This document shows, piece after piece, positions 1 through 54,116 of a stretch of 54,116 nucleotides of DNA. Origin of the DNA: Bacteroides caecigallinarum (GTDB lineage Bacteria; Bacteroidota; Bacteroidia; Bacteroidales; Bacteroidaceae); NCBI RefSeq assembly GCF_016901995.1, contig NZ_JACJLE010000024.1, forward strand, positions 1 to 54,116, in the 5' to 3' direction. A program made the translations under genes and the position numbers. The notes beneath the pieces were generated by a model, which saw nothing but the letters and a program-made list of their open reading frames with translations, did no database searches and was not told where the DNA came from. Within the stretch, counting starts at the first letter, position 1, and every line of letters starts with the position of its first letter.

Positions 1-1
1 A

Positions 2-2944
2 AGTTCGGCCGGAACTCTAGTTATTTCGTTCATCGGAATGAAAACACAGGAGGTGGATATTAAACCGGTAGTAAAAGTATCACTTCATTCTGATACAGAG
101 GTGCTGGATGAAGTTATGGTTGTAGCTTATGGTACAGCACGTAAAGAGTCTTTTACAGGTTCTGCAGAGGTTATCAAAGCTGATAAAATAGAAAAAAGAC
201 CTGTTGCCAACGTTACAAAAGCATTGGATGGTATGGTAGCAGGTGTACAAACTACATCGGGTTCTGGACAACCGGGCTCAGGGGTTTCAGTTGTTGTTCG
301 TGGTTTTGGTTCTATAAACTCATCACAGAATCCATTGTACGTTGTAGATGGTGTACCTTATGACGGTAATATTTCTGCTATCAATCCTAATGATATTGAA
401 TCTATGACTGTATTGAAAGACGCATCAGCTGGCGCTCTATACGGTTCACGTGGTGCTAATGGAGTCGTTATGATTACTACCAAAAAAGGAAACTCAGGTA
501 AAGTTAAAGTTAATTTGAAAGCTAATTGGGGCGTTTCTTCTAGATCAATTCCACGTTATGAGACTATGGATGAAGCTGGTTATTTGGAAACAGTATACCA
601 ATCATATAAAAACGATTTGATTTATAATGATGGTATGTCTCCATCAGATGCGTCTGTATTGGCCCTCCAAAATATGAAAAGTGGTGCTACTGCTATCTTG
701 GGATTAAATGAGCAGTATAATCCATTTAATTATTCTATTACAGAACTTATCGACCCAACTACTGGAAAAGTACGTAATGATGCTTATTTAAAATATTCAG
801 AAGACTGGATGGATGAAGCTATGGATAAAAGCCCTTTACGCCAAGAATATAATGTTTCATTCAATGGAGGTAACGAGAGAACTAAATATATGTTCTCTAT
901 GGGTTATCTTGATGAAGAAGGTTTATTGAAGACAACAAGCTTCAACCGTCTAAATGGTCGTATGAATATCAGTACAGATGTTACTAACTGGTTAAAAGCT
1001 GGAATGAATGCCAGTTATTCGAGAAATGAAAGTAATACTGCTGTAGAGAATTCTTCTGGTTCATCAAACGTTTGGTATACAGCGCAACTGATGGCACCTA
1101 TTTATCCTGTATTTGAAAAGGATGCAAACGGTTCTACAGTTATGGATAATTTAGGTAATCCTGTGTTTGATTACGGCTCTAATCGTCCTGCAGGTGCAAA
1201 TGCAGACTGGAATACAATTGCTACATTATATGATGATAAATACTCTACAACAAGTGACAACTTAAGTGGACGTATGTTTGTAGACTTGGGCGATTTGAAA
1301 ACTGGTCCGTTACAAGGATTGAAATTCTCTGTAAATTATGGTTTTGATATTGTAAACTCTGCAGGTATGACTTATTATAATCCTTATAATGGAAACTCTG
1401 TTTCTGTAAAAGGTACAATACAGAAGGCCGTTGCAAGAACTATGAGTTATACATTCAACCAATTATTAAGTTATGATAGAAAATTTGGAGTACATCATGT
1501 TTCTGCTATGGTTGGTCACGAGTTCTACAAATATAACTACCAGTATCTAGGTGCATCAAAAACAGGCTTCCCATTTGGTGGATTATATGAATTGGATGCT
1601 GCGACTACTATCACTAGTGCATCTTCGTATCAGCACAATTATGCTGTAGAATCAGTCCTGTCGCGTTTTGCATATGACTATGCGGACAAATATTATTTGT
1701 CTGCGAGTTTCCGTACTGACGGTTCTTCTAGATTTCACAAGGATAACCGTTGGGGAAACTTCTGGTCTGTAGGAGCAAATTGGCGTATTTCGCAAGAAGA
1801 GTTTTTAAAAGATGTTTCTTGGATTAACAATCTATCAGTTAAGGCCAGCTATGGTGTTCAGGGTAATGATAATCTAGGAACATATTATGCATGGCAGTCA
1901 TTCTATGATTTAGGATACCCAAATGGAAATATGAGTGGTGTTGCATTGTCATCACTTGAAAACAAAGACTTGAAATGGGAAAAAAATGGTAACCTGAATG
2001 TAGGCCTAGAAGGTAGATTTTTTGATCGTTTATCTGTTGGTATAGAATGGTATAGCCGTAAAACTAGTGATATGTTAATGTCATATCCTATGGCTACATC
2101 ATTAGGTTTCGATGGATATAACAAGAATATAGGTAGTATGCGCAATACAGGTTGGGATATTACATTAAATGCTGACTTAATCAGAACAAATGATTTCAAC
2201 TGGAATCTTACTTTAATGGGATCAACCGTTAAAAACAAAGTGTTACAGCTTGCTGACAAACCTGAAATCATCTCTGGTAGCTACATCATTCGTGAAGGTG
2301 AAACATTAAATTCATTCTATACAGCAAGTGCAGCCGGTGTTGATCCAGCAACTGGTAAGCAACTATACTGGGCTTGGGATACAGATGAAAATGGTGTAAA
2401 AGGTGAAAAATATATTACTGACGATCAGGCAAAAGCTACTGCATGTAAAGAAATTCAGGGCAGTCGTATTCCTAATTTATATGGATCATTCACTAACAGT
2501 TTTAAATACAAGAACTTTGATTTGAGCGTTCTGTGCACTTATTCTATTGGTGGTAAAGTCTTAGATGGTGTATATAATACATTACTTTATGGTAACTATA
2601 TTGGTCAGGCAAAAAGTAAACATCTTGAACGCGCATGGAAACAACCAGGCGATATTACCGACATTCCTAGAATTGAAATAGGTAAGAGCTACATTATTAC
2701 AGATAACAATTTGATTAATGCATCATATTTGTCTATCAAGAACATTACATTAGGATACTCTTTACCTTCCAATTTGATCAAGAAACTGAATATGGAGAAT
2801 ATCCGCATCACAGCAACCGGAGACAACCTGGTACTATTCAACCATTTGAAAGGTATGGACCCACAATACAACTTCACTGGTGGTACAAACTTTGGATATG
2901 TTCCTGTTAGAACTATTTCATTCGGTATAGATGTTACATTTTAA
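2..2944 (+). CDS. SusC-family TonB-dependent outer-membrane transporter, 5' part outside window
   Basis: Outer-membrane importer that works with the SusD lipoprotein encoded next to it. The reading frame is open from base 2, and the first visible residues (TLVISFIGMK) are the end of the N-terminal carboxypeptidase-like regulatory domain; the paralogue at 6212 has the same stretch at about residues 72-81. The ATG at 38 is therefore internal and the real start with its signal peptide lies upstream of the window. After it come a TonB-box-like segment (TEVLDEVMVVAYG), a plug domain with the family signatures PLYVVDGVPY and SIESMTVLKDASA-like text, and a barrel of about 800 residues ending in an aromatic residue (DVTF). 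The gene is more A/T-rich than the neighbouring SusC at 6212. The imported glycan cannot be predicted because no enzyme gene lies in this operon. Confidence 0.95.
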   Translation, partial: SSAGTLVISFIGMKTQEVDIKPVVKVSLHSDTEVLDEVMVVAYGTARKESFTGSAEVIKADKIEKRPVANVTKALDGMVAGVQTTSGSGQPGSGVSVVVRGFGSINSSQNPLYVVDGVPYDGNISAINPNDIESMTVLKDASAGALYGSRGANGVVMITTKKGNSGKVKVNLKANWGVSSRSIPRYETMDEAGYLETVYQSYKNDLIYNDGMSPSDASVLALQNMKSGATAILGLNEQYNPFNYSITELIDPTTGKVRNDAYLKYSEDWMDEAMDKSPLRQEYNVSFNGGNERTKYMFSMGYLDEEGLLKTTSFNRLNGRMNISTDVTNWLKAGMNASYSRNESNTAVENSSGSSNVWYTAQLMAPIYPVFEKDANGSTVMDNLGNPVFDYGSNRPAGANADWNTIATLYDDKYSTTSDNLSGRMFVDLGDLKTGPLQGLKFSVNYGFDIVNSAGMTYYNPYNGNSVSVKGTIQKAVARTMSYTFNQLLSYDRKFGVHHVSAMVGHEFYKYNYQYLGASKTGFPFGGLYELDAATTITSASSYQHNYAVESVLSRFAYDYADKYYLSASFRTDGSSRFHKDNRWGNFWSVGANWRISQEEFLKDVSWINNLSVKASYGVQGNDNLGTYYAWQSFYDLGYPNGNMSGVALSSLENKDLKWEKNGNLNVGLEGRFFDRLSVGIEWYSRKTSDMLMSYPMATSLGFDGYNKNIGSMRNTGWDITLNADLIRTNDFNWNLTLMGSTVKNKVLQLADKPEIISGSYIIREGETLNSFYTASAAGVDPATGKQLYWAWDTDENGVKGEKYITDDQAKATACKEIQGSRIPNLYGSFTNSFKYKNFDLSVLCTYSIGGKVLDGVYNTLLYGNYIGQAKSKHLERAWKQPGDITDIPRIEIGKSYIITDNNLINASYLSIKNITLGYSLPSNLIKKLNMENIRITATGDNLVLFNHLKGMDPQYNFTGGTNFGYVPVRTISFGIDVTF

Positions 2945-2966
2945 TGATTAAAACTATAGAAATAAA

Positions 2967-4514
2967 ATGAAAAAGAATTTATTATATATCTTTTCACTTG
3001 CAGGTTTATTGACATTTAACTCCTGTGCAGATGAATTGAATACAGAACCAACTGATAAAGTTTCAGGAACTCAAGTTTTCGAAGATGCCAATAGTGCAGA
3101 AGCGGCAATAAACGGTGTATATAGAATGTTATACGTTGCCGGATGGAGTGCAAACTGGGGTTCAGAGAACTGTGGACAAACAGCAATCCAGTTGCTGGCA
3201 GACTTAATGGCAGAAGATCATTTGATGTATAGCCAGGGACAAGGCTGGTTCTATGAAGATTACAGACTAAATGTACATGGAGATTTTTCGAATACTTCAG
3301 GTCGTTCATATTCTATTTGGAACTTCTACTATACTATAATCAGTAATCTGAACTATATCATTGCTTCCGAAAATACAATGGGAGGTGATCCAGCAGAAGT
3401 CAAAAGAATAGTAGGTCAAGCATACGCTATGCGTGCATATAGCTATTTCTATTTGATACAATTATATCAGCAGACATATAAAGGTAATGAGGATAAACCA
3501 GGTGTTCCTGTATATACTGAACCTACAGTTGCTGGTTCCGAAGGAAAACCTCGTGGTACTGTTCAGCAAGTATACGACAGAATTAATGAAGATTTAACTA
3601 AAGCTACTACTTTATTAAAAGATCTTGAACAGAAAGATATTTCTCACGTAGATTACTATGCAGCTCAAGGTTTTCAGGCCAGAGTTTCATTGGTACAACA
3701 TGAATATCAGAAAGCTGCCGATGCTGCAGCAGAAGCACTTAAAAAGCCAGGACTCCAATTGGCAAGTGTTGAAGATTTAGGTGGAAATAATAACGTAGAC
3801 GTTTCGGATGTTATGTGGGGTATGAAAATTATAGCAGACCAATCTAGTGGATTTGCAAGTTTCTTCTCGCACATGGACGCTGATGCCCCTGGTATGTACG
3901 GATCGAAAGCACCTCAATGCATTAGCACAGGTTTATATAAACTTATACCAACTACAGATACACGTTTAGCATGGTTCCGGGGTGCACTGAGTGAAGATGA
4001 AGAGGTTGCTGGAACATCTAAAATCAGCTATTGTCAGTTAAAATTCAAAATGGCAGATTATACAACTCGTACAGGAGATTATATACTGATGAGAGCTGAA
4101 GAAATGGTCTTAATTAAGGCAGAAGCAGAATGTCATTTGGAACAATACGCTACAGCTCGTAACACTATAAAAGAACTAGGTACATTACGTGATAATGGTT
4201 TTGAAACAAGATTAGCAGGTAGAACAGATTCTAATTCTTATAATTCTAACACTAACTCAGCATTAGTAACGCTGATGGATGAAATTTTATTCCAACGTCG
4301 TGTTGAATTGTGGGGTGAAGCAGGTAGAATATTTGATTTGCAACGTCTCGGTCTAGGTTATAACCGTAAATATGAAGGCTCTAACCATACAGAGACTGTT
4401 CAAACAAAGAATACTGAAGCTGGTTCTCCATTGTTTATTCTTCCATTACCTCAATCTGAAATTGACGGTAACGAGAACATAACCGATGCTGATCAGAATC
4501 CGATAGTACAATAA
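2967..4514 (+). CDS. SusD/RagB-family surface glycan-binding lipoprotein
   Basis: Lipoprotein lid and substrate-binding partner of the SusC encoded 22 bp upstream. It has a signal peptide with a lipobox (LLTFNSC, Cys about residue 19) followed by acidic ADEL, a pattern often seen in surface-exported Bacteroidetes lipoproteins. The 515-residue length, the YAMRAYSYFYLIQLYQ helix typical of SusD TPR regions, and the C-terminal block ILFQRRVELWGEAGRIFDLQRL followed by LFILPLPQSEID are hallmarks of the RagB/SusD family. It is in an operon with the SusC before it and the small lipoprotein after it (18 bp gap). The ligand is unknown. Confidence 0.95.
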   Translation: MKKNLLYIFSLAGLLTFNSCADELNTEPTDKVSGTQVFEDANSAEAAINGVYRMLYVAGWSANWGSENCGQTAIQLLADLMAEDHLMYSQGQGWFYEDYRLNVHGDFSNTSGRSYSIWNFYYTIISNLNYIIASENTMGGDPAEVKRIVGQAYAMRAYSYFYLIQLYQQTYKGNEDKPGVPVYTEPTVAGSEGKPRGTVQQVYDRINEDLTKATTLLKDLEQKDISHVDYYAAQGFQARVSLVQHEYQKAADAAAEALKKPGLQLASVEDLGGNNNVDVSDVMWGMKIIADQSSGFASFFSHMDADAPGMYGSKAPQCISTGLYKLIPTTDTRLAWFRGALSEDEEVAGTSKISYCQLKFKMADYTTRTGDYILMRAEEMVLIKAEAECHLEQYATARNTIKELGTLRDNGFETRLAGRTDSNSYNSNTNSALVTLMDEILFQRRVELWGEAGRIFDLQRLGLGYNRKYEGSNHTETVQTKNTEAGSPLFILPLPQSEIDGNENITDADQNPIVQ

Positions 4515-4532
4515 TTTAATGCACAAATAAAA

Positions 4533-5324
4533 ATGAAAAAAAATATATTATATTGGAGTTTAAGCCTTTTATTAGGTACAGCAACTTTCGCTTCGTGTAA
4601 TACAGATGCTGAAGGTGCAATGTACGAAAATGGAACAGGTGTAAGTTTTGCTTCAACGACAATGTCTGAAGAAGTTTCAACAGAAAACGAAGGTAAAATT
4701 CTTGTTCCTATATACAGATCAAACACAAATGCTAATTCAGAAGTACAAATTTCTATTGATGAAAGTACTGTAGCTGAAAACATATTCACACTGAGTTCGT
4801 CGACTGTAAAGTTTGATGAAGGAGAGAATGTTTCTTATATTGAATTAAACTTTGATCTAAATTCACTGGGTGCTACAACTACATACAATATCACTTTAGG
4901 AGTTCAGGATGCATCACAAGTATCCATATCAGGAGAGGGAAGTATAAAAGTTACTGTTAAAAGACAGTTGACATGGGCATCTTTTGGTACTGGGCAATTT
5001 ACTTCTGAGTTTTTTGGTCAAACTTGGCCACAGACAATAGAAAAAGCTGCTGAAGGTAATATTTATAGATTAGTAGACTGTTATGTTGAAGGATATCCTA
5101 TCGTATTTTCATTAAGCGATGATGGACAGGAACTTGTTGCGTGGGATATACAAGCTACAGGTTATACTAATGCAACTTATGGAATGGTGTATTTTGCAGC
5201 AACAGGTATGACGCGTGAAGGTAATATCTTACGTTTCCCAATGCAGGGAGTTGTAGAATATAATGGTGGTTGGGGACTGTTATATCAAGGATTTACAGAG
5301 ACATTAGAGTTGCCTGCTGAATAA
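4533..5324 (+). CDS. Putative surface lipoprotein with Calx-beta-like domain, third gene of SusC/D operon
   Basis: 263-residue protein that I cannot assign to a named function. It starts with a signal peptide and lipobox (TFASC, Cys about residue 22), so it is probably a lipoprotein. Residues about 35-145 read like an all-beta module related to Calx-beta/DUF1735-type domains (repeated EGKILVPIYRS, VKFDEGENVSYIELNF). The C-terminal half (WASFGTGQFTSEFF... ) resembles the second domain of lipoproteins often found behind susD. Its position directly after susD and before a terminator is where surface glycan-binding proteins are usually encoded, so binding of the same substrate is a reasonable inference. 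No catalytic motif is visible. Confidence 0.75.
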   Translation: MKKNILYWSLSLLLGTATFASCNTDAEGAMYENGTGVSFASTTMSEEVSTENEGKILVPIYRSNTNANSEVQISIDESTVAENIFTLSSSTVKFDEGENVSYIELNFDLNSLGATTTYNITLGVQDASQVSISGEGSIKVTVKRQLTWASFGTGQFTSEFFGQTWPQTIEKAAEGNIYRLVDCYVEGYPIVFSLSDDGQELVAWDIQATGYTNATYGMVYFAATGMTREGNILRFPMQGVVEYNGGWGLLYQGFTETLELPAE

Positions 5325-5350
5325 TCAAGTAACAATCAAAGGATTTCATA

Positions 5351-5392
5351 AAAAAATGAGGCTATTACAAAAAGATTTAGCCTCATTTTTTT
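5351..5392 (+). terminator. Rho-independent terminator of first SusC/D operon
   Basis: A 13-bp perfect stem (AAAAATGAGGCTA and its complement at 5378-5390) encloses a 13-base loop and ends in a run of T, 27 bp after the stop codon of the small lipoprotein gene. Confidence 0.9.
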
Positions 5393-6147
5393 ATGTGGTA
5401 ATTTAATGGTTAGAAGAATATATTGCAATCACTTGTTTGGGTAATATTTAGTTGTGCTAGAATTAATTATATAGAGGTAGATTTTATTATCAAGTCATGC
5501 CGTTAGATGGAAAAACAAATACTTGAATGTATTATAAATTTGTTTGCTTAACTATTGCCGGGTCTATCGTATATGTTTAAGTAATTGCGTTTTTTCTCTT
5601 TTGCCACTTTCCTATTTTATTTATTCATAATTTATTGAGATATTCTTTCGTAATAGTTAAAAGAAATGAAACGAATCTAAAAATAAGCATAATGTGATAC
5701 TGGAATCCATTGATTTTATATTATGAAATAAAATAAATCAGTTTATTGGCTGATAATGTGATTGCTAAACGTCTGCTAAACACACGAAGAACGGATATGA
5801 ATGTTTAAACTGTGTTTGGTGGACGTTTTTTATATCTTTATTATTTCTTTGTATAATATTTAAGTAAGATCTATTAATTCACTCATCTTGATATTCCAAG
5901 ATTTTTCTAATAATTCTTTTCCTCAAAGTGTTATTATCTGTATATATTCAGCATAAAAATACCCAAATCTCTGTCAATCTTTTTATGTTTATAACAATTT
6001 GAGCGCTAAATCAGCGTTTTATGTGAAAGAAATACTATTATATGCTATGAAAATGCTTTTTTAGAAGAAAAACGTCAAATGTTGTGTCTAAAAGCTAAGA
6101 TTGCGGGCTTTCCTCTTGAAAAATGAAAAAATATTCGGGAAAATACA
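5393..6147. other. A/T-rich intergenic region upstream of the second SusC/D operon
   Basis: About 890 bases lie between the genes ending at 5324 and starting at 6212. I see no convincing ORF. Besides the terminator at its start it holds a terminator-like hairpin element at 5766-5827, a perfect 6-bp inverted repeat ATCTTG/CAAGAT (5885-5890 and 5897-5902) that could be an operator, and a promoter-like box at 6148. There is no ECF-sigma/anti-sigma pair or hybrid two-component gene here, although such regulators often adjoin susC genes. Confidence 0.7.
5766..5829 (+). repeat. Hairpin element, copy A (terminator-like), upstream of susC2
   Basis: A 17-bp stem starts with AAACGTCTGCTAAACAC (5767-5783) and pairs fully, allowing G-T wobbles, with 5810-5826, followed by six T. 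Inside the loop is a smaller stem, GAACG with TGTTT. The element is recognisably related to the one at 10839-10908 behind susD2: both share ACGYCTGC, AACAC, GAACG and ATGAAYGTT in the same order. It lies about 375 bp after the terminator of the preceding operon, so it is not needed for that. It could end a short RNA or act on the leader of the next operon. Confidence 0.7.
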
Positions 6148-6155
6148 TATTTTTG
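6148..6155 (+). promoter_or_regulatory. Putative -7 box of the susC2 promoter
   Basis: TATTTTTG matches the Bacteroidetes -7 consensus TAnnTTTG and would start transcription about 50 bases before the ATG at 6212. No TTG is found at the ideal 19-21 bp upstream, which suggests a weak or activator-dependent promoter. Confidence 0.5.
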
Positions 6156-6211
6156 TGATTAACTAGAGAGAACTAAACTATTTGTAAAATTAAAATTCAA
6201 GAGAGATTTTT

Positions 6212-9200
6212 ATGAGAAGGAAATTGATGCTATTAATCTCCTGCCTCGTCGTGTGGGTAGGTGTGGTGAACGCACAAGTCTCGCAAGTGGCCGGTACGGT
6301 TACTTCAAGTGAAGACGGTTTGCCTATTGTAGGTGCATCTGTATTAGTGAAAGGTACTACTGTAGGTACTGTAACAGACATTGACGGTAACTTCAGTATT
6401 CCTAATGTTCCGGAAACTGCCAAGACGTTGGTTATTTCGTTTATCGGAATGAAATCAGAAGAAGTTGCTGTCGCTCCGACACTGAATGTTGTATTACATC
6501 CGGATACGGAGGTTCTGGATGAGGTTGTGGTGACAGGTTATGGTAACTTTAAAAAATCTTCGTTTACTGGTTCTGCTTCGAATGTTTCCACAGAAAAACT
6601 GAAGGATGTCCCTTCTGTAAGTGTTCAGGATCGTTTGGCGGGTTCTGTTTCGGGTGTCCAGATTACTTCTACTTCCGGTCAGCCGGGTGCGGTGGCATCG
6701 GTGCGTATCCGTGGTATGGGCTCTATCAATGCAAGTAACGAACCTCTGTATGTTATCGATGGTGTGCCTATGATGAATGGTAATGTGAGCGAATTCTCTT
6801 ATGCCAATTCAGGTAACAGCCTTATGGCGACACTTAACAGTAATGACATTGAGTCTATGACTGTGATAAAGGATGCGGCTGCTGCTTCTTTGTATGGTTC
6901 GCGTGCGGCTAATGGTGTAATTATCATTACGACTAAGCGTGGTTCAGCTGGAAAAACCAAGTTTAATGTGAAGGCTGACTGGGGTATGTCTGACATGGCG
7001 ATTAATTATCGTCCTATCCTGAACGGTGCGGAAAGACGTGATATCCTTTATCTGGGATTAAAGAATTATATGCTGAACGGAGGTAAATCTGAACAGGAGG
7101 CTATTGCTTATGCTGACAGTAAGATTGATTCGTATGCGGCTGAACCTTGGTCGGGATATACTGACTGGAAGGATGTATTGTTCAGAAAGGGTGCTCATCA
7201 GAATTATGAGGTGAGCGCGCAGGGAGGATCTGAAAAGACTCATTTCTATACTTCGTTCTCATATACAAAGCAGGATGGTATAACTAATGTGTCAGGATAT
7301 GAGAGATTTACAGGTAGAGCCAGTGTAAACCATAAGGCAGACCGTGTGTCGATTGATGCAAGTGCCATGTTTACGAATTCTACACAGAATGTGAATAATG
7401 AAGGTACCAGCTTTGCCAGTCCGATAATGTGTTATGCGATGACGGCTTCTCCTTCGACTTATCCTTATAATGAAGACGGGTCTTTCAGTACGTTTTTCCC
7501 GGCACTGAATGGCGCCAATCCTGTTCAGACAGAGACATATAATTATAATAGGAGTGTGGTGAACCGTTTTATGGGTTCGATTGGTGCTACATGGAATATA
7601 TGGGATAATCTGAACTTGAAGGAGATATTGAGTTATGACTTCAGTCAGAACAATGAAAGAGTATGGTGGGATCCGCGTACGAATGACGGACGTTCGTCGA
7701 ACGGTGTAATGCAGAGGGTGATGACGAACATGGCTAAGCTGAATACACAGACTCAGTTGACATATAACAAGACTGTTGCGGAAAATCATAATTTTGACGT
7801 ATTGCTGGGATTTGAGACTGAGGATTATGGTTATGAATATGTATATGCCAATGGTAATACATATCCTTCGTATATGCCTGAAATAGAGAATGCAGGAAAT
7901 ACCAGAGCTTCGAGCTCTGTGAGCAAATATAGAATGACTTCTTTCCTTGGACGATTGAACTACGATTTTGCTGACAAGTATTACTTTAGTGGTAGTTACA
8001 GACGTGACGGAAGTTCACGATTGTCGCGTGCGAGCCGTTGGGGTGATTTCTGGTCTGTGTCTGGTTCTTGGAGAATTTCCGGAGAGTCGTTTATGGAATC
8101 CTTAAATCATATATTTACTGATGTCAAGCTGCGTGCGTCGTATGGTGTGAATGGTACACAGCCTACGGATTATTATGGTTATCTGGGTGTTTTCGGATTC
8201 GGATATAATTACAAGGGTAATGGTGGTTCGGCAGAAATGAGGGTGGATAATCCTAATATGAAATGGGAAAAGAACTATGCTACCAATATTGGTCTGGATA
8301 TAACATTGTGGAACAGACTTTCGATGACTGTTGAATGGTATAACCGTGATACAAAGGATTTGCTGATGAACAAGGCTATTTCAGGTGTAACGGGTATCAT
8401 TGACGGAAGCGGTGTGGCAAACACATTGATGAATGTCGGCGAAATGAGAAATCGCGGTGTCGAATTTGAGCTCAGGTCAACAAATATCCAGAATAAGGAC
8501 TGGTCTTGGACTACTACTTTCAACATCAGTCATAATAGAAATACTCTGTTGAAGCTTGATGGAAACCAGAATGAAATGATTAACGGTGTGCTTATTCATA
8601 GAGTAGGAGAGCCATATTATTCTATCTATGCATATGAATATGCCGGTGTGGATCCTCAAACAGGTAAGGAACTCTATTATATAAATGGAGAGAATGGCAG
8701 TCGTGAAACTACTACAAACTCGGCTGAGGCAAACAAGACAATAATAGGTGCTGTGGAACCTAAGGTGCAGGGTGGTTTGACTAACTTTGTCAGCTGGAAG
8801 TTTATTGACTTTAATATTACGCTGACTTATTCTATTGGTGGAAACGCTTTTGATTATGCCACATGGTTGCAGTCTAACGGGGGTACTTATAATTATGTAG
8901 GCAATGTGCCGGCATACTATAAGATAGAGGATACATGGCAGAAACCTGGCGATGACGCAACACTTCCACAGTTTGCATTCGGAAACAAGAATATTTCTTC
9001 GTCACGCTGGCTGATGCCTACCGATCATTTGAGAGTGAAGAACCTGACTGTAGGATTTACAATGCCGTCTAGCCTGAGCGGTAAGCTTGGATTGGGGAAA
9101 GTGAGAGCATATGTAGCGGCAAACAACTTGCTTACTTGGAAGTCGAAAAAACTGTATGTCGATCCGGAAACTCCGGTTAACGGTATTTGTACTTTTGAGA

Positions 9201-9247
9201 CTCCGGCATTGAGAACTGTTACTTTCGGTATGGAAATTGGTTTTTAA
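6212..9247 (+). CDS. SusC-family TonB-dependent outer-membrane transporter
   Basis: Complete 1011-residue SusC homologue. The signal peptide (MRRKLMLLISCLVVWVGVVNA) is followed by a carboxypeptidase-like regulatory domain at about residues 25-95 (GTVTDIDGNFSIPNV), a TonB-box-like segment at 100-111 (EVLDEVVVTGYG), a plug domain containing PLYVIDGVPM and SLYGSRAANGVIIITTKRG, and a large barrel ending in GMEIGF. It pairs with the SusD encoded 21 bp downstream. Much of the middle and end is similar to the SusC at the window start, so the two are paralogues, but codon use here is richer in G/C. The substrate is unknown because no glycosidase, sulfatase or peptidase lies in the operon. Confidence 0.97.
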   Translation: MRRKLMLLISCLVVWVGVVNAQVSQVAGTVTSSEDGLPIVGASVLVKGTTVGTVTDIDGNFSIPNVPETAKTLVISFIGMKSEEVAVAPTLNVVLHPDTEVLDEVVVTGYGNFKKSSFTGSASNVSTEKLKDVPSVSVQDRLAGSVSGVQITSTSGQPGAVASVRIRGMGSINASNEPLYVIDGVPMMNGNVSEFSYANSGNSLMATLNSNDIESMTVIKDAAAASLYGSRAANGVIIITTKRGSAGKTKFNVKADWGMSDMAINYRPILNGAERRDILYLGLKNYMLNGGKSEQEAIAYADSKIDSYAAEPWSGYTDWKDVLFRKGAHQNYEVSAQGGSEKTHFYTSFSYTKQDGITNVSGYERFTGRASVNHKADRVSIDASAMFTNSTQNVNNEGTSFASPIMCYAMTASPSTYPYNEDGSFSTFFPALNGANPVQTETYNYNRSVVNRFMGSIGATWNIWDNLNLKEILSYDFSQNNERVWWDPRTNDGRSSNGVMQRVMTNMAKLNTQTQLTYNKTVAENHNFDVLLGFETEDYGYEYVYANGNTYPSYMPEIENAGNTRASSSVSKYRMTSFLGRLNYDFADKYYFSGSYRRDGSSRLSRASRWGDFWSVSGSWRISGESFMESLNHIFTDVKLRASYGVNGTQPTDYYGYLGVFGFGYNYKGNGGSAEMRVDNPNMKWEKNYATNIGLDITLWNRLSMTVEWYNRDTKDLLMNKAISGVTGIIDGSGVANTLMNVGEMRNRGVEFELRSTNIQNKDWSWTTTFNISHNRNTLLKLDGNQNEMINGVLIHRVGEPYYSIYAYEYAGVDPQTGKELYYINGENGSRETTTNSAEANKTIIGAVEPKVQGGLTNFVSWKFIDFNITLTYSIGGNAFDYATWLQSNGGTYNYVGNVPAYYKIEDTWQKPGDDATLPQFAFGNKNISSSRWLMPTDHLRVKNLTVGFTMPSSLSGKLGLGKVRAYVAANNLLTWKSKKLYVDPETPVNGICTFETPALRTVTFGMEIGF

Positions 9248-9268
9248 TTTAAAATAAGAATAAGAAAT

Positions 9269-10816
9269 ATGATAACTAAAATATATAAGTCGTTTATATT
9301 TTCGGTGGCAATGTTGGGATTGTCATCGTGTGTGAACAACTGGCTGAATCAGGCACCGTCGAATGGTATTCCTACAAGTCAGGCTATAACTAACTATAAT
9401 GATGCTAGAACGGCTATGTACGGTATGTATGACGGATTACAGGGTAATTCTACATATCGTGAATATTATGCGGCCAGAATGTTTTACTATGGCGATGTGC
9501 GTGCTGATGATATGCAGGCCAGAGATCAGGGTATGCGTACTTCTTCGTGTTATGAGATGAGATATACTGTGGATGATGCTCCGGCTATATGGAATGTGCC
9601 GTATAATGTGATACGTCGTGCCAACAGAATTATTGAGGCTGTTGATAACAAAAAAATACTGGATGCGGAGAAATATCAGAAGGAAGTAAACGATATTTAT
9701 GCTCAGGCTAAGGTTGTCCGTGCTTTGGTGCATTTCGATTTGGTGAGGATTTATGGAAATCCTTATACAAGTGACAAGGGAGCTTCTCTTGGTGTTCCTT
9801 TTGTTGACACTGCTTTGGGAACAGACTCGCAGTTGGGCAGAGAAACTGTTGCAAGTGTTTATGAGAAGGTTATCAAGGATTTGACTGAGGCGGTTAATTC
9901 CGGAGCTTTATATAAATCGGAAAAGGTAGGAGAGAAGCAGGGATTTATTGACCAGTGGGCTGCCGAGGCTTTGCTTACACGTGTCTATCTGTATAAGGGA
10001 GAAAATGAACTGGCATTATCTACTGCACAGAATATAATCGAACATTCTCCATATAAGCTATGGGAAGCTGATGAGTATGCTGAGGCATGGGATAAAATGA
10101 GTGCAAAACATACCAAGGAGATGATGTTCGAACTTATAAATAACGGTACTGACGATTGGGCAGACCGTGAAGGTATAGGTTATCTGTATAATGAGGACGG
10201 ATATGCGGATGCAATTTGTACAAAGTCGTTTGTAGATATGTTGAAGGCTGACAAGAATGATGTCAGAATAAACGTTATATTGCCGGTTCAGAATAAAATG
10301 GATGATAAGGGTAGTCCTACAGACCTTTATAAGAAATATGGTGATGAGCCTGTTTTCATAAACAAATTTCCAAAGGGACAGCAGGGTGATCCTCGTTTGC
10401 AGAATTTGCCGATATTAAGACTTTCGGAGGTGTATCTGAATGCTGCTGAAGCTGCCGTGAAAATTGGTGGCGGAAATGTGGACTATGCTGTCAAGTATCT
10501 GAATGATCTAATCAAGGCCCGTTCGGTAGATGTAAATTCGGCAAATGTGGTTGATGCCGGTAGTATCACTTTGGAGAGGGTGTTGACAGAACGTCGTAAG
10601 GAACTGGTTGGCGAAGGACACCGTTTCTTTGATGCTATGCGTAACAATGAAACTATTGTCCGTTACGAAAGCCAAGATAATATAGGATGGCATTATGCTC
10701 TGAATGAAGATTCAAGAAAGTTCGACAGAACATACTTCAGGACGATACTCCCTATTCCTGTAAGTGAAGTTAACGCTAATCCTGTTATCGCAAAACAGCA
10801 GAATCCTGGATATTGA
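9269..10816 (+). CDS. SusD/RagB-family surface glycan-binding lipoprotein
   Basis: 515-residue SusD homologue, partner of the SusC just upstream. It has a signal peptide with lipobox (LGLSSC, Cys about residue 21), the helix region AQAKVVRALVHFDLVRIYGNPYT that matches SusD TPR units, and the C-terminal family block LTERRKELVGEGHRFFDAMRN followed by ILPIPVSEVNANP. It is the last gene of a two-gene operon; a strong hairpin follows 22 bp after the stop codon. Ligand unknown. Confidence 0.96.
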   Translation: MITKIYKSFIFSVAMLGLSSCVNNWLNQAPSNGIPTSQAITNYNDARTAMYGMYDGLQGNSTYREYYAARMFYYGDVRADDMQARDQGMRTSSCYEMRYTVDDAPAIWNVPYNVIRRANRIIEAVDNKKILDAEKYQKEVNDIYAQAKVVRALVHFDLVRIYGNPYTSDKGASLGVPFVDTALGTDSQLGRETVASVYEKVIKDLTEAVNSGALYKSEKVGEKQGFIDQWAAEALLTRVYLYKGENELALSTAQNIIEHSPYKLWEADEYAEAWDKMSAKHTKEMMFELINNGTDDWADREGIGYLYNEDGYADAICTKSFVDMLKADKNDVRINVILPVQNKMDDKGSPTDLYKKYGDEPVFINKFPKGQQGDPRLQNLPILRLSEVYLNAAEAAVKIGGGNVDYAVKYLNDLIKARSVDVNSANVVDAGSITLERVLTERRKELVGEGHRFFDAMRNNETIVRYESQDNIGWHYALNEDSRKFDRTYFRTILPIPVSEVNANPVIAKQQNPGY

Positions 10817-10838
10817 TTCTTTGTGAAATAATGCATGC

Positions 10839-10908
10839 CGGACGCCTGCAGAACACGGTATGAACGAGAAATGAACGTTCGCCGCATGTTCGGCAGGCGT
10901 TCATTTTT
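10839..10908 (+). terminator. Hairpin element, copy B: terminator of the susC2/susD2 operon
   Basis: GACGCCTGCAGAACA near 10841 pairs with TGTTCGGCAGGCGTTC (10887-10902) with few mismatches and is followed by seven T. An inner stem (GAACG with CGTTC) sits in the loop. The whole element is homologous to copy A at 5766-5829. It also lies between two convergent genes (DUF4250 gene on the minus strand ends at 10935). Confidence 0.85.
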
Positions 10909-10934
10909 TTGTTCAAAAAATTCTGGTGAGGAAA

Positions 10935-11117
10935 TTACCAGAATTTGTTCAGCTCTTCGTTGTATTCGAAGCCGGCATCTTTAAGACGTGATATTATTTC
11001 GTCCTTATTAAGACTCAGATCATCACAAAGAGAGTCGAGTGATGGATAAAAGTCTCTGAGTTTCATGTTGATGAGGCTGAAAAGCATCATCGGGTCGTTT
11101 GGAAGTTCCATTGTCAT
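10935..11117 (-). CDS. Small DUF4250-domain protein
   Basis: 60-residue cytoplasmic protein starting MTMELPNDPMMLFSLINMKL and ending in GFEYNEELNKFW. The LPNDPMML start and the LRD...SLDSLCDDL region match the DUF4250 family, whose function is not known. The frame is open upstream to a TTG at 11144, but that codon overlaps the -7 box at 11142-11149. The ATG at 11117 is therefore the better start, with the ATG at 11111 as an alternative. It is transcribed divergently from purB and convergently to susD2. Confidence 0.8.
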   Translation of the reverse strand: MTMELPNDPMMLFSLINMKLRDFYPSLDSLCDDLSLNKDEIISRLKDAGFEYNEELNKFW

Positions 11118-11141
11118 GTTGATTTTATATTTTTCCGGCTG

Positions 11142-11149
11142 CAAAGGTA
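11142..11149 (-). promoter_or_regulatory. -7 box of DUF4250 gene promoter
   Basis: TACCTTTG on the minus strand fits TAnnTTTG and lies 25 bases before the ATG at 11117. It decides the start codon because the longer ORF would begin inside it. Confidence 0.6.
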
Positions 11150-11224
11150 CACTTTATTTCCGTAGTTTTGTGTAATAATTACTAAAGTTTTCATTATTAG
11201 GGTGGTTAAGTCGGGAAAAAGCAT

Positions 11225-11232
11225 TACTTTTG
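11225..11232 (+). promoter_or_regulatory. -7 box of purB promoter
   Basis: TACTTTTG matches TAnnTTTG and lies 42 bases before the purB ATG. A TTA at 11206-11208 is the only partial -33 match. Confidence 0.6.
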
Positions 11233-11274
11233 CGAAGTTTTAATGATCATTAATTTAGAAAAAACTGAAAAACA

Positions 11275-12624
11275 ATGTTGGAGCTTGACTTACTCACTGC
11301 TGTTTCTCCTATTGACGGCAGATATAGGACCAAGGCGGGAGCTTTGGCTGAATATTTTTCTGAGTATGCGCTGATCAAGTATCGTGTGCAGGTGGAAATA
11401 GAGTATTTTATTACTTTGTGTGAACTTCCGTTGCCACAATTGAAGTGTTTCGATCATGCGCGTTTCGAATCATTGCGTAATATTTACCGTAATTTCTCAG
11501 AGGCTGACGCTCAGCGTATCAAAGAAATAGAAAGCGTTACTAACCATGACGTGAAAGCTGTGGAATATTTCATCAAGGAACAGTTCGACAAGCTTGGGGG
11601 ATTGGAAAAATATAAAGAGTTCATCCATTTCGGATTGACTTCGCAGGATATCAATAATACTTCTGTGCCTTTGTCTATAAAAGAGGCTCTGGAGAAGGAA
11701 TATTATCCGCAAATACAGAAACTTATTGACCAGCTTGCCGCATATGCAGAGGAATGGAAGGATATTCCTATGCTTGCAAAGACTCACGGACAGCCTGCTT
11801 CGCCTACAAGATTGGGTAAAGAGATTATGGTGTTTGTGTACAGATTGCGCCGTCAGCTGGATATACTGAAAGCTTGTGCCATTACTGCCAAGTTCGGTGG
11901 GGCTACTGGTAATTATAATGCTCACCATGTGGCATATCCTGAGTTTGACTGGAAAGAATTCGGTAATAAGTTTGTTGCAGAAAAGTTGGGATTGGAACGT
12001 GAGGAATATACTACTCAGATTTCGAACTATGACAATCTGGGGGCAATATTTGATGCGATGAAACGTATCAATACTATTATGATTGATATGAACCGCGACT
12101 TCTGGCAGTATATCTCAATGGAGTATTTCAAGCAGAAAATCAAAGCCGGTGAAGTAGGCTCAAGCGCAATGCCTCATAAGGTTAATCCGATAGACTTTGA
12201 AAATGCTGAAGGTAACCTGGGTATGGCTAATGCTGTTTTCGAACATTTGTCGTCAAAACTTCCTGTTTCAAGATTGCAGCGTGACTTGACAGACTCTACT
12301 GTATTGCGTAATATCGGTGTTCCTTTCGGTCATACTATTATTGCGATACAGAGTTCGCTGAAAGGACTTGGCAAACTGTTATTGAACGAGCATAAAATTT
12401 ATGAGGACTTGGATAACTGCTGGAGTGTGGTTGCTGAGGCTATTCAGACAATTCTTCGCCGTGAGGCTTATCCTAATCCGTATGAGGCGCTGAAGGCTCT
12501 TACACGTACTAACCAGGCTATAAACGAGGCTTCAATAAAGAATTTCATAGAAACATTGGAGGTGAGTGAAGATATAAAGAAGGAACTTCGCGCAATAACT
12601 CCACATAATTATACTGGTATTTAA
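11275..12624 (+). CDS. purB: Adenylosuccinate lyase
   Basis: Catalyses two beta-eliminations of fumarate in purine synthesis, from SAICAR and from adenylosuccinate; cytoplasmic homotetramer. The 449-residue length and the start LLTAVSPIDGRYR are those of the long PurB type. Key motifs visible are TSQDINNT (about residues 122-129), KTHGQPASPT and the fumarase-superfamily signature GSSAMPHKVNPIDFENAEGN at about 295-314, which contains the mobile serine loop. It is the first gene of a probable operon with a pseudouridine synthase and asnS; 73 bp separate it from the next gene, without a visible terminator. Confidence 0.97.
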   Translation: MLELDLLTAVSPIDGRYRTKAGALAEYFSEYALIKYRVQVEIEYFITLCELPLPQLKCFDHARFESLRNIYRNFSEADAQRIKEIESVTNHDVKAVEYFIKEQFDKLGGLEKYKEFIHFGLTSQDINNTSVPLSIKEALEKEYYPQIQKLIDQLAAYAEEWKDIPMLAKTHGQPASPTRLGKEIMVFVYRLRRQLDILKACAITAKFGGATGNYNAHHVAYPEFDWKEFGNKFVAEKLGLEREEYTTQISNYDNLGAIFDAMKRINTIMIDMNRDFWQYISMEYFKQKIKAGEVGSSAMPHKVNPIDFENAEGNLGMANAVFEHLSSKLPVSRLQRDLTDSTVLRNIGVPFGHTIIAIQSSLKGLGKLLLNEHKIYEDLDNCWSVVAEAIQTILRREAYPNPYEALKALTRTNQAINEASIKNFIETLEVSEDIKKELRAITPHNYTGI

Positions 12625-12697
12625 TTTTATATTTGATTTATAGAGACATTTTTGGCCCGAGAGGGTAAGAGTATTAATTTTTTTTGATTTAATTATT

Positions 12698-13984
12698 ATG
12701 ACAGAAAGAGAATTCAGACAAAACGGTGAAAACCAGTCTGGCCGCGATGGTAGAAAATCTTACAACAACAGAGAAGGTTATAACAGAAACAATCGTTATG
12801 AGGGTGGAAATTACGGACGTCGTCCTAACAATGGATTTGAAGGTGGTGAGCAACGTCAGAACCGCTCTTCGTTCAACCCTCGGTTTAACAACAATAATAA
12901 TGGTGCTGACCGTCAGCAGCGTGGAGGTTATGGCAATAACAATTATGGCCGTCAGCAACGTCCTTATGGCAATCGCCCATATGGAAACAATGAAGGAGGG
13001 GAACGTTCTTACGGCGCACCACGTTTTAATAACAACGGCGGTGATCGTCAGCAGCGTCAGTTTACTCCTAGATTCAATAATGATGGGGGTGAACAGCGTT
13101 CGTTCCGTCCTCGTCAGGGACAGCAGGGCGGATATCGCCAGCAGGGTGGCGGATATGGTAACAACCGTCAGGGAGGATTCCGTCAGCGCACAAATGATTA
13201 TAACCCGAATGCTAAATATAGCATGAAGAAGCAGATAGAGTATAAGGATGTGCTTACAGATCCTAATGAACCTATCCGCTTGAACAAGTTCCTGGCTAAT
13301 GCCGGTATATGCTCACGTCGTGAGGCTGATGAGTTTATCACAGCAGGAGTGGTTTCTGTAAATGGTGTAGTGGTGACAGAACTTGGTACTAAAGTGCATC
13401 GTAATGATGAGGTTAAATTCCATGACCAGCCGGTAACCATTGAAAGAAAGGTGTATCTGCTGCTTAACAAACCAAAGGATTGCGTTACTACAGCGGATGA
13501 TCCGCAGGAACGCAAGACTGTGATGGATTATGTGAAGAATGCATGTAAGGAACGTATTTATCCGGTGGGAAGACTTGACCGTAATACAACAGGTGTTCTT
13601 CTGCTTACCAATGATGGCGAGATGGCTTCGAAACTTACTCATCCTAAATATCTGAAGAAGAAAATTTATCATGTGTATTGTGATAAGAATGTTACAAAAG
13701 CCGATCTTGACCAAATTGTACAAGGTATAACTTTGGAAGATGGAGAAATTCATGCTGATGCTGTAAGCTATGCTTCTGATACTGATAAGTCGCAGGTTGG
13801 AATAGAAATCCACTCTGGAAAGAACCGTATCGTACGCCGTATATTCGAACATTTGGGATATAAGGTAATTAAACTTGACAGAGTTTATTTTGCCGGACTT
13901 ACAAAGAAGGGATTGCGTCGCGGTGACTGGAGATTCTTGACAGAAAATGAAGTAAATATGCTCCGTATGGGGTCTTTTGAATAA
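12698..13984 (+). CDS. rRNA pseudouridine synthase (RsuA/RluB family) with long N/G/R-rich N-terminal tail
   Basis: Probably isomerises a uridine in ribosomal RNA to pseudouridine. An S4 RNA-binding domain starts at about residue 193 (IRLNKFLANAGICSRREAD), and the catalytic domain has GRLDRNTTGVLLLTNDG at about 290-306, where the Asp after RL is the catalytic residue of this family. The C-terminal KNRIVRRIFEHLGYKV is also typical. The first ~175 residues are low-complexity, made of NNNG, RQQR and GGYR repeats, and are probably disordered and RNA-binding; enzymes of this family in Proteobacteria lack such a tail. Which rRNA site is modified cannot be told. Thirteen bp separate it from asnS. 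Confidence 0.92.
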   Translation: MTEREFRQNGENQSGRDGRKSYNNREGYNRNNRYEGGNYGRRPNNGFEGGEQRQNRSSFNPRFNNNNNGADRQQRGGYGNNNYGRQQRPYGNRPYGNNEGGERSYGAPRFNNNGGDRQQRQFTPRFNNDGGEQRSFRPRQGQQGGYRQQGGGYGNNRQGGFRQRTNDYNPNAKYSMKKQIEYKDVLTDPNEPIRLNKFLANAGICSRREADEFITAGVVSVNGVVVTELGTKVHRNDEVKFHDQPVTIERKVYLLLNKPKDCVTTADDPQERKTVMDYVKNACKERIYPVGRLDRNTTGVLLLTNDGEMASKLTHPKYLKKKIYHVYCDKNVTKADLDQIVQGITLEDGEIHADAVSYASDTDKSQVGIEIHSGKNRIVRRIFEHLGYKVIKLDRVYFAGLTKKGLRRGDWRFLTENEVNMLRMGSFE

Positions 13985-13997
13985 TATAAATTATTAA

Positions 13998-15404
13998 ATG
14001 ATGGAAATGATTCGTAGAACAAAAATTGTTGACGTGCTGAAATCACGCGAATTTGGCAGTATGGTCAACGTTAAAGGCTGGGTTCGTACCCGCCGCGGTA
14101 GTAAACAGGTAAACTTTATCGCCTTGAATGACGGTTCTACTATAAATAATGTGCAGGTGGTTGTTGATTTGGCTAACTTCGATGAAGAAATGCTCAAACA
14201 GATTACTACAGGTGCATGTATCAGCGTAAACGGTGAATTAGTGGAATCTGTAGGTGCAGGACAGGCTGCTGAAATTCAGGCTCGCGAAATAGAAGTGTTG
14301 GGCGTATGTGACAATACTTATCCTCTTCAGAAGAAAGGACACTCAATGGAGTTCCTTCGTGAGATAGCTCACTTGCGTCCGCGTACAAATACTTTTGGCG
14401 CAGTGTTCCGTATTCGCCACAATATGGCTATCGCTATTCATAAGTTCTTCCATGACCGTGGTTTCTTCTATTTCCATACTCCTATCATTACTGCTTCTGA
14501 CTGTGAGGGTGCGGGACAGATGTTCCAGGTTACTACCATGAATCTGTATGATCTGAAGAAAGATGAAAACGGTTCTATAGTTTATGATAATGACTTCTTC
14601 GGCAAGCAGGCTAGTTTGACTGTGTCTGGTCAGTTGGAAGGTGAATTGGCTGCAACTTCACTTGGCGCAATCTATACTTTCGGTCCTACTTTCCGTGCTG
14701 AGAACTCAAATACTCCTCGTCACTTGGCTGAGTTCTGGATGATTGAACCTGAAGTGGCTTTCAATGACATCAATGATAATATGGACTTGGCTGAAGAGTT
14801 TATCAAGTATTGTGTTCAGTGGGCTTTGGACAACTGCTACGATGATATCAAGTTCCTGAACGATATGTTTGATAAGGGATTGATAGACCGTCTGCAGGGC
14901 GTATTGAAAGATAGCTTTGTACGTCTTCCATATACAGAAGGTATCAAGATTCTTGAAGATGCTGTAGCCAAAGGTCATAAATTTGAATTCCCTGTATTCT
15001 GGGGAGCTGACCTGGCTTCTGAACATGAACGTTATCTGGTGGAAGAACATTTCAACAAACCGGTAATCCTGACAGACTATCCTAAGGAAATCAAGGCATT
15101 CTATATGAAACAGAATGAAGACGGAAAGACTGTACGTGCTATGGATGTGCTCTTCCCTAAGATTGGTGAGATTATTGGTGGATCTGAACGTGAGGCTGAC
15201 TATGACAAGCTGCTTACACGTATTCAGGAACTTGGTATTCCTATGAAGGATATGTGGTGGTATCTTGATACTCGTAAGTATGGAACTTGTCCTCACTCTG
15301 GATTTGGACTTGGTTTCGAACGTTTGCTGTTGTTCGTTACAGGTATGTCGAATATACGTGACGTTATACCTTTCCCTCGTACTCCGAGAAATGCAGAATT
15401 CTAA
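13998..15404 (+). CDS. asnS: Asparaginyl-tRNA synthetase
   Basis: Charges tRNA-Asn with asparagine; class IIb synthetase of 468 residues. An N-terminal OB-fold anticodon-binding domain ([19 protein letters not shown]) leads into the catalytic core with class II motif 2 ([20 protein letters not shown]) and motif 3 ([21 protein letters not shown]). The reading [11 protein letters not shown] agrees with AsnRS. ATG codons at 13998, 14001 and 14007 are all possible starts. It is the last gene of the purB operon and is followed by a terminator. The three tRNA-Asn genes at 31.4-31.7 kb are its substrates. Confidence 0.97.
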
Positions 15405-15427
15405 TATTCGAGAATATAGAAATTATA

Positions 15428-15460
15428 GGCTGTATGGATAATTCCGTACAGCCTTTTTTG
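15428..15460 (+). terminator. Terminator after asnS
   Basis: A 10-bp stem (GGCTGTATGG with CCGTACAGCC) with a short loop is followed by six T. Confidence 0.9.
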
Positions 15461-15532
15461 TAATATGTATTAAGATTAAGGCCTGATAATAAAAAAATGA
15501 TGCTAATCTGTGTATCTAATAATTATTTTTGT

Positions 15533-15540
15533 TATATTTG
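15533..15540 (+). promoter_or_regulatory. -7 box upstream of the small secreted protein gene
   Basis: TATATTTG fits TAnnTTTG, 35 bases before the ATG at 15576. No clear -33 TTG is present. Confidence 0.55.
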
Positions 15541-15575
15541 TAGAAACCTATTAATTAACTTAAATATATAGTGTT

Positions 15576-16061
15576 ATGAAAATGCGCAGTTTCTTATTAT
15601 TGGCATTATTGTTGCTGGTGGCATCGGGTAATGCGTTGGCGCAAAAGGCTGAAAAAGTTCCTGTAAGTCTTAATGGCGTATGGCAGATGTGTTTTTATCG
15701 TTCTAATTCTCCGGATGTAGCCGGTGAGCTTAAAACAAGTAATTCATTTAAAATACTTTCGGACGACGGACGGTTTACTAATATGGTTATGATGCCTCAT
15801 GGAGCTATTATAATAGGTGAAGGGACATATGAGGTGGATTCTGAAAAATCATATACAGAAATTGTTGAAAGAAATCTCCATCTTCCGCAGCTGAACGGAA
15901 AAAAGAATGTGATGGAATACGAAATGAAGGAAAATGGAATAATGGTTGTGAAATATTTTCTGAAAGAGGATATTAACGGAAATATAATAGATTCATGGTG
16001 CTATGAAACCTGGAAAAAGGTTACTATGCCGGAAAAATATCCTGAGAACATTATTAGGTAA
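15576..16061 (+). CDS. Small secreted protein, DUF4488-like
   Basis: 161 residues. A signal peptide (MKMRSFLLLALLLLVASGNALA) is cut before QKAEK, without a lipobox, so the protein is probably periplasmic or secreted. The remainder looks like a lipocalin-like beta fold: SLNGVWQMCFY at the start, ILSDDGRFTNMVM, GEGTYEV and CYETWKKV at the end. This layout resembles Bacteroides proteins of the DUF4488 family, for which no function is established. It has its own promoter and terminator, so it is a single-gene unit. Confidence 0.7.
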   Translation: MKMRSFLLLALLLLVASGNALAQKAEKVPVSLNGVWQMCFYRSNSPDVAGELKTSNSFKILSDDGRFTNMVMMPHGAIIIGEGTYEVDSEKSYTEIVERNLHLPQLNGKKNVMEYEMKENGIMVVKYFLKEDINGNIIDSWCYETWKKVTMPEKYPENIIR

Positions 16062-16092
16062 TCGATAAATATAGTACTAAAATATATAAACG

Positions 16093-16128
16093 GGCTACTG
16101 TCGTTTTATTACGATAGTAGCCTTTTTT
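16093..16128 (+). terminator. Terminator after the small secreted protein gene
   Basis: A 12-bp stem (GGCTACTGTCGT, with one wobble to 16111-16122) is followed by six T. Confidence 0.9.
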
Positions 16129-16170
16129 ACATAGTATCAACTGATTATAATAGAAAAATATGGAAAAACT

Positions 16171-16200
16171 TTGTCTGTTTCAAGAAAAGTTGTACCTTTG
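16171..16200 (+). promoter_or_regulatory. Promoter of rplM-rpsI
   Basis: TTG at 16171-16173 and TACCTTTG at 16193-16200 are separated by 19 bp, an almost ideal Bacteroidetes housekeeping promoter. Transcription should start near 16206. Confidence 0.8.
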
Positions 16201-16206
16201 CAAGCC

Positions 16207-16325
16207 GATTATTATCAAATAGTGATAAATTTAAGATTCTGAGCACTTTATTCTTCTTTGTCCGGGACGGATGGAGTGTGACGGATTCGTTTTTTAGTAG
16301 TTAACATTTTAAAAAAGATTTAAGA
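16207..16325 (+). promoter_or_regulatory. Structured 5' leader of rplM-rpsI, possible ribosomal-protein autoregulation
   Basis: About 120 transcribed bases precede the GTG start. They contain a hairpin TTATCA-AATAG-TGATAA (16212-16228). A GTCCG at 16260-16264 can pair with either of two CGGAT copies (16268-16272 or 16282-16286), followed by six T. L13 operons are autoregulated through leaders in other bacteria; that this leader does the same is inference. Confidence 0.4.
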
Positions 16326-16787
16326 GTGGATACTTTAAGTTACAAGACCATTTCTGCAAACAAGGAAACTGCAACAAAAGAATGGGTTGTAGTTGATGCT
16401 ACCGACCAGGTCGTAGGACGTCTCGGTGCAAAAGTTGCGAAACTGTTGAGAGGAAAGTACAAACCAAACTTTACTCCTCATGTGGACTGCGGTGATAACG
16501 TTATTATCATCAATGCAGACAAAGTTAAGTTTACAGGTAATAAGTGGAATGACAAAGTGTATTTGAGCTACACAGGTTATCCTGGTGGTCAGCGCGAAAT
16601 CACTCCTGCTCGCTTGATGGCTAAACCTAATGGCGCTGAAAAATTAATGAAGAAAGTTGTTAAAGGTATGCTTCCTAAAAACCGTCTGGGAGCTAAGTTA
16701 CTAGGCAACTTGTATGTTTATGAGGGTGCTGAACACAAACACGAAGCTCAGACTCCTAAAGTTATTGATATTAACACACTTAAATAA
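16326..16787 (+). CDS. rplM: 50S ribosomal protein L13 (uL13)
   Basis: Early-assembly protein of the large subunit. The 153 residues include KEWVVVDATDQVVGRLGAKVAKLLRGK, the usual uL13 N-terminal block, plus NVIIINADKVKFTGNKW and GMLPKNRLGAKLLGNLYVYEG. The start is a GTG (MDTLSYKTISA), which agrees with the usual L13 N-terminus in Bacteroidales; no ATG is available nearby. The gene is followed after 6 bp by rpsI, the conserved rplM-rpsI pair. Confidence 0.97.
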   Translation: MDTLSYKTISANKETATKEWVVVDATDQVVGRLGAKVAKLLRGKYKPNFTPHVDCGDNVIIINADKVKFTGNKWNDKVYLSYTGYPGGQREITPARLMAKPNGAEKLMKKVVKGMLPKNRLGAKLLGNLYVYEGAEHKHEAQTPKVIDINTLK

Positions 16788-16793
16788 TAAAGA

Positions 16794-17180
16794 ATGGAAG
16801 TAGTAAATGCATTAGGCAGACGTAAAAGCGCAATTGCTCGCGTTTTCGTTAGCGAAGGTACAGGAAAGATTACTATTAACAAGAGAGACCTTGCAGAGTA
16901 CTTTCCATCAACTATTCTGCAGTATGTAGTTAAACAGCCTCTTAACCTTCTTCAGGTGGCTGAAAAATATGATATTAAAGTAAATTTGTGTGGTGGTGGT
17001 TTTACAGGACAGTCACAGGCTTTGCGTTTGGCTATCGCTCGTGCACTTGTTAAAATCAACGCAGACGACAAGAAGGCTCTTCGTGCAGAAGGCTTCATGA
17101 CTCGTGACTCTCGTTCTGTTGAACGTAAGAAACCAGGACGTCCGAAAGCACGTAGAAGATTCCAGTTCAGTAAACGTTAA
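16794..17180 (+). CDS. rpsI: 30S ribosomal protein S9 (uS9)
   Basis: 128 residues of the small-subunit protein whose C-terminal tail reaches the P-site tRNA. Seen are ALGRRKSAIARVFV at the start, GGGFTGQSQALRLAIARAL in the middle, and the basic C-terminus KKPGRPKARRRFQFSKR, the universal S9 ending. It is co-transcribed with rplM. Confidence 0.97.
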   Translation: MEVVNALGRRKSAIARVFVSEGTGKITINKRDLAEYFPSTILQYVVKQPLNLLQVAEKYDIKVNLCGGGFTGQSQALRLAIARALVKINADDKKALRAEGFMTRDSRSVERKKPGRPKARRRFQFSKR

Positions 17181-17184
17181 GCGA

Positions 17185-17282
17185 TTGAGTTTGTTAGTTT
17201 TTAAGTTTGTAAGTTTGTTGCAAGTAATCGGTTTGCGAAACTTCAGACTAAACTCAAGAACTTAGAAACTCAAAAACTTAAA
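17185..17282 (+). repeat. Imperfect inverted repeat with 8-base periodicity between rpsI and rpsB
   Basis: Left arm 17185-17220 and right arm about 17241-17282 can form a long imperfect hairpin (roughly 80% paired, with a gap). Each arm is a degenerate tandem repeat: units such as TTTTTAAG and TTTGTAAG on the left and AACTTAGA, AACTCAAA, AACTTAAA on the right. It sits just after the S9 stop codon and may be a terminator-attenuator or a transcript stabiliser. Confidence 0.6.
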
Positions 17283-17303
17283 TGTAAAAGCGTTTAGTAT
17301 CTA

Positions 17304-17354
17304 AACTGTCAGGATTTTCCCTACAATTGTTTGCGGAGAAACTACCGGACAGTT
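17304..17354 (+). promoter_or_regulatory. Hairpin in the rpsB leader
   Basis: AACTGTCAGG (17304-17313) pairs with CCGGACAGTT (17345-17354) with one mismatch. Inside it TTTTCC pairs with GGAGAA, giving a two-step hairpin ending 47 bases before the rpsB ATG. S2 leaders that bind S2 are known in other phyla; a similar role here is an inference. Confidence 0.4.
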
Positions 17355-17401
17355 GGTTCAATTTAAACAAAAAAGAAAGTAAACGATTAAAATTAAAAAC
17401 A

Positions 17402-18238
17402 ATGTCAAGAGTAAATTTTGATACATTATTGGAAGCAGGCTGCCACTTCGGACATTTGAAGAGAAAGTGGAACCCAGCAATGGCTCCTTATATCTTTATG
17501 GAACGCAACGGTATCCATATCATCGACCTTAACAAAACCGTTGTAAAAGTTGAAGAAGCTGCTGATGCTTTGAAGCAGATCGCAAAATCAGGAAAGAAAG
17601 TCCTTTTTGTTGCTACTAAAAAACAAGCTAAACAGGTAGTAGCTGAGAAAGCTGCTTCTGTAAATATGCCATACGTTATAGAACGTTGGCCAGGTGGTAT
17701 GTTGACTAACTTCCCAACAATCCGTAAGGCTGTTAAGAAGATGGCAACTATCGACAAACTTACTAACGATGGAACTTACTCAAACTTGTCAAAGAGAGAA
17801 ATCCTTCAGATCTCTCGTCAGCGTGCTAAACTTGAAAAGAACCTTGGTTCTATCGCTGATTTGACTCGTCTGCCATCTGCATTGTTTGTTATCGACGTTT
17901 TGAAGGAAAATATTGCTGTACGTGAAGCTAACCGTCTTGGTATTCCTGTATTTGCAATAGTAGATACTAACTCTGATCCTTCAAATGTTGATTATGTAAT
18001 CCCAGCAAACGATGACGCAACTAAGTCTGTAGAAGTAATTCTTGATGCTTGTTGTGCTGCAATGGCTGAAGGTTTGGAAGAAAGAAAAGCTGAAAAAGTA
18101 GATATGGATGCTGCAGGTGAAGCTGCTGCTCCAAAGGCTCCTAAGAAAAAAGCTGCAAGAGCTCGCATGGATAAGGCAGAAGAAGATGCTATCAATGCAG
18201 CAAAAGCTGCTGCTTTCGTAAAGGAAGATGAAGCTTAA
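17402..18238 (+). CDS. rpsB: 30S ribosomal protein S2 (uS2)
   Basis: 278 residues. MSRVNFDTLLEAGCHFGHLKRKWNPAMAPYI is the normal S2 N-terminus, so the start is the ATG at 17402; the frame extends upstream to a TTG at 17327, but those 25 codons overlap the leader hairpin and are not S2-like. VLFVATKKQAKQVVAEKA and ERWPGGMLTNFPTIRK are conserved S2 blocks. A C-terminal extension of about 50 residues rich in Ala, Lys and Glu (APKAPKKKAARARMDKAEED) is common in Bacteroidetes. It forms the classical pair with tsf. Confidence 0.97.
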   Translation: MSRVNFDTLLEAGCHFGHLKRKWNPAMAPYIFMERNGIHIIDLNKTVVKVEEAADALKQIAKSGKKVLFVATKKQAKQVVAEKAASVNMPYVIERWPGGMLTNFPTIRKAVKKMATIDKLTNDGTYSNLSKREILQISRQRAKLEKNLGSIADLTRLPSALFVIDVLKENIAVREANRLGIPVFAIVDTNSDPSNVDYVIPANDDATKSVEVILDACCAAMAEGLEERKAEKVDMDAAGEAAAPKAPKKKAARARMDKAEEDAINAAKAAAFVKEDEA

Positions 18239-18260
18239 TTCTTGAATAAGACAAATATAT

Positions 18261-18328
18261 AAATTGAGAATTGAAAATTGGGAATGGAACATATTTGCTC
18301 AGATTCTCAATTCTCAATTCTCAATTTT
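18261..18328 (+). repeat. Inverted repeat with 7-base tandem units between rpsB and tsf
   Basis: The right arm is a 7-base unit ATTCTCA repeated three times plus ATTTT (18303-18328); the left arm (18261-18285) is its near-complement with two or three changes. The hairpin has a loop of about 17 bases and a weak T-stretch after it. It may act as an attenuator between rpsB and tsf. Confidence 0.7.
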
Positions 18329-18371
18329 GTTTTATAACGATATTATTAACTCTTAATAAAAAGAAATTATT

Positions 18372-19364
18372 ATGGCTGTAAGTATGGCGGATATTACCAA
18401 GCTTCGTAAAATGACTGGAGCTGGTATGATGGACTGTAAAAATGCTTTGAACGACGCAGAAGGCGATTTCGACAAGGCAATGGAAATTATTCGTAAAAAA
18501 GGACAGGCAGTTGCTGCAAAACGTTCTGACCGTGAAACTTCTGAAGGTTGCGTTTTGGCTAAATCAACTGGTGATTATGCTGCAATGATAGCTTTGAAGT
18601 GCGAAACTGACTTCGTTGCTAAGAATGCAGATTTCGTTGCTTTGACTCAGGCTATTCTTGATGCTGCTGTTGAAAACAAATGCAAGACTATCGATGAAAT
18701 CAAGGCTCTTCCTATGGGTAATGCTACAATCGGTGATGCAATTGTAGAACGCAGCGGTGTTACTGGTGAAAAAACTGAATTGGATGGCTATTTCTTCGTT
18801 TCTGGCGCTTGTACAGCTGTTTACAACCACATGAACAAGAATCAGCTTTGTACTATGGTTGCTTTCAACAAGCCTTGCGATCAGCAGGTTGCTCATGAAA
18901 TCTGTATGCAGATTGCAGCTATGAATCCTATAGCAATTGACGAAGCTGGTGTTCCTGAATCAGTAAAACAGGAAGAAATCAATGTTGCTATTGAAAAAAC
19001 AAAAGCAGAACAGGTACAGAAAGCTGTTGAAGCTGCTTTGAAGAAAGCTGGTATCAATCCTGCTCATGTTGATAGCGAAGAGCACATGGAAAGCAACATG
19101 GCTAAGGGATGGATCACTGCTGAAGATATAGCTAAAGCTAAAGAAATCAAAGCTACAGTTTCTGCTGAAAAGGCTGCAAACTTGCCACAGGCTATGATTG
19201 AAAATATTGCTAAAGGTCGTTTGGGCAAATTCCTGAAAGAAGTTTGTCTTTTGAACCAGGAAAGCATCATGGATCCTAAGAAGACAGTTGCAGATACTTT
19301 GAAAGCTGCAGATCCAGAATTGGCAATTATTGATTTCAAACGTTTCACTTTGCGTGCTGAATAA
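18372..19364 (+). CDS. tsf: Translation elongation factor Ts
   Basis: Guanine-nucleotide exchange factor for EF-Tu. The 330 residues start with an N-terminal UBA-like domain (ADITKLRKMTGAGMMDCKNAL), including the TGAGMMDCK motif, followed by SEGCVLAKSTGDYAAMIALKCETDFVAKN, the TDFV motif that contacts EF-Tu. The C-terminal GKFLKEVCLLNQ is also conserved. The protein is longer than E. coli EF-Ts (283 residues) because of an extended core. It is downstream of rpsB with a 133-bp spacer. Confidence 0.97.
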   Translation: MAVSMADITKLRKMTGAGMMDCKNALNDAEGDFDKAMEIIRKKGQAVAAKRSDRETSEGCVLAKSTGDYAAMIALKCETDFVAKNADFVALTQAILDAAVENKCKTIDEIKALPMGNATIGDAIVERSGVTGEKTELDGYFFVSGACTAVYNHMNKNQLCTMVAFNKPCDQQVAHEICMQIAAMNPIAIDEAGVPESVKQEEINVAIEKTKAEQVQKAVEAALKKAGINPAHVDSEEHMESNMAKGWITAEDIAKAKEIKATVSAEKAANLPQAMIENIAKGRLGKFLKEVCLLNQESIMDPKKTVADTLKAADPELAIIDFKRFTLRAE

Positions 19365-19389
19365 TCAATCATCTGAATAGATAAATTTA

Positions 19390-19437
19390 AAGCGTGAATT
19401 ACAAAGGCTAAACCAAATGTAATTCACGCTTTTTTTA
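19390..19437 (+). terminator. Terminator after tsf
   Basis: AGCGTGAATTAC pairs perfectly with 19419-19430 and is followed by seven T. The opposite strand also forms the hairpin with a weaker T-tract, so it may serve the convergent rnc gene as well. Confidence 0.9.
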
Positions 19438-19462
19438 TGCTTTGTTTTCTGACGATTATAAT

Positions 19463-20410
19463 TTATTCAGACTTGACTGAATTAGAGCCTTCTGCTTCAG
19501 AAAAAGCGGCTTCTTCGGCCTCTGATATTATTCTCTCCTCATCGTCAAATTTTTCAGCCATAGATTCAAATTTGTATTCTTCTTCGATAGCTGTATTTTC
19601 AACTGCATTATTTTGCTCTAGATTATTATTTGAGTTTTCTCTTTCATTCTTGGCAGCAAATATGGCATCAATGAATACAGAATCCTTTTTAATCATTGTC
19701 ATTGTGGCATGTGCAGCTTCTTGCTGTGACTCTTTTTTAGAGTATCCCTTACCGGTTCCTCCGGAAATGTTTTCAACTAAAATCTGGGTCTCAAAAATAG
19801 GGTTCTGGCTTTCGTCTAATGACTGTCCGATAAGTCGGAACTCTATTTCAAATTTGTTTTTCTGACTCCATTCTATGAGTTTTGATTTGAAGTTGACTTC
19901 TTTCCTTGAGATTTTCTCAAGATTGATATATTGGCCTATTATACGTTTTTCCATGAATTTCATACATGCCTTGTATCCACGGTCCAAATATATAGCCCCG
20001 ACAAGAGCTTCAAAAGCATTACCGCTCATGTAGCTGTTATGCGATGATTGTTTTGAAGAATACTTTATGAGTTTGTCCAATCCTATATTAATCGCAATGT
20101 TATTCAGGGTTTCCCTTTGTACGATTTTCGATCTGGTATTAGTAAGAAATCCTTCTCTTTTACCCTCAAATTTCTTATACACAATGTCAGCCACTACTGC
20201 ATCAAGAATAGCATCTCCCAGAAACTCCAGTCTTTCGTTGTTTACAAGCCTTCCCTGAGTCTTTACAGAAGATGATTTGTGTAGTAATGCCTGCTTGTAT
20301 ATTTCAATGTTGTGAGGATAAAATCCCAGTATCTTATAAAAACGAAAATAAGGCTCCTTTTCCTTTCGGAAAAAGAGTCTTATTCTATCTGTAATATTTT
20401 CTATTGACAC
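19463..20410 (-). CDS. rnc: Ribonuclease III
   Basis: Cuts double-stranded RNA in rRNA maturation and antisense regulation. The catalytic signature NERLEFLGDAILDAVVADI lies at about residues 58-76, a second conserved acidic region (NAFEALVGAIYLDRGY) follows, and a double-stranded-RNA-binding domain (about 170-240) ends with KKESQQEAAHATM. A C-terminal tail of about 70 residues, rich in Glu, Ser and Asn, follows; the 315-residue total is longer than the ~226 of E. coli RNase III. It is the last gene of acpP-fabF-rnc, starting 3 bp after the fabF stop codon. Confidence 0.96.
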   Translation of the reverse strand: MSIENITDRIRLFFRKEKEPYFRFYKILGFYPHNIEIYKQALLHKSSSVKTQGRLVNNERLEFLGDAILDAVVADIVYKKFEGKREGFLTNTRSKIVQRETLNNIAINIGLDKLIKYSSKQSSHNSYMSGNAFEALVGAIYLDRGYKACMKFMEKRIIGQYINLEKISRKEVNFKSKLIEWSQKNKFEIEFRLIGQSLDESQNPIFETQILVENISGGTGKGYSKKESQQEAAHATMTMIKKDSVFIDAIFAAKNERENSNNNLEQNNAVENTAIEEEYKFESMAEKFDDEERIISEAEEAAFSEAEGSNSVKSE

Positions 20411-20413
20411 AGT

Positions 20414-21679
20414 TTATTCAGTGTATTTTTTAACGATTACACATGCATTGTGACCACCAAAACCAAATGTATTGCTTAATGCAGCACGTACAGTACGTTT
20501 TTGTGCATGGTTGAATGTGAAGTTAAGATTGTAGTCGATGTTTTCATCGTTATCTCCTTCTTCATGGTTGATTGTTGGAGGTACAATATCATTCTTAACA
20601 GATAATACGCTAGCAATAGCTTCAACACCACCGGTTGCTCCAAGCAAGTGACCTGTCATAGATTTTGTAGAGCTGATGTTAAGCTTATAAGCATGTTCGC
20701 CGAACACTTCCTTGATAGCTTTAACTTCAGAAACATCACCAACAGGAGTTGAAGTTCCGTGTACGTTGATGTAGTCGATATCTTCAGGCTGCATTCCTGC
20801 ATCTTCCAGTGCATTGACCATAACAAGTTTAGCACCGAGTCCTTCAGGATGTGAAGCTGTAAGATGGTGAGCATCTGCAGAAGCTCCTACACCTGCTAAT
20901 TCAGCATAAATCTTTGCTCCACGAGCTTTGGCATGTTCCAGTTCTTCAAGAACTAGAATTCCGGCACCTTCTCCCATTACGAAACCGTCACGGCTTGCGC
21001 TGAACGGACGTGATGCACGAGTCGGATCGTCATTGCGTGTTGAAAGCGCGTGCATTGCGTTGAAACCGCCTACACCAGCTGCAAAAATAGCTGCTTCAGC
21101 TCCACCGGTAACTATGATATTAGCTTTTCCTAGACGAAGATAGTTGAAAGCATCTGCAATTGCATTCGATGATGATGCACATGCCGATGTAGTTGTGAAA
21201 TTAGGTCCATGAAAGCCGTACATGATGGAAATCTGTCCAGATGCGATGTCGGCAATCATTTTAGGTATAAAGAATGGGCTGAATTTAGGTCCGATAGTAT
21301 CTTTAGTCTGTTCATATCCGCCAACTTCTTCTTCAAAAGTACGGATACCACCGATACCTACACCTAAAATAACACCAATTTTGTTCAAATCTTCTTTTTC
21401 GACATCAATAGCAGCATCTGTTACAGCTTCTTTTGCAGCTGCCACTGCATATTGAGTGTAAAGGTCCATCTTACGGGCTTCTTTACGGTCGATATAATCT
21501 GCAGCATTGAAGTTCTTAACTTCGCATGCAAACTGTGTTTTAAACTTTGAAGCATCAAAGTGAGTAATAGGTCCTGCCCCACTTACTCCATTGATAAGGT
21601 TGTTCCAGAATTCAGGAACAGTGTTTCCCAGTGGAGTCAATGCGCCAAGACCTGTTACTACTACTCTCTTTAATTCCAT
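20414..21679 (-). CDS. fabF: 3-oxoacyl-[acyl-carrier-protein] synthase II
   Basis: Condensing enzyme that extends acyl-ACP with malonyl-ACP in fatty-acid synthesis. The Cys-His-His triad is visible: TTSACASSSNAI (nucleophile Cys), NVHGTSTPVGD and SMTGHLLGATG. The 421-residue protein starts MELKRVVVTGLGALTPLG at 21679. A longer frame to 21727 would overlap the end of acpP and adds 16 residues not seen in FabF, so it is rejected. It lies 13 bp after acpP. Confidence 0.97.
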   Translation of the reverse strand: MELKRVVVTGLGALTPLGNTVPEFWNNLINGVSGAGPITHFDASKFKTQFACEVKNFNAADYIDRKEARKMDLYTQYAVAAAKEAVTDAAIDVEKEDLNKIGVILGVGIGGIRTFEEEVGGYEQTKDTIGPKFSPFFIPKMIADIASGQISIMYGFHGPNFTTTSACASSSNAIADAFNYLRLGKANIIVTGGAEAAIFAAGVGGFNAMHALSTRNDDPTRASRPFSASRDGFVMGEGAGILVLEELEHAKARGAKIYAELAGVGASADAHHLTASHPEGLGAKLVMVNALEDAGMQPEDIDYINVHGTSTPVGDVSEVKAIKEVFGEHAYKLNISSTKSMTGHLLGATGGVEAIASVLSVKNDIVPPTINHEEGDNDENIDYNLNFTFNHAQKRTVRAALSNTFGFGGHNACVIVKKYTE

Positions 21680-21692
21680 AAACAGAGATTGA

Positions 21693-21926
21693 TTATTTGT
21701 TAGATTCGATGTAAGAGATAGCGTCACCTACAGTCTGGATCTTTTCTGCCTGATCATCTGGAATAGAGATACCGAATTCTTTTTCGAATTCCATGATCAA
21801 TTCAACTGTATCCAAAGAGTCAGCACCTAGGTCGTTAGTAAAGCTAGCTGTTGGTACAACTTCTGATTCTTCTACACCTAATTTATCAACGATAATTTTC
21901 TGTACTTTTGATGCAATTTCAGACAT
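21693..21926 (-). CDS. acpP: Acyl carrier protein
   Basis: 77-residue acidic carrier of fatty-acyl intermediates. The phosphopantetheine attachment site is Ser37 in the motif [13 protein letters not shown], and the sequence otherwise matches ACP throughout ([27 protein letters not shown]). It is the first gene of the acpP-fabF-rnc operon, an order conserved in many bacteria. Confidence 0.98.
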
Positions 21927-21978
21927 AATTTTAATTTTTTAAGTTTATAAAATTGATTTATTGATTAAATATTTGCTG

Positions 21979-22010
21979 CAAAGGAATAAATATTTCTTGT
22001 TTTCACCAAA
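21979..22010 (-). promoter_or_regulatory. Promoter of acpP-fabF-rnc
   Basis: On the minus strand TTTG (22007-22010) is followed after 20 bp by TTCCTTTG (21979-21986), close to the -33/-7 consensus. It lies 52 bases before the acpP start. Confidence 0.65.
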
Positions 22011-22097
22011 TATTCAGTGAAATAAATGCATTTTTTTGCACAAAAACATGCCATTTGTGCATGAATTATACTGTGAAAACATGAATTTATGCGTTAG

Positions 22098-23108
22098 TTA
22101 TTCTTTTCTTAGATTATAATTTCCTCTTATTTTTTCGAAATCTTCAGGGCATGAAAGTAATAAGTTATAATCATTTTTAGGATTGTACTTAAGAAGTATA
22201 TCATTCTTATTTTCAGCGGTTCCACTATTGTCGGAAGTATCAGGCAGCTTTATATCTATATCCATATCAATTCCGAAAAAATCGGTTAACGATTTAAGCG
22301 TCATTTGTGTTGCATTGAATTTACCGTTTGCCGAATATCCTGCAATGTGCGGCGTTCCGATATATACTTTGTTCAACAATTCGAGGTTGATGTGCGGCTC
22401 ATTTTCCCAAACATCAATTATTGCTTCAGACACTTCTCCTTTGTTTATTGCATTTAGAATAGAGTCTGTTTCTACAACCTCTCCTCTGGATGTATTTATT
22501 ATTACAGTTTTTTTATTGAGGTTGTCGAAGAAAGATTTGTCTGCCAGATGATATGTTTTATACTTCCCTTCTGTTATCAGTGGAGTATGAAAAGTTATTA
22601 TGTCGCACTCTCTGGCTATGGTATCCAGGCTTACGAAGCCTTTTTCGCCTTTATCTTCCCTTGGAGGGTCATTTAGCAAGACTTTCATTCCCATTCTTTG
22701 GGCAAGTAATCTTATTCTGTTGCCGACATGTCCCACGCCTACAATTCCGATACAAGCTTTTTCGAGCACCAGTCCTTTTTCTTTATGTAAAAGCTCCAGG
22801 ACGGCATGAACATATTGTTCTACTGCACCGGCGTTGCAACCAGGGCAATTTTTCCACGTAATTCCCGCCTCTTCGCAATAATCTGTATCAATATGGTCAA
22901 ATCCTATTGTTGCTGTACCAATGAATTTCACTTTGCTGTCCTGTAGCAGCTGTCTGTTGCATTTGGTTCGTGTGCGGATTATAAGCGCATCTGCATCTTT
23001 AATTTTTTCTGCTGTTATTTCATTCCCAGGCAGATATTCAACATCTTTAGTAATTTTTGCCAATGTATCCTTTATATAAGGAATTTTATTGTCAACAACT
23101 ATTTTCAT
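22098..23108 (-). CDS. pdxB: Erythronate-4-phosphate dehydrogenase
   Basis: Second step of the DXP-dependent pyridoxal-phosphate pathway: oxidises 4-phosphoerythronate with a nicotinamide cofactor. D-2-hydroxyacid dehydrogenase fold, 336 residues. The start MKIVVDNKIPYIKD and FIGTATIGFDHIDTDY are PdxB-specific, the NAD-binding glycine motif is GIVGVGHVGNRI, and the catalytic region has INTSRGEVVETDSI and GTPHIAGYSANGK. It is the third gene of the operon that begins with the gamma-carbonic-anhydrase-like gene at 25541. Confidence 0.93.
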   Translation of the reverse strand: MKIVVDNKIPYIKDTLAKITKDVEYLPGNEITAEKIKDADALIIRTRTKCNRQLLQDSKVKFIGTATIGFDHIDTDYCEEAGITWKNCPGCNAGAVEQYVHAVLELLHKEKGLVLEKACIGIVGVGHVGNRIRLLAQRMGMKVLLNDPPREDKGEKGFVSLDTIARECDIITFHTPLITEGKYKTYHLADKSFFDNLNKKTVIINTSRGEVVETDSILNAINKGEVSEAIIDVWENEPHINLELLNKVYIGTPHIAGYSANGKFNATQMTLKSLTDFFGIDMDIDIKLPDTSDNSGTAENKNDILLKYNPKNDYNLLLSCPEDFEKIRGNYNLRKE

Positions 23109-23147
23109 TTTCTTTTATTATCGTTTTTATGTATAAAAGCTTTCGCT

Positions 23148-24980
23148 TTATAAAGCCTGCATGTCGTTAAGCCTTTTGTAATATCCGTTTTTCTTCAATA
23201 ATTCTTCGTGTTTTCCGCTTTCCACTATTCTTCCATCGTATAACACATATATTGTATTTGCATTCTTGATGGTTGACAATCTATGTGCTATGGCTATAGT
23301 TGTACGCGTCTTCATTAATCTTTCCAGAGCTTCCTGTACGAGTCTTTCGCTTTCTGTATCCAGGGCAGATGTCGCTTCGTCCAATATTAGTATCGGTGGA
23401 TTTTTAAGTATAGCTCTTGCTATTGAGATTCTTTGTCTTTGTCCACCAGACAAACGGCATCCTCTGTCTCCAATATTTGTGTCGTATCCTTCTTCTGTTT
23501 CCATAATGAAATCATGTGCATTCGCTATCTTGGCAGCTTCTATAACCTGTTCCATGGTAGCATTTTCTACGCCGAATGTTATATTGTTGTAGAATGAATC
23601 GTTAAACAGAATGGCTTCCTGATTTACATTTCCTATCAGTGAACGTAAATCTTTTACTACCAGATCTTTTACGTCAACACCGTCAATCAGTACTTTCCCC
23701 TTTTGTACATCATGGAAGCGTGGAATTAAATCTACCAGAGTTGATTTACCTGATCCGCTTTGTCCTACTAATGCAATTGTCTCACCCTTCTTTATTTTCA
23801 GGTTTATTTCATGCAATACCTCATTATCTCCATAACTGAACGATACATTGTCGAAAGTTATGTCGATTTTCAACTCTGTGATATGAGAGGCATCCTTTTT
23901 TTCTATGATATTGTTTTCTGCTTTAAGGATTTTATCAACTCTCTCCATAGAAGCCAATCCTTTAGGTATGCTGTATCCTGCTTTTGAAAAATCTTTCAAC
24001 GGATTTATCACACTATACAGGATTACCATATAGAATATAAAAGTAGGAGCGTCTATTGTAGATTTTTCACCCAGTATAAGCGAACCTCCAAACCATAGTA
24101 CTATGACTATAAGTATTGTACCCAGAAATTCACTCATAGGATGCGCAAGCGATTGTCTTGTAGCGACTTTGTTTGTTGCCTGTCTGAATTCGTTACTACA
24201 TTTGTTGAAGCGATTTATCATTTTTTCTTCAGCTACGAAAGCCTTGATAATTCTCAGTCCGCCAAGTGTTTCTTCCAGTTGCGACATTGTTTCACTCCAC
24301 TTCTCTTGAGCTTCAAGTGATTGTCTTTTAAGTTTTCGACCTACCTGTCCCATTACCCATCCCATTGTAGGAAGAACAAGAAGGGTGAATACGGTAAGTT
24401 GCCAGCTTGTGATGAACAGTGTTGTGAAATATGATATTATAAGAATTGGATTTTTAAGTAACATATCCAGCGAGCTGGTGATAGAGTTTTCTATTTCACT
24501 TACGTCGCCACTCATTCTGGCTATGATGTCACCTTTTCTTTCTGATGAGAAAAAGTTTAGTGGGAGATACATTATTTTTGAATATACCAATGTCCTTATG
24601 TCGCGTACTACTCCTGTTCTCAATGGAATCATTACTGCAGATGATCCGAAATAGCATGCAGTTTTCAAAAGTGTCATTCCGGCAAGAAACAGTCCCAACC
24701 ATAAGAGAGTTGTCGATGATCCGTATATCTCTATCAGTTTTGACACATAATAGTAGAAATTGTTTACGGCAGTATCCTTCAATGGTGCGCTTCCCCATTC
24801 CATGAAAGTATATACTTTGTTTCCTCCGTCTGTCTTGAACAATATATTAAGTATTGGTATTAGCAGTGAAAATGAAAACACATTGAATATTGCAGAAAGC
24901 ACATTCAATATTATAGCCCATACAACAAATCTTTTATATGGAGAGACAAATCTTGTCAATAGGTTGAAAAATTCTTTCAT
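23148..24980 (-). CDS. ABC exporter, MsbA-like (fused membrane and ATPase domains)
   Basis: 610-residue half-transporter. Residues about 15-330 form a six-helix type-I exporter membrane domain (ERKGDIIARMSGDVSEIENS coupling region). The ATPase domain follows with Walker A GQSGSGKST (about 405-413), signature LSGGQRQRISIARA (about 508), Walker B ILILDEATSALD (about 530) and the switch His in AIAHRLSTI. By family it probably flips lipids or lipid A core (MsbA) or exports another hydrophobic substrate; the sequence does not decide. It is between pdxB (39 bp) and the gamma-carbonic-anhydrase-like gene (27 bp). Confidence 0.92.
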   Translation of the reverse strand: MKEFFNLLTRFVSPYKRFVVWAIILNVLSAIFNVFSFSLLIPILNILFKTDGGNKVYTFMEWGSAPLKDTAVNNFYYYVSKLIEIYGSSTTLLWLGLFLAGMTLLKTACYFGSSAVMIPLRTGVVRDIRTLVYSKIMYLPLNFFSSERKGDIIARMSGDVSEIENSITSSLDMLLKNPILIISYFTTLFITSWQLTVFTLLVLPTMGWVMGQVGRKLKRQSLEAQEKWSETMSQLEETLGGLRIIKAFVAEEKMINRFNKCSNEFRQATNKVATRQSLAHPMSEFLGTILIVIVLWFGGSLILGEKSTIDAPTFIFYMVILYSVINPLKDFSKAGYSIPKGLASMERVDKILKAENNIIEKKDASHITELKIDITFDNVSFSYGDNEVLHEINLKIKKGETIALVGQSGSGKSTLVDLIPRFHDVQKGKVLIDGVDVKDLVVKDLRSLIGNVNQEAILFNDSFYNNITFGVENATMEQVIEAAKIANAHDFIMETEEGYDTNIGDRGCRLSGGQRQRISIARAILKNPPILILDEATSALDTESERLVQEALERLMKTRTTIAIAHRLSTIKNANTIYVLYDGRIVESGKHEELLKKNGYYKRLNDMQAL

Positions 24981-25007
24981 CTGTAATAATTATCTGTTTT
25001 GAATTTA

Positions 25008-25541
25008 TTATTTGCTCTTCTCTTCTTCGTCTTTAAACCATGAAGCATACATCAGATATCCGTTTGCTATCTTTTGGTTTAATTCTCTACTTTGTTCAGG
25101 ATCAACTTTTTTTATGAATTTTGCTGGCACTCCGCCCCAAAGAGTATGTGGTTCTATCACTGTATTTGCCAGTACAAGTGCACCAGCAGCAACTATTGCT
25201 CCTTCACCAACCACAGCGTTGTCCAGAAGTGTAGAACTCATTCCAATCAGAGCATTGTCCTTAACGCATGCTCCGTGCAAGGTAACATTGTGGCCAATTG
25301 ATACGTCATCACCTATTTCAACAACGGATTTCTCGTAAAGAGTATGCAGTACGGTTCCGTCCTGTATATTTACCCTGTTTCCGATACGTATAGAGTTGAC
25401 ATCACCTCTTAGTACAGTATTGAACCATATGCTACAGTCATCCCCCATTTTAACATCGCCTATGATAGTGGCATTATCTGCCAGATAGCAATTTTTTCCT
25501 ATTTGTGGTGTAAAGCCTCTTACCGGTTTAATTAGTGCCAT
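25008..25541 (-). CDS. Gamma-carbonic-anhydrase-like hexapeptide-repeat protein
   Basis: 177-residue left-handed beta-helix protein of the YrdA/PaaY group. The hexapeptide repeats (NCYLADNATIIGDVKMGDDCSIWFNTVLRGD, VVEIGDDVSIGHNVTLHGACVKDNALIGMSS in shortened form) carry the histidines of the metal site (IGHNVTLHG). Whether it hydrates carbon dioxide is unproven for most members. The start MALIKPVRGF at 25541 is chosen because the longer frame to 25580 would begin inside the -7 box at 25570-25577. It is the first gene of the operon with the ABC exporter and pdxB. Confidence 0.88.
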   Translation of the reverse strand: MALIKPVRGFTPQIGKNCYLADNATIIGDVKMGDDCSIWFNTVLRGDVNSIRIGNRVNIQDGTVLHTLYEKSVVEIGDDVSIGHNVTLHGACVKDNALIGMSSTLLDNAVVGEGAIVAAGALVLANTVIEPHTLWGGVPAKFIKKVDPEQSRELNQKIANGYLMYASWFKDEEEKSK

Positions 25542-25569
25542 ATCTTTTTTATTCTTAATATAATATGGG

Positions 25570-25577
25570 CAAAAGTA
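25570..25577 (-). promoter_or_regulatory. -7 box of the gamma-CA / ABC exporter / pdxB operon
   Basis: TACTTTTG on the minus strand fits TAnnTTTG, 28 bases before the ATG at 25541. No clear -33 TTG. Confidence 0.6.
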
Positions 25578-25704
25578 CAAATTTATTCTTTGAGTACAGC
25601 CTTCGTTTATTATTTATTTTATATATGTAGATATGTACAGTATGTATTTTATTGCCGTTTTAGAGGGATGTTATTAAATATTTTAAAAAATATGGATATA
25701 GTTT

Positions 25705-25734
25705 TTGTATATAAAGAAAATATTAATATATTTG
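25705..25734 (+). promoter_or_regulatory. Orphan promoter
   Basis: TTG (25705-25707) and TATATTTG (25727-25734) are 19 bp apart, a near-ideal Bacteroidetes promoter pointing into a region without a recognised gene. Confidence 0.75.
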
Positions 25735-25739
25735 CATCG

Positions 25740-25902
25740 AAGTTAATGAAAAAGTATTTGTTTATTTGTTTTATATATTAAATAACCCGTATCCCTTTAA
25801 TCTATTGTTTAAGAAAATAATTCTATTCTAAGAAAAAAATCACATTCACTTGTTTTTCATTCATTCTAAAAAACGCTGTCCGATTGTCGGCAGCGTTTTT
25901 TT
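25740..25902 (+). ncRNA. Candidate small RNA or tiny-peptide transcript
   Basis: A transcript of about 160 bases is predicted from the promoter at 25705-25734 to the terminator at 25868-25902. The only ORF behind the promoter is 11 codons (MKKYLFICFIY, 25749-25781, then TAA); it is hydrophobic and could be a leader peptide or chance. The middle is A/T-rich with no long hairpin apart from the terminator. The transcript runs convergent to the SUI1-type gene and ends 8 bases before its stop codon. It is therefore not an obvious leader of a downstream gene, and a small regulatory RNA is possible. Confidence 0.45.
25868..25902. terminator. Bidirectional terminator
   Basis: AAACGCTG and CAGCGTTT form the stem around a CCGATTGTCGG-type inner hairpin; T-runs follow on the plus strand and A-runs precede, so it can stop the orphan transcript on the plus strand and the SUI1-type gene on the minus strand. 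Confidence 0.88.
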
Positions 25903-25909
25903 GTTGGTA

Positions 25910-26248
25910 TCACTTGGTTTGTGTATATCCTTCTGTTTTTAGTAGTTCAATTATTCTTTGTTTGAAATCCCCCTGAATGATTATCTCTCCGTCTTTTGTT
26001 GATCCGCCAACTCCGCATTTTGTTTTCAATATCTTTCCAAGTTCTTTAAGATCATCATCCTTGCCTACAAATCCGGTTATCAGTGTTACGGTTTTTCCAC
26101 CGCGTCCTTTTTTCTCTATTGAAACTCTGAGTTTCTGCTTGTTCTTCTCAATTGTTTCACTCTCTTCATTCTCTTCTGTCTGATAATTGAAGTCAGGATT
26201 TGTGGAATATACAATGTTCAATCTTTCCTTCCAGTCGTTGCTTTTCAT
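25910..26248 (-). CDS. SUI1/YciH-type translation initiation factor
   Basis: 112-residue homologue of eIF1/YciH. The SUI1 domain occupies about residues 38-112 and shows VSIEKKGRGGKTVTLITGFVG, LGKILKTKCGVGGSTKDGEIIIQGDF, which is the family core. The N-terminal part MKSNDWKERLNIVYSTNPDF is the typical Bacteroidetes start, hence the ATG at 26248; the longer frame to 26485 runs through the divergent rex promoter and gene and is rejected. The bacterial role is thought to concern start-site fidelity but is not firmly known. Confidence 0.9.
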   Translation of the reverse strand: MKSNDWKERLNIVYSTNPDFNYQTEENEESETIEKNKQKLRVSIEKKGRGGKTVTLITGFVGKDDDLKELGKILKTKCGVGGSTKDGEIIIQGDFKQRIIELLKTEGYTQTK

Positions 26249-26272
26249 TTTCTGTAAATGTTTAAATTCAAC

Positions 26273-26280
26273 CAAAGGTA
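26273..26280 (-). promoter_or_regulatory. -7 box of the SUI1-type gene
   Basis: TACCTTTG on the minus strand, 24 bases before the ATG at 26248. Confidence 0.6.
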
Positions 26281-26323
26281 TAAACTTTTTCTTTATTATG
26301 TGTGCGTTTCCAAATAAATAGAC

Positions 26324-26331
26324 TAATTTTG
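26324..26331 (+). promoter_or_regulatory. -7 box of the rex operon
   Basis: TAATTTTG, 28 bases before the rex ATG. The -33 position holds only a T-rich stretch. Confidence 0.55.
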
Positions 26332-26359
26332 CAATTAACAGTTTAGTTTTATTTATGTC

Positions 26360-27010
26360 ATGACATCGCCAGTTCATAAAATATCGGATAAAATACCGGA
26401 ACCGACACTCCGACGTTTGCCTTGGTATTTGTCTTGTGCAAAACTTATGAAAAGCCAAGGGGAGAAATATGTGTCGTCCACACAAATATCAAGACAGATA
26501 AATATTGACTCTTCGCAAGTTGCCAAGGACTTGTCGTATGTGGCTGTATCGGGGCGTACACGTGTCGGTTATGATATAGATTGTCTGGTCAGTGTATTGG
26601 AGGATTTTCTAGGATTTACAAATCTGCATAAAGCTTATCTGTTTGGCGTAGGTAGTCTTGGAGCAGCTTTGCTTCAGGATACAGGTCTTTCGCATTTCGG
26701 GCTTGAAATTGTTGGGGCATTCGATGTTGATCCCAAGAAAGTAGGCACTTTTATAGCCGGCATACCGGTTTATCACACTGATAAGTTTCCGGAAATAATC
26801 AAGCAGTCCAATGTAAATATCGGTATATTGACAGTACCTATCAGTATAGCTCAGGAAATAACAGACTATATGGTAAGCGAAGGTATAAAGGCTGTATGGA
26901 ATTTTACTCCGTTCAGAATACGTGTGCCCGAAGACATCGTTGTGCAGAACACATCTCTATATGCACATCTGGCCGTTATGTTTAATCGTTTAAATGAAGA
27001 ATTAAAATAA
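26360..27010 (+). CDS. rex: Redox-sensing transcriptional repressor Rex
   Basis: Represses fermentation and respiration genes and leaves DNA when NADH is high. The 216 residues have an N-terminal winged helix (about 10-80: PEPTLRRLPWYLSCAKLMK, SSTQISRQINIDSSQVAKDLSYV) and a Rossmann domain with the NAD(H) motif YLFGVGSLGAAL. The C-terminal part (GIKAVWNFTPFRIRVPEDIVVQN) matches Rex. It is the first gene of rex - FAH hydrolase - ispF, with gaps of 7 bp and a 4-bp overlap. The operon's link to redox sensing is otherwise not obvious. Confidence 0.95.
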   Translation: MTSPVHKISDKIPEPTLRRLPWYLSCAKLMKSQGEKYVSSTQISRQINIDSSQVAKDLSYVAVSGRTRVGYDIDCLVSVLEDFLGFTNLHKAYLFGVGSLGAALLQDTGLSHFGLEIVGAFDVDPKKVGTFIAGIPVYHTDKFPEIIKQSNVNIGILTVPISIAQEITDYMVSEGIKAVWNFTPFRIRVPEDIVVQNTSLYAHLAVMFNRLNEELK

Positions 27011-27017
27011 TCATAAT

Positions 27018-27635
27018 ATGAAGATTATAGCCATAGGAATGAATTATTCCCTTCACTGCAAGGAGCTCCATGCCGACGAGTTCCTTCCGCAAGAGCCGGT
27101 GATTTTCATGAAGCCGGATTCTGCTATTCTAAAAGATAGCAAACCGTTTTTTATTCCAGACTTTTCACAACAGATAGACTACGAAACAGAGTTGGTGGTA
27201 CGTATAAACAGGCTTGGAAAGAATATTTCCGAACGTTTCGCCCATAGATATTATGATGCTGTTACGGTAGGTATAGACTTTACTGCCCGCGACTTGCAGA
27301 GAAAGTTCCGTGCCGAAGGAAAGCCTTGGGAATTATGCAAGGGATTTGATAATTCCGCTGCCATAGGCGATTGGGTTGATATAGAAAAGTTCAAGGATAT
27401 ACAGGATATACATTTTCATCTTGACATAGATGGAAAGACTGTTCAGACAGGCCATACACGCGATATGCTTTTCGGTGTGGATAAGATTATTGCGTATGTC
27501 AGTCAGTTCTGCACATTGAAGATTGGTGATCTGCTGTTTACAGGAACTCCGGTAGGAGTAGGCCCCGTAAGTATTGACAATCATCTGGAAGGTTATCTTG
27601 AAAACGAAAAAGTACTTGATTTTTATATACGATGA
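27018..27635 (+). CDS. Fumarylacetoacetate hydrolase (FAH) family protein
   Basis: 205-residue single-domain member of the FAH superfamily, close in size to YcgM/FAHD1, which act on acylpyruvates or oxaloacetate. Seen are PVIFMKPDSAIL at the start, the metal-binding EL pair in IDYETELVVRI, TVGIDFTARDLQ, KGFDNSAAIGDW, and LLFTGTPVGVGPV. The substrate is not certain. It overlaps the start of ispF by 4 bp (ATGA), indicating translational coupling. Confidence 0.9.
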   Translation: MKIIAIGMNYSLHCKELHADEFLPQEPVIFMKPDSAILKDSKPFFIPDFSQQIDYETELVVRINRLGKNISERFAHRYYDAVTVGIDFTARDLQRKFRAEGKPWELCKGFDNSAAIGDWVDIEKFKDIQDIHFHLDIDGKTVQTGHTRDMLFGVDKIIAYVSQFCTLKIGDLLFTGTPVGVGPVSIDNHLEGYLENEKVLDFYIR

Positions 27636-28111
27636 AGATAAGAGTAGGATTTGGTTTTGATGTACACCGTCTTGTTCCCGACAGGGAGCTATGGCTTGGT
27701 GGAATAAAGCTGGAACATGAGTTGGGCCTGTTGGGACATTCGGATGCCGATGTGCTTATACATGCCATCTGTGATGCTCTTCTTGGAGCGGCAAACATGC
27801 GTGACATAGGATTTCATTTTCCGGATAATTCCGGGGAGTTCAAGAATATCGACAGCAAGATACTTCTTGCCCGTACTGTAAAGCTGATAGAAGAGAAAGG
27901 CTATACAGTCGGTAATATTGATGCTACTGTATGCGCCGAACGTCCTAAACTGAAAGCCAGGATACCGGAAATGCAGGAAGTGTTGGCTAAGGTTATGGGG
28001 ATAGATGTTGACGATGTTTCTATAAAGGCCACAACTACAGAAAAGTTGGGATTTACAGGGCGTGAAGAAGGTATATCCGCATACGCCACTGTGCTGATAG
28101 AGAAACATTAG
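27632..28111 (+). CDS. ispF: 2-C-methyl-D-erythritol 2,4-cyclodiphosphate synthase
   Basis: Forms the cyclic diphosphate in the MEP isoprenoid pathway; zinc-dependent trimer. 159 residues, the usual length. The motif GFGFDVHRL at residues 6-14 gives metal ligands Asp10 and His12, and LLGHSDADVLIHAICDALLGAA gives the third His and the substrate-binding serines; the ending KLGFTGREEGISAYATVLI is standard. Its pathway partner ispG is at 35284-37128 in this window. Confidence 0.97.
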   Translation: MKIRVGFGFDVHRLVPDRELWLGGIKLEHELGLLGHSDADVLIHAICDALLGAANMRDIGFHFPDNSGEFKNIDSKILLARTVKLIEEKGYTVGNIDATVCAERPKLKARIPEMQEVLAKVMGIDVDDVSIKATTTEKLGFTGREEGISAYATVLIEKH

Positions 28112-28131
28112 TATCTCATTCATATTAAAAT

Positions 28132-28179
28132 AAATTGAGAGCCCGTTTAGTGAATTTTCACCGAACGGGCTCTCAATTT
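28132..28179. terminator. Bidirectional terminator between ispF and menA
   Basis: A 21-bp stem starts with AAATTGAGAGCCCGTTT and has one mismatch before a 6-base loop. It separates the convergent ispF (plus) and menA (minus) genes; T-tracts are short on both sides. Confidence 0.8.
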
Positions 28180-28197
28180 ATACTGACTGATGTGGTA

Positions 28198-29082
28198 TTA
28201 TAAGATTAATCCCAATGTAAGCATTATACCGAAAATGAGCATATTTCTTGATGTCTCACCTAAAATCGTGTTAAGGGCTTTTCCTTTTCCTATCTTTGCC
28301 ATTCTTATCGTTGTCATGATATGCATTACCAGATAAAATTGTGGTAACAGTACTGCATATATTTTCCCTATGCTCAGGAAATAGAAACATAGCCAGCAAG
28401 CTGCCAGTCCGAGCAGAAAATAAAGAATCAGTCCCGCTCTTGCGCCAAGTCTCACTACGATTGTTTTCTTACCGCTCACGGCGTCCTGCTCCCTGTCGCG
28501 GAAATTGTTTATCATCAATAATGTGTCAATGATGAGTCCGCACGCGATTGACGCAATGGTGACAGATGTGTTCCAGCTATGAGCCATAACGTAATAAGTG
28601 CATCCGACAGGAACGAAGCCGAAGAAAATCAGTACAAGTACATCTCCCCATCCGTGGTATGCCAGAGGGTAAGGTCCTGCGGTGTATAGAAAGGCGAATA
28701 CCATACATGCTATTCCTACCGGTATCAATTCCCATCCTCCGAAATTCAGTAGCGACAGGCCTGTTATTCCTGCCAGTACTGTAGTCACGCCTATTCCGGC
28801 TTTCATTGCCTTTGGAGATATCCAGCCTTGTGCGCAGGCACGTTCCGGACCTAAGCGGTCTTCTCTGTCTGTTCCTTTTAGAAAGTCAAAGAGGTCGTTT
28901 ATGAAATTTGCGTCTATCTGCATCAGGAATGCGAATAGGAAACATAATATAGCAGGCACAATGTTGAAATGTCCGTATGTGTAAGCCAAAGCGCATCCCA
29001 ACATTACCGGAATGGCAGCCCCTGTCAATGTTTTGGGGCGTGCTGCCAGAAACCATGCTTTTACGGAATTAGTCTTTACCAT
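28198..29082 (-). CDS. menA: 1,4-dihydroxy-2-naphthoate polyprenyltransferase
   Basis: Attaches the polyprenyl chain in menaquinone synthesis; integral membrane UbiA-family enzyme with about eight or nine helices in 294 residues. The first prenyl-diphosphate/Mg motif is NFINDLFDFLKGTDRED (about residues 59-75) and the second is NNFRDREQD. The start AWFLAARPKTLTGAAIPV is the MenA signature. Menaquinone as the respiratory quinone fits Bacteroidales. Confidence 0.95.
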   Translation of the reverse strand: MVKTNSVKAWFLAARPKTLTGAAIPVMLGCALAYTYGHFNIVPAILCFLFAFLMQIDANFINDLFDFLKGTDREDRLGPERACAQGWISPKAMKAGIGVTTVLAGITGLSLLNFGGWELIPVGIACMVFAFLYTAGPYPLAYHGWGDVLVLIFFGFVPVGCTYYVMAHSWNTSVTIASIACGLIIDTLLMINNFRDREQDAVSGKKTIVVRLGARAGLILYFLLGLAACWLCFYFLSIGKIYAVLLPQFYLVMHIMTTIRMAKIGKGKALNTILGETSRNMLIFGIMLTLGLIL

Positions 29083-29107
29083 AACAATTTTTTTCTGAAA
29101 CCGCTCG

Positions 29108-29136
29108 CAAAGTTAGTACATAAAATGCTACTTTTG
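29108..29136. promoter_or_regulatory. Divergent promoters for menA (-) and the metallophosphoesterase gene (+)
   Basis: Minus-strand TAACTTTG (29108-29115) lies 26 bases before menA, and plus-strand TACTTTTG (29129-29136) lies 29 bases before the phosphoesterase ATG. The two boxes are 13 bp apart, so their polymerases would overlap. No -33 TTG matches for the plus box. Confidence 0.6.
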
Positions 29137-29164
29137 CGTATATAACCAATCGAAATGTTCATAT

Positions 29165-30001
29165 ATGCGTAAATTACTGATACATCTCGTTCTGTCGCTC
29201 ATCGTATCGGCTGCTCTTACTTCGTGCGCCACTGCTTCATTTTCCAAATACAAAGGTATAGGCCGTATAAAGACGTATCATATTTCCAGTAAAGATGTTC
29301 CTCCGTGTTTTGATGGATTCAGGGTAGCTTTTGCTACAGACTTTCATTATGAGAGTCGCTTCGGCAGGAAACGTCTCCCTTCATTGGTCAAGGCGCTCAC
29401 TTCATTGGATGCGGATGTGTTGCTGCTCGGCGGAGATTATAGAGGCCGGAACGGTGGAGATGTTGGCGAGTTGTTTGATGCTATATCCAGTGTTAAGATG
29501 CCTTATGGCATATATGCAGTGATGGGTAATCATGAGCGAGGGGAGAATGATTCACTGGTGCGCAAGGCTATGGATAAGACAGGAGTCGTACTTCTGGAAC
29601 ATAAGGTTGACACTATAGCAAGAGAGTGTGGCAGGATAATGATTTGTGGAATCAGAAACCCGTTTGATCTTGAACATAATGGCGTTTCGCCTACATTGTC
29701 GTTGCGTCCAGATGATTTTGTCATAATGTTGACTCATACGCCTGACTATGTGGAAGATGTAGATATCTCAAATACAGATCTTGCTTTGGCTGGGCATACA
29801 CATGGCGGACAGGTTAGTCTGTTCAATAAATGGAGTCCGGCTAAATTCTCAAAATATGGCAATCGTTTTCTTACCGGAAAAAAGACGAATACATCAGGCA
29901 TTCCCGTAATAATAAGTAATGGATTGGGAACTTCGCGTAAGGATGTAAGGCTTTTCACTCCTAGTGAGATTGTCCTTGTAATTCTTGAGTCATGCGATTA
30001 A
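29165..30001 (+). CDS. Calcineurin-like metallophosphoesterase, probable lipoprotein
   Basis: 278 residues. A signal peptide ends in a lipobox (ALTSC, Cys about residue 21). The phosphoesterase metal motifs are in order: ATDFHY (Asp and His), LLGGDYRG, GNHERG, LTHTPDY and AGHTHGGQVSLF. This set matches the YkuE/YaeI group, some of which hydrolyse UDP-diacylglucosamine or remain uncharacterised. Its location is probably the periplasm or inner face of the outer membrane. It appears to be transcribed alone; the next gene has its own promoter. Confidence 0.9.
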   Translation: MRKLLIHLVLSLIVSAALTSCATASFSKYKGIGRIKTYHISSKDVPPCFDGFRVAFATDFHYESRFGRKRLPSLVKALTSLDADVLLLGGDYRGRNGGDVGELFDAISSVKMPYGIYAVMGNHERGENDSLVRKAMDKTGVVLLEHKVDTIARECGRIMICGIRNPFDLEHNGVSPTLSLRPDDFVIMLTHTPDYVEDVDISNTDLALAGHTHGGQVSLFNKWSPAKFSKYGNRFLTGKKTNTSGIPVIISNGLGTSRKDVRLFTPSEIVLVILESCD

Positions 30002-30055
30002 TTATGAGGGTATAAATATTTATGGGCAAAATAGATAACAGAATGATTTACTTTT

Positions 30056-30063
30056 TAATTTTG
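30056..30063 (+). promoter_or_regulatory. -7 box of the outer-membrane protein gene
   Basis: TAATTTTG, 45 bases before the ATG at 30109. It also shows that the longer ORF from 30022 is not the real start. Confidence 0.55.
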
Positions 30064-30108
30064 TACCATAAAATATGTTCAACTGCAAATATTAATTCTT
30101 TGTTTACG

Positions 30109-31371
30109 ATGAAAACATCAATAACCGGCTGCATTACAGTGTTTGTGGCTTTTGTTTTTCTGTCAATTGGGAATATCTTCTCTCAGGGAATGAATGAGCT
30201 TGTCTATGCTGAAGATACTACATTCTCTGCAAGCGAATTGCATGAGTTAAGGTTGCGTTTCAGAAACTTGAATTTCTTTCGTAATAATGAGTATAAAGGA
30301 GAACTCGTGAAGGGATATACATTGCCTGGACTATGGATTTTACCTTCTGTTTCATATCAGCCGCTGAGAAATCTGAAGATAGAGGCGGGTGCATACATGT
30401 TGAGATACTGGGGAGAAAGTAAATATCCTAATACACATTATGCCAATCTTCCCGGTTATGATACCGGCGATACTCAGAGTGCCTTTCATGCAGTTCCGTT
30501 CTTCCGTGTTCATTATAAGCCTCTTCCTGGCATTTCTTTGGTCCTTGGAAATATTTACGGTAGTAACAATCATGGTCTTATTGAACCATTGTATAATAAG
30601 GAAATGGTTATGACGTCCGATCCGGAGGCTGGTGTGCAGTTTTTATGGAATACCAGATGTTTTAATATGGATATGTGGGTGAACTGGGAGAGCTTTATAT
30701 TTCAGGGCGATAATCGTCAGGAAGAATTCACTTTTGGTGTATCGTCGAGGGTAAAAGCCAACTCTTCTTTAGATAGGGTACATTGGTATTTACCCGTCCA
30801 GTTGATTTTTAAGCATCAGGGTGGAGAGATTAATACGTCTGCAACATCTCGTGGTGTAAAAACATGGTTTAATGCAGCGGCAGGTGTTGGGGTTGACATC
30901 AAGACACCATTCCCTTGTTTTAACAGACTTAACATAGAAGCCGATGCCGCATACTACTCGCAGCAGAAAGGGGACATATTCCCATCTGATAATGGATATG
31001 GCTTTTATGGTAAGGCAGTTGCCGATTTTAAGAATTTCCGTTTGCATGCCGCTTATTGGCAATGTCATGATTTTGTGTCTCTTATGGGCGATCCTTTGTT
31101 TGGTGCGGTATCAATGTTTAATCCGGGTCAGGTATATAAAGATCCCGAAATGGCATATTTGAGTCTGGAGTATTCACACAGGATAGGAAAGGGGTTTGCT
31201 TTAGGAGTACATGCCGATGTGTATAACACCTTTGCGGCTGATACTAAGACTACGCTTTCAGGTGATGATGGAAATTTGGAAGTGAAGTTCTCTCATGTTC
31301 CGAACTCTATCAGTTTCTTGGCTGGTATTTATCTCAGAACAGATTTCAGTTTCTTGATCAAGCGTTTCTGA
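30109..31371 (+). CDS. Predicted outer-membrane beta-barrel protein, unknown function
   Basis: 420 residues that I do not recognise as a named family. The signal peptide (MKTSITGCITVFVAFVFLSI...FSQ) has no lipobox. The mature part is full of alternating strands with aromatic girdle residues (IEAGAYMLRYWGE, FFRVHYKPLPGISLVLGNIYG, FRLHAAYWQCHDF) and ends in a phenylalanine (FLIKRF), the usual signal for BAM insertion. The upstream frame to 30022 lacks a signal peptide and contains the -7 box, so the ATG at 30109 is chosen. A bidirectional terminator follows. Confidence 0.75.
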   Translation: MKTSITGCITVFVAFVFLSIGNIFSQGMNELVYAEDTTFSASELHELRLRFRNLNFFRNNEYKGELVKGYTLPGLWILPSVSYQPLRNLKIEAGAYMLRYWGESKYPNTHYANLPGYDTGDTQSAFHAVPFFRVHYKPLPGISLVLGNIYGSNNHGLIEPLYNKEMVMTSDPEAGVQFLWNTRCFNMDMWVNWESFIFQGDNRQEEFTFGVSSRVKANSSLDRVHWYLPVQLIFKHQGGEINTSATSRGVKTWFNAAAGVGVDIKTPFPCFNRLNIEADAAYYSQQKGDIFPSDNGYGFYGKAVADFKNFRLHAAYWQCHDFVSLMGDPLFGAVSMFNPGQVYKDPEMAYLSLEYSHRIGKGFALGVHADVYNTFAADTKTTLSGDDGNLEVKFSHVPNSISFLAGIYLRTDFSFLIKRF

Positions 31372-31378
31372 TATATAA

Positions 31379-31410
31379 CAAAAAAGGTTCACTGTTAAGC
31401 GAACCTTTTT
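31379..31410. terminator. Bidirectional terminator for the OMP gene (+) and the tRNA-Asn cluster (-)
   Basis: AAAAAGGTTC and GAACCTTTTT form a perfect stem around a 10-base loop, with T-runs on both strands. Confidence 0.9.
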
Positions 31411-31411
31411 G

Positions 31412-31485
31412 CTCTTCAGGTTGGACTTGAACCAACGACCCTCTGATTAACAGTCAGATGCTCTAACCGACTGAGCTACTGAAGA
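31412..31485 (-). tRNA. tRNA-Asn (GTT), copy 3 of the cluster
   Basis: A full cloverleaf can be drawn: acceptor TCTTCAG/CTGAAGA, D-stem GCTC/GAGC, anticodon stem TCTGA/TCAGA with loop CTGTTAA (anticodon GTT), T-stem GTTGG/CCAAC with TTCAAGT loop, discriminator G. CCA is not encoded. It is the gene furthest from the promoter. Confidence 0.97.
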
Positions 31486-31513
31486 ATGATAAGATATGTG
31501 TTGATTTTTTTTG

Positions 31514-31587
31514 CTCTTCAGGTTGGACTTGAACCAACGACCCTCTGATTAACAGTCAGATGCTCTAACCGACTGAGCTACTGAAGA
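31514..31587 (-). tRNA. tRNA-Asn (GTT), copy 2 of the cluster
   Basis: Identical over all 74 bases to the copies at 31412 and 31609; only the spacers differ (28 bp and 21 bp). Confidence 0.97.
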
Positions 31588-31608
31588 ATTTTGCAATCTC
31601 GATTTTCG

Positions 31609-31682
31609 CTCTTCAGGTTGGACTTGAACCAACGACCCTCTGATTAACAGTCAGATGCTCTAACCGACTGAGCTACTGAAGA
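31609..31682 (-). tRNA. tRNA-Asn (GTT), copy 1 of the cluster
   Basis: Same 74 bases and cloverleaf as the other two copies; the first gene after the promoter at 31706-31736. Confidence 0.97.
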
Positions 31683-31705
31683 AGGTTGTTTTCTCGATTG
31701 CGGTG

Positions 31706-31736
31706 CAAAGATACTAGCTTGTTTTGAATTATGCAA
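31706..31736 (-). promoter_or_regulatory. Promoter of the tRNA-Asn cluster
   Basis: Minus-strand TTG (31734-31736), 20 bp, then TATCTTTG (31706-31713): a canonical Bacteroidetes promoter 23 bases before the first tRNA. Confidence 0.8.
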
Positions 31737-31862
31737 TACCTTTGGCAAAAAAAAAGATGAAAATATTTTGTTTTACCCTAAAATTCTTGTGTGATATTGC
31801 ATCTGAGAGAAGCGTATCTCCCTTTCCTTGACGAAATTAAGTTAAATATTGGACATTTTCTG

Positions 31863-31892
31863 TTGCTCTAAGCAGAATAATGCTTTTCTTTG
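31863..31892 (+). promoter_or_regulatory. Putative promoter of the S41 peptidase gene
   Basis: TTG (31863-31865), 19 bp, then TTTCTTTG (31885-31892), which departs from the -7 consensus in one base; 46 bases before the ATG. Confidence 0.5.
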
Positions 31893-31938
31893 CAATAATA
31901 TTTTGAAATACATTATAAAATAAACAATATATAAAGAT

Positions 31939-33621
31939 ATGAATACTAAGAAGACTATTATAGCCGCGTTTGCCATATTGGTAGGTCTGGGATTGTTAAG
32001 TTTCAAGGGGGATGACAGAAACTTCAAGATAGCAAAGAATCTTGATTTGTTCAATTCTATATTCAAGGAATTGGATATGTTTTATGTTGATACTGTTGAT
32101 GTGGAAAAGATGATTCAGAACGGTGTTAACGGCATGCTGGCACTTACAGACCCTTATACAGAGTATTATCCAGAGGAAGAAGTCAGTAGTCTGAAGGAGA
32201 TGATTACCGGAAAGTACGGAGGTATTGGCGCAGCAATCAGATATTATGAGGCAAACGACCGTATTGTAGTAGTTGAGCCTACTGAGGGTATGCCTGCTGC
32301 CGAATCGGGAGTGAAGGCAGGTGATATAATACTGGAAGTAGGAGGAAAGCCGATGCTTCGCGGAGACATGAAACCACAGGAGTTCTCAAGTAAGGTCAGT
32401 GAAGCTTTGCGAGGTGAGCCGGGAACCTCGTTTGTGCTTAAAGTCCTCCGCCCTATGCAGAACGACAGTACTGAAATGGAATTCAAGATTACCCGCAGGA
32501 ATATACGTACAAATCCGGTACCATATCATGGAATGGTGCGCGACAGTATAGGATATATTGCTCTTCAGAGTTTCACAGACAATTGTTCTAAAGATTTCAA
32601 GAAAGCATTTATCGAACTCAAACAGCAAGGCGCGAAATCTCTTATAATAGATTTGAGAGATAATGGTGGCGGTTCGCTGGCTGAGGCAGTAGATATTGTC
32701 GGTCTGTTCGTCCCAAAAGGTCAGGAAGTGGTTTATACCAAGGGTAAAATCAAACAGGCGGAAAATTCTTTCAAGACACGTTTTGAACCGGTTGACACCG
32801 AAATACCTTTGGTCGTTCTGGTGAACGGCTCTTCTGCCTCTGCATCCGAAATTCTCAGCGGTTCGCTTCAGGATCTTGACCGTGCGGTGATTGTAGGTAG
32901 CCGTACATACGGTAAGGGACTTGTTCAGACCACACGTCCGCTTCCTTATAATGGTACTCTGAAGGTTACTACATCCAAGTACTATATACCTAGTGGCAGA
33001 TGTATCCAGGCTATCGACTATTCAAAGAAGAATGCAGACGGCTCGGTAGCACGTACACCTGACAGCCTTACAAATGTATTCCATACAGCTATAGGCCGAG
33101 AGGTACGCGATGGTGGAGGAATACGCCCTGATATAGAAGTAAAGGCCCAGAAGTTCCCTAATATTATATTCTATCTTATGAACGAGGATATTATATTCGA
33201 TTATGCCACACAGTACTGCTGGACTCATCAGGCGCCGGCTTCTGTTGCAGACTTCAAGCTGACAGATGATGATTATGAAAAATTCAAAACACTGGTGAAA
33301 TCGCGTGATTTTACATATGACCGCCAGAGTGAGAAGATGCTTAAATCCTTGAAGGAAATGGCAGAATTTGAGGGATATATGGATGGAGCCAAAGAGGAAT
33401 TTGCAGCTCTTGAAAAGAAACTTAACCATAATCTGGACCGCGACCTTGAGACATTCAAGAAACAGATAAGCGAATATCTCTCTCAGGAGATTATAACAAG
33501 ATATTTCTATCAGCGTGGTGCGGCGATGGAACGTCTGAAAGACGATGACGACCTTGAAAGTGCCGTAAAAGTACTTCAGAATAAGGCTGAATATGCAAAA
33601 ATTCTGTCAGTATCAAAGTAA
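31939..33621 (+). CDS. S41-family C-terminal processing peptidase
   Basis: 560-residue tail-specific protease. One N-terminal hydrophobic segment (TIIAAFAILVGLGLLSF) anchors or exports it to the periplasm. A PDZ domain lies at about 95-180 (GGIGAAIRYYEANDRIVVVEPTEG, ESGVKAGDIILEV), followed by the S41 core with the Ser in NGSSASASEILSG (about residue 298) and Lys in YGKGLVQ (about 329), the catalytic dyad of CtpA/Prc. The ~170-residue C-terminal region is helical and charged. It probably trims envelope proteins or peptidoglycan enzymes. It is transcribed alone and ended by a strong terminator. Confidence 0.94.
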   Translation: MNTKKTIIAAFAILVGLGLLSFKGDDRNFKIAKNLDLFNSIFKELDMFYVDTVDVEKMIQNGVNGMLALTDPYTEYYPEEEVSSLKEMITGKYGGIGAAIRYYEANDRIVVVEPTEGMPAAESGVKAGDIILEVGGKPMLRGDMKPQEFSSKVSEALRGEPGTSFVLKVLRPMQNDSTEMEFKITRRNIRTNPVPYHGMVRDSIGYIALQSFTDNCSKDFKKAFIELKQQGAKSLIIDLRDNGGGSLAEAVDIVGLFVPKGQEVVYTKGKIKQAENSFKTRFEPVDTEIPLVVLVNGSSASASEILSGSLQDLDRAVIVGSRTYGKGLVQTTRPLPYNGTLKVTTSKYYIPSGRCIQAIDYSKKNADGSVARTPDSLTNVFHTAIGREVRDGGGIRPDIEVKAQKFPNIIFYLMNEDIIFDYATQYCWTHQAPASVADFKLTDDDYEKFKTLVKSRDFTYDRQSEKMLKSLKEMAEFEGYMDGAKEEFAALEKKLNHNLDRDLETFKKQISEYLSQEIITRYFYQRGAAMERLKDDDDLESAVKVLQNKAEYAKILSVSK

Positions 33622-33650
33622 GGGTAAAAATCTGATATATTATTTTTATG

Positions 33651-33697
33651 ATACTTCTCTGTCAGTTCGATAAAAACTGGCAGAGAAGTATTTTTTT
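33651..33697 (+). terminator. Terminator after the S41 peptidase gene
   Basis: ATACTTCTCTGTCAGTT pairs with AACTGGCAGAGAAGTAT (one wobble) and is followed by six T. Confidence 0.92.
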
Positions 33698-33701
33698 CGG
33701 G

Positions 33702-35069
33702 TTATTTCTGATCCATTTTCCACCAGTCGAACTCAAAGAGTTCTTCATCGCCTCCACGATATAATATTGTAACGTCATGTACTCCGGTAACTTTCTCTAC
33801 CGGTGCAGAGATGTTGTGCCATTCTTTGTTTGTAGTTACGCTGATAATGGATACGGGCTTGTCGTCAACTCTAATTTCTATTGTTCCGCCTGCCTTGCCT
33901 CGTACACATACAGTTATTGATTTGGCTCCATTTTCGAAATCAACACTGCGAATACGCTGCCATGAACCGTTATAGATACGTGTCAGCCAATGGTCTTTAC
34001 CATCCTGACGGTCTGTTTTCAGACCGTAGCTGTCTGCCATAGTCTCTGCTTCAACACGTTCATACGGGTTAAGGTTTTTAACAGGCTTTTTCACTCCTTC
34101 TTTTGTAAAAGGAATGTGTGGTATGGAACCGTCGGCGTTGAATTTGAATTCCTCCACACAAGAAGCGCGGCGGAAACCTCCTCCGTTTGGCAGACGTCCA
34201 TCATGATAAAACATAAAGTTACGTCCCTTGAATTCTATAGAACCTCCGTGTATGGTAAAACTGTTGTTTGCTTCCTCCATAACGCGTCCACCGTATTTCC
34301 ATGGTCCGGCAATGCTTTTTGCCGTAGAATATGCCATGTGTTCCGGTACTCCTCCTGCTGCATATTCTATATAATAAGTGTCTCCACGTTTATAAACCCA
34401 AGGGCCTTCTTCGTATCCTGTTTTCATGATTTTTTTGTTCAGTTGCCAGTCGTGTTTCAATACTTTAGGGCCGAAGGCAGACTCGTCATCCGTGTTGACT
34501 TTTATTATTTCACTCTCTAATGACACCATGTCGCGTCCCAGTTTGGCATACCATAATCCGTTGTTTCCCCAGAACAGATATGCCTGTCCGTCATCGTCTA
34601 TAAATACCGACGGGTCAATATATCCAAAGCCTCCCGGGACCAGCGGTTTGCCAATAGCATCCTTATATGGGCCTTCAGGACGGTCTGCCACGGCAACGCC
34701 TATGCCATGCAAATGTTTGGTCGTGTCTTCAGCAGCTACATACCAATACCATTTCCCGTCCCGTTCTATAGCCTGCGAAGCCCATGCGTTGTCTCCCTGT
34801 TTTGCCCATTTGAATGTTGCCGTTGACAAAGGCACTCCGCGGAATGTCCAGTTTACCATATCTGTAGTAGAAAAAAGCAGCCAGTCTTTCATCTTGAAAT
34901 ATTGTGCGTCGTCTTCGTCATGGTCTGTAAACAGATAGACCGTATCGCCATGTACATACGGAGCCGGATCCGGCGTATAACAGGTTTGTATAATAGGATT
35001 TTGTCCGGATAACCGGAATAGTGATGACAGTATTCCCACTGCCAGAGTGATTGTTGTTTTTCGTTTCAT
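33702..35069 (-). CDS. Glycoside hydrolase family 43 enzyme with C-terminal CBM6-like domain
   Basis: 455-residue predicted arabinofuranosidase or beta-xylosidase. After a signal peptide (about residues 1-22, cut near SGQ, no lipobox) a five-bladed GH43 propeller shows the general base Asp34 in YTPDPAPYVHG, the pKa-modulating Asp152 in GYIDPSVFID and the acid Glu near 220 in KTGYEEGPWVY. Residues about 335-455 (ERVEAETMADSYGLKT ... ELFEFDWWKM) read as a CBM6 module. The ATG at 35069 begins a normal signal peptide; the longer frame to 35108 does not. Its promoter region carries the same direct repeat as xusA, suggesting it belongs to the xylan system although it is about 5.4 kb away. It is probably periplasmic. 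Confidence 0.93.
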   Translation of the reverse strand: MKRKTTITLAVGILSSLFRLSGQNPIIQTCYTPDPAPYVHGDTVYLFTDHDEDDAQYFKMKDWLLFSTTDMVNWTFRGVPLSTATFKWAKQGDNAWASQAIERDGKWYWYVAAEDTTKHLHGIGVAVADRPEGPYKDAIGKPLVPGGFGYIDPSVFIDDDGQAYLFWGNNGLWYAKLGRDMVSLESEIIKVNTDDESAFGPKVLKHDWQLNKKIMKTGYEEGPWVYKRGDTYYIEYAAGGVPEHMAYSTAKSIAGPWKYGGRVMEEANNSFTIHGGSIEFKGRNFMFYHDGRLPNGGGFRRASCVEEFKFNADGSIPHIPFTKEGVKKPVKNLNPYERVEAETMADSYGLKTDRQDGKDHWLTRIYNGSWQRIRSVDFENGAKSITVCVRGKAGGTIEIRVDDKPVSIISVTTNKEWHNISAPVEKVTGVHDVTILYRGGDEELFEFDWWKMDQK

Positions 35070-35119
35070 AATTTTAGGTTTTACTATCTTGTTATTTGTT
35101 GCTGCCATTAAAGCGTTTA

Positions 35120-35127
35120 CAAAGAAA
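35120..35127 (-). promoter_or_regulatory. Possible -7 box of the GH43 gene
   Basis: TTTCTTTG on the minus strand departs from TAnnTTTG by one base and lies about 50 bases before the GH43 ATG, downstream of the direct repeats. A weak core promoter would fit activation by a bound regulator. Confidence 0.35.
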
Positions 35128-35156
35128 AAGATATTTCTCCTATCATTTGAAATATG

Positions 35157-35197
35157 ATGTTACAAATGTTTTTGCTTATGTTACAAATATGATGTAA
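35157..35197 (-). promoter_or_regulatory. Direct-repeat operator upstream of the GH43 gene
   Basis: Two copies of ATTTGTAACAT (minus strand; plus-strand positions 35178-35188 and 35157-35167) are exactly 21 bp apart, and a degenerate inverted third site (ATGTAAG, 35191-35197) lies further upstream. The same unit TGTAACAT with the same period and orientation relative to transcription is found at the xusA promoter (40468-40526). Two half-sites two helical turns apart fit an AraC-type DNA-binding domain. Confidence 0.65.
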
Positions 35198-35223
35198 GTG
35201 TATATTTTCTATGCGGTTAAAAA

Positions 35224-35260
35224 CAAAAAAAGGGAAGAAGACGCGTCTGTCTCCCTCCCT
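35224..35260 (-). terminator. Terminator of the rpoN-ispG operon
   Basis: On the minus strand GGGA-GAC-AGACGCGTCT-TCT-TCCC forms a hairpin followed by seven T, about 24 bases after the ispG stop codon. Confidence 0.75.
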
Positions 35261-35283
35261 ATTGTGTAATATGGTGATTTCTT

Positions 35284-37128
35284 TTATTTCTCGTGGAAAT
35301 CTCCGTTGGCTTTTATCAGTTCTATCAGTTTTTCTACAGCCTGTTCTTCAGGAATATTCTTTTCTATACATTCCTTACGCTTGTACAGACTGATTTTGCC
35401 GCGTCCTGCCCCTACATAACCATAGTCGGCATCAGCCATTTCTCCGGGACCGTTTACTATACATCCCATAATTCCTATTTTCAGGCCTTTCAGATGTGAA
35501 GTCGCGGCCTTGATGCGTGCGATTGTCGATTCAAGGTCGTAAAGAGTTCTTCCGCATCCCGGACAAGATATATATTCGGTTTTGGAAGTACGTACTCTGC
35601 CGGCCTGAAGAATTCCAAATGCCGTTTCGTCAAGTTTCGTATCTGCTATGGCCGAGGAGTTGTTGTAAAGCAGGATACCGTCAGTCAGTCCGTCGAATAT
35701 TAATGCTCCCATGTCGGCTGCTGATTTAATCTGCAAGTCCTCAACAGAATTTTCTTCATACATCTGGAAGAACACTACAGGGTTTTTCAGGCCTTGTCTT
35801 GTGAGCTGATGAACAAGACCACGGTATTCGCCCAGTCTGTTAGGATGATTGCTCTGTGCAATGATTACAACTTCCGGATGCAGACGCAGACATGCTGTTA
35901 CCTCTTCGTTGAGGCCCATATAAGTGGTAAACAGGAATTTGATTTCCGATTGGATTTGGTGCAGACCTATAATCTGCTGGGTGTTGAATGCAGGATAAGT
36001 GCCTTCTTCGCCATTCCAAACGTTTGCGTCAACTATATAGCCGATATCCTTTCTCCTGTTTTCAGGCAGAGTCTGTCCGCAATATACGTAATCAGGCTTG
36101 AACTGTTCGTTCATGTCCATGTTGCCGTTCAGGCGTACGGAAATAACTACAGGGAGGTTGTCGCCACCAATGTTGCCTACGGCGTTTGTCTTGCGTCTTG
36201 AAGGGTTGGTGTAGCAGAAATCGTCTGCTTCGGCTCCAGGGATATAAGGATGGTTTTCGCGTTTGATGACGTAGTCCACCAGTTTGCGTGCAACAGGAAT
36301 TTCAGCTTCAGGAGCTTCGCTGAGCGATACGCGTATGGTGTCGCCAAGTCCGTCGGCAAGGAGTGCGCCTATTCCGAGAGCTGACTTGATACGTCCGTCC
36401 TCTCCGTCTCCTGCTTCAGTCACACCAAGATGCAGAGGGAATGCCATGCCTTCCTTTTCCATCTGTTCGGCAAGCAGTCTGACGGTCTTTACCATGACAA
36501 CAGTGTTGGAAGCCTTGATGGAGATTACTACATTGCTGAAATTCTCTTCTATACAGATACGAAGGAACTCCATACATGATTCAACCATGCCTTCAGGAGT
36601 ATCGCCATAGCGTGACATGATACGGTCCGACAGTGACCCGTGGTTCACCCCGATGCGGATTGCTGTGTGATTTTCCTTGCAGATGTTCAGGAATTTGACA
36701 AAACGCTCGCGGATTTTCTGTATCTCCTGTGCATATTCCTCGTCAGTGTATTCCAGGCTTTTGAAAGTACGGGCAGGATCGACATAGTTACCCGGATTGA
36801 TACGTACCTTTTCGGCATAAAGTGCAGCTACATCCGCCACGTTCGGATTGAAGTGTACATCTGCCACGAGAGGGGTATTGTAACCTTGCGAGCGCAGTCC
36901 GATGTTTATGTTCTTCATGTTTTCAGCCTCGCGTACACCCTGAGTGGTGAGGCGTACATACTCTCCACCGGCATCGATGATTCGTTTAGCCTGTTCCACA
37001 CAAGCCTCTGTATCCATCGTTACGGTATTGGTCATGCTCTGTATGCGTATAGGATTAGCGCCACCCATAGGAGTGGCGCCAACATATACTTCGTTTGCCT
37101 TTCGGCGTGAATAGTTGAAGTAATCCAT
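35284..37128 (-). CDS. ispG: 4-hydroxy-3-methylbut-2-enyl diphosphate synthase, long form
   Basis: Penultimate step of the MEP isoprenoid pathway: reduces and opens MEcPP using a 4Fe-4S cluster. The N-terminal TIM barrel (VYVGATPMGGANPIRIQSMTNT, IRIGVNHGSLSDRI) is followed by a middle insert of roughly 230-250 residues and then the cluster domain with Cys in SCPGCGRTL (about 521 and 524) and GCIVNGPGE (about 554). At 614 residues this is the three-domain type seen in Bacteroidetes, plants and Chlamydiae, against about 370 in E. coli. It starts one base after the purE stop codon. Confidence 0.97.
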   Translation of the reverse strand: MDYFNYSRRKANEVYVGATPMGGANPIRIQSMTNTVTMDTEACVEQAKRIIDAGGEYVRLTTQGVREAENMKNINIGLRSQGYNTPLVADVHFNPNVADVAALYAEKVRINPGNYVDPARTFKSLEYTDEEYAQEIQKIRERFVKFLNICKENHTAIRIGVNHGSLSDRIMSRYGDTPEGMVESCMEFLRICIEENFSNVVISIKASNTVVMVKTVRLLAEQMEKEGMAFPLHLGVTEAGDGEDGRIKSALGIGALLADGLGDTIRVSLSEAPEAEIPVARKLVDYVIKRENHPYIPGAEADDFCYTNPSRRKTNAVGNIGGDNLPVVISVRLNGNMDMNEQFKPDYVYCGQTLPENRRKDIGYIVDANVWNGEEGTYPAFNTQQIIGLHQIQSEIKFLFTTYMGLNEEVTACLRLHPEVVIIAQSNHPNRLGEYRGLVHQLTRQGLKNPVVFFQMYEENSVEDLQIKSAADMGALIFDGLTDGILLYNNSSAIADTKLDETAFGILQAGRVRTSKTEYISCPGCGRTLYDLESTIARIKAATSHLKGLKIGIMGCIVNGPGEMADADYGYVGAGRGKISLYKRKECIEKNIPEEQAVEKLIELIKANGDFHEK

Positions 37129-37638
37129 TTAATTAGTCTTGTATGCGTATTTAACTTCTTTCAGTTCTTCGTTTGCCTTTACAATCTTGTTTTTCAGTCC
37201 TTCCTTGTAAGCGGCAAACTTCTTAGCCAATTCCTCGTCAGAGAGTGCTATCATCTGTACTGCCAGGATTGCAGCGTTCATTGCTCCGTTGATGGCTACT
37301 GTTGCTACAGGTATTCCAGGAGGCATCTGGATGATAGAATACAAAGCGTCAACACCATCGAGTACAGAGCCTTTAATAGGTACTCCGATTACAGGAAGTG
37401 TAGTGTTGGCAGCAATAACTCCCGGAAGTGCGGCAGCCATACCGGCAGCAGCTATTATTACTTTCAGTCCTCTGTCGGCAGCACCTTTTGCAAATGCTTC
37501 AACTTCGGCCGGAGTACGGTGAGCTGAAAGTGCGTTAATCTCGAAAGGAACCTGCATTTCGTCAAGCAGTTTGGCAGCCTTTTCCATAACCGGAAGGTCA
37601 GAAGTACTACCCATGATGATACTTACTATTGGTTTCAT
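37129..37638 (-). CDS. purE: N5-carboxyaminoimidazole ribonucleotide mutase
   Basis: Rearranges N5-CAIR to CAIR in purine synthesis; class I PurE, 169 residues, octamer in characterised members. IIMGSTSDLPVMEKAAKLLDE at the start holds the Ser and Asp that bind the substrate phosphate, SAHRTP carries the catalytic His and Arg, and AAAGMAAALPGVIAA and IQMPPGIPVATVAI are typical. It is in the middle of the minus-strand operon, 58 bp after gcvH. purB of the same pathway is at 11275-12624. Confidence 0.96.
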   Translation of the reverse strand: MKPIVSIIMGSTSDLPVMEKAAKLLDEMQVPFEINALSAHRTPAEVEAFAKGAADRGLKVIIAAAGMAAALPGVIAANTTLPVIGVPIKGSVLDGVDALYSIIQMPPGIPVATVAINGAMNAAILAVQMIALSDEELAKKFAAYKEGLKNKIVKANEELKEVKYAYKTN

Positions 37639-37696
37639 TCTTTTTTCTCTTATAGTTTATACTTGTTTGTTTTTGTTTATGTCTGTTGTTTTGATA

Positions 37697-38077
37697 TTAT
37701 TCGTTTATAAGTTTTTTATATGCTTCTGCATCCAGCAGTTCTTCAGCTTCAGAAACGTCTGTAGGCTTGATTCTGATAATCCATCCTTCGCCGTAAGGGT
37801 CTTTATTCACAAGTTCAGGATTTTCTTCAAGTGCCGGGTTTACTTCAAGTATTTCTCCTCCAACAGGCAGGAACAAATCGGAAACGGTCTTTACCACTTC
37901 AATACTTCCGAATGTTTCTCCTTTTTCCAGTGTTTCTCCTTCTGTAGGAACATCTACGAATACAATATCACCTAATTGTGTTTGAGCATAGTCTGTTATA
38001 CCTACATATGCTTCTTCTCCTTCTAAACGAATCCATTCGTGTTCGTTTGTGTACTTTACGTTTGTTGGAAAATTCAT
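37697..38077 (-). CDS. gcvH: Glycine cleavage system H protein
   Basis: 126-residue lipoyl carrier that shuttles the aminomethyl group among P, T and L proteins. The lipoylated lysine is in GSIEVVKTVSDLFLPVGGEI, and VKYTNEHEWIRLEGEEAYVGITDYAQ is the normal N-terminal block. Start at the ATG 38077; the longer frame to 38140 adds 21 residues unlike GcvH. No gcvT or gcvP lies in the window. Confidence 0.96.
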   Translation of the reverse strand: MNFPTNVKYTNEHEWIRLEGEEAYVGITDYAQTQLGDIVFVDVPTEGETLEKGETFGSIEVVKTVSDLFLPVGGEILEVNPALEENPELVNKDPYGEGWIIRIKPTDVSEAEELLDAEAYKKLINE

Positions 38078-38109
38078 GGTTTTAAAATTTACAAGGTTAG
38101 TATATCTTT

Positions 38110-38790
38110 TCAAATAAACAAAATTCCTGTGACACCGCAAAATAATCCTACAACAAATCCTCCGAAAACTTCAATAAGAGTGTGTTGGCGCATTATTATT
38201 CTGGCTGTACACAACATACCAGCCAGCAATATGAATCCTGACAGCCACCATACCGGATTGAACTGGAAAAGAAAACTGTAGGACAGCAGTCCCCCGACCA
38301 TTAATCCGCTACTAGCCGCGTGTGTACTGATTTTGAGCTTTAGGTTTACAATGGTACACAATACCATACATATCAGTACGGCAAGAACTATTCCGCTCAT
38401 ATACCTTGGAGTGTGTATCCTGTACATTGTCACCAGACCGCCTATGTAGCTTAGGATTGTCAGTCCGTACGGGACGAACCTGTTTTCACGGTGTCCCAGC
38501 TCTTTTATTCCCCAGCCGTTGATTTTCTGGAAAATGTATATACCCAGCATGGGGAAAAGAATGGTGAAGCAATACACCAGTCCGAGTATCGACAGTTTGT
38601 ACGACATGGGCATTATGTTGAGATATGTAAATAGAAATATCATCAGAAATGCCACAAACGGAACCATGAACGGCGAGAATATCGCCGATACTATATAGGA
38701 TGCTATATATAGCGGGTCCTTTTTTTCCTGTTCCGTGAAATGCACAGGCTCGTGATATGTCAGTTCGCTGGGAATATTATTTTCTTCCAT
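38110..38790 (-). CDS. PAP2-superfamily membrane phosphatase-like protein
   Basis: 226-residue integral membrane protein with about six hydrophobic segments. Residual PAP2 motifs are LGHRENRFVPY (C1-like Arg-Phe-Val-Pro), KISTHAASSG (C2-like, His present but not the exact PSGH) and CTARIIMRQHTLIEVFGGFVVG (C3-like Arg and His). It is therefore related to lipid phosphatases such as undecaprenyl-diphosphate phosphatase, but the changed motifs leave the activity uncertain. It begins 1 bp after rpoN. Confidence 0.75.
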   Translation of the reverse strand: MEENNIPSELTYHEPVHFTEQEKKDPLYIASYIVSAIFSPFMVPFVAFLMIFLFTYLNIMPMSYKLSILGLVYCFTILFPMLGIYIFQKINGWGIKELGHRENRFVPYGLTILSYIGGLVTMYRIHTPRYMSGIVLAVLICMVLCTIVNLKLKISTHAASSGLMVGGLLSYSFLFQFNPVWWLSGFILLAGMLCTARIIMRQHTLIEVFGGFVVGLFCGVTGILFI

Positions 38791-38791
38791 T

Positions 38792-40270
38792 TTATCTTCT
38801 TAGTCTAGCTACAGGAATATTTAACTGTGTACGGTATTTGGCGACAGTACGACGTGCTATAGGGTAGCCTTTGTCTTTAAGGGCTTCTGCCAGTTCGTCG
38901 TCGGTCAGAGGGTTTTCCTTGTCTTCGTTGTCAATCACTTCTTTCAGAATTCTTTTTATTTCTCTTACGGACAGTTCCTCACCGTTGTCGGTGGTATATC
39001 CGTCGTTGAAAAAGTACTTGAGCGGGAAGATACCGAAGTTGGTTTGCACATACTTGCTGTTGCTTACCCTTGATACAGTCGAGATGTCCAGTTTGGCCCT
39101 TTCCGCCACATCCTTCAGTATCATAGGTTTCAGCAAGGTTTCATCTCTCTCGGTAAAGAACGGGCGCTGCAGGTCTATTATTGCCTGCATGGTGCTTAGC
39201 ATGGTGTTTTGTCTTTGCTTTACGGCATTGATAAATCCTTGGGCTGCATCAACCTTCTGCTTCAGGAACATGAATGCGTCTTTTGCTTCTTTCGATTGGT
39301 TGGCTTTGTTCTTGGTCTGTTCTTCCAGCATGTCCGTAAATGTTCTGCTTAGTCGGAGTTCCGGAACATTTCTGTTGTTGAGGCTCAGGATGATATTTCC
39401 GTCATCTTCTGTCTCGACTATAAAGTCCGGGATTATGTGATGCAGGTTTTTGCCCATGGCTTCTCCCATGGAACTTCCCGGACGCGGATTTAACTTTACA
39501 AGTTCGGCCACGGCAGCATTGTATTCATCTTCCGTGATATTGAGTTTCTGTATAATCTTATCCTTGTTTTTCTTTGTGAACTCGTCGCAATACTGGTCTA
39601 TTATGTCGTATTCTATTTTTTTCAGCGGCGAATCCTCTTTTCTCTTTATCTGAAGAAGAAGACATTCTTTGAGGCTTCTTGCACCTATTCCGGCAGGGTC
39701 AAAGTCCTGTATTATCGATATGATGTGTTCAAGTTCTTCTTCTGTTGTGTATATTCCCTGATATATGGCCAGTTCGTCCATTATAGCTTCTGTGGTTTTC
39801 CTCAGAAGTCCGTCATCATCCAGTGAACCTATGATATACTCTCCAAGCATTTTCTGCTCGTCGGTCAGTTCTTGCATGTCAAGCTGCTCTTTCAGTGTCT
39901 CGTAGAAAGAAACATTGTCCGATAAAGGTATTTCTTCTGGAGTTTCGCCTGCGGAACGGTTGTTCTCTTGCAGTTTATAGTCAGGAATGTCATCTTCTGT
40001 ACGGTAGTCGCCCAGCGATACATCTTCGTTATAGTTCGTATCCGGGTCTGCATCAGGGTCAGTAGGATATTCGTTAGCCTGATCCTCAGCTATTTCGGCA
40101 GGGTCTTTCCCTTCTTCCAGTGCAGGATTATCCAAAATCTCTGCATGTACTCGCTCTTCCAATTCCACTGTTGGCAATTCCAGAAGTTTTACCAGCAACA
40201 CTTGCTGTGGTGAAAGTGTCTGGACTTGCTGTTGTGCCTGCGACTGTATTTGACGTGAGTTTTGTGCCAT
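38792..40270 (-). CDS. rpoN: RNA polymerase sigma-54 factor
   Basis: 492-residue RpoN. Residues 1-50 are the Gln/Leu-rich activator-interacting region I (SQAQQQVQTLSPQQVLLVKLLELP), followed by an acidic region (about 58-110), a core-binding domain with DFDPAGIGARSLKECLLLQ, the helix-turn-helix region KPMILKDVAERAKLDISTVSRVSNSKYVQT-like part, and the RpoN box ARRTVAKYRTQLNIP near residues 470-485. It is the first gene of a five-gene minus-strand operon. No sigma-54 activator gene is present in the window. Confidence 0.96.
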   Translation of the reverse strand: MAQNSRQIQSQAQQQVQTLSPQQVLLVKLLELPTVELEERVHAEILDNPALEEGKDPAEIAEDQANEYPTDPDADPDTNYNEDVSLGDYRTEDDIPDYKLQENNRSAGETPEEIPLSDNVSFYETLKEQLDMQELTDEQKMLGEYIIGSLDDDGLLRKTTEAIMDELAIYQGIYTTEEELEHIISIIQDFDPAGIGARSLKECLLLQIKRKEDSPLKKIEYDIIDQYCDEFTKKNKDKIIQKLNITEDEYNAAVAELVKLNPRPGSSMGEAMGKNLHHIIPDFIVETEDDGNIILSLNNRNVPELRLSRTFTDMLEEQTKNKANQSKEAKDAFMFLKQKVDAAQGFINAVKQRQNTMLSTMQAIIDLQRPFFTERDETLLKPMILKDVAERAKLDISTVSRVSNSKYVQTNFGIFPLKYFFNDGYTTDNGEELSVREIKRILKEVIDNEDKENPLTDDELAEALKDKGYPIARRTVAKYRTQLNIPVARLRR

Positions 40271-40290
40271 TTTATAAATTTATTTATTGG

Positions 40291-40320
40291 CAAAAGTAGT
40301 AAAATAATTGTGATAATCAA
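40291..40320 (-). promoter_or_regulatory. Promoter of rpoN - PAP2 - gcvH - purE - ispG
   Basis: Minus-strand TTG (40318-40320), 19 bp, TACTTTTG (40291-40298): an ideal Bacteroidetes promoter 21 bases before the rpoN ATG. Confidence 0.8.
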
Positions 40321-40467
40321 TCCTGAAAAGGTTAGTTTGTTTTAAAGAAAGTATCTTTTATATCAGATTACATAAAAAATATGGTTTTACCTGTTGTTGA
40401 TTTTTAAGTTGGATTTTATATCCTAGTAAGCCTGTATAAATACATAGATATAACTGCAATTATTTAA

Positions 40468-40526
40468 ATGTAACATGCAGCAAAACATATGTAACATTTA
40501 CGGTTGTTATGTAACGTCGGTTACAT
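40468..40526 (+). promoter_or_regulatory. Repeated operator upstream of xusA
   Basis: ATGTAACAT occurs at 40468-40476 and 40489-40497 and ATGTAACGT at 40509-40517, so three direct repeats have periods of 21 and 20 bp. The third is also half of a perfect inverted repeat ATGTAAC-GTCG-GTTACAT (40509-40526). The array ends 17 bp before the -33 TTG of the xusA promoter. The same direct repeat precedes the GH43 gene at 35069. The period fits an AraC-type or hybrid two-component regulator bound to one face of DNA. Confidence 0.7.
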
Positions 40527-40543
40527 GTTTTGGAATGAAAATA

Positions 40544-40575
40544 TTGTGAATACAAAAAAAAATAATGTAAATTTG
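40544..40575 (+). promoter_or_regulatory. Promoter of the xus operon
   Basis: TTG (40544-40546), 21 bp, TAAATTTG (40568-40575). The predicted transcript starts near 40581 and has a 5' leader of about 130 bases before the xusA ATG; I see no strong structure in it. The rest of 40271-40709 holds the rpoN promoter and A/T-rich sequence. Confidence 0.7.
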
Positions 40576-40709
40576 CAATGTGTTAAATGAAATTTAAATG
40601 TGTAATCTTAAATGAAAATGCGTATGAATATTATTGAAGAAAGTGGATAGCAAAAACTGATGAATCTAAGAATCGACTATTTAATTTTTTATTTTTAATT
40701 ATTAAAGTA

Positions 40710-43700
40710 ATGAAAAACATAAGACAAAAGTTTATTGAGAAATTTTCTTTTGATAAGAAAAAACACTTTCTCACACAGATGAAGGTGTTCTTTTTCCTGT
40801 TATTGCTTGGCAATGTTTCGATGATGGCTCAGACTTTCGTTGTACAGGGAAAAGTCCTTGATGCGAATGACGAACCTTTAATCGGTGCGGCTATTGTGTT
40901 GAAAAGTCAGAGTACAGTTGGTACTGTGGCAGACTTTGATGGAAATTTTACTTTGGAAGTACCAAGTAAGGATGCAGTATTGACCGTTTCTTATTTGGGT
41001 ATGACTCCACAAGACGTTAAGGTTGATGGACGCAGTATGATAGTTGTTGTATTACGAGAGGATTCCGAAATGCTTGAGGAAGTTGTAGTTGTTGGTTATG
41101 GACAGCAGAAAAAGGCTTCTGTGGTTGGTGCTATCACGCAGACAACAGGCAAAGTGCTGGAAAGAGCTGCCGGTGTTTCGGATATTGGTGCCGCATTGAC
41201 TGGTAATCTTCCAGGTGTTGTTACTACTGCTGGAACAGGTATGCCTGGTGAAGAAGATCCTAAGATTACAATTCGTGGTGCTAGTTCATGGAATAATAAT
41301 GAAGAGCCTCTTGTTTTGGTAGATGGAATTGAGCGTCCAATGAGTTCAGTGGATATTACTTCTGTTCAGTCTATTTCTGTTTTGAAAGATGCTTCTGCAA
41401 CAGCAGTATATGGTGTAAAGGGTGCAAATGGAGTTATCCTGATTACTACCAAGAGAGGTACAGAAGGAAGTGCTAAGATTGATGTCGGTTTTAATGCGAC
41501 TTTGAAATCTCCTTCGAAATTACCTAATAAATATGATTCGTATGATGCTCTAATGTTCCGTAATATTGCCATCGAACATGAATTAGCGTTGGCTCCTCAA
41601 TCATGGGCTGATATACGTTCTCAAGCTTTTATTAATAATTATCGCAATCAAACTACTGTTGAGCAAAGGGAACGCTATCCTAATGTAGATTGGCAGAAGG
41701 CTTTGTTTAAGGATAATACCATGTCATACAACGCAAATATTAACATTAGTGGTGGTACAAAGTTTGTAAAATATTTCGCTGCTGCGGATTATGTGCATGA
41801 AGGCGACCTTTTCCGAGTTTATGATAATGGACGTGGCTATAATTCTGGTTATGGATATGACCGTGTAAATGTACGTAGTAATATTGATTTTAATATTACA
41901 AAAAGTACTGTGTTGAAAGTAAATTTGGCTGGTTCAAATGGTATTAGAAAATCACCATGGAGTAATTCGGGAAATTCTGAATGGCAGATAGGTCAGCAAT
42001 GGTCTGGTGTATATAATATTCCGTCTGATGTGTTTTTGCCTCAATATTCTGATGGTAGTTGGGGTTTTTATCCTAAAGTTTCAAATACAACAAATTCAGT
42101 ACAGAATATTGCAATTAGTGGAACAATGCAGACAACGACAACACGCATTAATACAGACTTTACTTTGGAACAGGATTTATCTTTTATAACAAAAGGTCTT
42201 GTCGCAAGAGCTACAATATCATGGGATAATGAGTTTGTTGAGAATAATCGTGGAATTAATGATTTATATAATGATGCGCAAACTAAGTGGATTGATCCGG
42301 AAACCGGTCAGGTTGTATGGGGAGAATCATATGATACCAATCAAGGATTTGATTGGTCGCAGGGTATAAATTGGATTACACAGTCTGGATCTGTAGATAA
42401 CAGTAGAACAATAAGAAATTTGTATTATCAGGCACAGTTAAGTTGGGCGCGTTCTTTTGGTAAACATAATATGACTGCTATGGGATTATTTAGCCGTCAG
42501 GAGAATGCAAGAGGTAGTGTGATGCCTACTTATCGTGAAGACTGGGCTTTTCGTGTTACTTATGATTTTGCTAATAGATATTTTGTAGAATATAATGGTG
42601 CGTATAACGGTTCAGAAAAGTTTAGCCCTGAGAATCGTTTTGCTTTCTTTAATTCTGGTGCTATAGGATGGATGGTCAGTGAAGAACCTTTTATGCGTTA
42701 TCTTCGTGAGAAAAAAATTCTTGATATGATGAAGATTCGTGCATCGTATGGTGAGATTGGTTCCGACCAACTTGGAGATCCATTTGATGAATCACGTCGT
42801 TGGTTGTACATGGATTCATGGAAATATGCGGGTCACACTCGTTTGGATTTGAACCATGCTGAAAGTATTTATACTTGGTGGTATGAATCTGCTATTGGCA
42901 ATGAAGACATACAGTGGGAAGTCGTGGAAAAAATGAATTTAGGTATAGATTACTCTTTCTTTGAAGGATTAATGGCAGGTAGTGTTGAATTTTTCCGTGA
43001 TACTCGTTCGAATATATTTGTATTTGGTAGTGATCGTTCAATACCTTCTTATTTTGGCGGAACACCTCCTTCAATAAATAAAGGAAAAATCCGTACAACA
43101 GGTTATGAATTAGAATTACGTTTAAATAAAGTTTTAGCGAATGGATTGCGTCTTTGGGGTAATTTTAATATGACTCATGCTCGTAATGTTGTACTTGTGA
43201 AGGATGATCAAGCTTTGCGACCTGCATATCAGAAGGCTGCAGGACACGGTGTTGGTCAATATTATTCTTATATTGACAATGGTTTTATCCAAAATTATGA
43301 TCAGATGTTTGGTAGTCCAGCTCATGATTCAAGTGACTCTCAAAAATTGGTTGGAGACTATTATATTGTTGATTATAATGGTGATGGTGTTATAGACAGT
43401 AAAGACTCTGTTCCTTATGGATATACGAGTTCGCCTGAAAATACATACAATGCTACGATTGGATTTGAATGGAAAGGCTTTAGTGCCTTTGCACAGTTCT
43501 ATGGCGTTAATAATGTTACACGTGATGTTGCTTTAAAAAGTTTGGAAAATAACTTAAATACTGTTTACGATGCAGGAACATGGTGGTCAAAAGATGAACC
43601 AAATGCAGATATTGTTGTTCCTCGCTGGAATTCGAAGCCTACTTATTATGACGGTACGCAATATATGTATGATGGTTCATATATCCGTTTGAAAAATGTT

Positions 43701-43898
43701 GAAATAGCTTATACATGGACAAAGGGATGGGTACAAAAGTTGGGTATCAGTAACCTTAAGATTTATCTTAACGGAAATAACTTGTGGTTGTGGACTCGTA
43801 TGCCTGACGACCGTGAGGCAAATCTCTCAGGAGCTGGATATTTGGGAGCTTATCCTACAGTGAAACGTTATAATTTAGGTATTAAGTTTACATTATAA
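40710..43898 (+). CDS. xusA: Xylan-fragment SusC-type outer-membrane transporter XusA
   Basis: 1062-residue SusC homologue. An extended N-terminus (about 24 residues) precedes the hydrophobic signal (VFFFLLLLGNVSMMAQ), then a carboxypeptidase-like domain at about 44-115 (GTVADFDGNFTLEVP), a TonB-box-like segment at about 120-131 (EMLEEVVVVGYG), a plug with PLVLVDGIERP and AVYGVKGANGVILITTKRG, and a barrel ending in LGIKFTL. The gene order SusC-SusD-SusC-SusD-lipoprotein-GH10 is that of the core xylan-utilisation cluster xusABCDE-xyn10A described in Prevotella bryantii and Bacteroides, which is the basis of the name. It probably imports larger xylo-oligosaccharides with XusB. Confidence 0.92.
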   Translation: MKNIRQKFIEKFSFDKKKHFLTQMKVFFFLLLLGNVSMMAQTFVVQGKVLDANDEPLIGAAIVLKSQSTVGTVADFDGNFTLEVPSKDAVLTVSYLGMTPQDVKVDGRSMIVVVLREDSEMLEEVVVVGYGQQKKASVVGAITQTTGKVLERAAGVSDIGAALTGNLPGVVTTAGTGMPGEEDPKITIRGASSWNNNEEPLVLVDGIERPMSSVDITSVQSISVLKDASATAVYGVKGANGVILITTKRGTEGSAKIDVGFNATLKSPSKLPNKYDSYDALMFRNIAIEHELALAPQSWADIRSQAFINNYRNQTTVEQRERYPNVDWQKALFKDNTMSYNANINISGGTKFVKYFAAADYVHEGDLFRVYDNGRGYNSGYGYDRVNVRSNIDFNITKSTVLKVNLAGSNGIRKSPWSNSGNSEWQIGQQWSGVYNIPSDVFLPQYSDGSWGFYPKVSNTTNSVQNIAISGTMQTTTTRINTDFTLEQDLSFITKGLVARATISWDNEFVENNRGINDLYNDAQTKWIDPETGQVVWGESYDTNQGFDWSQGINWITQSGSVDNSRTIRNLYYQAQLSWARSFGKHNMTAMGLFSRQENARGSVMPTYREDWAFRVTYDFANRYFVEYNGAYNGSEKFSPENRFAFFNSGAIGWMVSEEPFMRYLREKKILDMMKIRASYGEIGSDQLGDPFDESRRWLYMDSWKYAGHTRLDLNHAESIYTWWYESAIGNEDIQWEVVEKMNLGIDYSFFEGLMAGSVEFFRDTRSNIFVFGSDRSIPSYFGGTPPSINKGKIRTTGYELELRLNKVLANGLRLWGNFNMTHARNVVLVKDDQALRPAYQKAAGHGVGQYYSYIDNGFIQNYDQMFGSPAHDSSDSQKLVGDYYIVDYNGDGVIDSKDSVPYGYTSSPENTYNATIGFEWKGFSAFAQFYGVNNVTRDVALKSLENNLNTVYDAGTWWSKDEPNADIVVPRWNSKPTYYDGTQYMYDGSYIRLKNVEIAYTWTKGWVQKLGISNLKIYLNGNNLWLWTRMPDDREANLSGAGYLGAYPTVKRYNLGIKFTL

Positions 43899-43960
43899 AA
43901 ATACGTAGTTCAGAGGTATAAATAATTTTACCTCCTTTTACTACTATAAAAAACAGATAT

Positions 43961-45919
43961 ATGAGAAAACAATATACATATATATATACTGCACTTTTTT
44001 CCATGGTGATAGGTTGCGGTATGACTTCTTGTCAGGATTATCTTGACAAGAGTCCCGAGGCTACTGTAAATAAGGAGGATGCTTTTAAAGATTTTCGTAA
44101 TTTTCAGGGTTTTGTGGAAGAAATTTATAACTGTATTCCTGACAAGGAGAAATGTAATTATTGTACTTCTTGGAACTGGGGCGATGATGAGCTTTTCAAT
44201 TCGCTTGGTAATGCACACATGACCAATCAGGTTGATTTAGGAAATTTCCGTAACTGGTACAGCAACGGGCAGACATGGCTGATGACGAGTACTAATGATC
44301 CGAGATCGACTAATAGCTTCAATCATTCGTTATGGGGACATGCATGGTACTGTATCCGTAAGTGCAACATTGGTCTAGCTAATCTTGACAAAATGGTGGG
44401 AACAGAAGATGAGAGAAATCTGATTGCTGGACAGCTTTATTTCTTCCGTGCGTGGTGGCACTTTGAGATGATGACATATTGGGGAGGTCTTCCATATATT
44501 GATCAGGTGCTCGACGCTACACAAGAACTGACTCTACCTCGTCTGTCGTATCAGGAGTGTGCAGACAAAGCTGCGGAAGATTTTCGTCGTGCGGCAGATT
44601 TACTACCGATTGATTGGGATGATACCAATGCCGGACAGGCTACAGTAGGTAGGAATCAACTTCGTATAAACAAGATTATGGCATTGGGATATCTAGGCAA
44701 AAATTATCTTTGGGCAGGAAGTCCTTTAATGAAAAATGGTGCTCAGTTGGGAGGAAGTCAAACTTATAATTACGACGAGGAATATTGTCATAAGTCAGCA
44801 GAGGCTTTCGGAGAGTTACTTGCACTAGTTGAAGGCGGACAGACACAATATGCCTTAGCGGAATTTAACTATTCGAATGTTTATGACCATGAAAAGGCTG
44901 CTGGCGCTACAACATGCTATTCTGATATCTTTTATACGCGTCGTCAGAATTGGCAGGTGCCAGGCTCGGTTGAAGCTATATTTAGAGGTCCATCGGGAAG
45001 TGACGGAGGAGCTGATGGTAATAATTCCAACTGGAATATGTCTAAATTGTGGGGACCTAAGGTCGCAAGTTTAGTAGAACACGACGTCATTATTCATTTG
45101 CCAACTGCAAATTTAGTTGAAATGTACGGTATGAGTAATGGATTACCTTTGGATGATCCTAACTCCGGTTTTGATCCTACTCACCCGTTTAAGAATCGTG
45201 ATCCTCGCTTCTATCACGACATTGTGTTTGACGGTTTTCATTATGTACTTGCTGAAGATAAGTTGAACGACGCTCAGAAACCATACGCTTATCTGAATCT
45301 GTCGAGTGGAGGTGGAGATATGCGTTCTGATGATATGGGTAGTCGCACGGGATATTTTTTCCAAAAATTAGTACCACATACATGTAATGTTGGTGATAAA
45401 GAATATGATTGGGGAAGTGCGCTTCACACTTATCTTCCCTATATGCGTCTAGCTGATATCTATCTTATGTATGCTGAGGCTTGTGCTGCTACAGGAGGAG
45501 CTTCAGCAAAGAGTAGTAATTTTGGAAAAACTGCTCTGGATGCAATTAATACAATACGTAACCGCTGTGGTGCTGGTGAGGTAGCAGACTCGTATGCTGC
45601 AGACAGAAATAAGTTTATGGACGAAATTCGCCGTGAGCGTGCTGTGGAACTTTCAATGGAAGGATTCCGTTTCAATGACCTTCAGCGTTGGCTTCTGCTT
45701 ACTGAATCTCCTTATAATGAAAAGTATGCTGTAGAGTTTGATCGTCTTGAGGATGATAACTTCTACAGAAATAATGATCCTGCTGAAGCTAGAGTTGCGA
45801 ACTATCGTCACAAATTGCTTGTTAAACGAGTGTTCGGTACCAAGCATTATTGGTTCCCTCTTCCTGATGATGATGTTTACCTTTATCCGGAATTTCCACA
45901 GAATCCAGGTTGGGAATAA
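43961..45919 (+). CDS. xusB: SusD-type surface glycan-binding lipoprotein XusB
   Basis: 652-residue SusD homologue, longer than usual (about 500-550). It has a lipobox (GMTSC, Cys about residue 24) followed by QDYLDKSPEA, the usual SusD start, the helix GQLYFFRAWWHFEMMTYWGGLPYI and the ending ERAVELSMEGFRFNDLQRWLLL ... YWFPLPDDDVYLYPEFPQNPGW. It is the partner of XusA, 62 bp upstream, and probably binds xylan chains at the cell surface; the ligand is inferred from operon context only. Confidence 0.92.
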   Translation: MRKQYTYIYTALFSMVIGCGMTSCQDYLDKSPEATVNKEDAFKDFRNFQGFVEEIYNCIPDKEKCNYCTSWNWGDDELFNSLGNAHMTNQVDLGNFRNWYSNGQTWLMTSTNDPRSTNSFNHSLWGHAWYCIRKCNIGLANLDKMVGTEDERNLIAGQLYFFRAWWHFEMMTYWGGLPYIDQVLDATQELTLPRLSYQECADKAAEDFRRAADLLPIDWDDTNAGQATVGRNQLRINKIMALGYLGKNYLWAGSPLMKNGAQLGGSQTYNYDEEYCHKSAEAFGELLALVEGGQTQYALAEFNYSNVYDHEKAAGATTCYSDIFYTRRQNWQVPGSVEAIFRGPSGSDGGADGNNSNWNMSKLWGPKVASLVEHDVIIHLPTANLVEMYGMSNGLPLDDPNSGFDPTHPFKNRDPRFYHDIVFDGFHYVLAEDKLNDAQKPYAYLNLSSGGGDMRSDDMGSRTGYFFQKLVPHTCNVGDKEYDWGSALHTYLPYMRLADIYLMYAEACAATGGASAKSSNFGKTALDAINTIRNRCGAGEVADSYAADRNKFMDEIRRERAVELSMEGFRFNDLQRWLLLTESPYNEKYAVEFDRLEDDNFYRNNDPAEARVANYRHKLLVKRVFGTKHYWFPLPDDDVYLYPEFPQNPGWE

Positions 45920-45999
45920 AACGGTAAATCAATAAGGCTAATTGAATATCAAAGGAGTTAACAGAAAAATACTGATGTATAATAATAAAAAACTGAACA

Positions 46000-48858
46000 A
46001 TGAAAGATAAACAGACAAAATTCATTCTTCTTGCTATGCTTACCGCAGCACCTTGTCTGGCCGGAGCGCAGAGTGCGATTGAGAATGATACTGACACATT
46101 GTCAACAGGAAATGACGCCGAGGTTCAGGTGGCATTCCGGAAAGTATCACGCAAGGATCTTCTTGGAGGAGTTTCTGTTGTCAATATGGAGGAACTTACC
46201 CGGAAAAACTATAATACTTATAGTCTGGATAATATGCAAGGCTATGTGGGTGGATGGAACGGAAACTCCCTGTGGGGAATGGATGGCGATAATGCTGGTT
46301 ATTTGGTCCTTGTGGACGGAGTTCCGCGTGATGCCAACAACGTGATGCCTACAGAGATAGAGCAGATAACTTTCTTGAAGGGAGCACAGGCTGTAGTGTT
46401 ATATGGTAGTAAAGCTGCCAAAGGAGCTATCCTGATTTCTACCAAGCGAAGCACTGCTGAAGGGCTGAGTGTGAGTGTTAGAGCTAATACAGGTTTCAAT
46501 GTTGCAAAAAGTTTTCCAGAATATTTGGGATCAGCTGAATATATGACTCTATATAATGAGGCACGTGTAAACGATGGGCTGGCCCCTTTGTATTCCGATA
46601 CACAAATTTACAATCATGCTTCAGGATTAAATCCTTACCGCTATCCGGACATAAATTATTATTCTTCCGATTATGTAAAGAAAATGTATAATCGTTCAGA
46701 GGTTACAGCCGAGATTGAGGGCGGAGGTTCAAAAGCTCATTTTTACAGCAATATCAGCTATTATCGTAATGGTGACTATCTGAACTTTGGCGAAGCGGAA
46801 AATAATATGGTGGATCGTTTTAATGTACGTACTAATGTGGACGTAAAGATTAATGATTTCATCAAAGCATATATCAATGCTAACGCTACTTTCTATAATT
46901 CAAAGAGCGCAAAAGGCAATTATTGGGAAGCAGCTTCTACCATGCGACCAAACTTTCCGCAGAACGCGGCTCCGCTTATACCTATCGATATGATTGATCC
47001 TAATGCGAGCGCTGTGTGGGAATTATTGAGTACTTCGGGTAATATTATCGATGGCAAATACTTCCTGGGCGGTTCGCAAGCCAATCCTACAAACGCTTTT
47101 GCAGATGTATATGCGGCAGGAAGCAGTAAATATACCAGCCGTCAGTTTCAGTTCGACACTGGGGTGGATGTTAGCTTGGAGAAACTTCTGAAGGGATTGT
47201 CGTTTAAGGCTATGTTTGCTGTTGACTATGCAACTTCTTATAATACATCGTTCGATAATAATTATGCCATATTTGTTCCAACATGGTCTAACTACAATGG
47301 CAAGGATGTCATTGTAGGGCTTACCAAAGAAGGTTTGGACGAGCGTCCAGGTATTCAGAATGTTGGTGGAAGTGCTGATAATCAGACTATAGCCTTTAAT
47401 GCTCAGTTTAATTATCAGAATACATTTGCTAAGGATCATAACGTATCTGCTATGCTTATTGCAAATGGTTATCAGCAGACACGTTCTGCGCAATATCACC
47501 GTATTAGTAATGCTAACTTGGCTTTACAGGCAGGATATAACTTCCGTCAGCGTTATTATGCAGACTTCAGCGCTGCTCTGATTCATTCGGCAAAACTGGC
47601 ACCGGGACACAGAAATGCCCTGTCGCCTTCGCTTACATTGGGATGGCGTCTGAGCGAAGAAGATTTTCTTAAGGACTCTCCTGTTGTGGACGACATGATG
47701 CTTAGCGTATCGGGTAGTATCCTGAATCAAGATATCGATCTTAAGATGGGTGATACTGAATTTTATCTGTATGATGGCTTGTGGACTCAGGCTGATGGCT
47801 ATGGCTGGTATGACGGATCGGCAGGTAAATATACTTACTCAACTAAAGGTGAGAACTACGATCTCGACTTCATAAAGCGTAAGGAACTTTCTGTCAATCT
47901 GAATACTTCATTGTGGAAACGTTTTATCACTCTTGACGCTTCCTTCTTCATTATGTCCAACGAAGGTTACCTGATCGATAAGCCTACGTTCTATCCTTCA
48001 TACTTAAGTACCGGTTATCCTGTAGCTTCGTTTTTGCCAGTATTGAATTATAACAATAACCGCCGTATAGGTTTTGATTTTAGTGTGAATGTGAACCATC
48101 GTATCGGTGAGGTAGATTTGTCTTTAGGAGTTTCAGGTACATACTATGATACTAAGGCTACAAAGCGTGATGAAATATATGACGACGCTCACCGTTATCG
48201 TGAAGGTAAGCCAATTGACGGTATATGGGGATATCAAAGTGCTGGATTGTTCCAAAGTCAGGAAGATATTGACAGCTGGTATGATCAGTCTAAGTTAGGA
48301 CAGATTAAACCGGGAGATATTAAATATATCGATCAAAACGGTGACAAAATTATTGACGAGAAGGATGAGGTTTATCTTGGTAAAGGTGGCTGGTATGGAG
48401 CTCCGTTTACTATGGGTGTAAACATCACTGCCAAGTGGAAGGATTTCACTCTTTTTGTTCTCGGTACTGGTGGAGTTGGAAGCTATGGCTTGAAGAACAG
48501 TTCTTATTATTGGGTGGATCAGGAAGACAAGTATTCTGCAGTGGTACGCAACCGTTGGACAGAGGCTACAGCTTCTACCGCTACTTACCCACGTTTGTCA
48601 ACACTCAATGCAAGTCAGAATTTCTGTGATTCCGATTTCTGGATGTATAAGGCAAACCGTTTCGATCTGGCTAAGATACAGATTACATATGATTTACCTA
48701 AGCATATATTGCGCAGCTCTTTCGTAAAGGAACTGTCGGCATTTGTGGGCGGAGCCAATCTGCTTACTATCTCTAAGGAACGCGAACACATGGAGTTGAA
48801 TGTGGGAAGTGCGCCTCAGAGCAGATACTATAACATTGGTTTAAAAGCAGTATTCTAA
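46000..48858 (+). CDS. xusC: Second SusC-type transporter XusC, lacking the carboxypeptidase-like domain
   Basis: 952-residue SusC homologue. The signal peptide ends at about residue 24 (CLAGAQ); only about 20 residues (SAIENDTDTLSTGNDAEVQ) separate it from the plug, so the carboxypeptidase-like domain and the usual DEVVVVGYG TonB box are missing. The plug has YLVLVDGVPRDANN and VLYGSKAAKGAILISTKR. The barrel ends in GLKAVF. Without the standard TonB box, AEVQVAFRKV may serve as the contact. It pairs with XusD. The 80-bp gap after xusB shows no promoter of its own. Confidence 0.9.
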   Translation: MKDKQTKFILLAMLTAAPCLAGAQSAIENDTDTLSTGNDAEVQVAFRKVSRKDLLGGVSVVNMEELTRKNYNTYSLDNMQGYVGGWNGNSLWGMDGDNAGYLVLVDGVPRDANNVMPTEIEQITFLKGAQAVVLYGSKAAKGAILISTKRSTAEGLSVSVRANTGFNVAKSFPEYLGSAEYMTLYNEARVNDGLAPLYSDTQIYNHASGLNPYRYPDINYYSSDYVKKMYNRSEVTAEIEGGGSKAHFYSNISYYRNGDYLNFGEAENNMVDRFNVRTNVDVKINDFIKAYINANATFYNSKSAKGNYWEAASTMRPNFPQNAAPLIPIDMIDPNASAVWELLSTSGNIIDGKYFLGGSQANPTNAFADVYAAGSSKYTSRQFQFDTGVDVSLEKLLKGLSFKAMFAVDYATSYNTSFDNNYAIFVPTWSNYNGKDVIVGLTKEGLDERPGIQNVGGSADNQTIAFNAQFNYQNTFAKDHNVSAMLIANGYQQTRSAQYHRISNANLALQAGYNFRQRYYADFSAALIHSAKLAPGHRNALSPSLTLGWRLSEEDFLKDSPVVDDMMLSVSGSILNQDIDLKMGDTEFYLYDGLWTQADGYGWYDGSAGKYTYSTKGENYDLDFIKRKELSVNLNTSLWKRFITLDASFFIMSNEGYLIDKPTFYPSYLSTGYPVASFLPVLNYNNNRRIGFDFSVNVNHRIGEVDLSLGVSGTYYDTKATKRDEIYDDAHRYREGKPIDGIWGYQSAGLFQSQEDIDSWYDQSKLGQIKPGDIKYIDQNGDKIIDEKDEVYLGKGGWYGAPFTMGVNITAKWKDFTLFVLGTGGVGSYGLKNSSYYWVDQEDKYSAVVRNRWTEATASTATYPRLSTLNASQNFCDSDFWMYKANRFDLAKIQITYDLPKHILRSSFVKELSAFVGGANLLTISKEREHMELNVGSAPQSRYYNIGLKAVF

Positions 48859-48872
48859 AAAAAGTGATAAAA

Positions 48873-50687
48873 ATGAAACTGAAATATATTTTTATATCTA
48901 CTGTGCTTCTTGCATCTCTCTCAGCTTGTGAAGATATGTTTGAGCCGTCTCAGGAGAACATTAGAGGTGTGGAAGAAATGTTTTCCGATCCTAACTATGC
49001 CTCAGGTTTGTTGGGATATGGTTATGCGATGTTGCCATATGATAATTCAAGCGTCAGCGATGTTGCTACTGATGATGCTGTAACCAACGATCTTACTAGT
49101 AATTATTCGAAAATGGCACTTGGTGCTTGGTCATCAAGCAACAATCCTATGGAACAGTGGCAGGCTCGTAAGGCTACTATACAGTATATCAATACTTTCC
49201 TAAGTATTGTGGATAAGGTGAAATGGTCTAGTACTGAGACTACTAACAGGATGTTTATTGACAAGTTGAGTGGCGAAGCGTATGCTCTGCGCGCATTGAA
49301 TTATTTCTATCTTCTGCAAGCGCATGCCGGATGGACTGACGATGGACAGCTGTTGGGTGTACCAATGGTGTTCGAGCCTGAAGATAAAAACTCCGAATTC
49401 AACCAGCCACGTAATTCGTTTAGCGAATGTGTAAACTATATCTTTGACGATCTTGACAAGGCAATAGAACTCTTGCCGCTTGACTTCGCAAATATCGGCA
49501 GTAATGCAGAACTTCCTTCAAAATATCAGGAAATAGGTGCCGAGATGGGTGGCTATAACCTAGTGTTCGGAACTTATCAACGTGGACGTATATCAGGACG
49601 TATAGCTGAAGGTATTAAGGCTCAGGTTGCTCTTCTAGCGGCAAGTCCTGCCTATCGTGAGGCTTCTGGAGTTACATCAGAAGAGGCTGCAGGATATGCT
49701 GCTACAGTTCTTAACAGAATAGGAGGTGTCAGCGGAATAGACCCTCGTGGAAATACATGGTACAATAATACAGATGAGCTTGACAATATGGGCTCCGGTG
49801 CCGTAACAGCAGAAATCCTGTGGAGAGGTAACCGTACTAATAGTGATGCTGATTGGGATATAGGTATCACACAGGAGAAGAACAATTTTCCACCAACATT
49901 ATATGGAAGCGGTAGAATCAATCCTACACAGAATCTGGTTGACGCTTTCCCGATGGCTAACGGTTATCCTATAACAGATACTTCTAACAGTGGTTATGAC
50001 GCTTTAAACCCTTATGCGGATCGTGATCCACGTTTGACATATTATATATTATATAACGGTAGTACTTATAAGGGTAAAACAATCATCACTGGACTATATG
50101 CCGACAGCGAGAATAAGACAGATGATGGACTGAATAAAATAGGTACATCTACTCGTACTGGATATTATCTGCGCAAGCTTTTACGTGAGGATTGTAATCC
50201 AAATCCGAGTGCTCTTAACCCTAAGTATCATTTCCCGGTACGTATTAGATATACGGAAATCTTTTTGGCTTATGCCGAGGCAGCTAACGACGCTTGGGGA
50301 CCTACCGGTACTGGTGGAAATACTTATAGCGCATACGATGTAATAAAGGCTTTACGTGTACGTGGAGGTGTTGGAACGGATAATGGCGATCCATATCTGG
50401 AGAGTGTTAAGAATGATCAGACACGGATGACAGAGCTTATTAGAAACGAAAGACGCATTGAGTTATGTTTCGAGAACAAACGTTTTTGGGACATTCGACG
50501 TTGGAATTTACCGCTTAACGAGACTGCTAGAGGTATACGTATAGAACAAGCTACAGGCAACTCTTTGAAATATACGGAAATTGATGTAGAGATACGTAAT
50601 TATAGAGACTATATGTATCACGGTCCTATACCTTATTCTGAAATACTGAAATGGAGTAATCTCCAGCAGAATAAAGGATGGCAGTAA
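48873..50687 (+). CDS. xusD: Second SusD-type lipoprotein XusD
   Basis: 604-residue SusD homologue. MKLKYIFISTVLLASLSAC gives a signal peptide with the lipidated Cys at residue 19, followed by the acidic EDMFEPSQE. SGEAYALRALNYFYLLQAHAGW and the ending NERRIELCFENKRFWDIRRWNLPL are SusD-family blocks. The GTG at 48864 would add three residues; the ATG at 48873 is preferred. It lies 14 bp after xusC. The ligand is inferred to be xylan or its oligosaccharides. Confidence 0.92.
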   Translation: MKLKYIFISTVLLASLSACEDMFEPSQENIRGVEEMFSDPNYASGLLGYGYAMLPYDNSSVSDVATDDAVTNDLTSNYSKMALGAWSSSNNPMEQWQARKATIQYINTFLSIVDKVKWSSTETTNRMFIDKLSGEAYALRALNYFYLLQAHAGWTDDGQLLGVPMVFEPEDKNSEFNQPRNSFSECVNYIFDDLDKAIELLPLDFANIGSNAELPSKYQEIGAEMGGYNLVFGTYQRGRISGRIAEGIKAQVALLAASPAYREASGVTSEEAAGYAATVLNRIGGVSGIDPRGNTWYNNTDELDNMGSGAVTAEILWRGNRTNSDADWDIGITQEKNNFPPTLYGSGRINPTQNLVDAFPMANGYPITDTSNSGYDALNPYADRDPRLTYYILYNGSTYKGKTIITGLYADSENKTDDGLNKIGTSTRTGYYLRKLLREDCNPNPSALNPKYHFPVRIRYTEIFLAYAEAANDAWGPTGTGGNTYSAYDVIKALRVRGGVGTDNGDPYLESVKNDQTRMTELIRNERRIELCFENKRFWDIRRWNLPLNETARGIRIEQATGNSLKYTEIDVEIRNYRDYMYHGPIPYSEILKWSNLQQNKGWQ

Positions 50688-50706
50688 TATATGTTTAATT
50701 AAAATT

Positions 50707-51762
50707 ATGAAAGTAAAAATGGAAACAAGAAAATCTATATTATTGATGATGTCGGGGGTTATGGCGTTTGCTTTCTCTTCCTGTAAGAATGCGGACAGAA
50801 CTTTCCCTGATTATGAGGGAGGAACTTCTGTATATTTTGCATATCAGTATCCGGTGCGTACATTGGTCCTCGGTAATGATGAGGTAGTAGATAATTCGCG
50901 TGATAATGAACACAAATGTGCAATTTACGCCACTATGGGAGGTTCATACGAGGGAAGGGATATTACTATCGACGTCGAGATAGACAATTCTCTGTGCGAT
51001 AATCTGACCTTTGAGGATGGTTCTCCGGTCCTTCCTTTGCCGGCCGATTATTATGAGATGCTTGGAAATCAGATTAGATTTGGTGGCGATCATTGGGGAT
51101 ATGTTGAAATACAACTCAAAGATGCTTTCTTTGCCGATCCGAAGGCTCTGACCAACAATTATGTAATTCCTGTTTTAATGACAGGACAGAAAGGTGCTGA
51201 CCGTATTATTACTGGTACTCCATCGATAGAAGGAGACCAGCCAGCACGCACTAATTCGGCTTATTGGAACATACAGCCCAAGGACTATGTGCTATATTGT
51301 GTGAAATACATGAATCCATGGCATGGCTTTTACTTGCGTCGTGGAATAGACCAAATAACAACCGCCGCTGATGGTACAATAACCACAAATGTCCGTCACG
51401 AGGAATCTGTAGAGAAGGACGAGGTTTGCGAAATGACTTCTCGTTCACTTAATACCGCAATTTTCCCAGTATCTATTGATGATGAAAATGGTACGGCCGT
51501 TACTTGTGATTTGCTGCTTACATTTGATGGTGATAACTGTACCATTACCTCTGGTAGTGATGGTATTGTAGCTTCTGGAAGCGGAAAGTTTGTGGAAGAC
51601 GGAGAGAAAAATTCATGGGGTAATAAAGATCGCGATGTCATATATCTGGACTATAGTATAGATTATGGTTTCAAGCAAGTTGCTACTAAGGATACATTGG
51701 TTGCACAGACTCGTGGCACAAACAAATTAGTTACCTTCACTCCTACATATAATGAGAAATAA
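50707..51762 (+). CDS. xusE: Surface lipoprotein XusE (DUF1735/DUF5627-type)
   Basis: 351-residue accessory protein of the xylan cluster. Signal peptide with lipobox (AFSSC, Cys about residue 26). A first beta domain (about 35-175: TSVYFAYQYPVRTLVLGNDEV) resembles DUF1735 modules, and the second (about 190-345: YCVKYMNPWHGFYLRRGIDQ) resembles the domain found with it in xylan-binding lipoproteins. XusE homologues are thought to help hold xylan at the cell surface; no catalytic residues are evident. ATG 50707 is used; ATG 50719 is a possible alternative. It lies 19 bp after xusD and 29 bp before xyn10A. Confidence 0.82.
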   Translation: MKVKMETRKSILLMMSGVMAFAFSSCKNADRTFPDYEGGTSVYFAYQYPVRTLVLGNDEVVDNSRDNEHKCAIYATMGGSYEGRDITIDVEIDNSLCDNLTFEDGSPVLPLPADYYEMLGNQIRFGGDHWGYVEIQLKDAFFADPKALTNNYVIPVLMTGQKGADRIITGTPSIEGDQPARTNSAYWNIQPKDYVLYCVKYMNPWHGFYLRRGIDQITTAADGTITTNVRHEESVEKDEVCEMTSRSLNTAIFPVSIDDENGTAVTCDLLLTFDGDNCTITSGSDGIVASGSGKFVEDGEKNSWGNKDRDVIYLDYSIDYGFKQVATKDTLVAQTRGTNKLVTFTPTYNEK

Positions 51763-51791
51763 ATATCTTTAAATAAAAATATGTACTGGTT

Positions 51792-53945
51792 ATGAAGAAT
51801 AAATCTTTATATATAAGTTCATTGTCAATGTTGCTTCTCATGGCAGCATGTGCTGACGAACAGATTGCTGAATTTAAAGTAGAGAAACCGGCAAATATTG
51901 AACAATATGAATATCTGAATGCTTATGATGCATTAAAAACGTATGTCAATCGTGCTGCTAATCCGGGATTTAAGTTAGGAATTGCTCTGAGTGCTAATGA
52001 TTTTACTGCAGGCGATCAGGTACATAGTTTGGCAGTATCCAACTTTGACGAGATGACCGCAGGCAATGAAATGAAATATGCTTCATGTGTGGCTGATGAT
52101 GGTACGATGAATTTCTATAATGTCACAAAGTTTGTGAATGAAGCTAAAAATGCTGGTATGACTATTTACGGTCATACTTTGGGTTGGCATTCGCAGCAGA
52201 ATAACAAGTATCTGAATTCTTTGATTGCGGATAAGGAAATTGAAGTGGATCCGGAAGATAAGGTGGAAAAAGTTGATTATGAAATAGATTATTCTACTAG
52301 TGAATATAAATTTTGGAATGAGATAGATAATGCTACTATTGCCGTCAATAAAGAAAAAGGATGTTTGGATATAATCAATCCTGACAAAAAAGAATCGAAT
52401 TATTTAGTACAATACCATGTTGCGGATGGAATTTCCATTAAAAAAGATAATTCTTATACTTTAAAAATGCTTGTACGAGCTACCGATAATGGAACTCTGA
52501 ATTTAGCTGTTGGAAATTGGGGAGCAACGTCAGATGGATCTGCTGAATTTACTACTGAATGGAAGGAACTCACTATGGATTTCCAAGCTAAAGGTGATGG
52601 AGGATTTGTAATGGTCCAATCTGGCTTGTTTGTGGGTACTATTCAAATTAAAAATGTAAAGATTGTTCATACCGAGTCTCCGGCTGTTGAGATGGAGCAG
52701 GAAGTCAGAACACAAACATATCAAGATGGTCCTTTCCCATTCTATCAAATGGGCTGTGCTCCAGATGTCATTAATGGAGCCATTCATTTTGTTCCTCAAA
52801 ATCCGCCTGTATGGAGCCAGTTCTTTATTATGCCTGGTGGAGATAATGCTTTGGATGAGGGAAATTATATTTTATATTTGGATTTGACTTCATCTAAAGA
52901 TGCGTCAGGTGTTGAGTTGACTATGCAGAATGGTTGGGGAGATGATGCACAGAAAATCAATGTAAGTGTTCCTGTTCAACAAGGTCAGCATCACGTCAAA
53001 TTAAATATCTCAGGTATTAAAGGTGGTAATTATGATGTTATTCTTAAGCCTCAATCAACAGATGCAACATTGGACGTGAAATCTTTGAAAATCTGTAAAT
53101 TAGTAAAAATGAATACCATTCCTCTTACTCCGGAAGAAAAGAAAGATACTCTGACATGGGCTATGGATAACTGGATAAGAGGTATGATGGAAGCTACAGG
53201 TGGTTATGTTACATCATGGGACTTGGCAAATGAGACAGTTTCCGGTGGAGGTGACGATAATGGTATCTATGAATTGCAATCAGCTGAAAACAGTGATAAT
53301 CCTTCTGCAAACTTCTATTGGCAAGATTATCTTGGTGACATAGACTATGTACGTATTCTCGAATCAAAGACTCGTAAATACTTTGCTGAGTATGGTGGAA
53401 ATCCTTCTGATTTGAAACTCTTCATTAATGACTTTAATTTGGAATCATGGTGGGATGGCAACATGAAAGCCAAGAGTCTTGTTGAATGGATCAAAAGATG
53501 GGAAGCTGACGGCGTTACTAAGATTGATGGTATTGGAACTCAAATGCATGTCAGCTACATTTTGAACGAAGCAGATCAAAAGGCACAAGAAGATGCCATT
53601 GTTAATATGTTCAGAATTCTGGCAGAATCAGGCAAGCTCGTCAAGATTTCTGAGTTGGATATGGGAATTGTTGATAAAGCATTCGGTACAGGTATAAAGA
53701 CAGAAAATGTAACATTGGAACAGCAGCAGAAAATGGCAGAGTTCTATACATTTATAATCCGTAAGTATTTCGAGATTATTCCTGTAAACCAGCAGTATGG
53801 TATTACTCAGTGGTGTGCAACAGATAGTCCTGCCGACTCTGGTTGGAGAGGTGGAGAGCCTGTTGGTTTATGGGATATAAATTATAACCGTAAACCTGCT
53901 TATGAAGGTTTCGTAAATGGATTGAGAGGTACTGATGTTGAGTAA
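51792..53945 (+). CDS. xyn10A: GH10 endo-1,4-beta-xylanase with carbohydrate-binding modules inserted in the catalytic domain
   Basis: 717-residue lipoprotein (Cys20 in LLMAACADEQ) that probably cuts xylan at the cell surface. The GH10 barrel is split: residues about 40-145 give the first strands (FDEMTAGNEMKYA, IYGHTLGWHSQQ), and it resumes at about 445 (LTPEEKKDTLTWAMDNW) with the acid/base Glu481 in WDLANETVSG, INDFNLES, GIGTQMHV, nucleophile Glu621 in KISELDMG, and QWCATDSPADSGWRG. Residues about 160-440 hold two beta-rich modules (about 166-295 and 305-437) like CBM4/22-type xylan binders. The same split layout is known from GH10 enzymes in Bacteroides xylan loci. It is the last gene of the xus operon. 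Confidence 0.95.
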   Translation: MKNKSLYISSLSMLLLMAACADEQIAEFKVEKPANIEQYEYLNAYDALKTYVNRAANPGFKLGIALSANDFTAGDQVHSLAVSNFDEMTAGNEMKYASCVADDGTMNFYNVTKFVNEAKNAGMTIYGHTLGWHSQQNNKYLNSLIADKEIEVDPEDKVEKVDYEIDYSTSEYKFWNEIDNATIAVNKEKGCLDIINPDKKESNYLVQYHVADGISIKKDNSYTLKMLVRATDNGTLNLAVGNWGATSDGSAEFTTEWKELTMDFQAKGDGGFVMVQSGLFVGTIQIKNVKIVHTESPAVEMEQEVRTQTYQDGPFPFYQMGCAPDVINGAIHFVPQNPPVWSQFFIMPGGDNALDEGNYILYLDLTSSKDASGVELTMQNGWGDDAQKINVSVPVQQGQHHVKLNISGIKGGNYDVILKPQSTDATLDVKSLKICKLVKMNTIPLTPEEKKDTLTWAMDNWIRGMMEATGGYVTSWDLANETVSGGGDDNGIYELQSAENSDNPSANFYWQDYLGDIDYVRILESKTRKYFAEYGGNPSDLKLFINDFNLESWWDGNMKAKSLVEWIKRWEADGVTKIDGIGTQMHVSYILNEADQKAQEDAIVNMFRILAESGKLVKISELDMGIVDKAFGTGIKTENVTLEQQQKMAEFYTFIIRKYFEIIPVNQQYGITQWCATDSPADSGWRGGEPVGLWDINYNRKPAYEGFVNGLRGTDVE

Positions 53946-53974
53946 TTTCTAAATTAATCAATCTTCTATTATAT

Positions 53975-54011
53975 TAATGGGCAGGTATTATTTTTATCTG
54001 CCCATTATTAT
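53975..54011 (+). terminator. Hairpin after xyn10A, probable terminator of the xus operon
   Basis: TAATGGGCAG (53975-53984) and CTGCCCATTA (53998-54007) form a perfect 10-bp stem. Only TTAT follows before the intron-like sequence, so the T-tract seems interrupted by the insertion. Confidence 0.7.
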
Positions 54012-54116
54012 GTACGCTCAGCATGAGTATTAGCTAACGGGTGCAAGTCCCCAATGAGCCCTAATAGCGGGAATCATACAGCCAAAAGCAAGGGTGTCCA
54101 TCGCGAGGTGGAATCT
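54012..54116 (+). mobile_element. 5' end of a group II intron, continues past the window
   Basis: The sequence from GTACGCTCAGCATGAGT resembles the start of bacterial group II introns (GTGCG-type 5' end, then a CTC-AGCAT-GAG stem). It continues with GGGTGCAAGTCCC and the block AAGGGTGTCC ... GAGGTGGAATCT, which are familiar from domain I of such introns. The reverse transcriptase would lie beyond the window. It is inserted directly behind a terminator hairpin, the target habit of class C introns. The exact 5' boundary is uncertain by a few bases. Confidence 0.7.

Follow-up and report, generated by a model that had tools for sequence, protein, structure and literature searches.

A tandem direct repeat as the likely operator of a hybrid two-component regulator of xylan genes in a Bacteroides genome

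Polysaccharide use in gut Bacteroides is controlled by hybrid two-component systems (HTCS). In Prevotella bryantii, xylanase genes are activated by the HTCS-type XynR, and the xus cluster combines a GH10 xylanase with tandem SusC/SusD pairs; the operon and HTCS described below resemble this system in kind. Direct repeats with a 21-bp period are already published for HTCS. In Bacteroides thetaiotaomicron, tandem sites lie on average 21 bp apart and are interpreted as binding a dimer at a spacing of two turns of the helix (Ravcheev et al., 2013; PMC3878776). Motifs were predicted for 16 of its 36 HTCS, and the table of that study, in the part used here, names none for xylan. In Bacteroides xylanisolvens XB1A, the HTCS of PUL 43 (BXY_29350) controls two xylan operons and, in addition, a second locus that encodes a transporter along with GH67, GH10 and GH2 (Despres et al., 2016; PMC4855328). 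This cross-control was shown by mutation and was described as acting 'directly or indirectly', and the sections of the paper considered here describe no operator. A literature search combining HTCS with DAP-seq found nothing, and one combining HTCS with binding sites and transcription start sites led to a single paper, on raffinose. PMC12125979 concerns a Vibrio XylR-type motif.

The window, i.e., the whole 54,116-nucleotide stretch of contig NZ_JACJLE010000024.1, contains a lone GH43 gene and a predicted xylan-uptake operon (Table 1). The names xusA and xus are taken over from an earlier sequence-only reading. That reading had noticed the pair TGTAACAT-N13-TGTAACAT upstream of both genes, and the pair is indeed present at 35157-35185 on the minus strand and at 40469-40497 on the plus strand. 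As it had also stated, the two 29-bp elements are alike at 23 of 29 positions, with 13-bp spacers in both, and the genes are separated by rpoN and ispG: between them lie gcpE/ispG, purE, a PAP2-like gene and rpoN (Pfam scan, with a 147-aa ORF outside it), the PAP2-like match scoring 26.0 bits, below the Pfam cut-off of 27.2. An Rfam scan of the window yielded three tRNAs and nothing else. Two further claims stood in part. A third site was found at xusA (TGTAACGT, 40510-40517) but not at GH43, where a search for a further in-register copy found none and the best candidates have 4-5 mismatches. Likewise, the copies read in the same direction in the GH43 and xusA pairs, but C183, C1 and G001 also have TGTTACA copies, so that repeat orientation is not strict.

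Table 1. Coordinates of the predicted operator copies, predicted -7 boxes and genes in the window
Feature	Position	Strand	Remark or basis
GH43 + CBM6 enzyme	33702..35066	-	Pfam; PDB
Predicted -7 box of GH43, TTTCTTTG	35120..35127	-	one base off TAnnTTTG
Operator copy 2, GH43, TGTAACAT	35157..35164	-	37 bp upstream of predicted -7 box
Operator copy 1, GH43, TGTAACAT	35178..35185	-	58 bp upstream of predicted -7 box
Operator copy 1, xusA, TGTAACAT	40469..40476	+	99 bp upstream of predicted -7 box
Operator copy 2, xusA, TGTAACAT	40490..40497	+	78 bp upstream of predicted -7 box
Operator copy 3, xusA, TGTAACGT	40510..40517	+	58 bp upstream of predicted -7 box
Predicted -7 box of xusA, TAAATTTG	40568..40575	+	consensus TAnnTTTG
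xusA-like SusC (TonB-dependent receptor)	40710..43898	+	Pfam; relatives
SusD-like protein	43961..45919	+	Pfam
Second SusC-like protein (Plug domain)	46000..48858	+	Pfam
Second SusD-like protein	48864..50687	+	Pfam
BT_3987-like_N / DUF5627 protein	50707..51762	+	Pfam
GH10 xylanase	51792..53945	+	Pfam

The two elements could be alike by chance, or because promoter DNA was copied locally in a region rich in A+T. TGTAACAT is itself A+T-rich and lone copies occur elsewhere in the window (9 in total vs 3.07 expected), so that single copies carry little meaning. However, the 29-bp pattern with at most three mismatches has two matches in the window, which are the GH43 and xusA sites, and none in 100 dinucleotide shuffles. 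The flanks are dissimilar, with 60-bp stretches matching at 20/60 and 18/60 positions, and B. caecigallinarum, in which GH43 and xusA are on different contigs, retains the pair at both. Together with the genus-wide register described below, these observations make chance or copying extremely improbable.

In the whole 3.77 Mb assembly, exact TGTAACA-N14-TGTAACA occurs at three places: the xusA site, the GH43 site and C1:6-33. The genome scan proposed in the sequence-only reading did find matches upstream of GH43 and GH67 genes. Repeats stand upstream of a row of a SASA esterase, an MFS, a GH43 and a GH67 gene (C183), of an esterase and a GH43 gene (C112), and of a SusC/SusD pair (C1), in steps of 20-21 bp at all three promoters. 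The C112 row is very likely a continuation of the xylan-uptake locus. A shared operator-like element with the distant GH43 gene is supported by sequence, but the predicted regulon comprises at least five promoters, and the same array at these additional promoters rules out a strict two-promoter model. Single-mismatch matches at C201, C210, C219 and C253 were left out of this count. Matches with 2-3 mismatches (60 + 60, vs 32 + 47 for the reversed pattern) consist mostly of background; nothing was concluded from them. The C183 and C112 sites match the targets of the PUL 43 HTCS in kind (PMC4855328).

The gene content is that of a xylan locus: tandem SusC/SusD pairs, a GH10 xylanase and linked GH43, GH67 and esterase genes are present; of this predicted xylan set, the GH67 gene and some GH43 genes are on other contigs. 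The closest solved chains to the lone GH43 enzyme in the PDB are named xylan 1,4-beta-xylosidase; the start of its gene was placed, by judgement, 14 codons inside the listed ORF. Its site is retained in B. caecigallinarum, with identical -7 box bases and 58/37 spacing, and in B. acidifaciens and Barnesiella sp. WM24. Among 39 scanned GH43 homologues the exact pair occurs at four, all of them within the eight of at least 62% identity (45 loci were fetched; L268-L271, L273 and L276 were left out, and L266, which is counted, has 2 bases of upstream DNA only). The pair is absent from the homologues of G009 and G017 (67-69% identical), and the site is absent from most homologues at greater distance. 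The xusA repeats are retained in 8 of 14 homologues.

What fixes the position of the copies is how far they stand from the predicted -7 box, for which the consensus TAnnTTTG is known (PMC7366714). TGTAACA/TGTTACA copies lie near 100, 79, 58 and 37 bp upstream of a -7-like box, xusA using 99/78/58 and GH43 58/37. When the distance to the box was left free, the pattern had 68 matches in 26 of 61 same-genus genomes, vs five for the reversed pattern; in this genome there were three, all at array-bearing promoters. Before collapsing, 51 of the 68 were in register (13.2 expected across the 61 genomes); once alike sequences had been collapsed, 30 of 44 were, and so were all 16 clusters with two full copies. 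Collapsing was the only way in which kinship was handled in the register and co-occurrence statistics. At least two in-register copies were found in 2 of 217 ORF upstreams from the fetched loci of this genome, namely C112 and xusA.

The locus check took in 30 of the 68 pattern matches, one without an ORF. Of the 24 in-register matches among them, 20 lie upstream of SusC-like, GH43, esterase, GH115 or GH35 genes; the other four stand at L206 (no ORF), L218 (response regulator), L219 (no Pfam match at 1e-8) and L230 (fimbrillin-like). Four of the six out-of-register matches are likewise upstream of glycan or TonB genes, and the register is therefore not absolute. The B. thetaiotaomicron regulons resemble this one in their AraC-type HTCS and in targeting SusC/SusD and enzyme genes, in part at distant loci (BT4675, BT2680, BT4187-85). 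They have two sites and no described register to a -7 box in the portion of the study drawn on here, whereas two to four copies occur in the present arrays (PMC3878776).

The genome encodes a candidate regulator at C243:76694-80791 (hereafter C243). The sequence-only reading had presumed an HTCS encoded elsewhere in the genome; by sequence the best candidate is indeed an HTCS elsewhere, which can now be named. It contains Reg_prop (propeller), Y_Y_Y, HisKA, HATPase_c, Response_reg and HTH_18 domains, and is the sole member of its clade among the 14 HTCS-like proteins of this genome; its B. caecigallinarum counterpart is 81% identical. In relatives, members of this clade either lie inside xylan loci or are divergent from a GH43 gene whose promoter bears the motif; in G011, G063 and G020 the repeats of such a GH43 gene are 122-125 bp away. 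The HTCS genes that G018 and G007 carry in their xylan regions have C243 as their best match in this genome, with a likeness to the in-locus HTCS of 39-40% only. Across the 61 genomes, clade HTCS and in-register motif are both present in 19 and both missing in 31 (Fisher 1e-6, kinship uncorrected); four have the motif without a clade HTCS and seven the reverse. As 10 first-look candidates were scored per genome, a missing clade HTCS is no proof of absence. These comparisons suggest that C243 is the cognate HTCS of the repeats.

C243 departs from the usual, though not universal, placement of an HTCS beside its susC/susD targets: no xylan gene adjoins it as far as its contig extends, while xylan genes do adjoin the clade members of G018, G007 and G011/G063/G020. 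In this it differs from BXY_29350, which lies inside its locus (PMC4855328). Autoregulation was also considered and rejected, no TGTAACAT being found within 400 bases upstream of the C243 gene. Operator and regulon could be real with another protein acting on them: a different HTCS, a one-component AraC protein, or an in-locus HTCS that fell into a gap of the assembly. G018 carries both an in-locus and a C243-type HTCS, several genomes have 2-4 clade members, the assembly is split into 253 contigs, and the DNA-binding end of the C14 HTCS shows 55/104 identical residues, compared with 62/104 for C243. Yet a search for a second clade member in this genome found none, assembly completeness is 99.67%, and at the position of the in-locus HTCS of G018, C112 has GH43 and then, 138 bp on, a gene on the opposite strand. 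Another protein is on balance unlikely. Much less likely still is a general sugar regulator, either the Crp-like BT4338 protein or an NrtR-type XylR. The published Crp-like site, wwwTATGTTnTAnAACATAwww, contains AACAT too (PMC3878776), but it is a 22-bp palindrome, whereas here 2-4 copies occur every 20-21 bp, as published for HTCS. Moreover, the downstream genes are for glycan uptake and enzymes, and motif presence tracks the HTCS clade.

A direct repeat about 21 bp apart, conservation upstream in orthologues and an encoded HTCS with sensor, kinase, receiver and AraC-type domain, which characterize an HTCS operator, are all found here. The 29-bp direct repeat, which precedes at least five glycan enzyme or uptake genes, for the most part with xylan as the predicted substrate, is probably the operator of an AraC-type HTCS, predicted to be C243, that would co-activate the GH43 gene and the xylan-uptake operon. 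Sensing of xylan oligosaccharides and phosphorylation would free the DNA-binding domain to bind, one AraC-type domain per repeat copy. With two helical turns from copy to copy, a dimer of the HTCS, or a chain of more molecules, may assemble along the same side of the DNA, and the repeat closest to the box would set the activator next to RNA polymerase. GH43 would then be a satellite gene, held in the regulon by its operator rather than by its chromosomal position.

Beyond the published repeats, the present analysis adds the promoter ruler, puts a name to a candidate regulator and offers a way to test whether cross-regulation is direct. Given a xylan operator in strict register, its candidate regulator and a list of targets, the 'directly or indirectly' of the PUL 43 study would become bench-testable (PMC4855328), and a lone enzyme gene would be shown to remain in its regulon via its operator despite changing neighbours. 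It is an even bet that HTCS operators share a fixed ruler of 37/58/79/100 bp from the -7 box with two to four sites filled, and that the lone GH43 gene has changed its housekeeping surroundings from one Bacteroidales family to another with its ruler kept. If the ruler is true, whole xylan regulons, and perhaps other HTCS regulons, could be read from the ruler alone.

Both 29-bp elements lie where the sequence-only reading had placed them, before xusA and before the lone GH43 gene, and its count of 23 identical positions out of 29 was reproduced. The 60-bp flanks of the two elements share 20 and 18 positions. With up to three mismatches, the 29-bp pattern has two matches in the whole window, i.e., these two elements, and none in 100 shuffles of the window. 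The 253 contigs of the assembly (3.77 Mb) contain the exact form TGTAACA-N14-TGTAACA at three places, two in the window and one on another contig (C1:6). Of the third copy claimed for each promoter, the one before xusA is present (40510); none was found before the GH43 gene.

Between xusA and the GH43 gene lie ispG, purE, a PAP2-like gene and rpoN. This row adjoins xusA in genome G022 (L180) and the GH43 gene in B. caecigallinarum (L232), and has both neighbours in the window. In the xusA row, two SusC/SusD pairs are followed by a BT_3987-N/DUF5627 protein and then by a GH10 xylanase. The lone gene encodes GH43 and CBM6; by sequence, its nearest solved chains are 8hcj, named xylan 1,4-beta-xylosidase (E 3e-113), and Xsa43E (4nov), and its putative substrate is drawn from this likeness. 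The window additionally carries three tRNA genes in series, with equal Rfam scores.

Coordinates of the repeats and related features in the genome under study (G000); distances are counted between the first base of a copy and the first base of the predicted -7 box
Feature	Position (strand)	Distance of copies to box (bp)	Remarks
xusA promoter	element 40469-40497; gene 40710..43898 (+)	99, 78, 58	first SusC-like gene of predicted xylan-uptake operon
GH43 promoter	element 35157-35185; gene 33702..35066 (-)	58, 37	box TTTCTTTG, one base off TAnnTTTG
C183 promoter	C183	100, 79, 58, 37 (at most 1 mismatch each)	before SASA esterase, MFS transporter, GH43 and GH67 genes
C112 promoter	C112	58, 37	before esterase, GH43 genes further on
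C1 promoter	C1	99, 78, 57; weaker copy (2 mismatches) at 36	before SusC/SusD
GH35/GH42-type gene	C1:5326	77, 56	two TGTTACA-type copies, one mismatch each
tRNA genes	31412-31485, 31514-31587, 31609-31682 (-)
Candidate HTCS	C243:76694-80791

The expectation that the motif would also stand before other GH43 or GH67 genes was borne out by the genome scan, as further repeats precede the GH43/GH67 row of C183 and the esterase/GH43 row of C112. The -7 consensus is that of PMC7366714. The domain scan of the C183 row covers the four genes named, among which one further gene lies, and contig C1 begins 5 bases ahead of its first copy. Judging from gene order, C112 very likely continues the window's xylan locus, because the gene that comes after the maturase-like start of C112 begins like the one following the GH10-position gene in G018 (B. 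caecigallinarum An428a). We take the window end (about 54015-54116), just past the GH10 gene, to resemble the 5' portion of a group II intron, and the first 130 bases of C112 to resemble a maturase tail; a repeated group II intron would explain the contig break within the locus. The C112-type esterase promoter has a 66-bp match that is letter-identical in G000 (C112:6243), G060 (C123:25818) and G015 (C334:18956).

The registers were first noted on G000 and its relatives, before the genus-wide run on 61 same-genus genomes including G000, in which the period was fixed at 20-22 and the distance from the second copy to the box left free over 31 values. This pattern gave 68 matches in 26 of the 61 genomes, and its reverse 5. 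The distance was 36-38 or 57-59 in 51 of the 68 matches (13.2 expected) and, after alike sequences were collapsed, in 30 of 44 (8.5 expected). The 16 clusters led by a row with TGTAACAT and then TGTAACAT or TGTTACAT are all in register; five matches at distance 39, scored as out of register, form a side peak. Among in-register matches with a fetched locus, 20 of 24 precede genes for SusC-like proteins (9), GH43 (6), esterases (3), GH115 (1) or a GH35/GH42-type enzyme (1). As read from these sequences, the register to the predicted box is strong yet not absolute, because matches outside it also precede glycan or TonB genes (GH30, SASA, GH35-type or TonB-receptor genes in 4 of 6 with a fetched locus).

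Conservation in related species was seen for xusA, with repeats before 8 of 14 homologues (seven within 330 bp, G031 by the genus-wide pattern). Contig ends truncate two of the other six, three seem by sequence to have a gene just upstream, and one has none. In G018, where XusA is 97% and GH43 87% identical, insertions and deletions have occurred in the stretch separating the xusA repeats from the box, with copies still at 100, 79 and 37. For GH43 conservation is partial: the exact pair precedes 4 of 39 scanned homologues, all among the 8 with at least 62% identity. No pair was found upstream of the homologues in G009 and G017 (67-69%) or G006 and G033 (61%). The B. caecigallinarum element is identical at 26 of 29 positions (counted by eye), spaced 58/37 as in the window, and the homologues of B. 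acidifaciens (two alike loci) and Barnesiella sp. WM24 have four in-register copies with at most one mismatch. The surroundings are presumably housekeeping genes in Barnesiella and B. caecigallinarum, and a glycan-enzyme cluster in B. acidifaciens.

PMC3878776 describes HTCS direct repeats that have a 21-bp period and include distant members, and PMC4855328 has one xylan HTCS controlling a second locus 'directly or indirectly'; this kind of system is thus already known. The literature passages searched, mostly outside subscription journals, gave no mention of this xylan operator or of a constant register relative to the -7 box. The analysis shows the sequence and positions of the repeats, their register and conservation, the genes they precede and their association with an HTCS clade. 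Binding to the copies, dimer spacing, activation geometry and a response to xylan are presumed from the DNA, and C243 is the predicted HTCS acting on them in G000. It is one of 14 HTCS-like proteins there (Y_Y_Y match and length; full domain scan for C243 alone), and the best G000 match of the in-locus HTCS of the G018 and G007 xylan regions (39-40%; next 29-32%). In the final 120 residues the G018 protein agrees with C243 at 62 of 104 positions, and with the runner-up, C14, at 55 of 104.

A maximum-likelihood tree of 29 proteins has one clade of 15 (support 100/100), of which C243 is the sole G000 member. This clade splits into in-locus types (G018, G007, G012, G031), the C243 type (G000, G018, G015, G022, G026, G001) and a third subgroup in which 2 of 3 members adjoin XusA paralogues (G001 C25, G012 C18). 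Clade HTCS and in-register motif are associated across the 61 genomes (both 19, neither 31, motif alone 4, HTCS alone 7; Fisher 1e-6) and in the 37 good ones (15/1/6/15, p 1e-4). In G011, G063 and G020 a clade HTCS and a GH43 gene are arranged divergently, with the repeats 122-125 bp away; this counts as one event, because the DNA over promoter and HTCS is 95-97% identical. In G066 a clade gene (C1:1431942-1434749, L280), whose match spans residues 8-937 only, without receiver and DNA-binding part, stands back to back with a xusA-like gene, and an out-of-register match lies between them. Same-clade matches number four in G031 and three each in G066, G067 and G084, so paralogues coexist, and such coexisting HTCS paralogues may share one operator.
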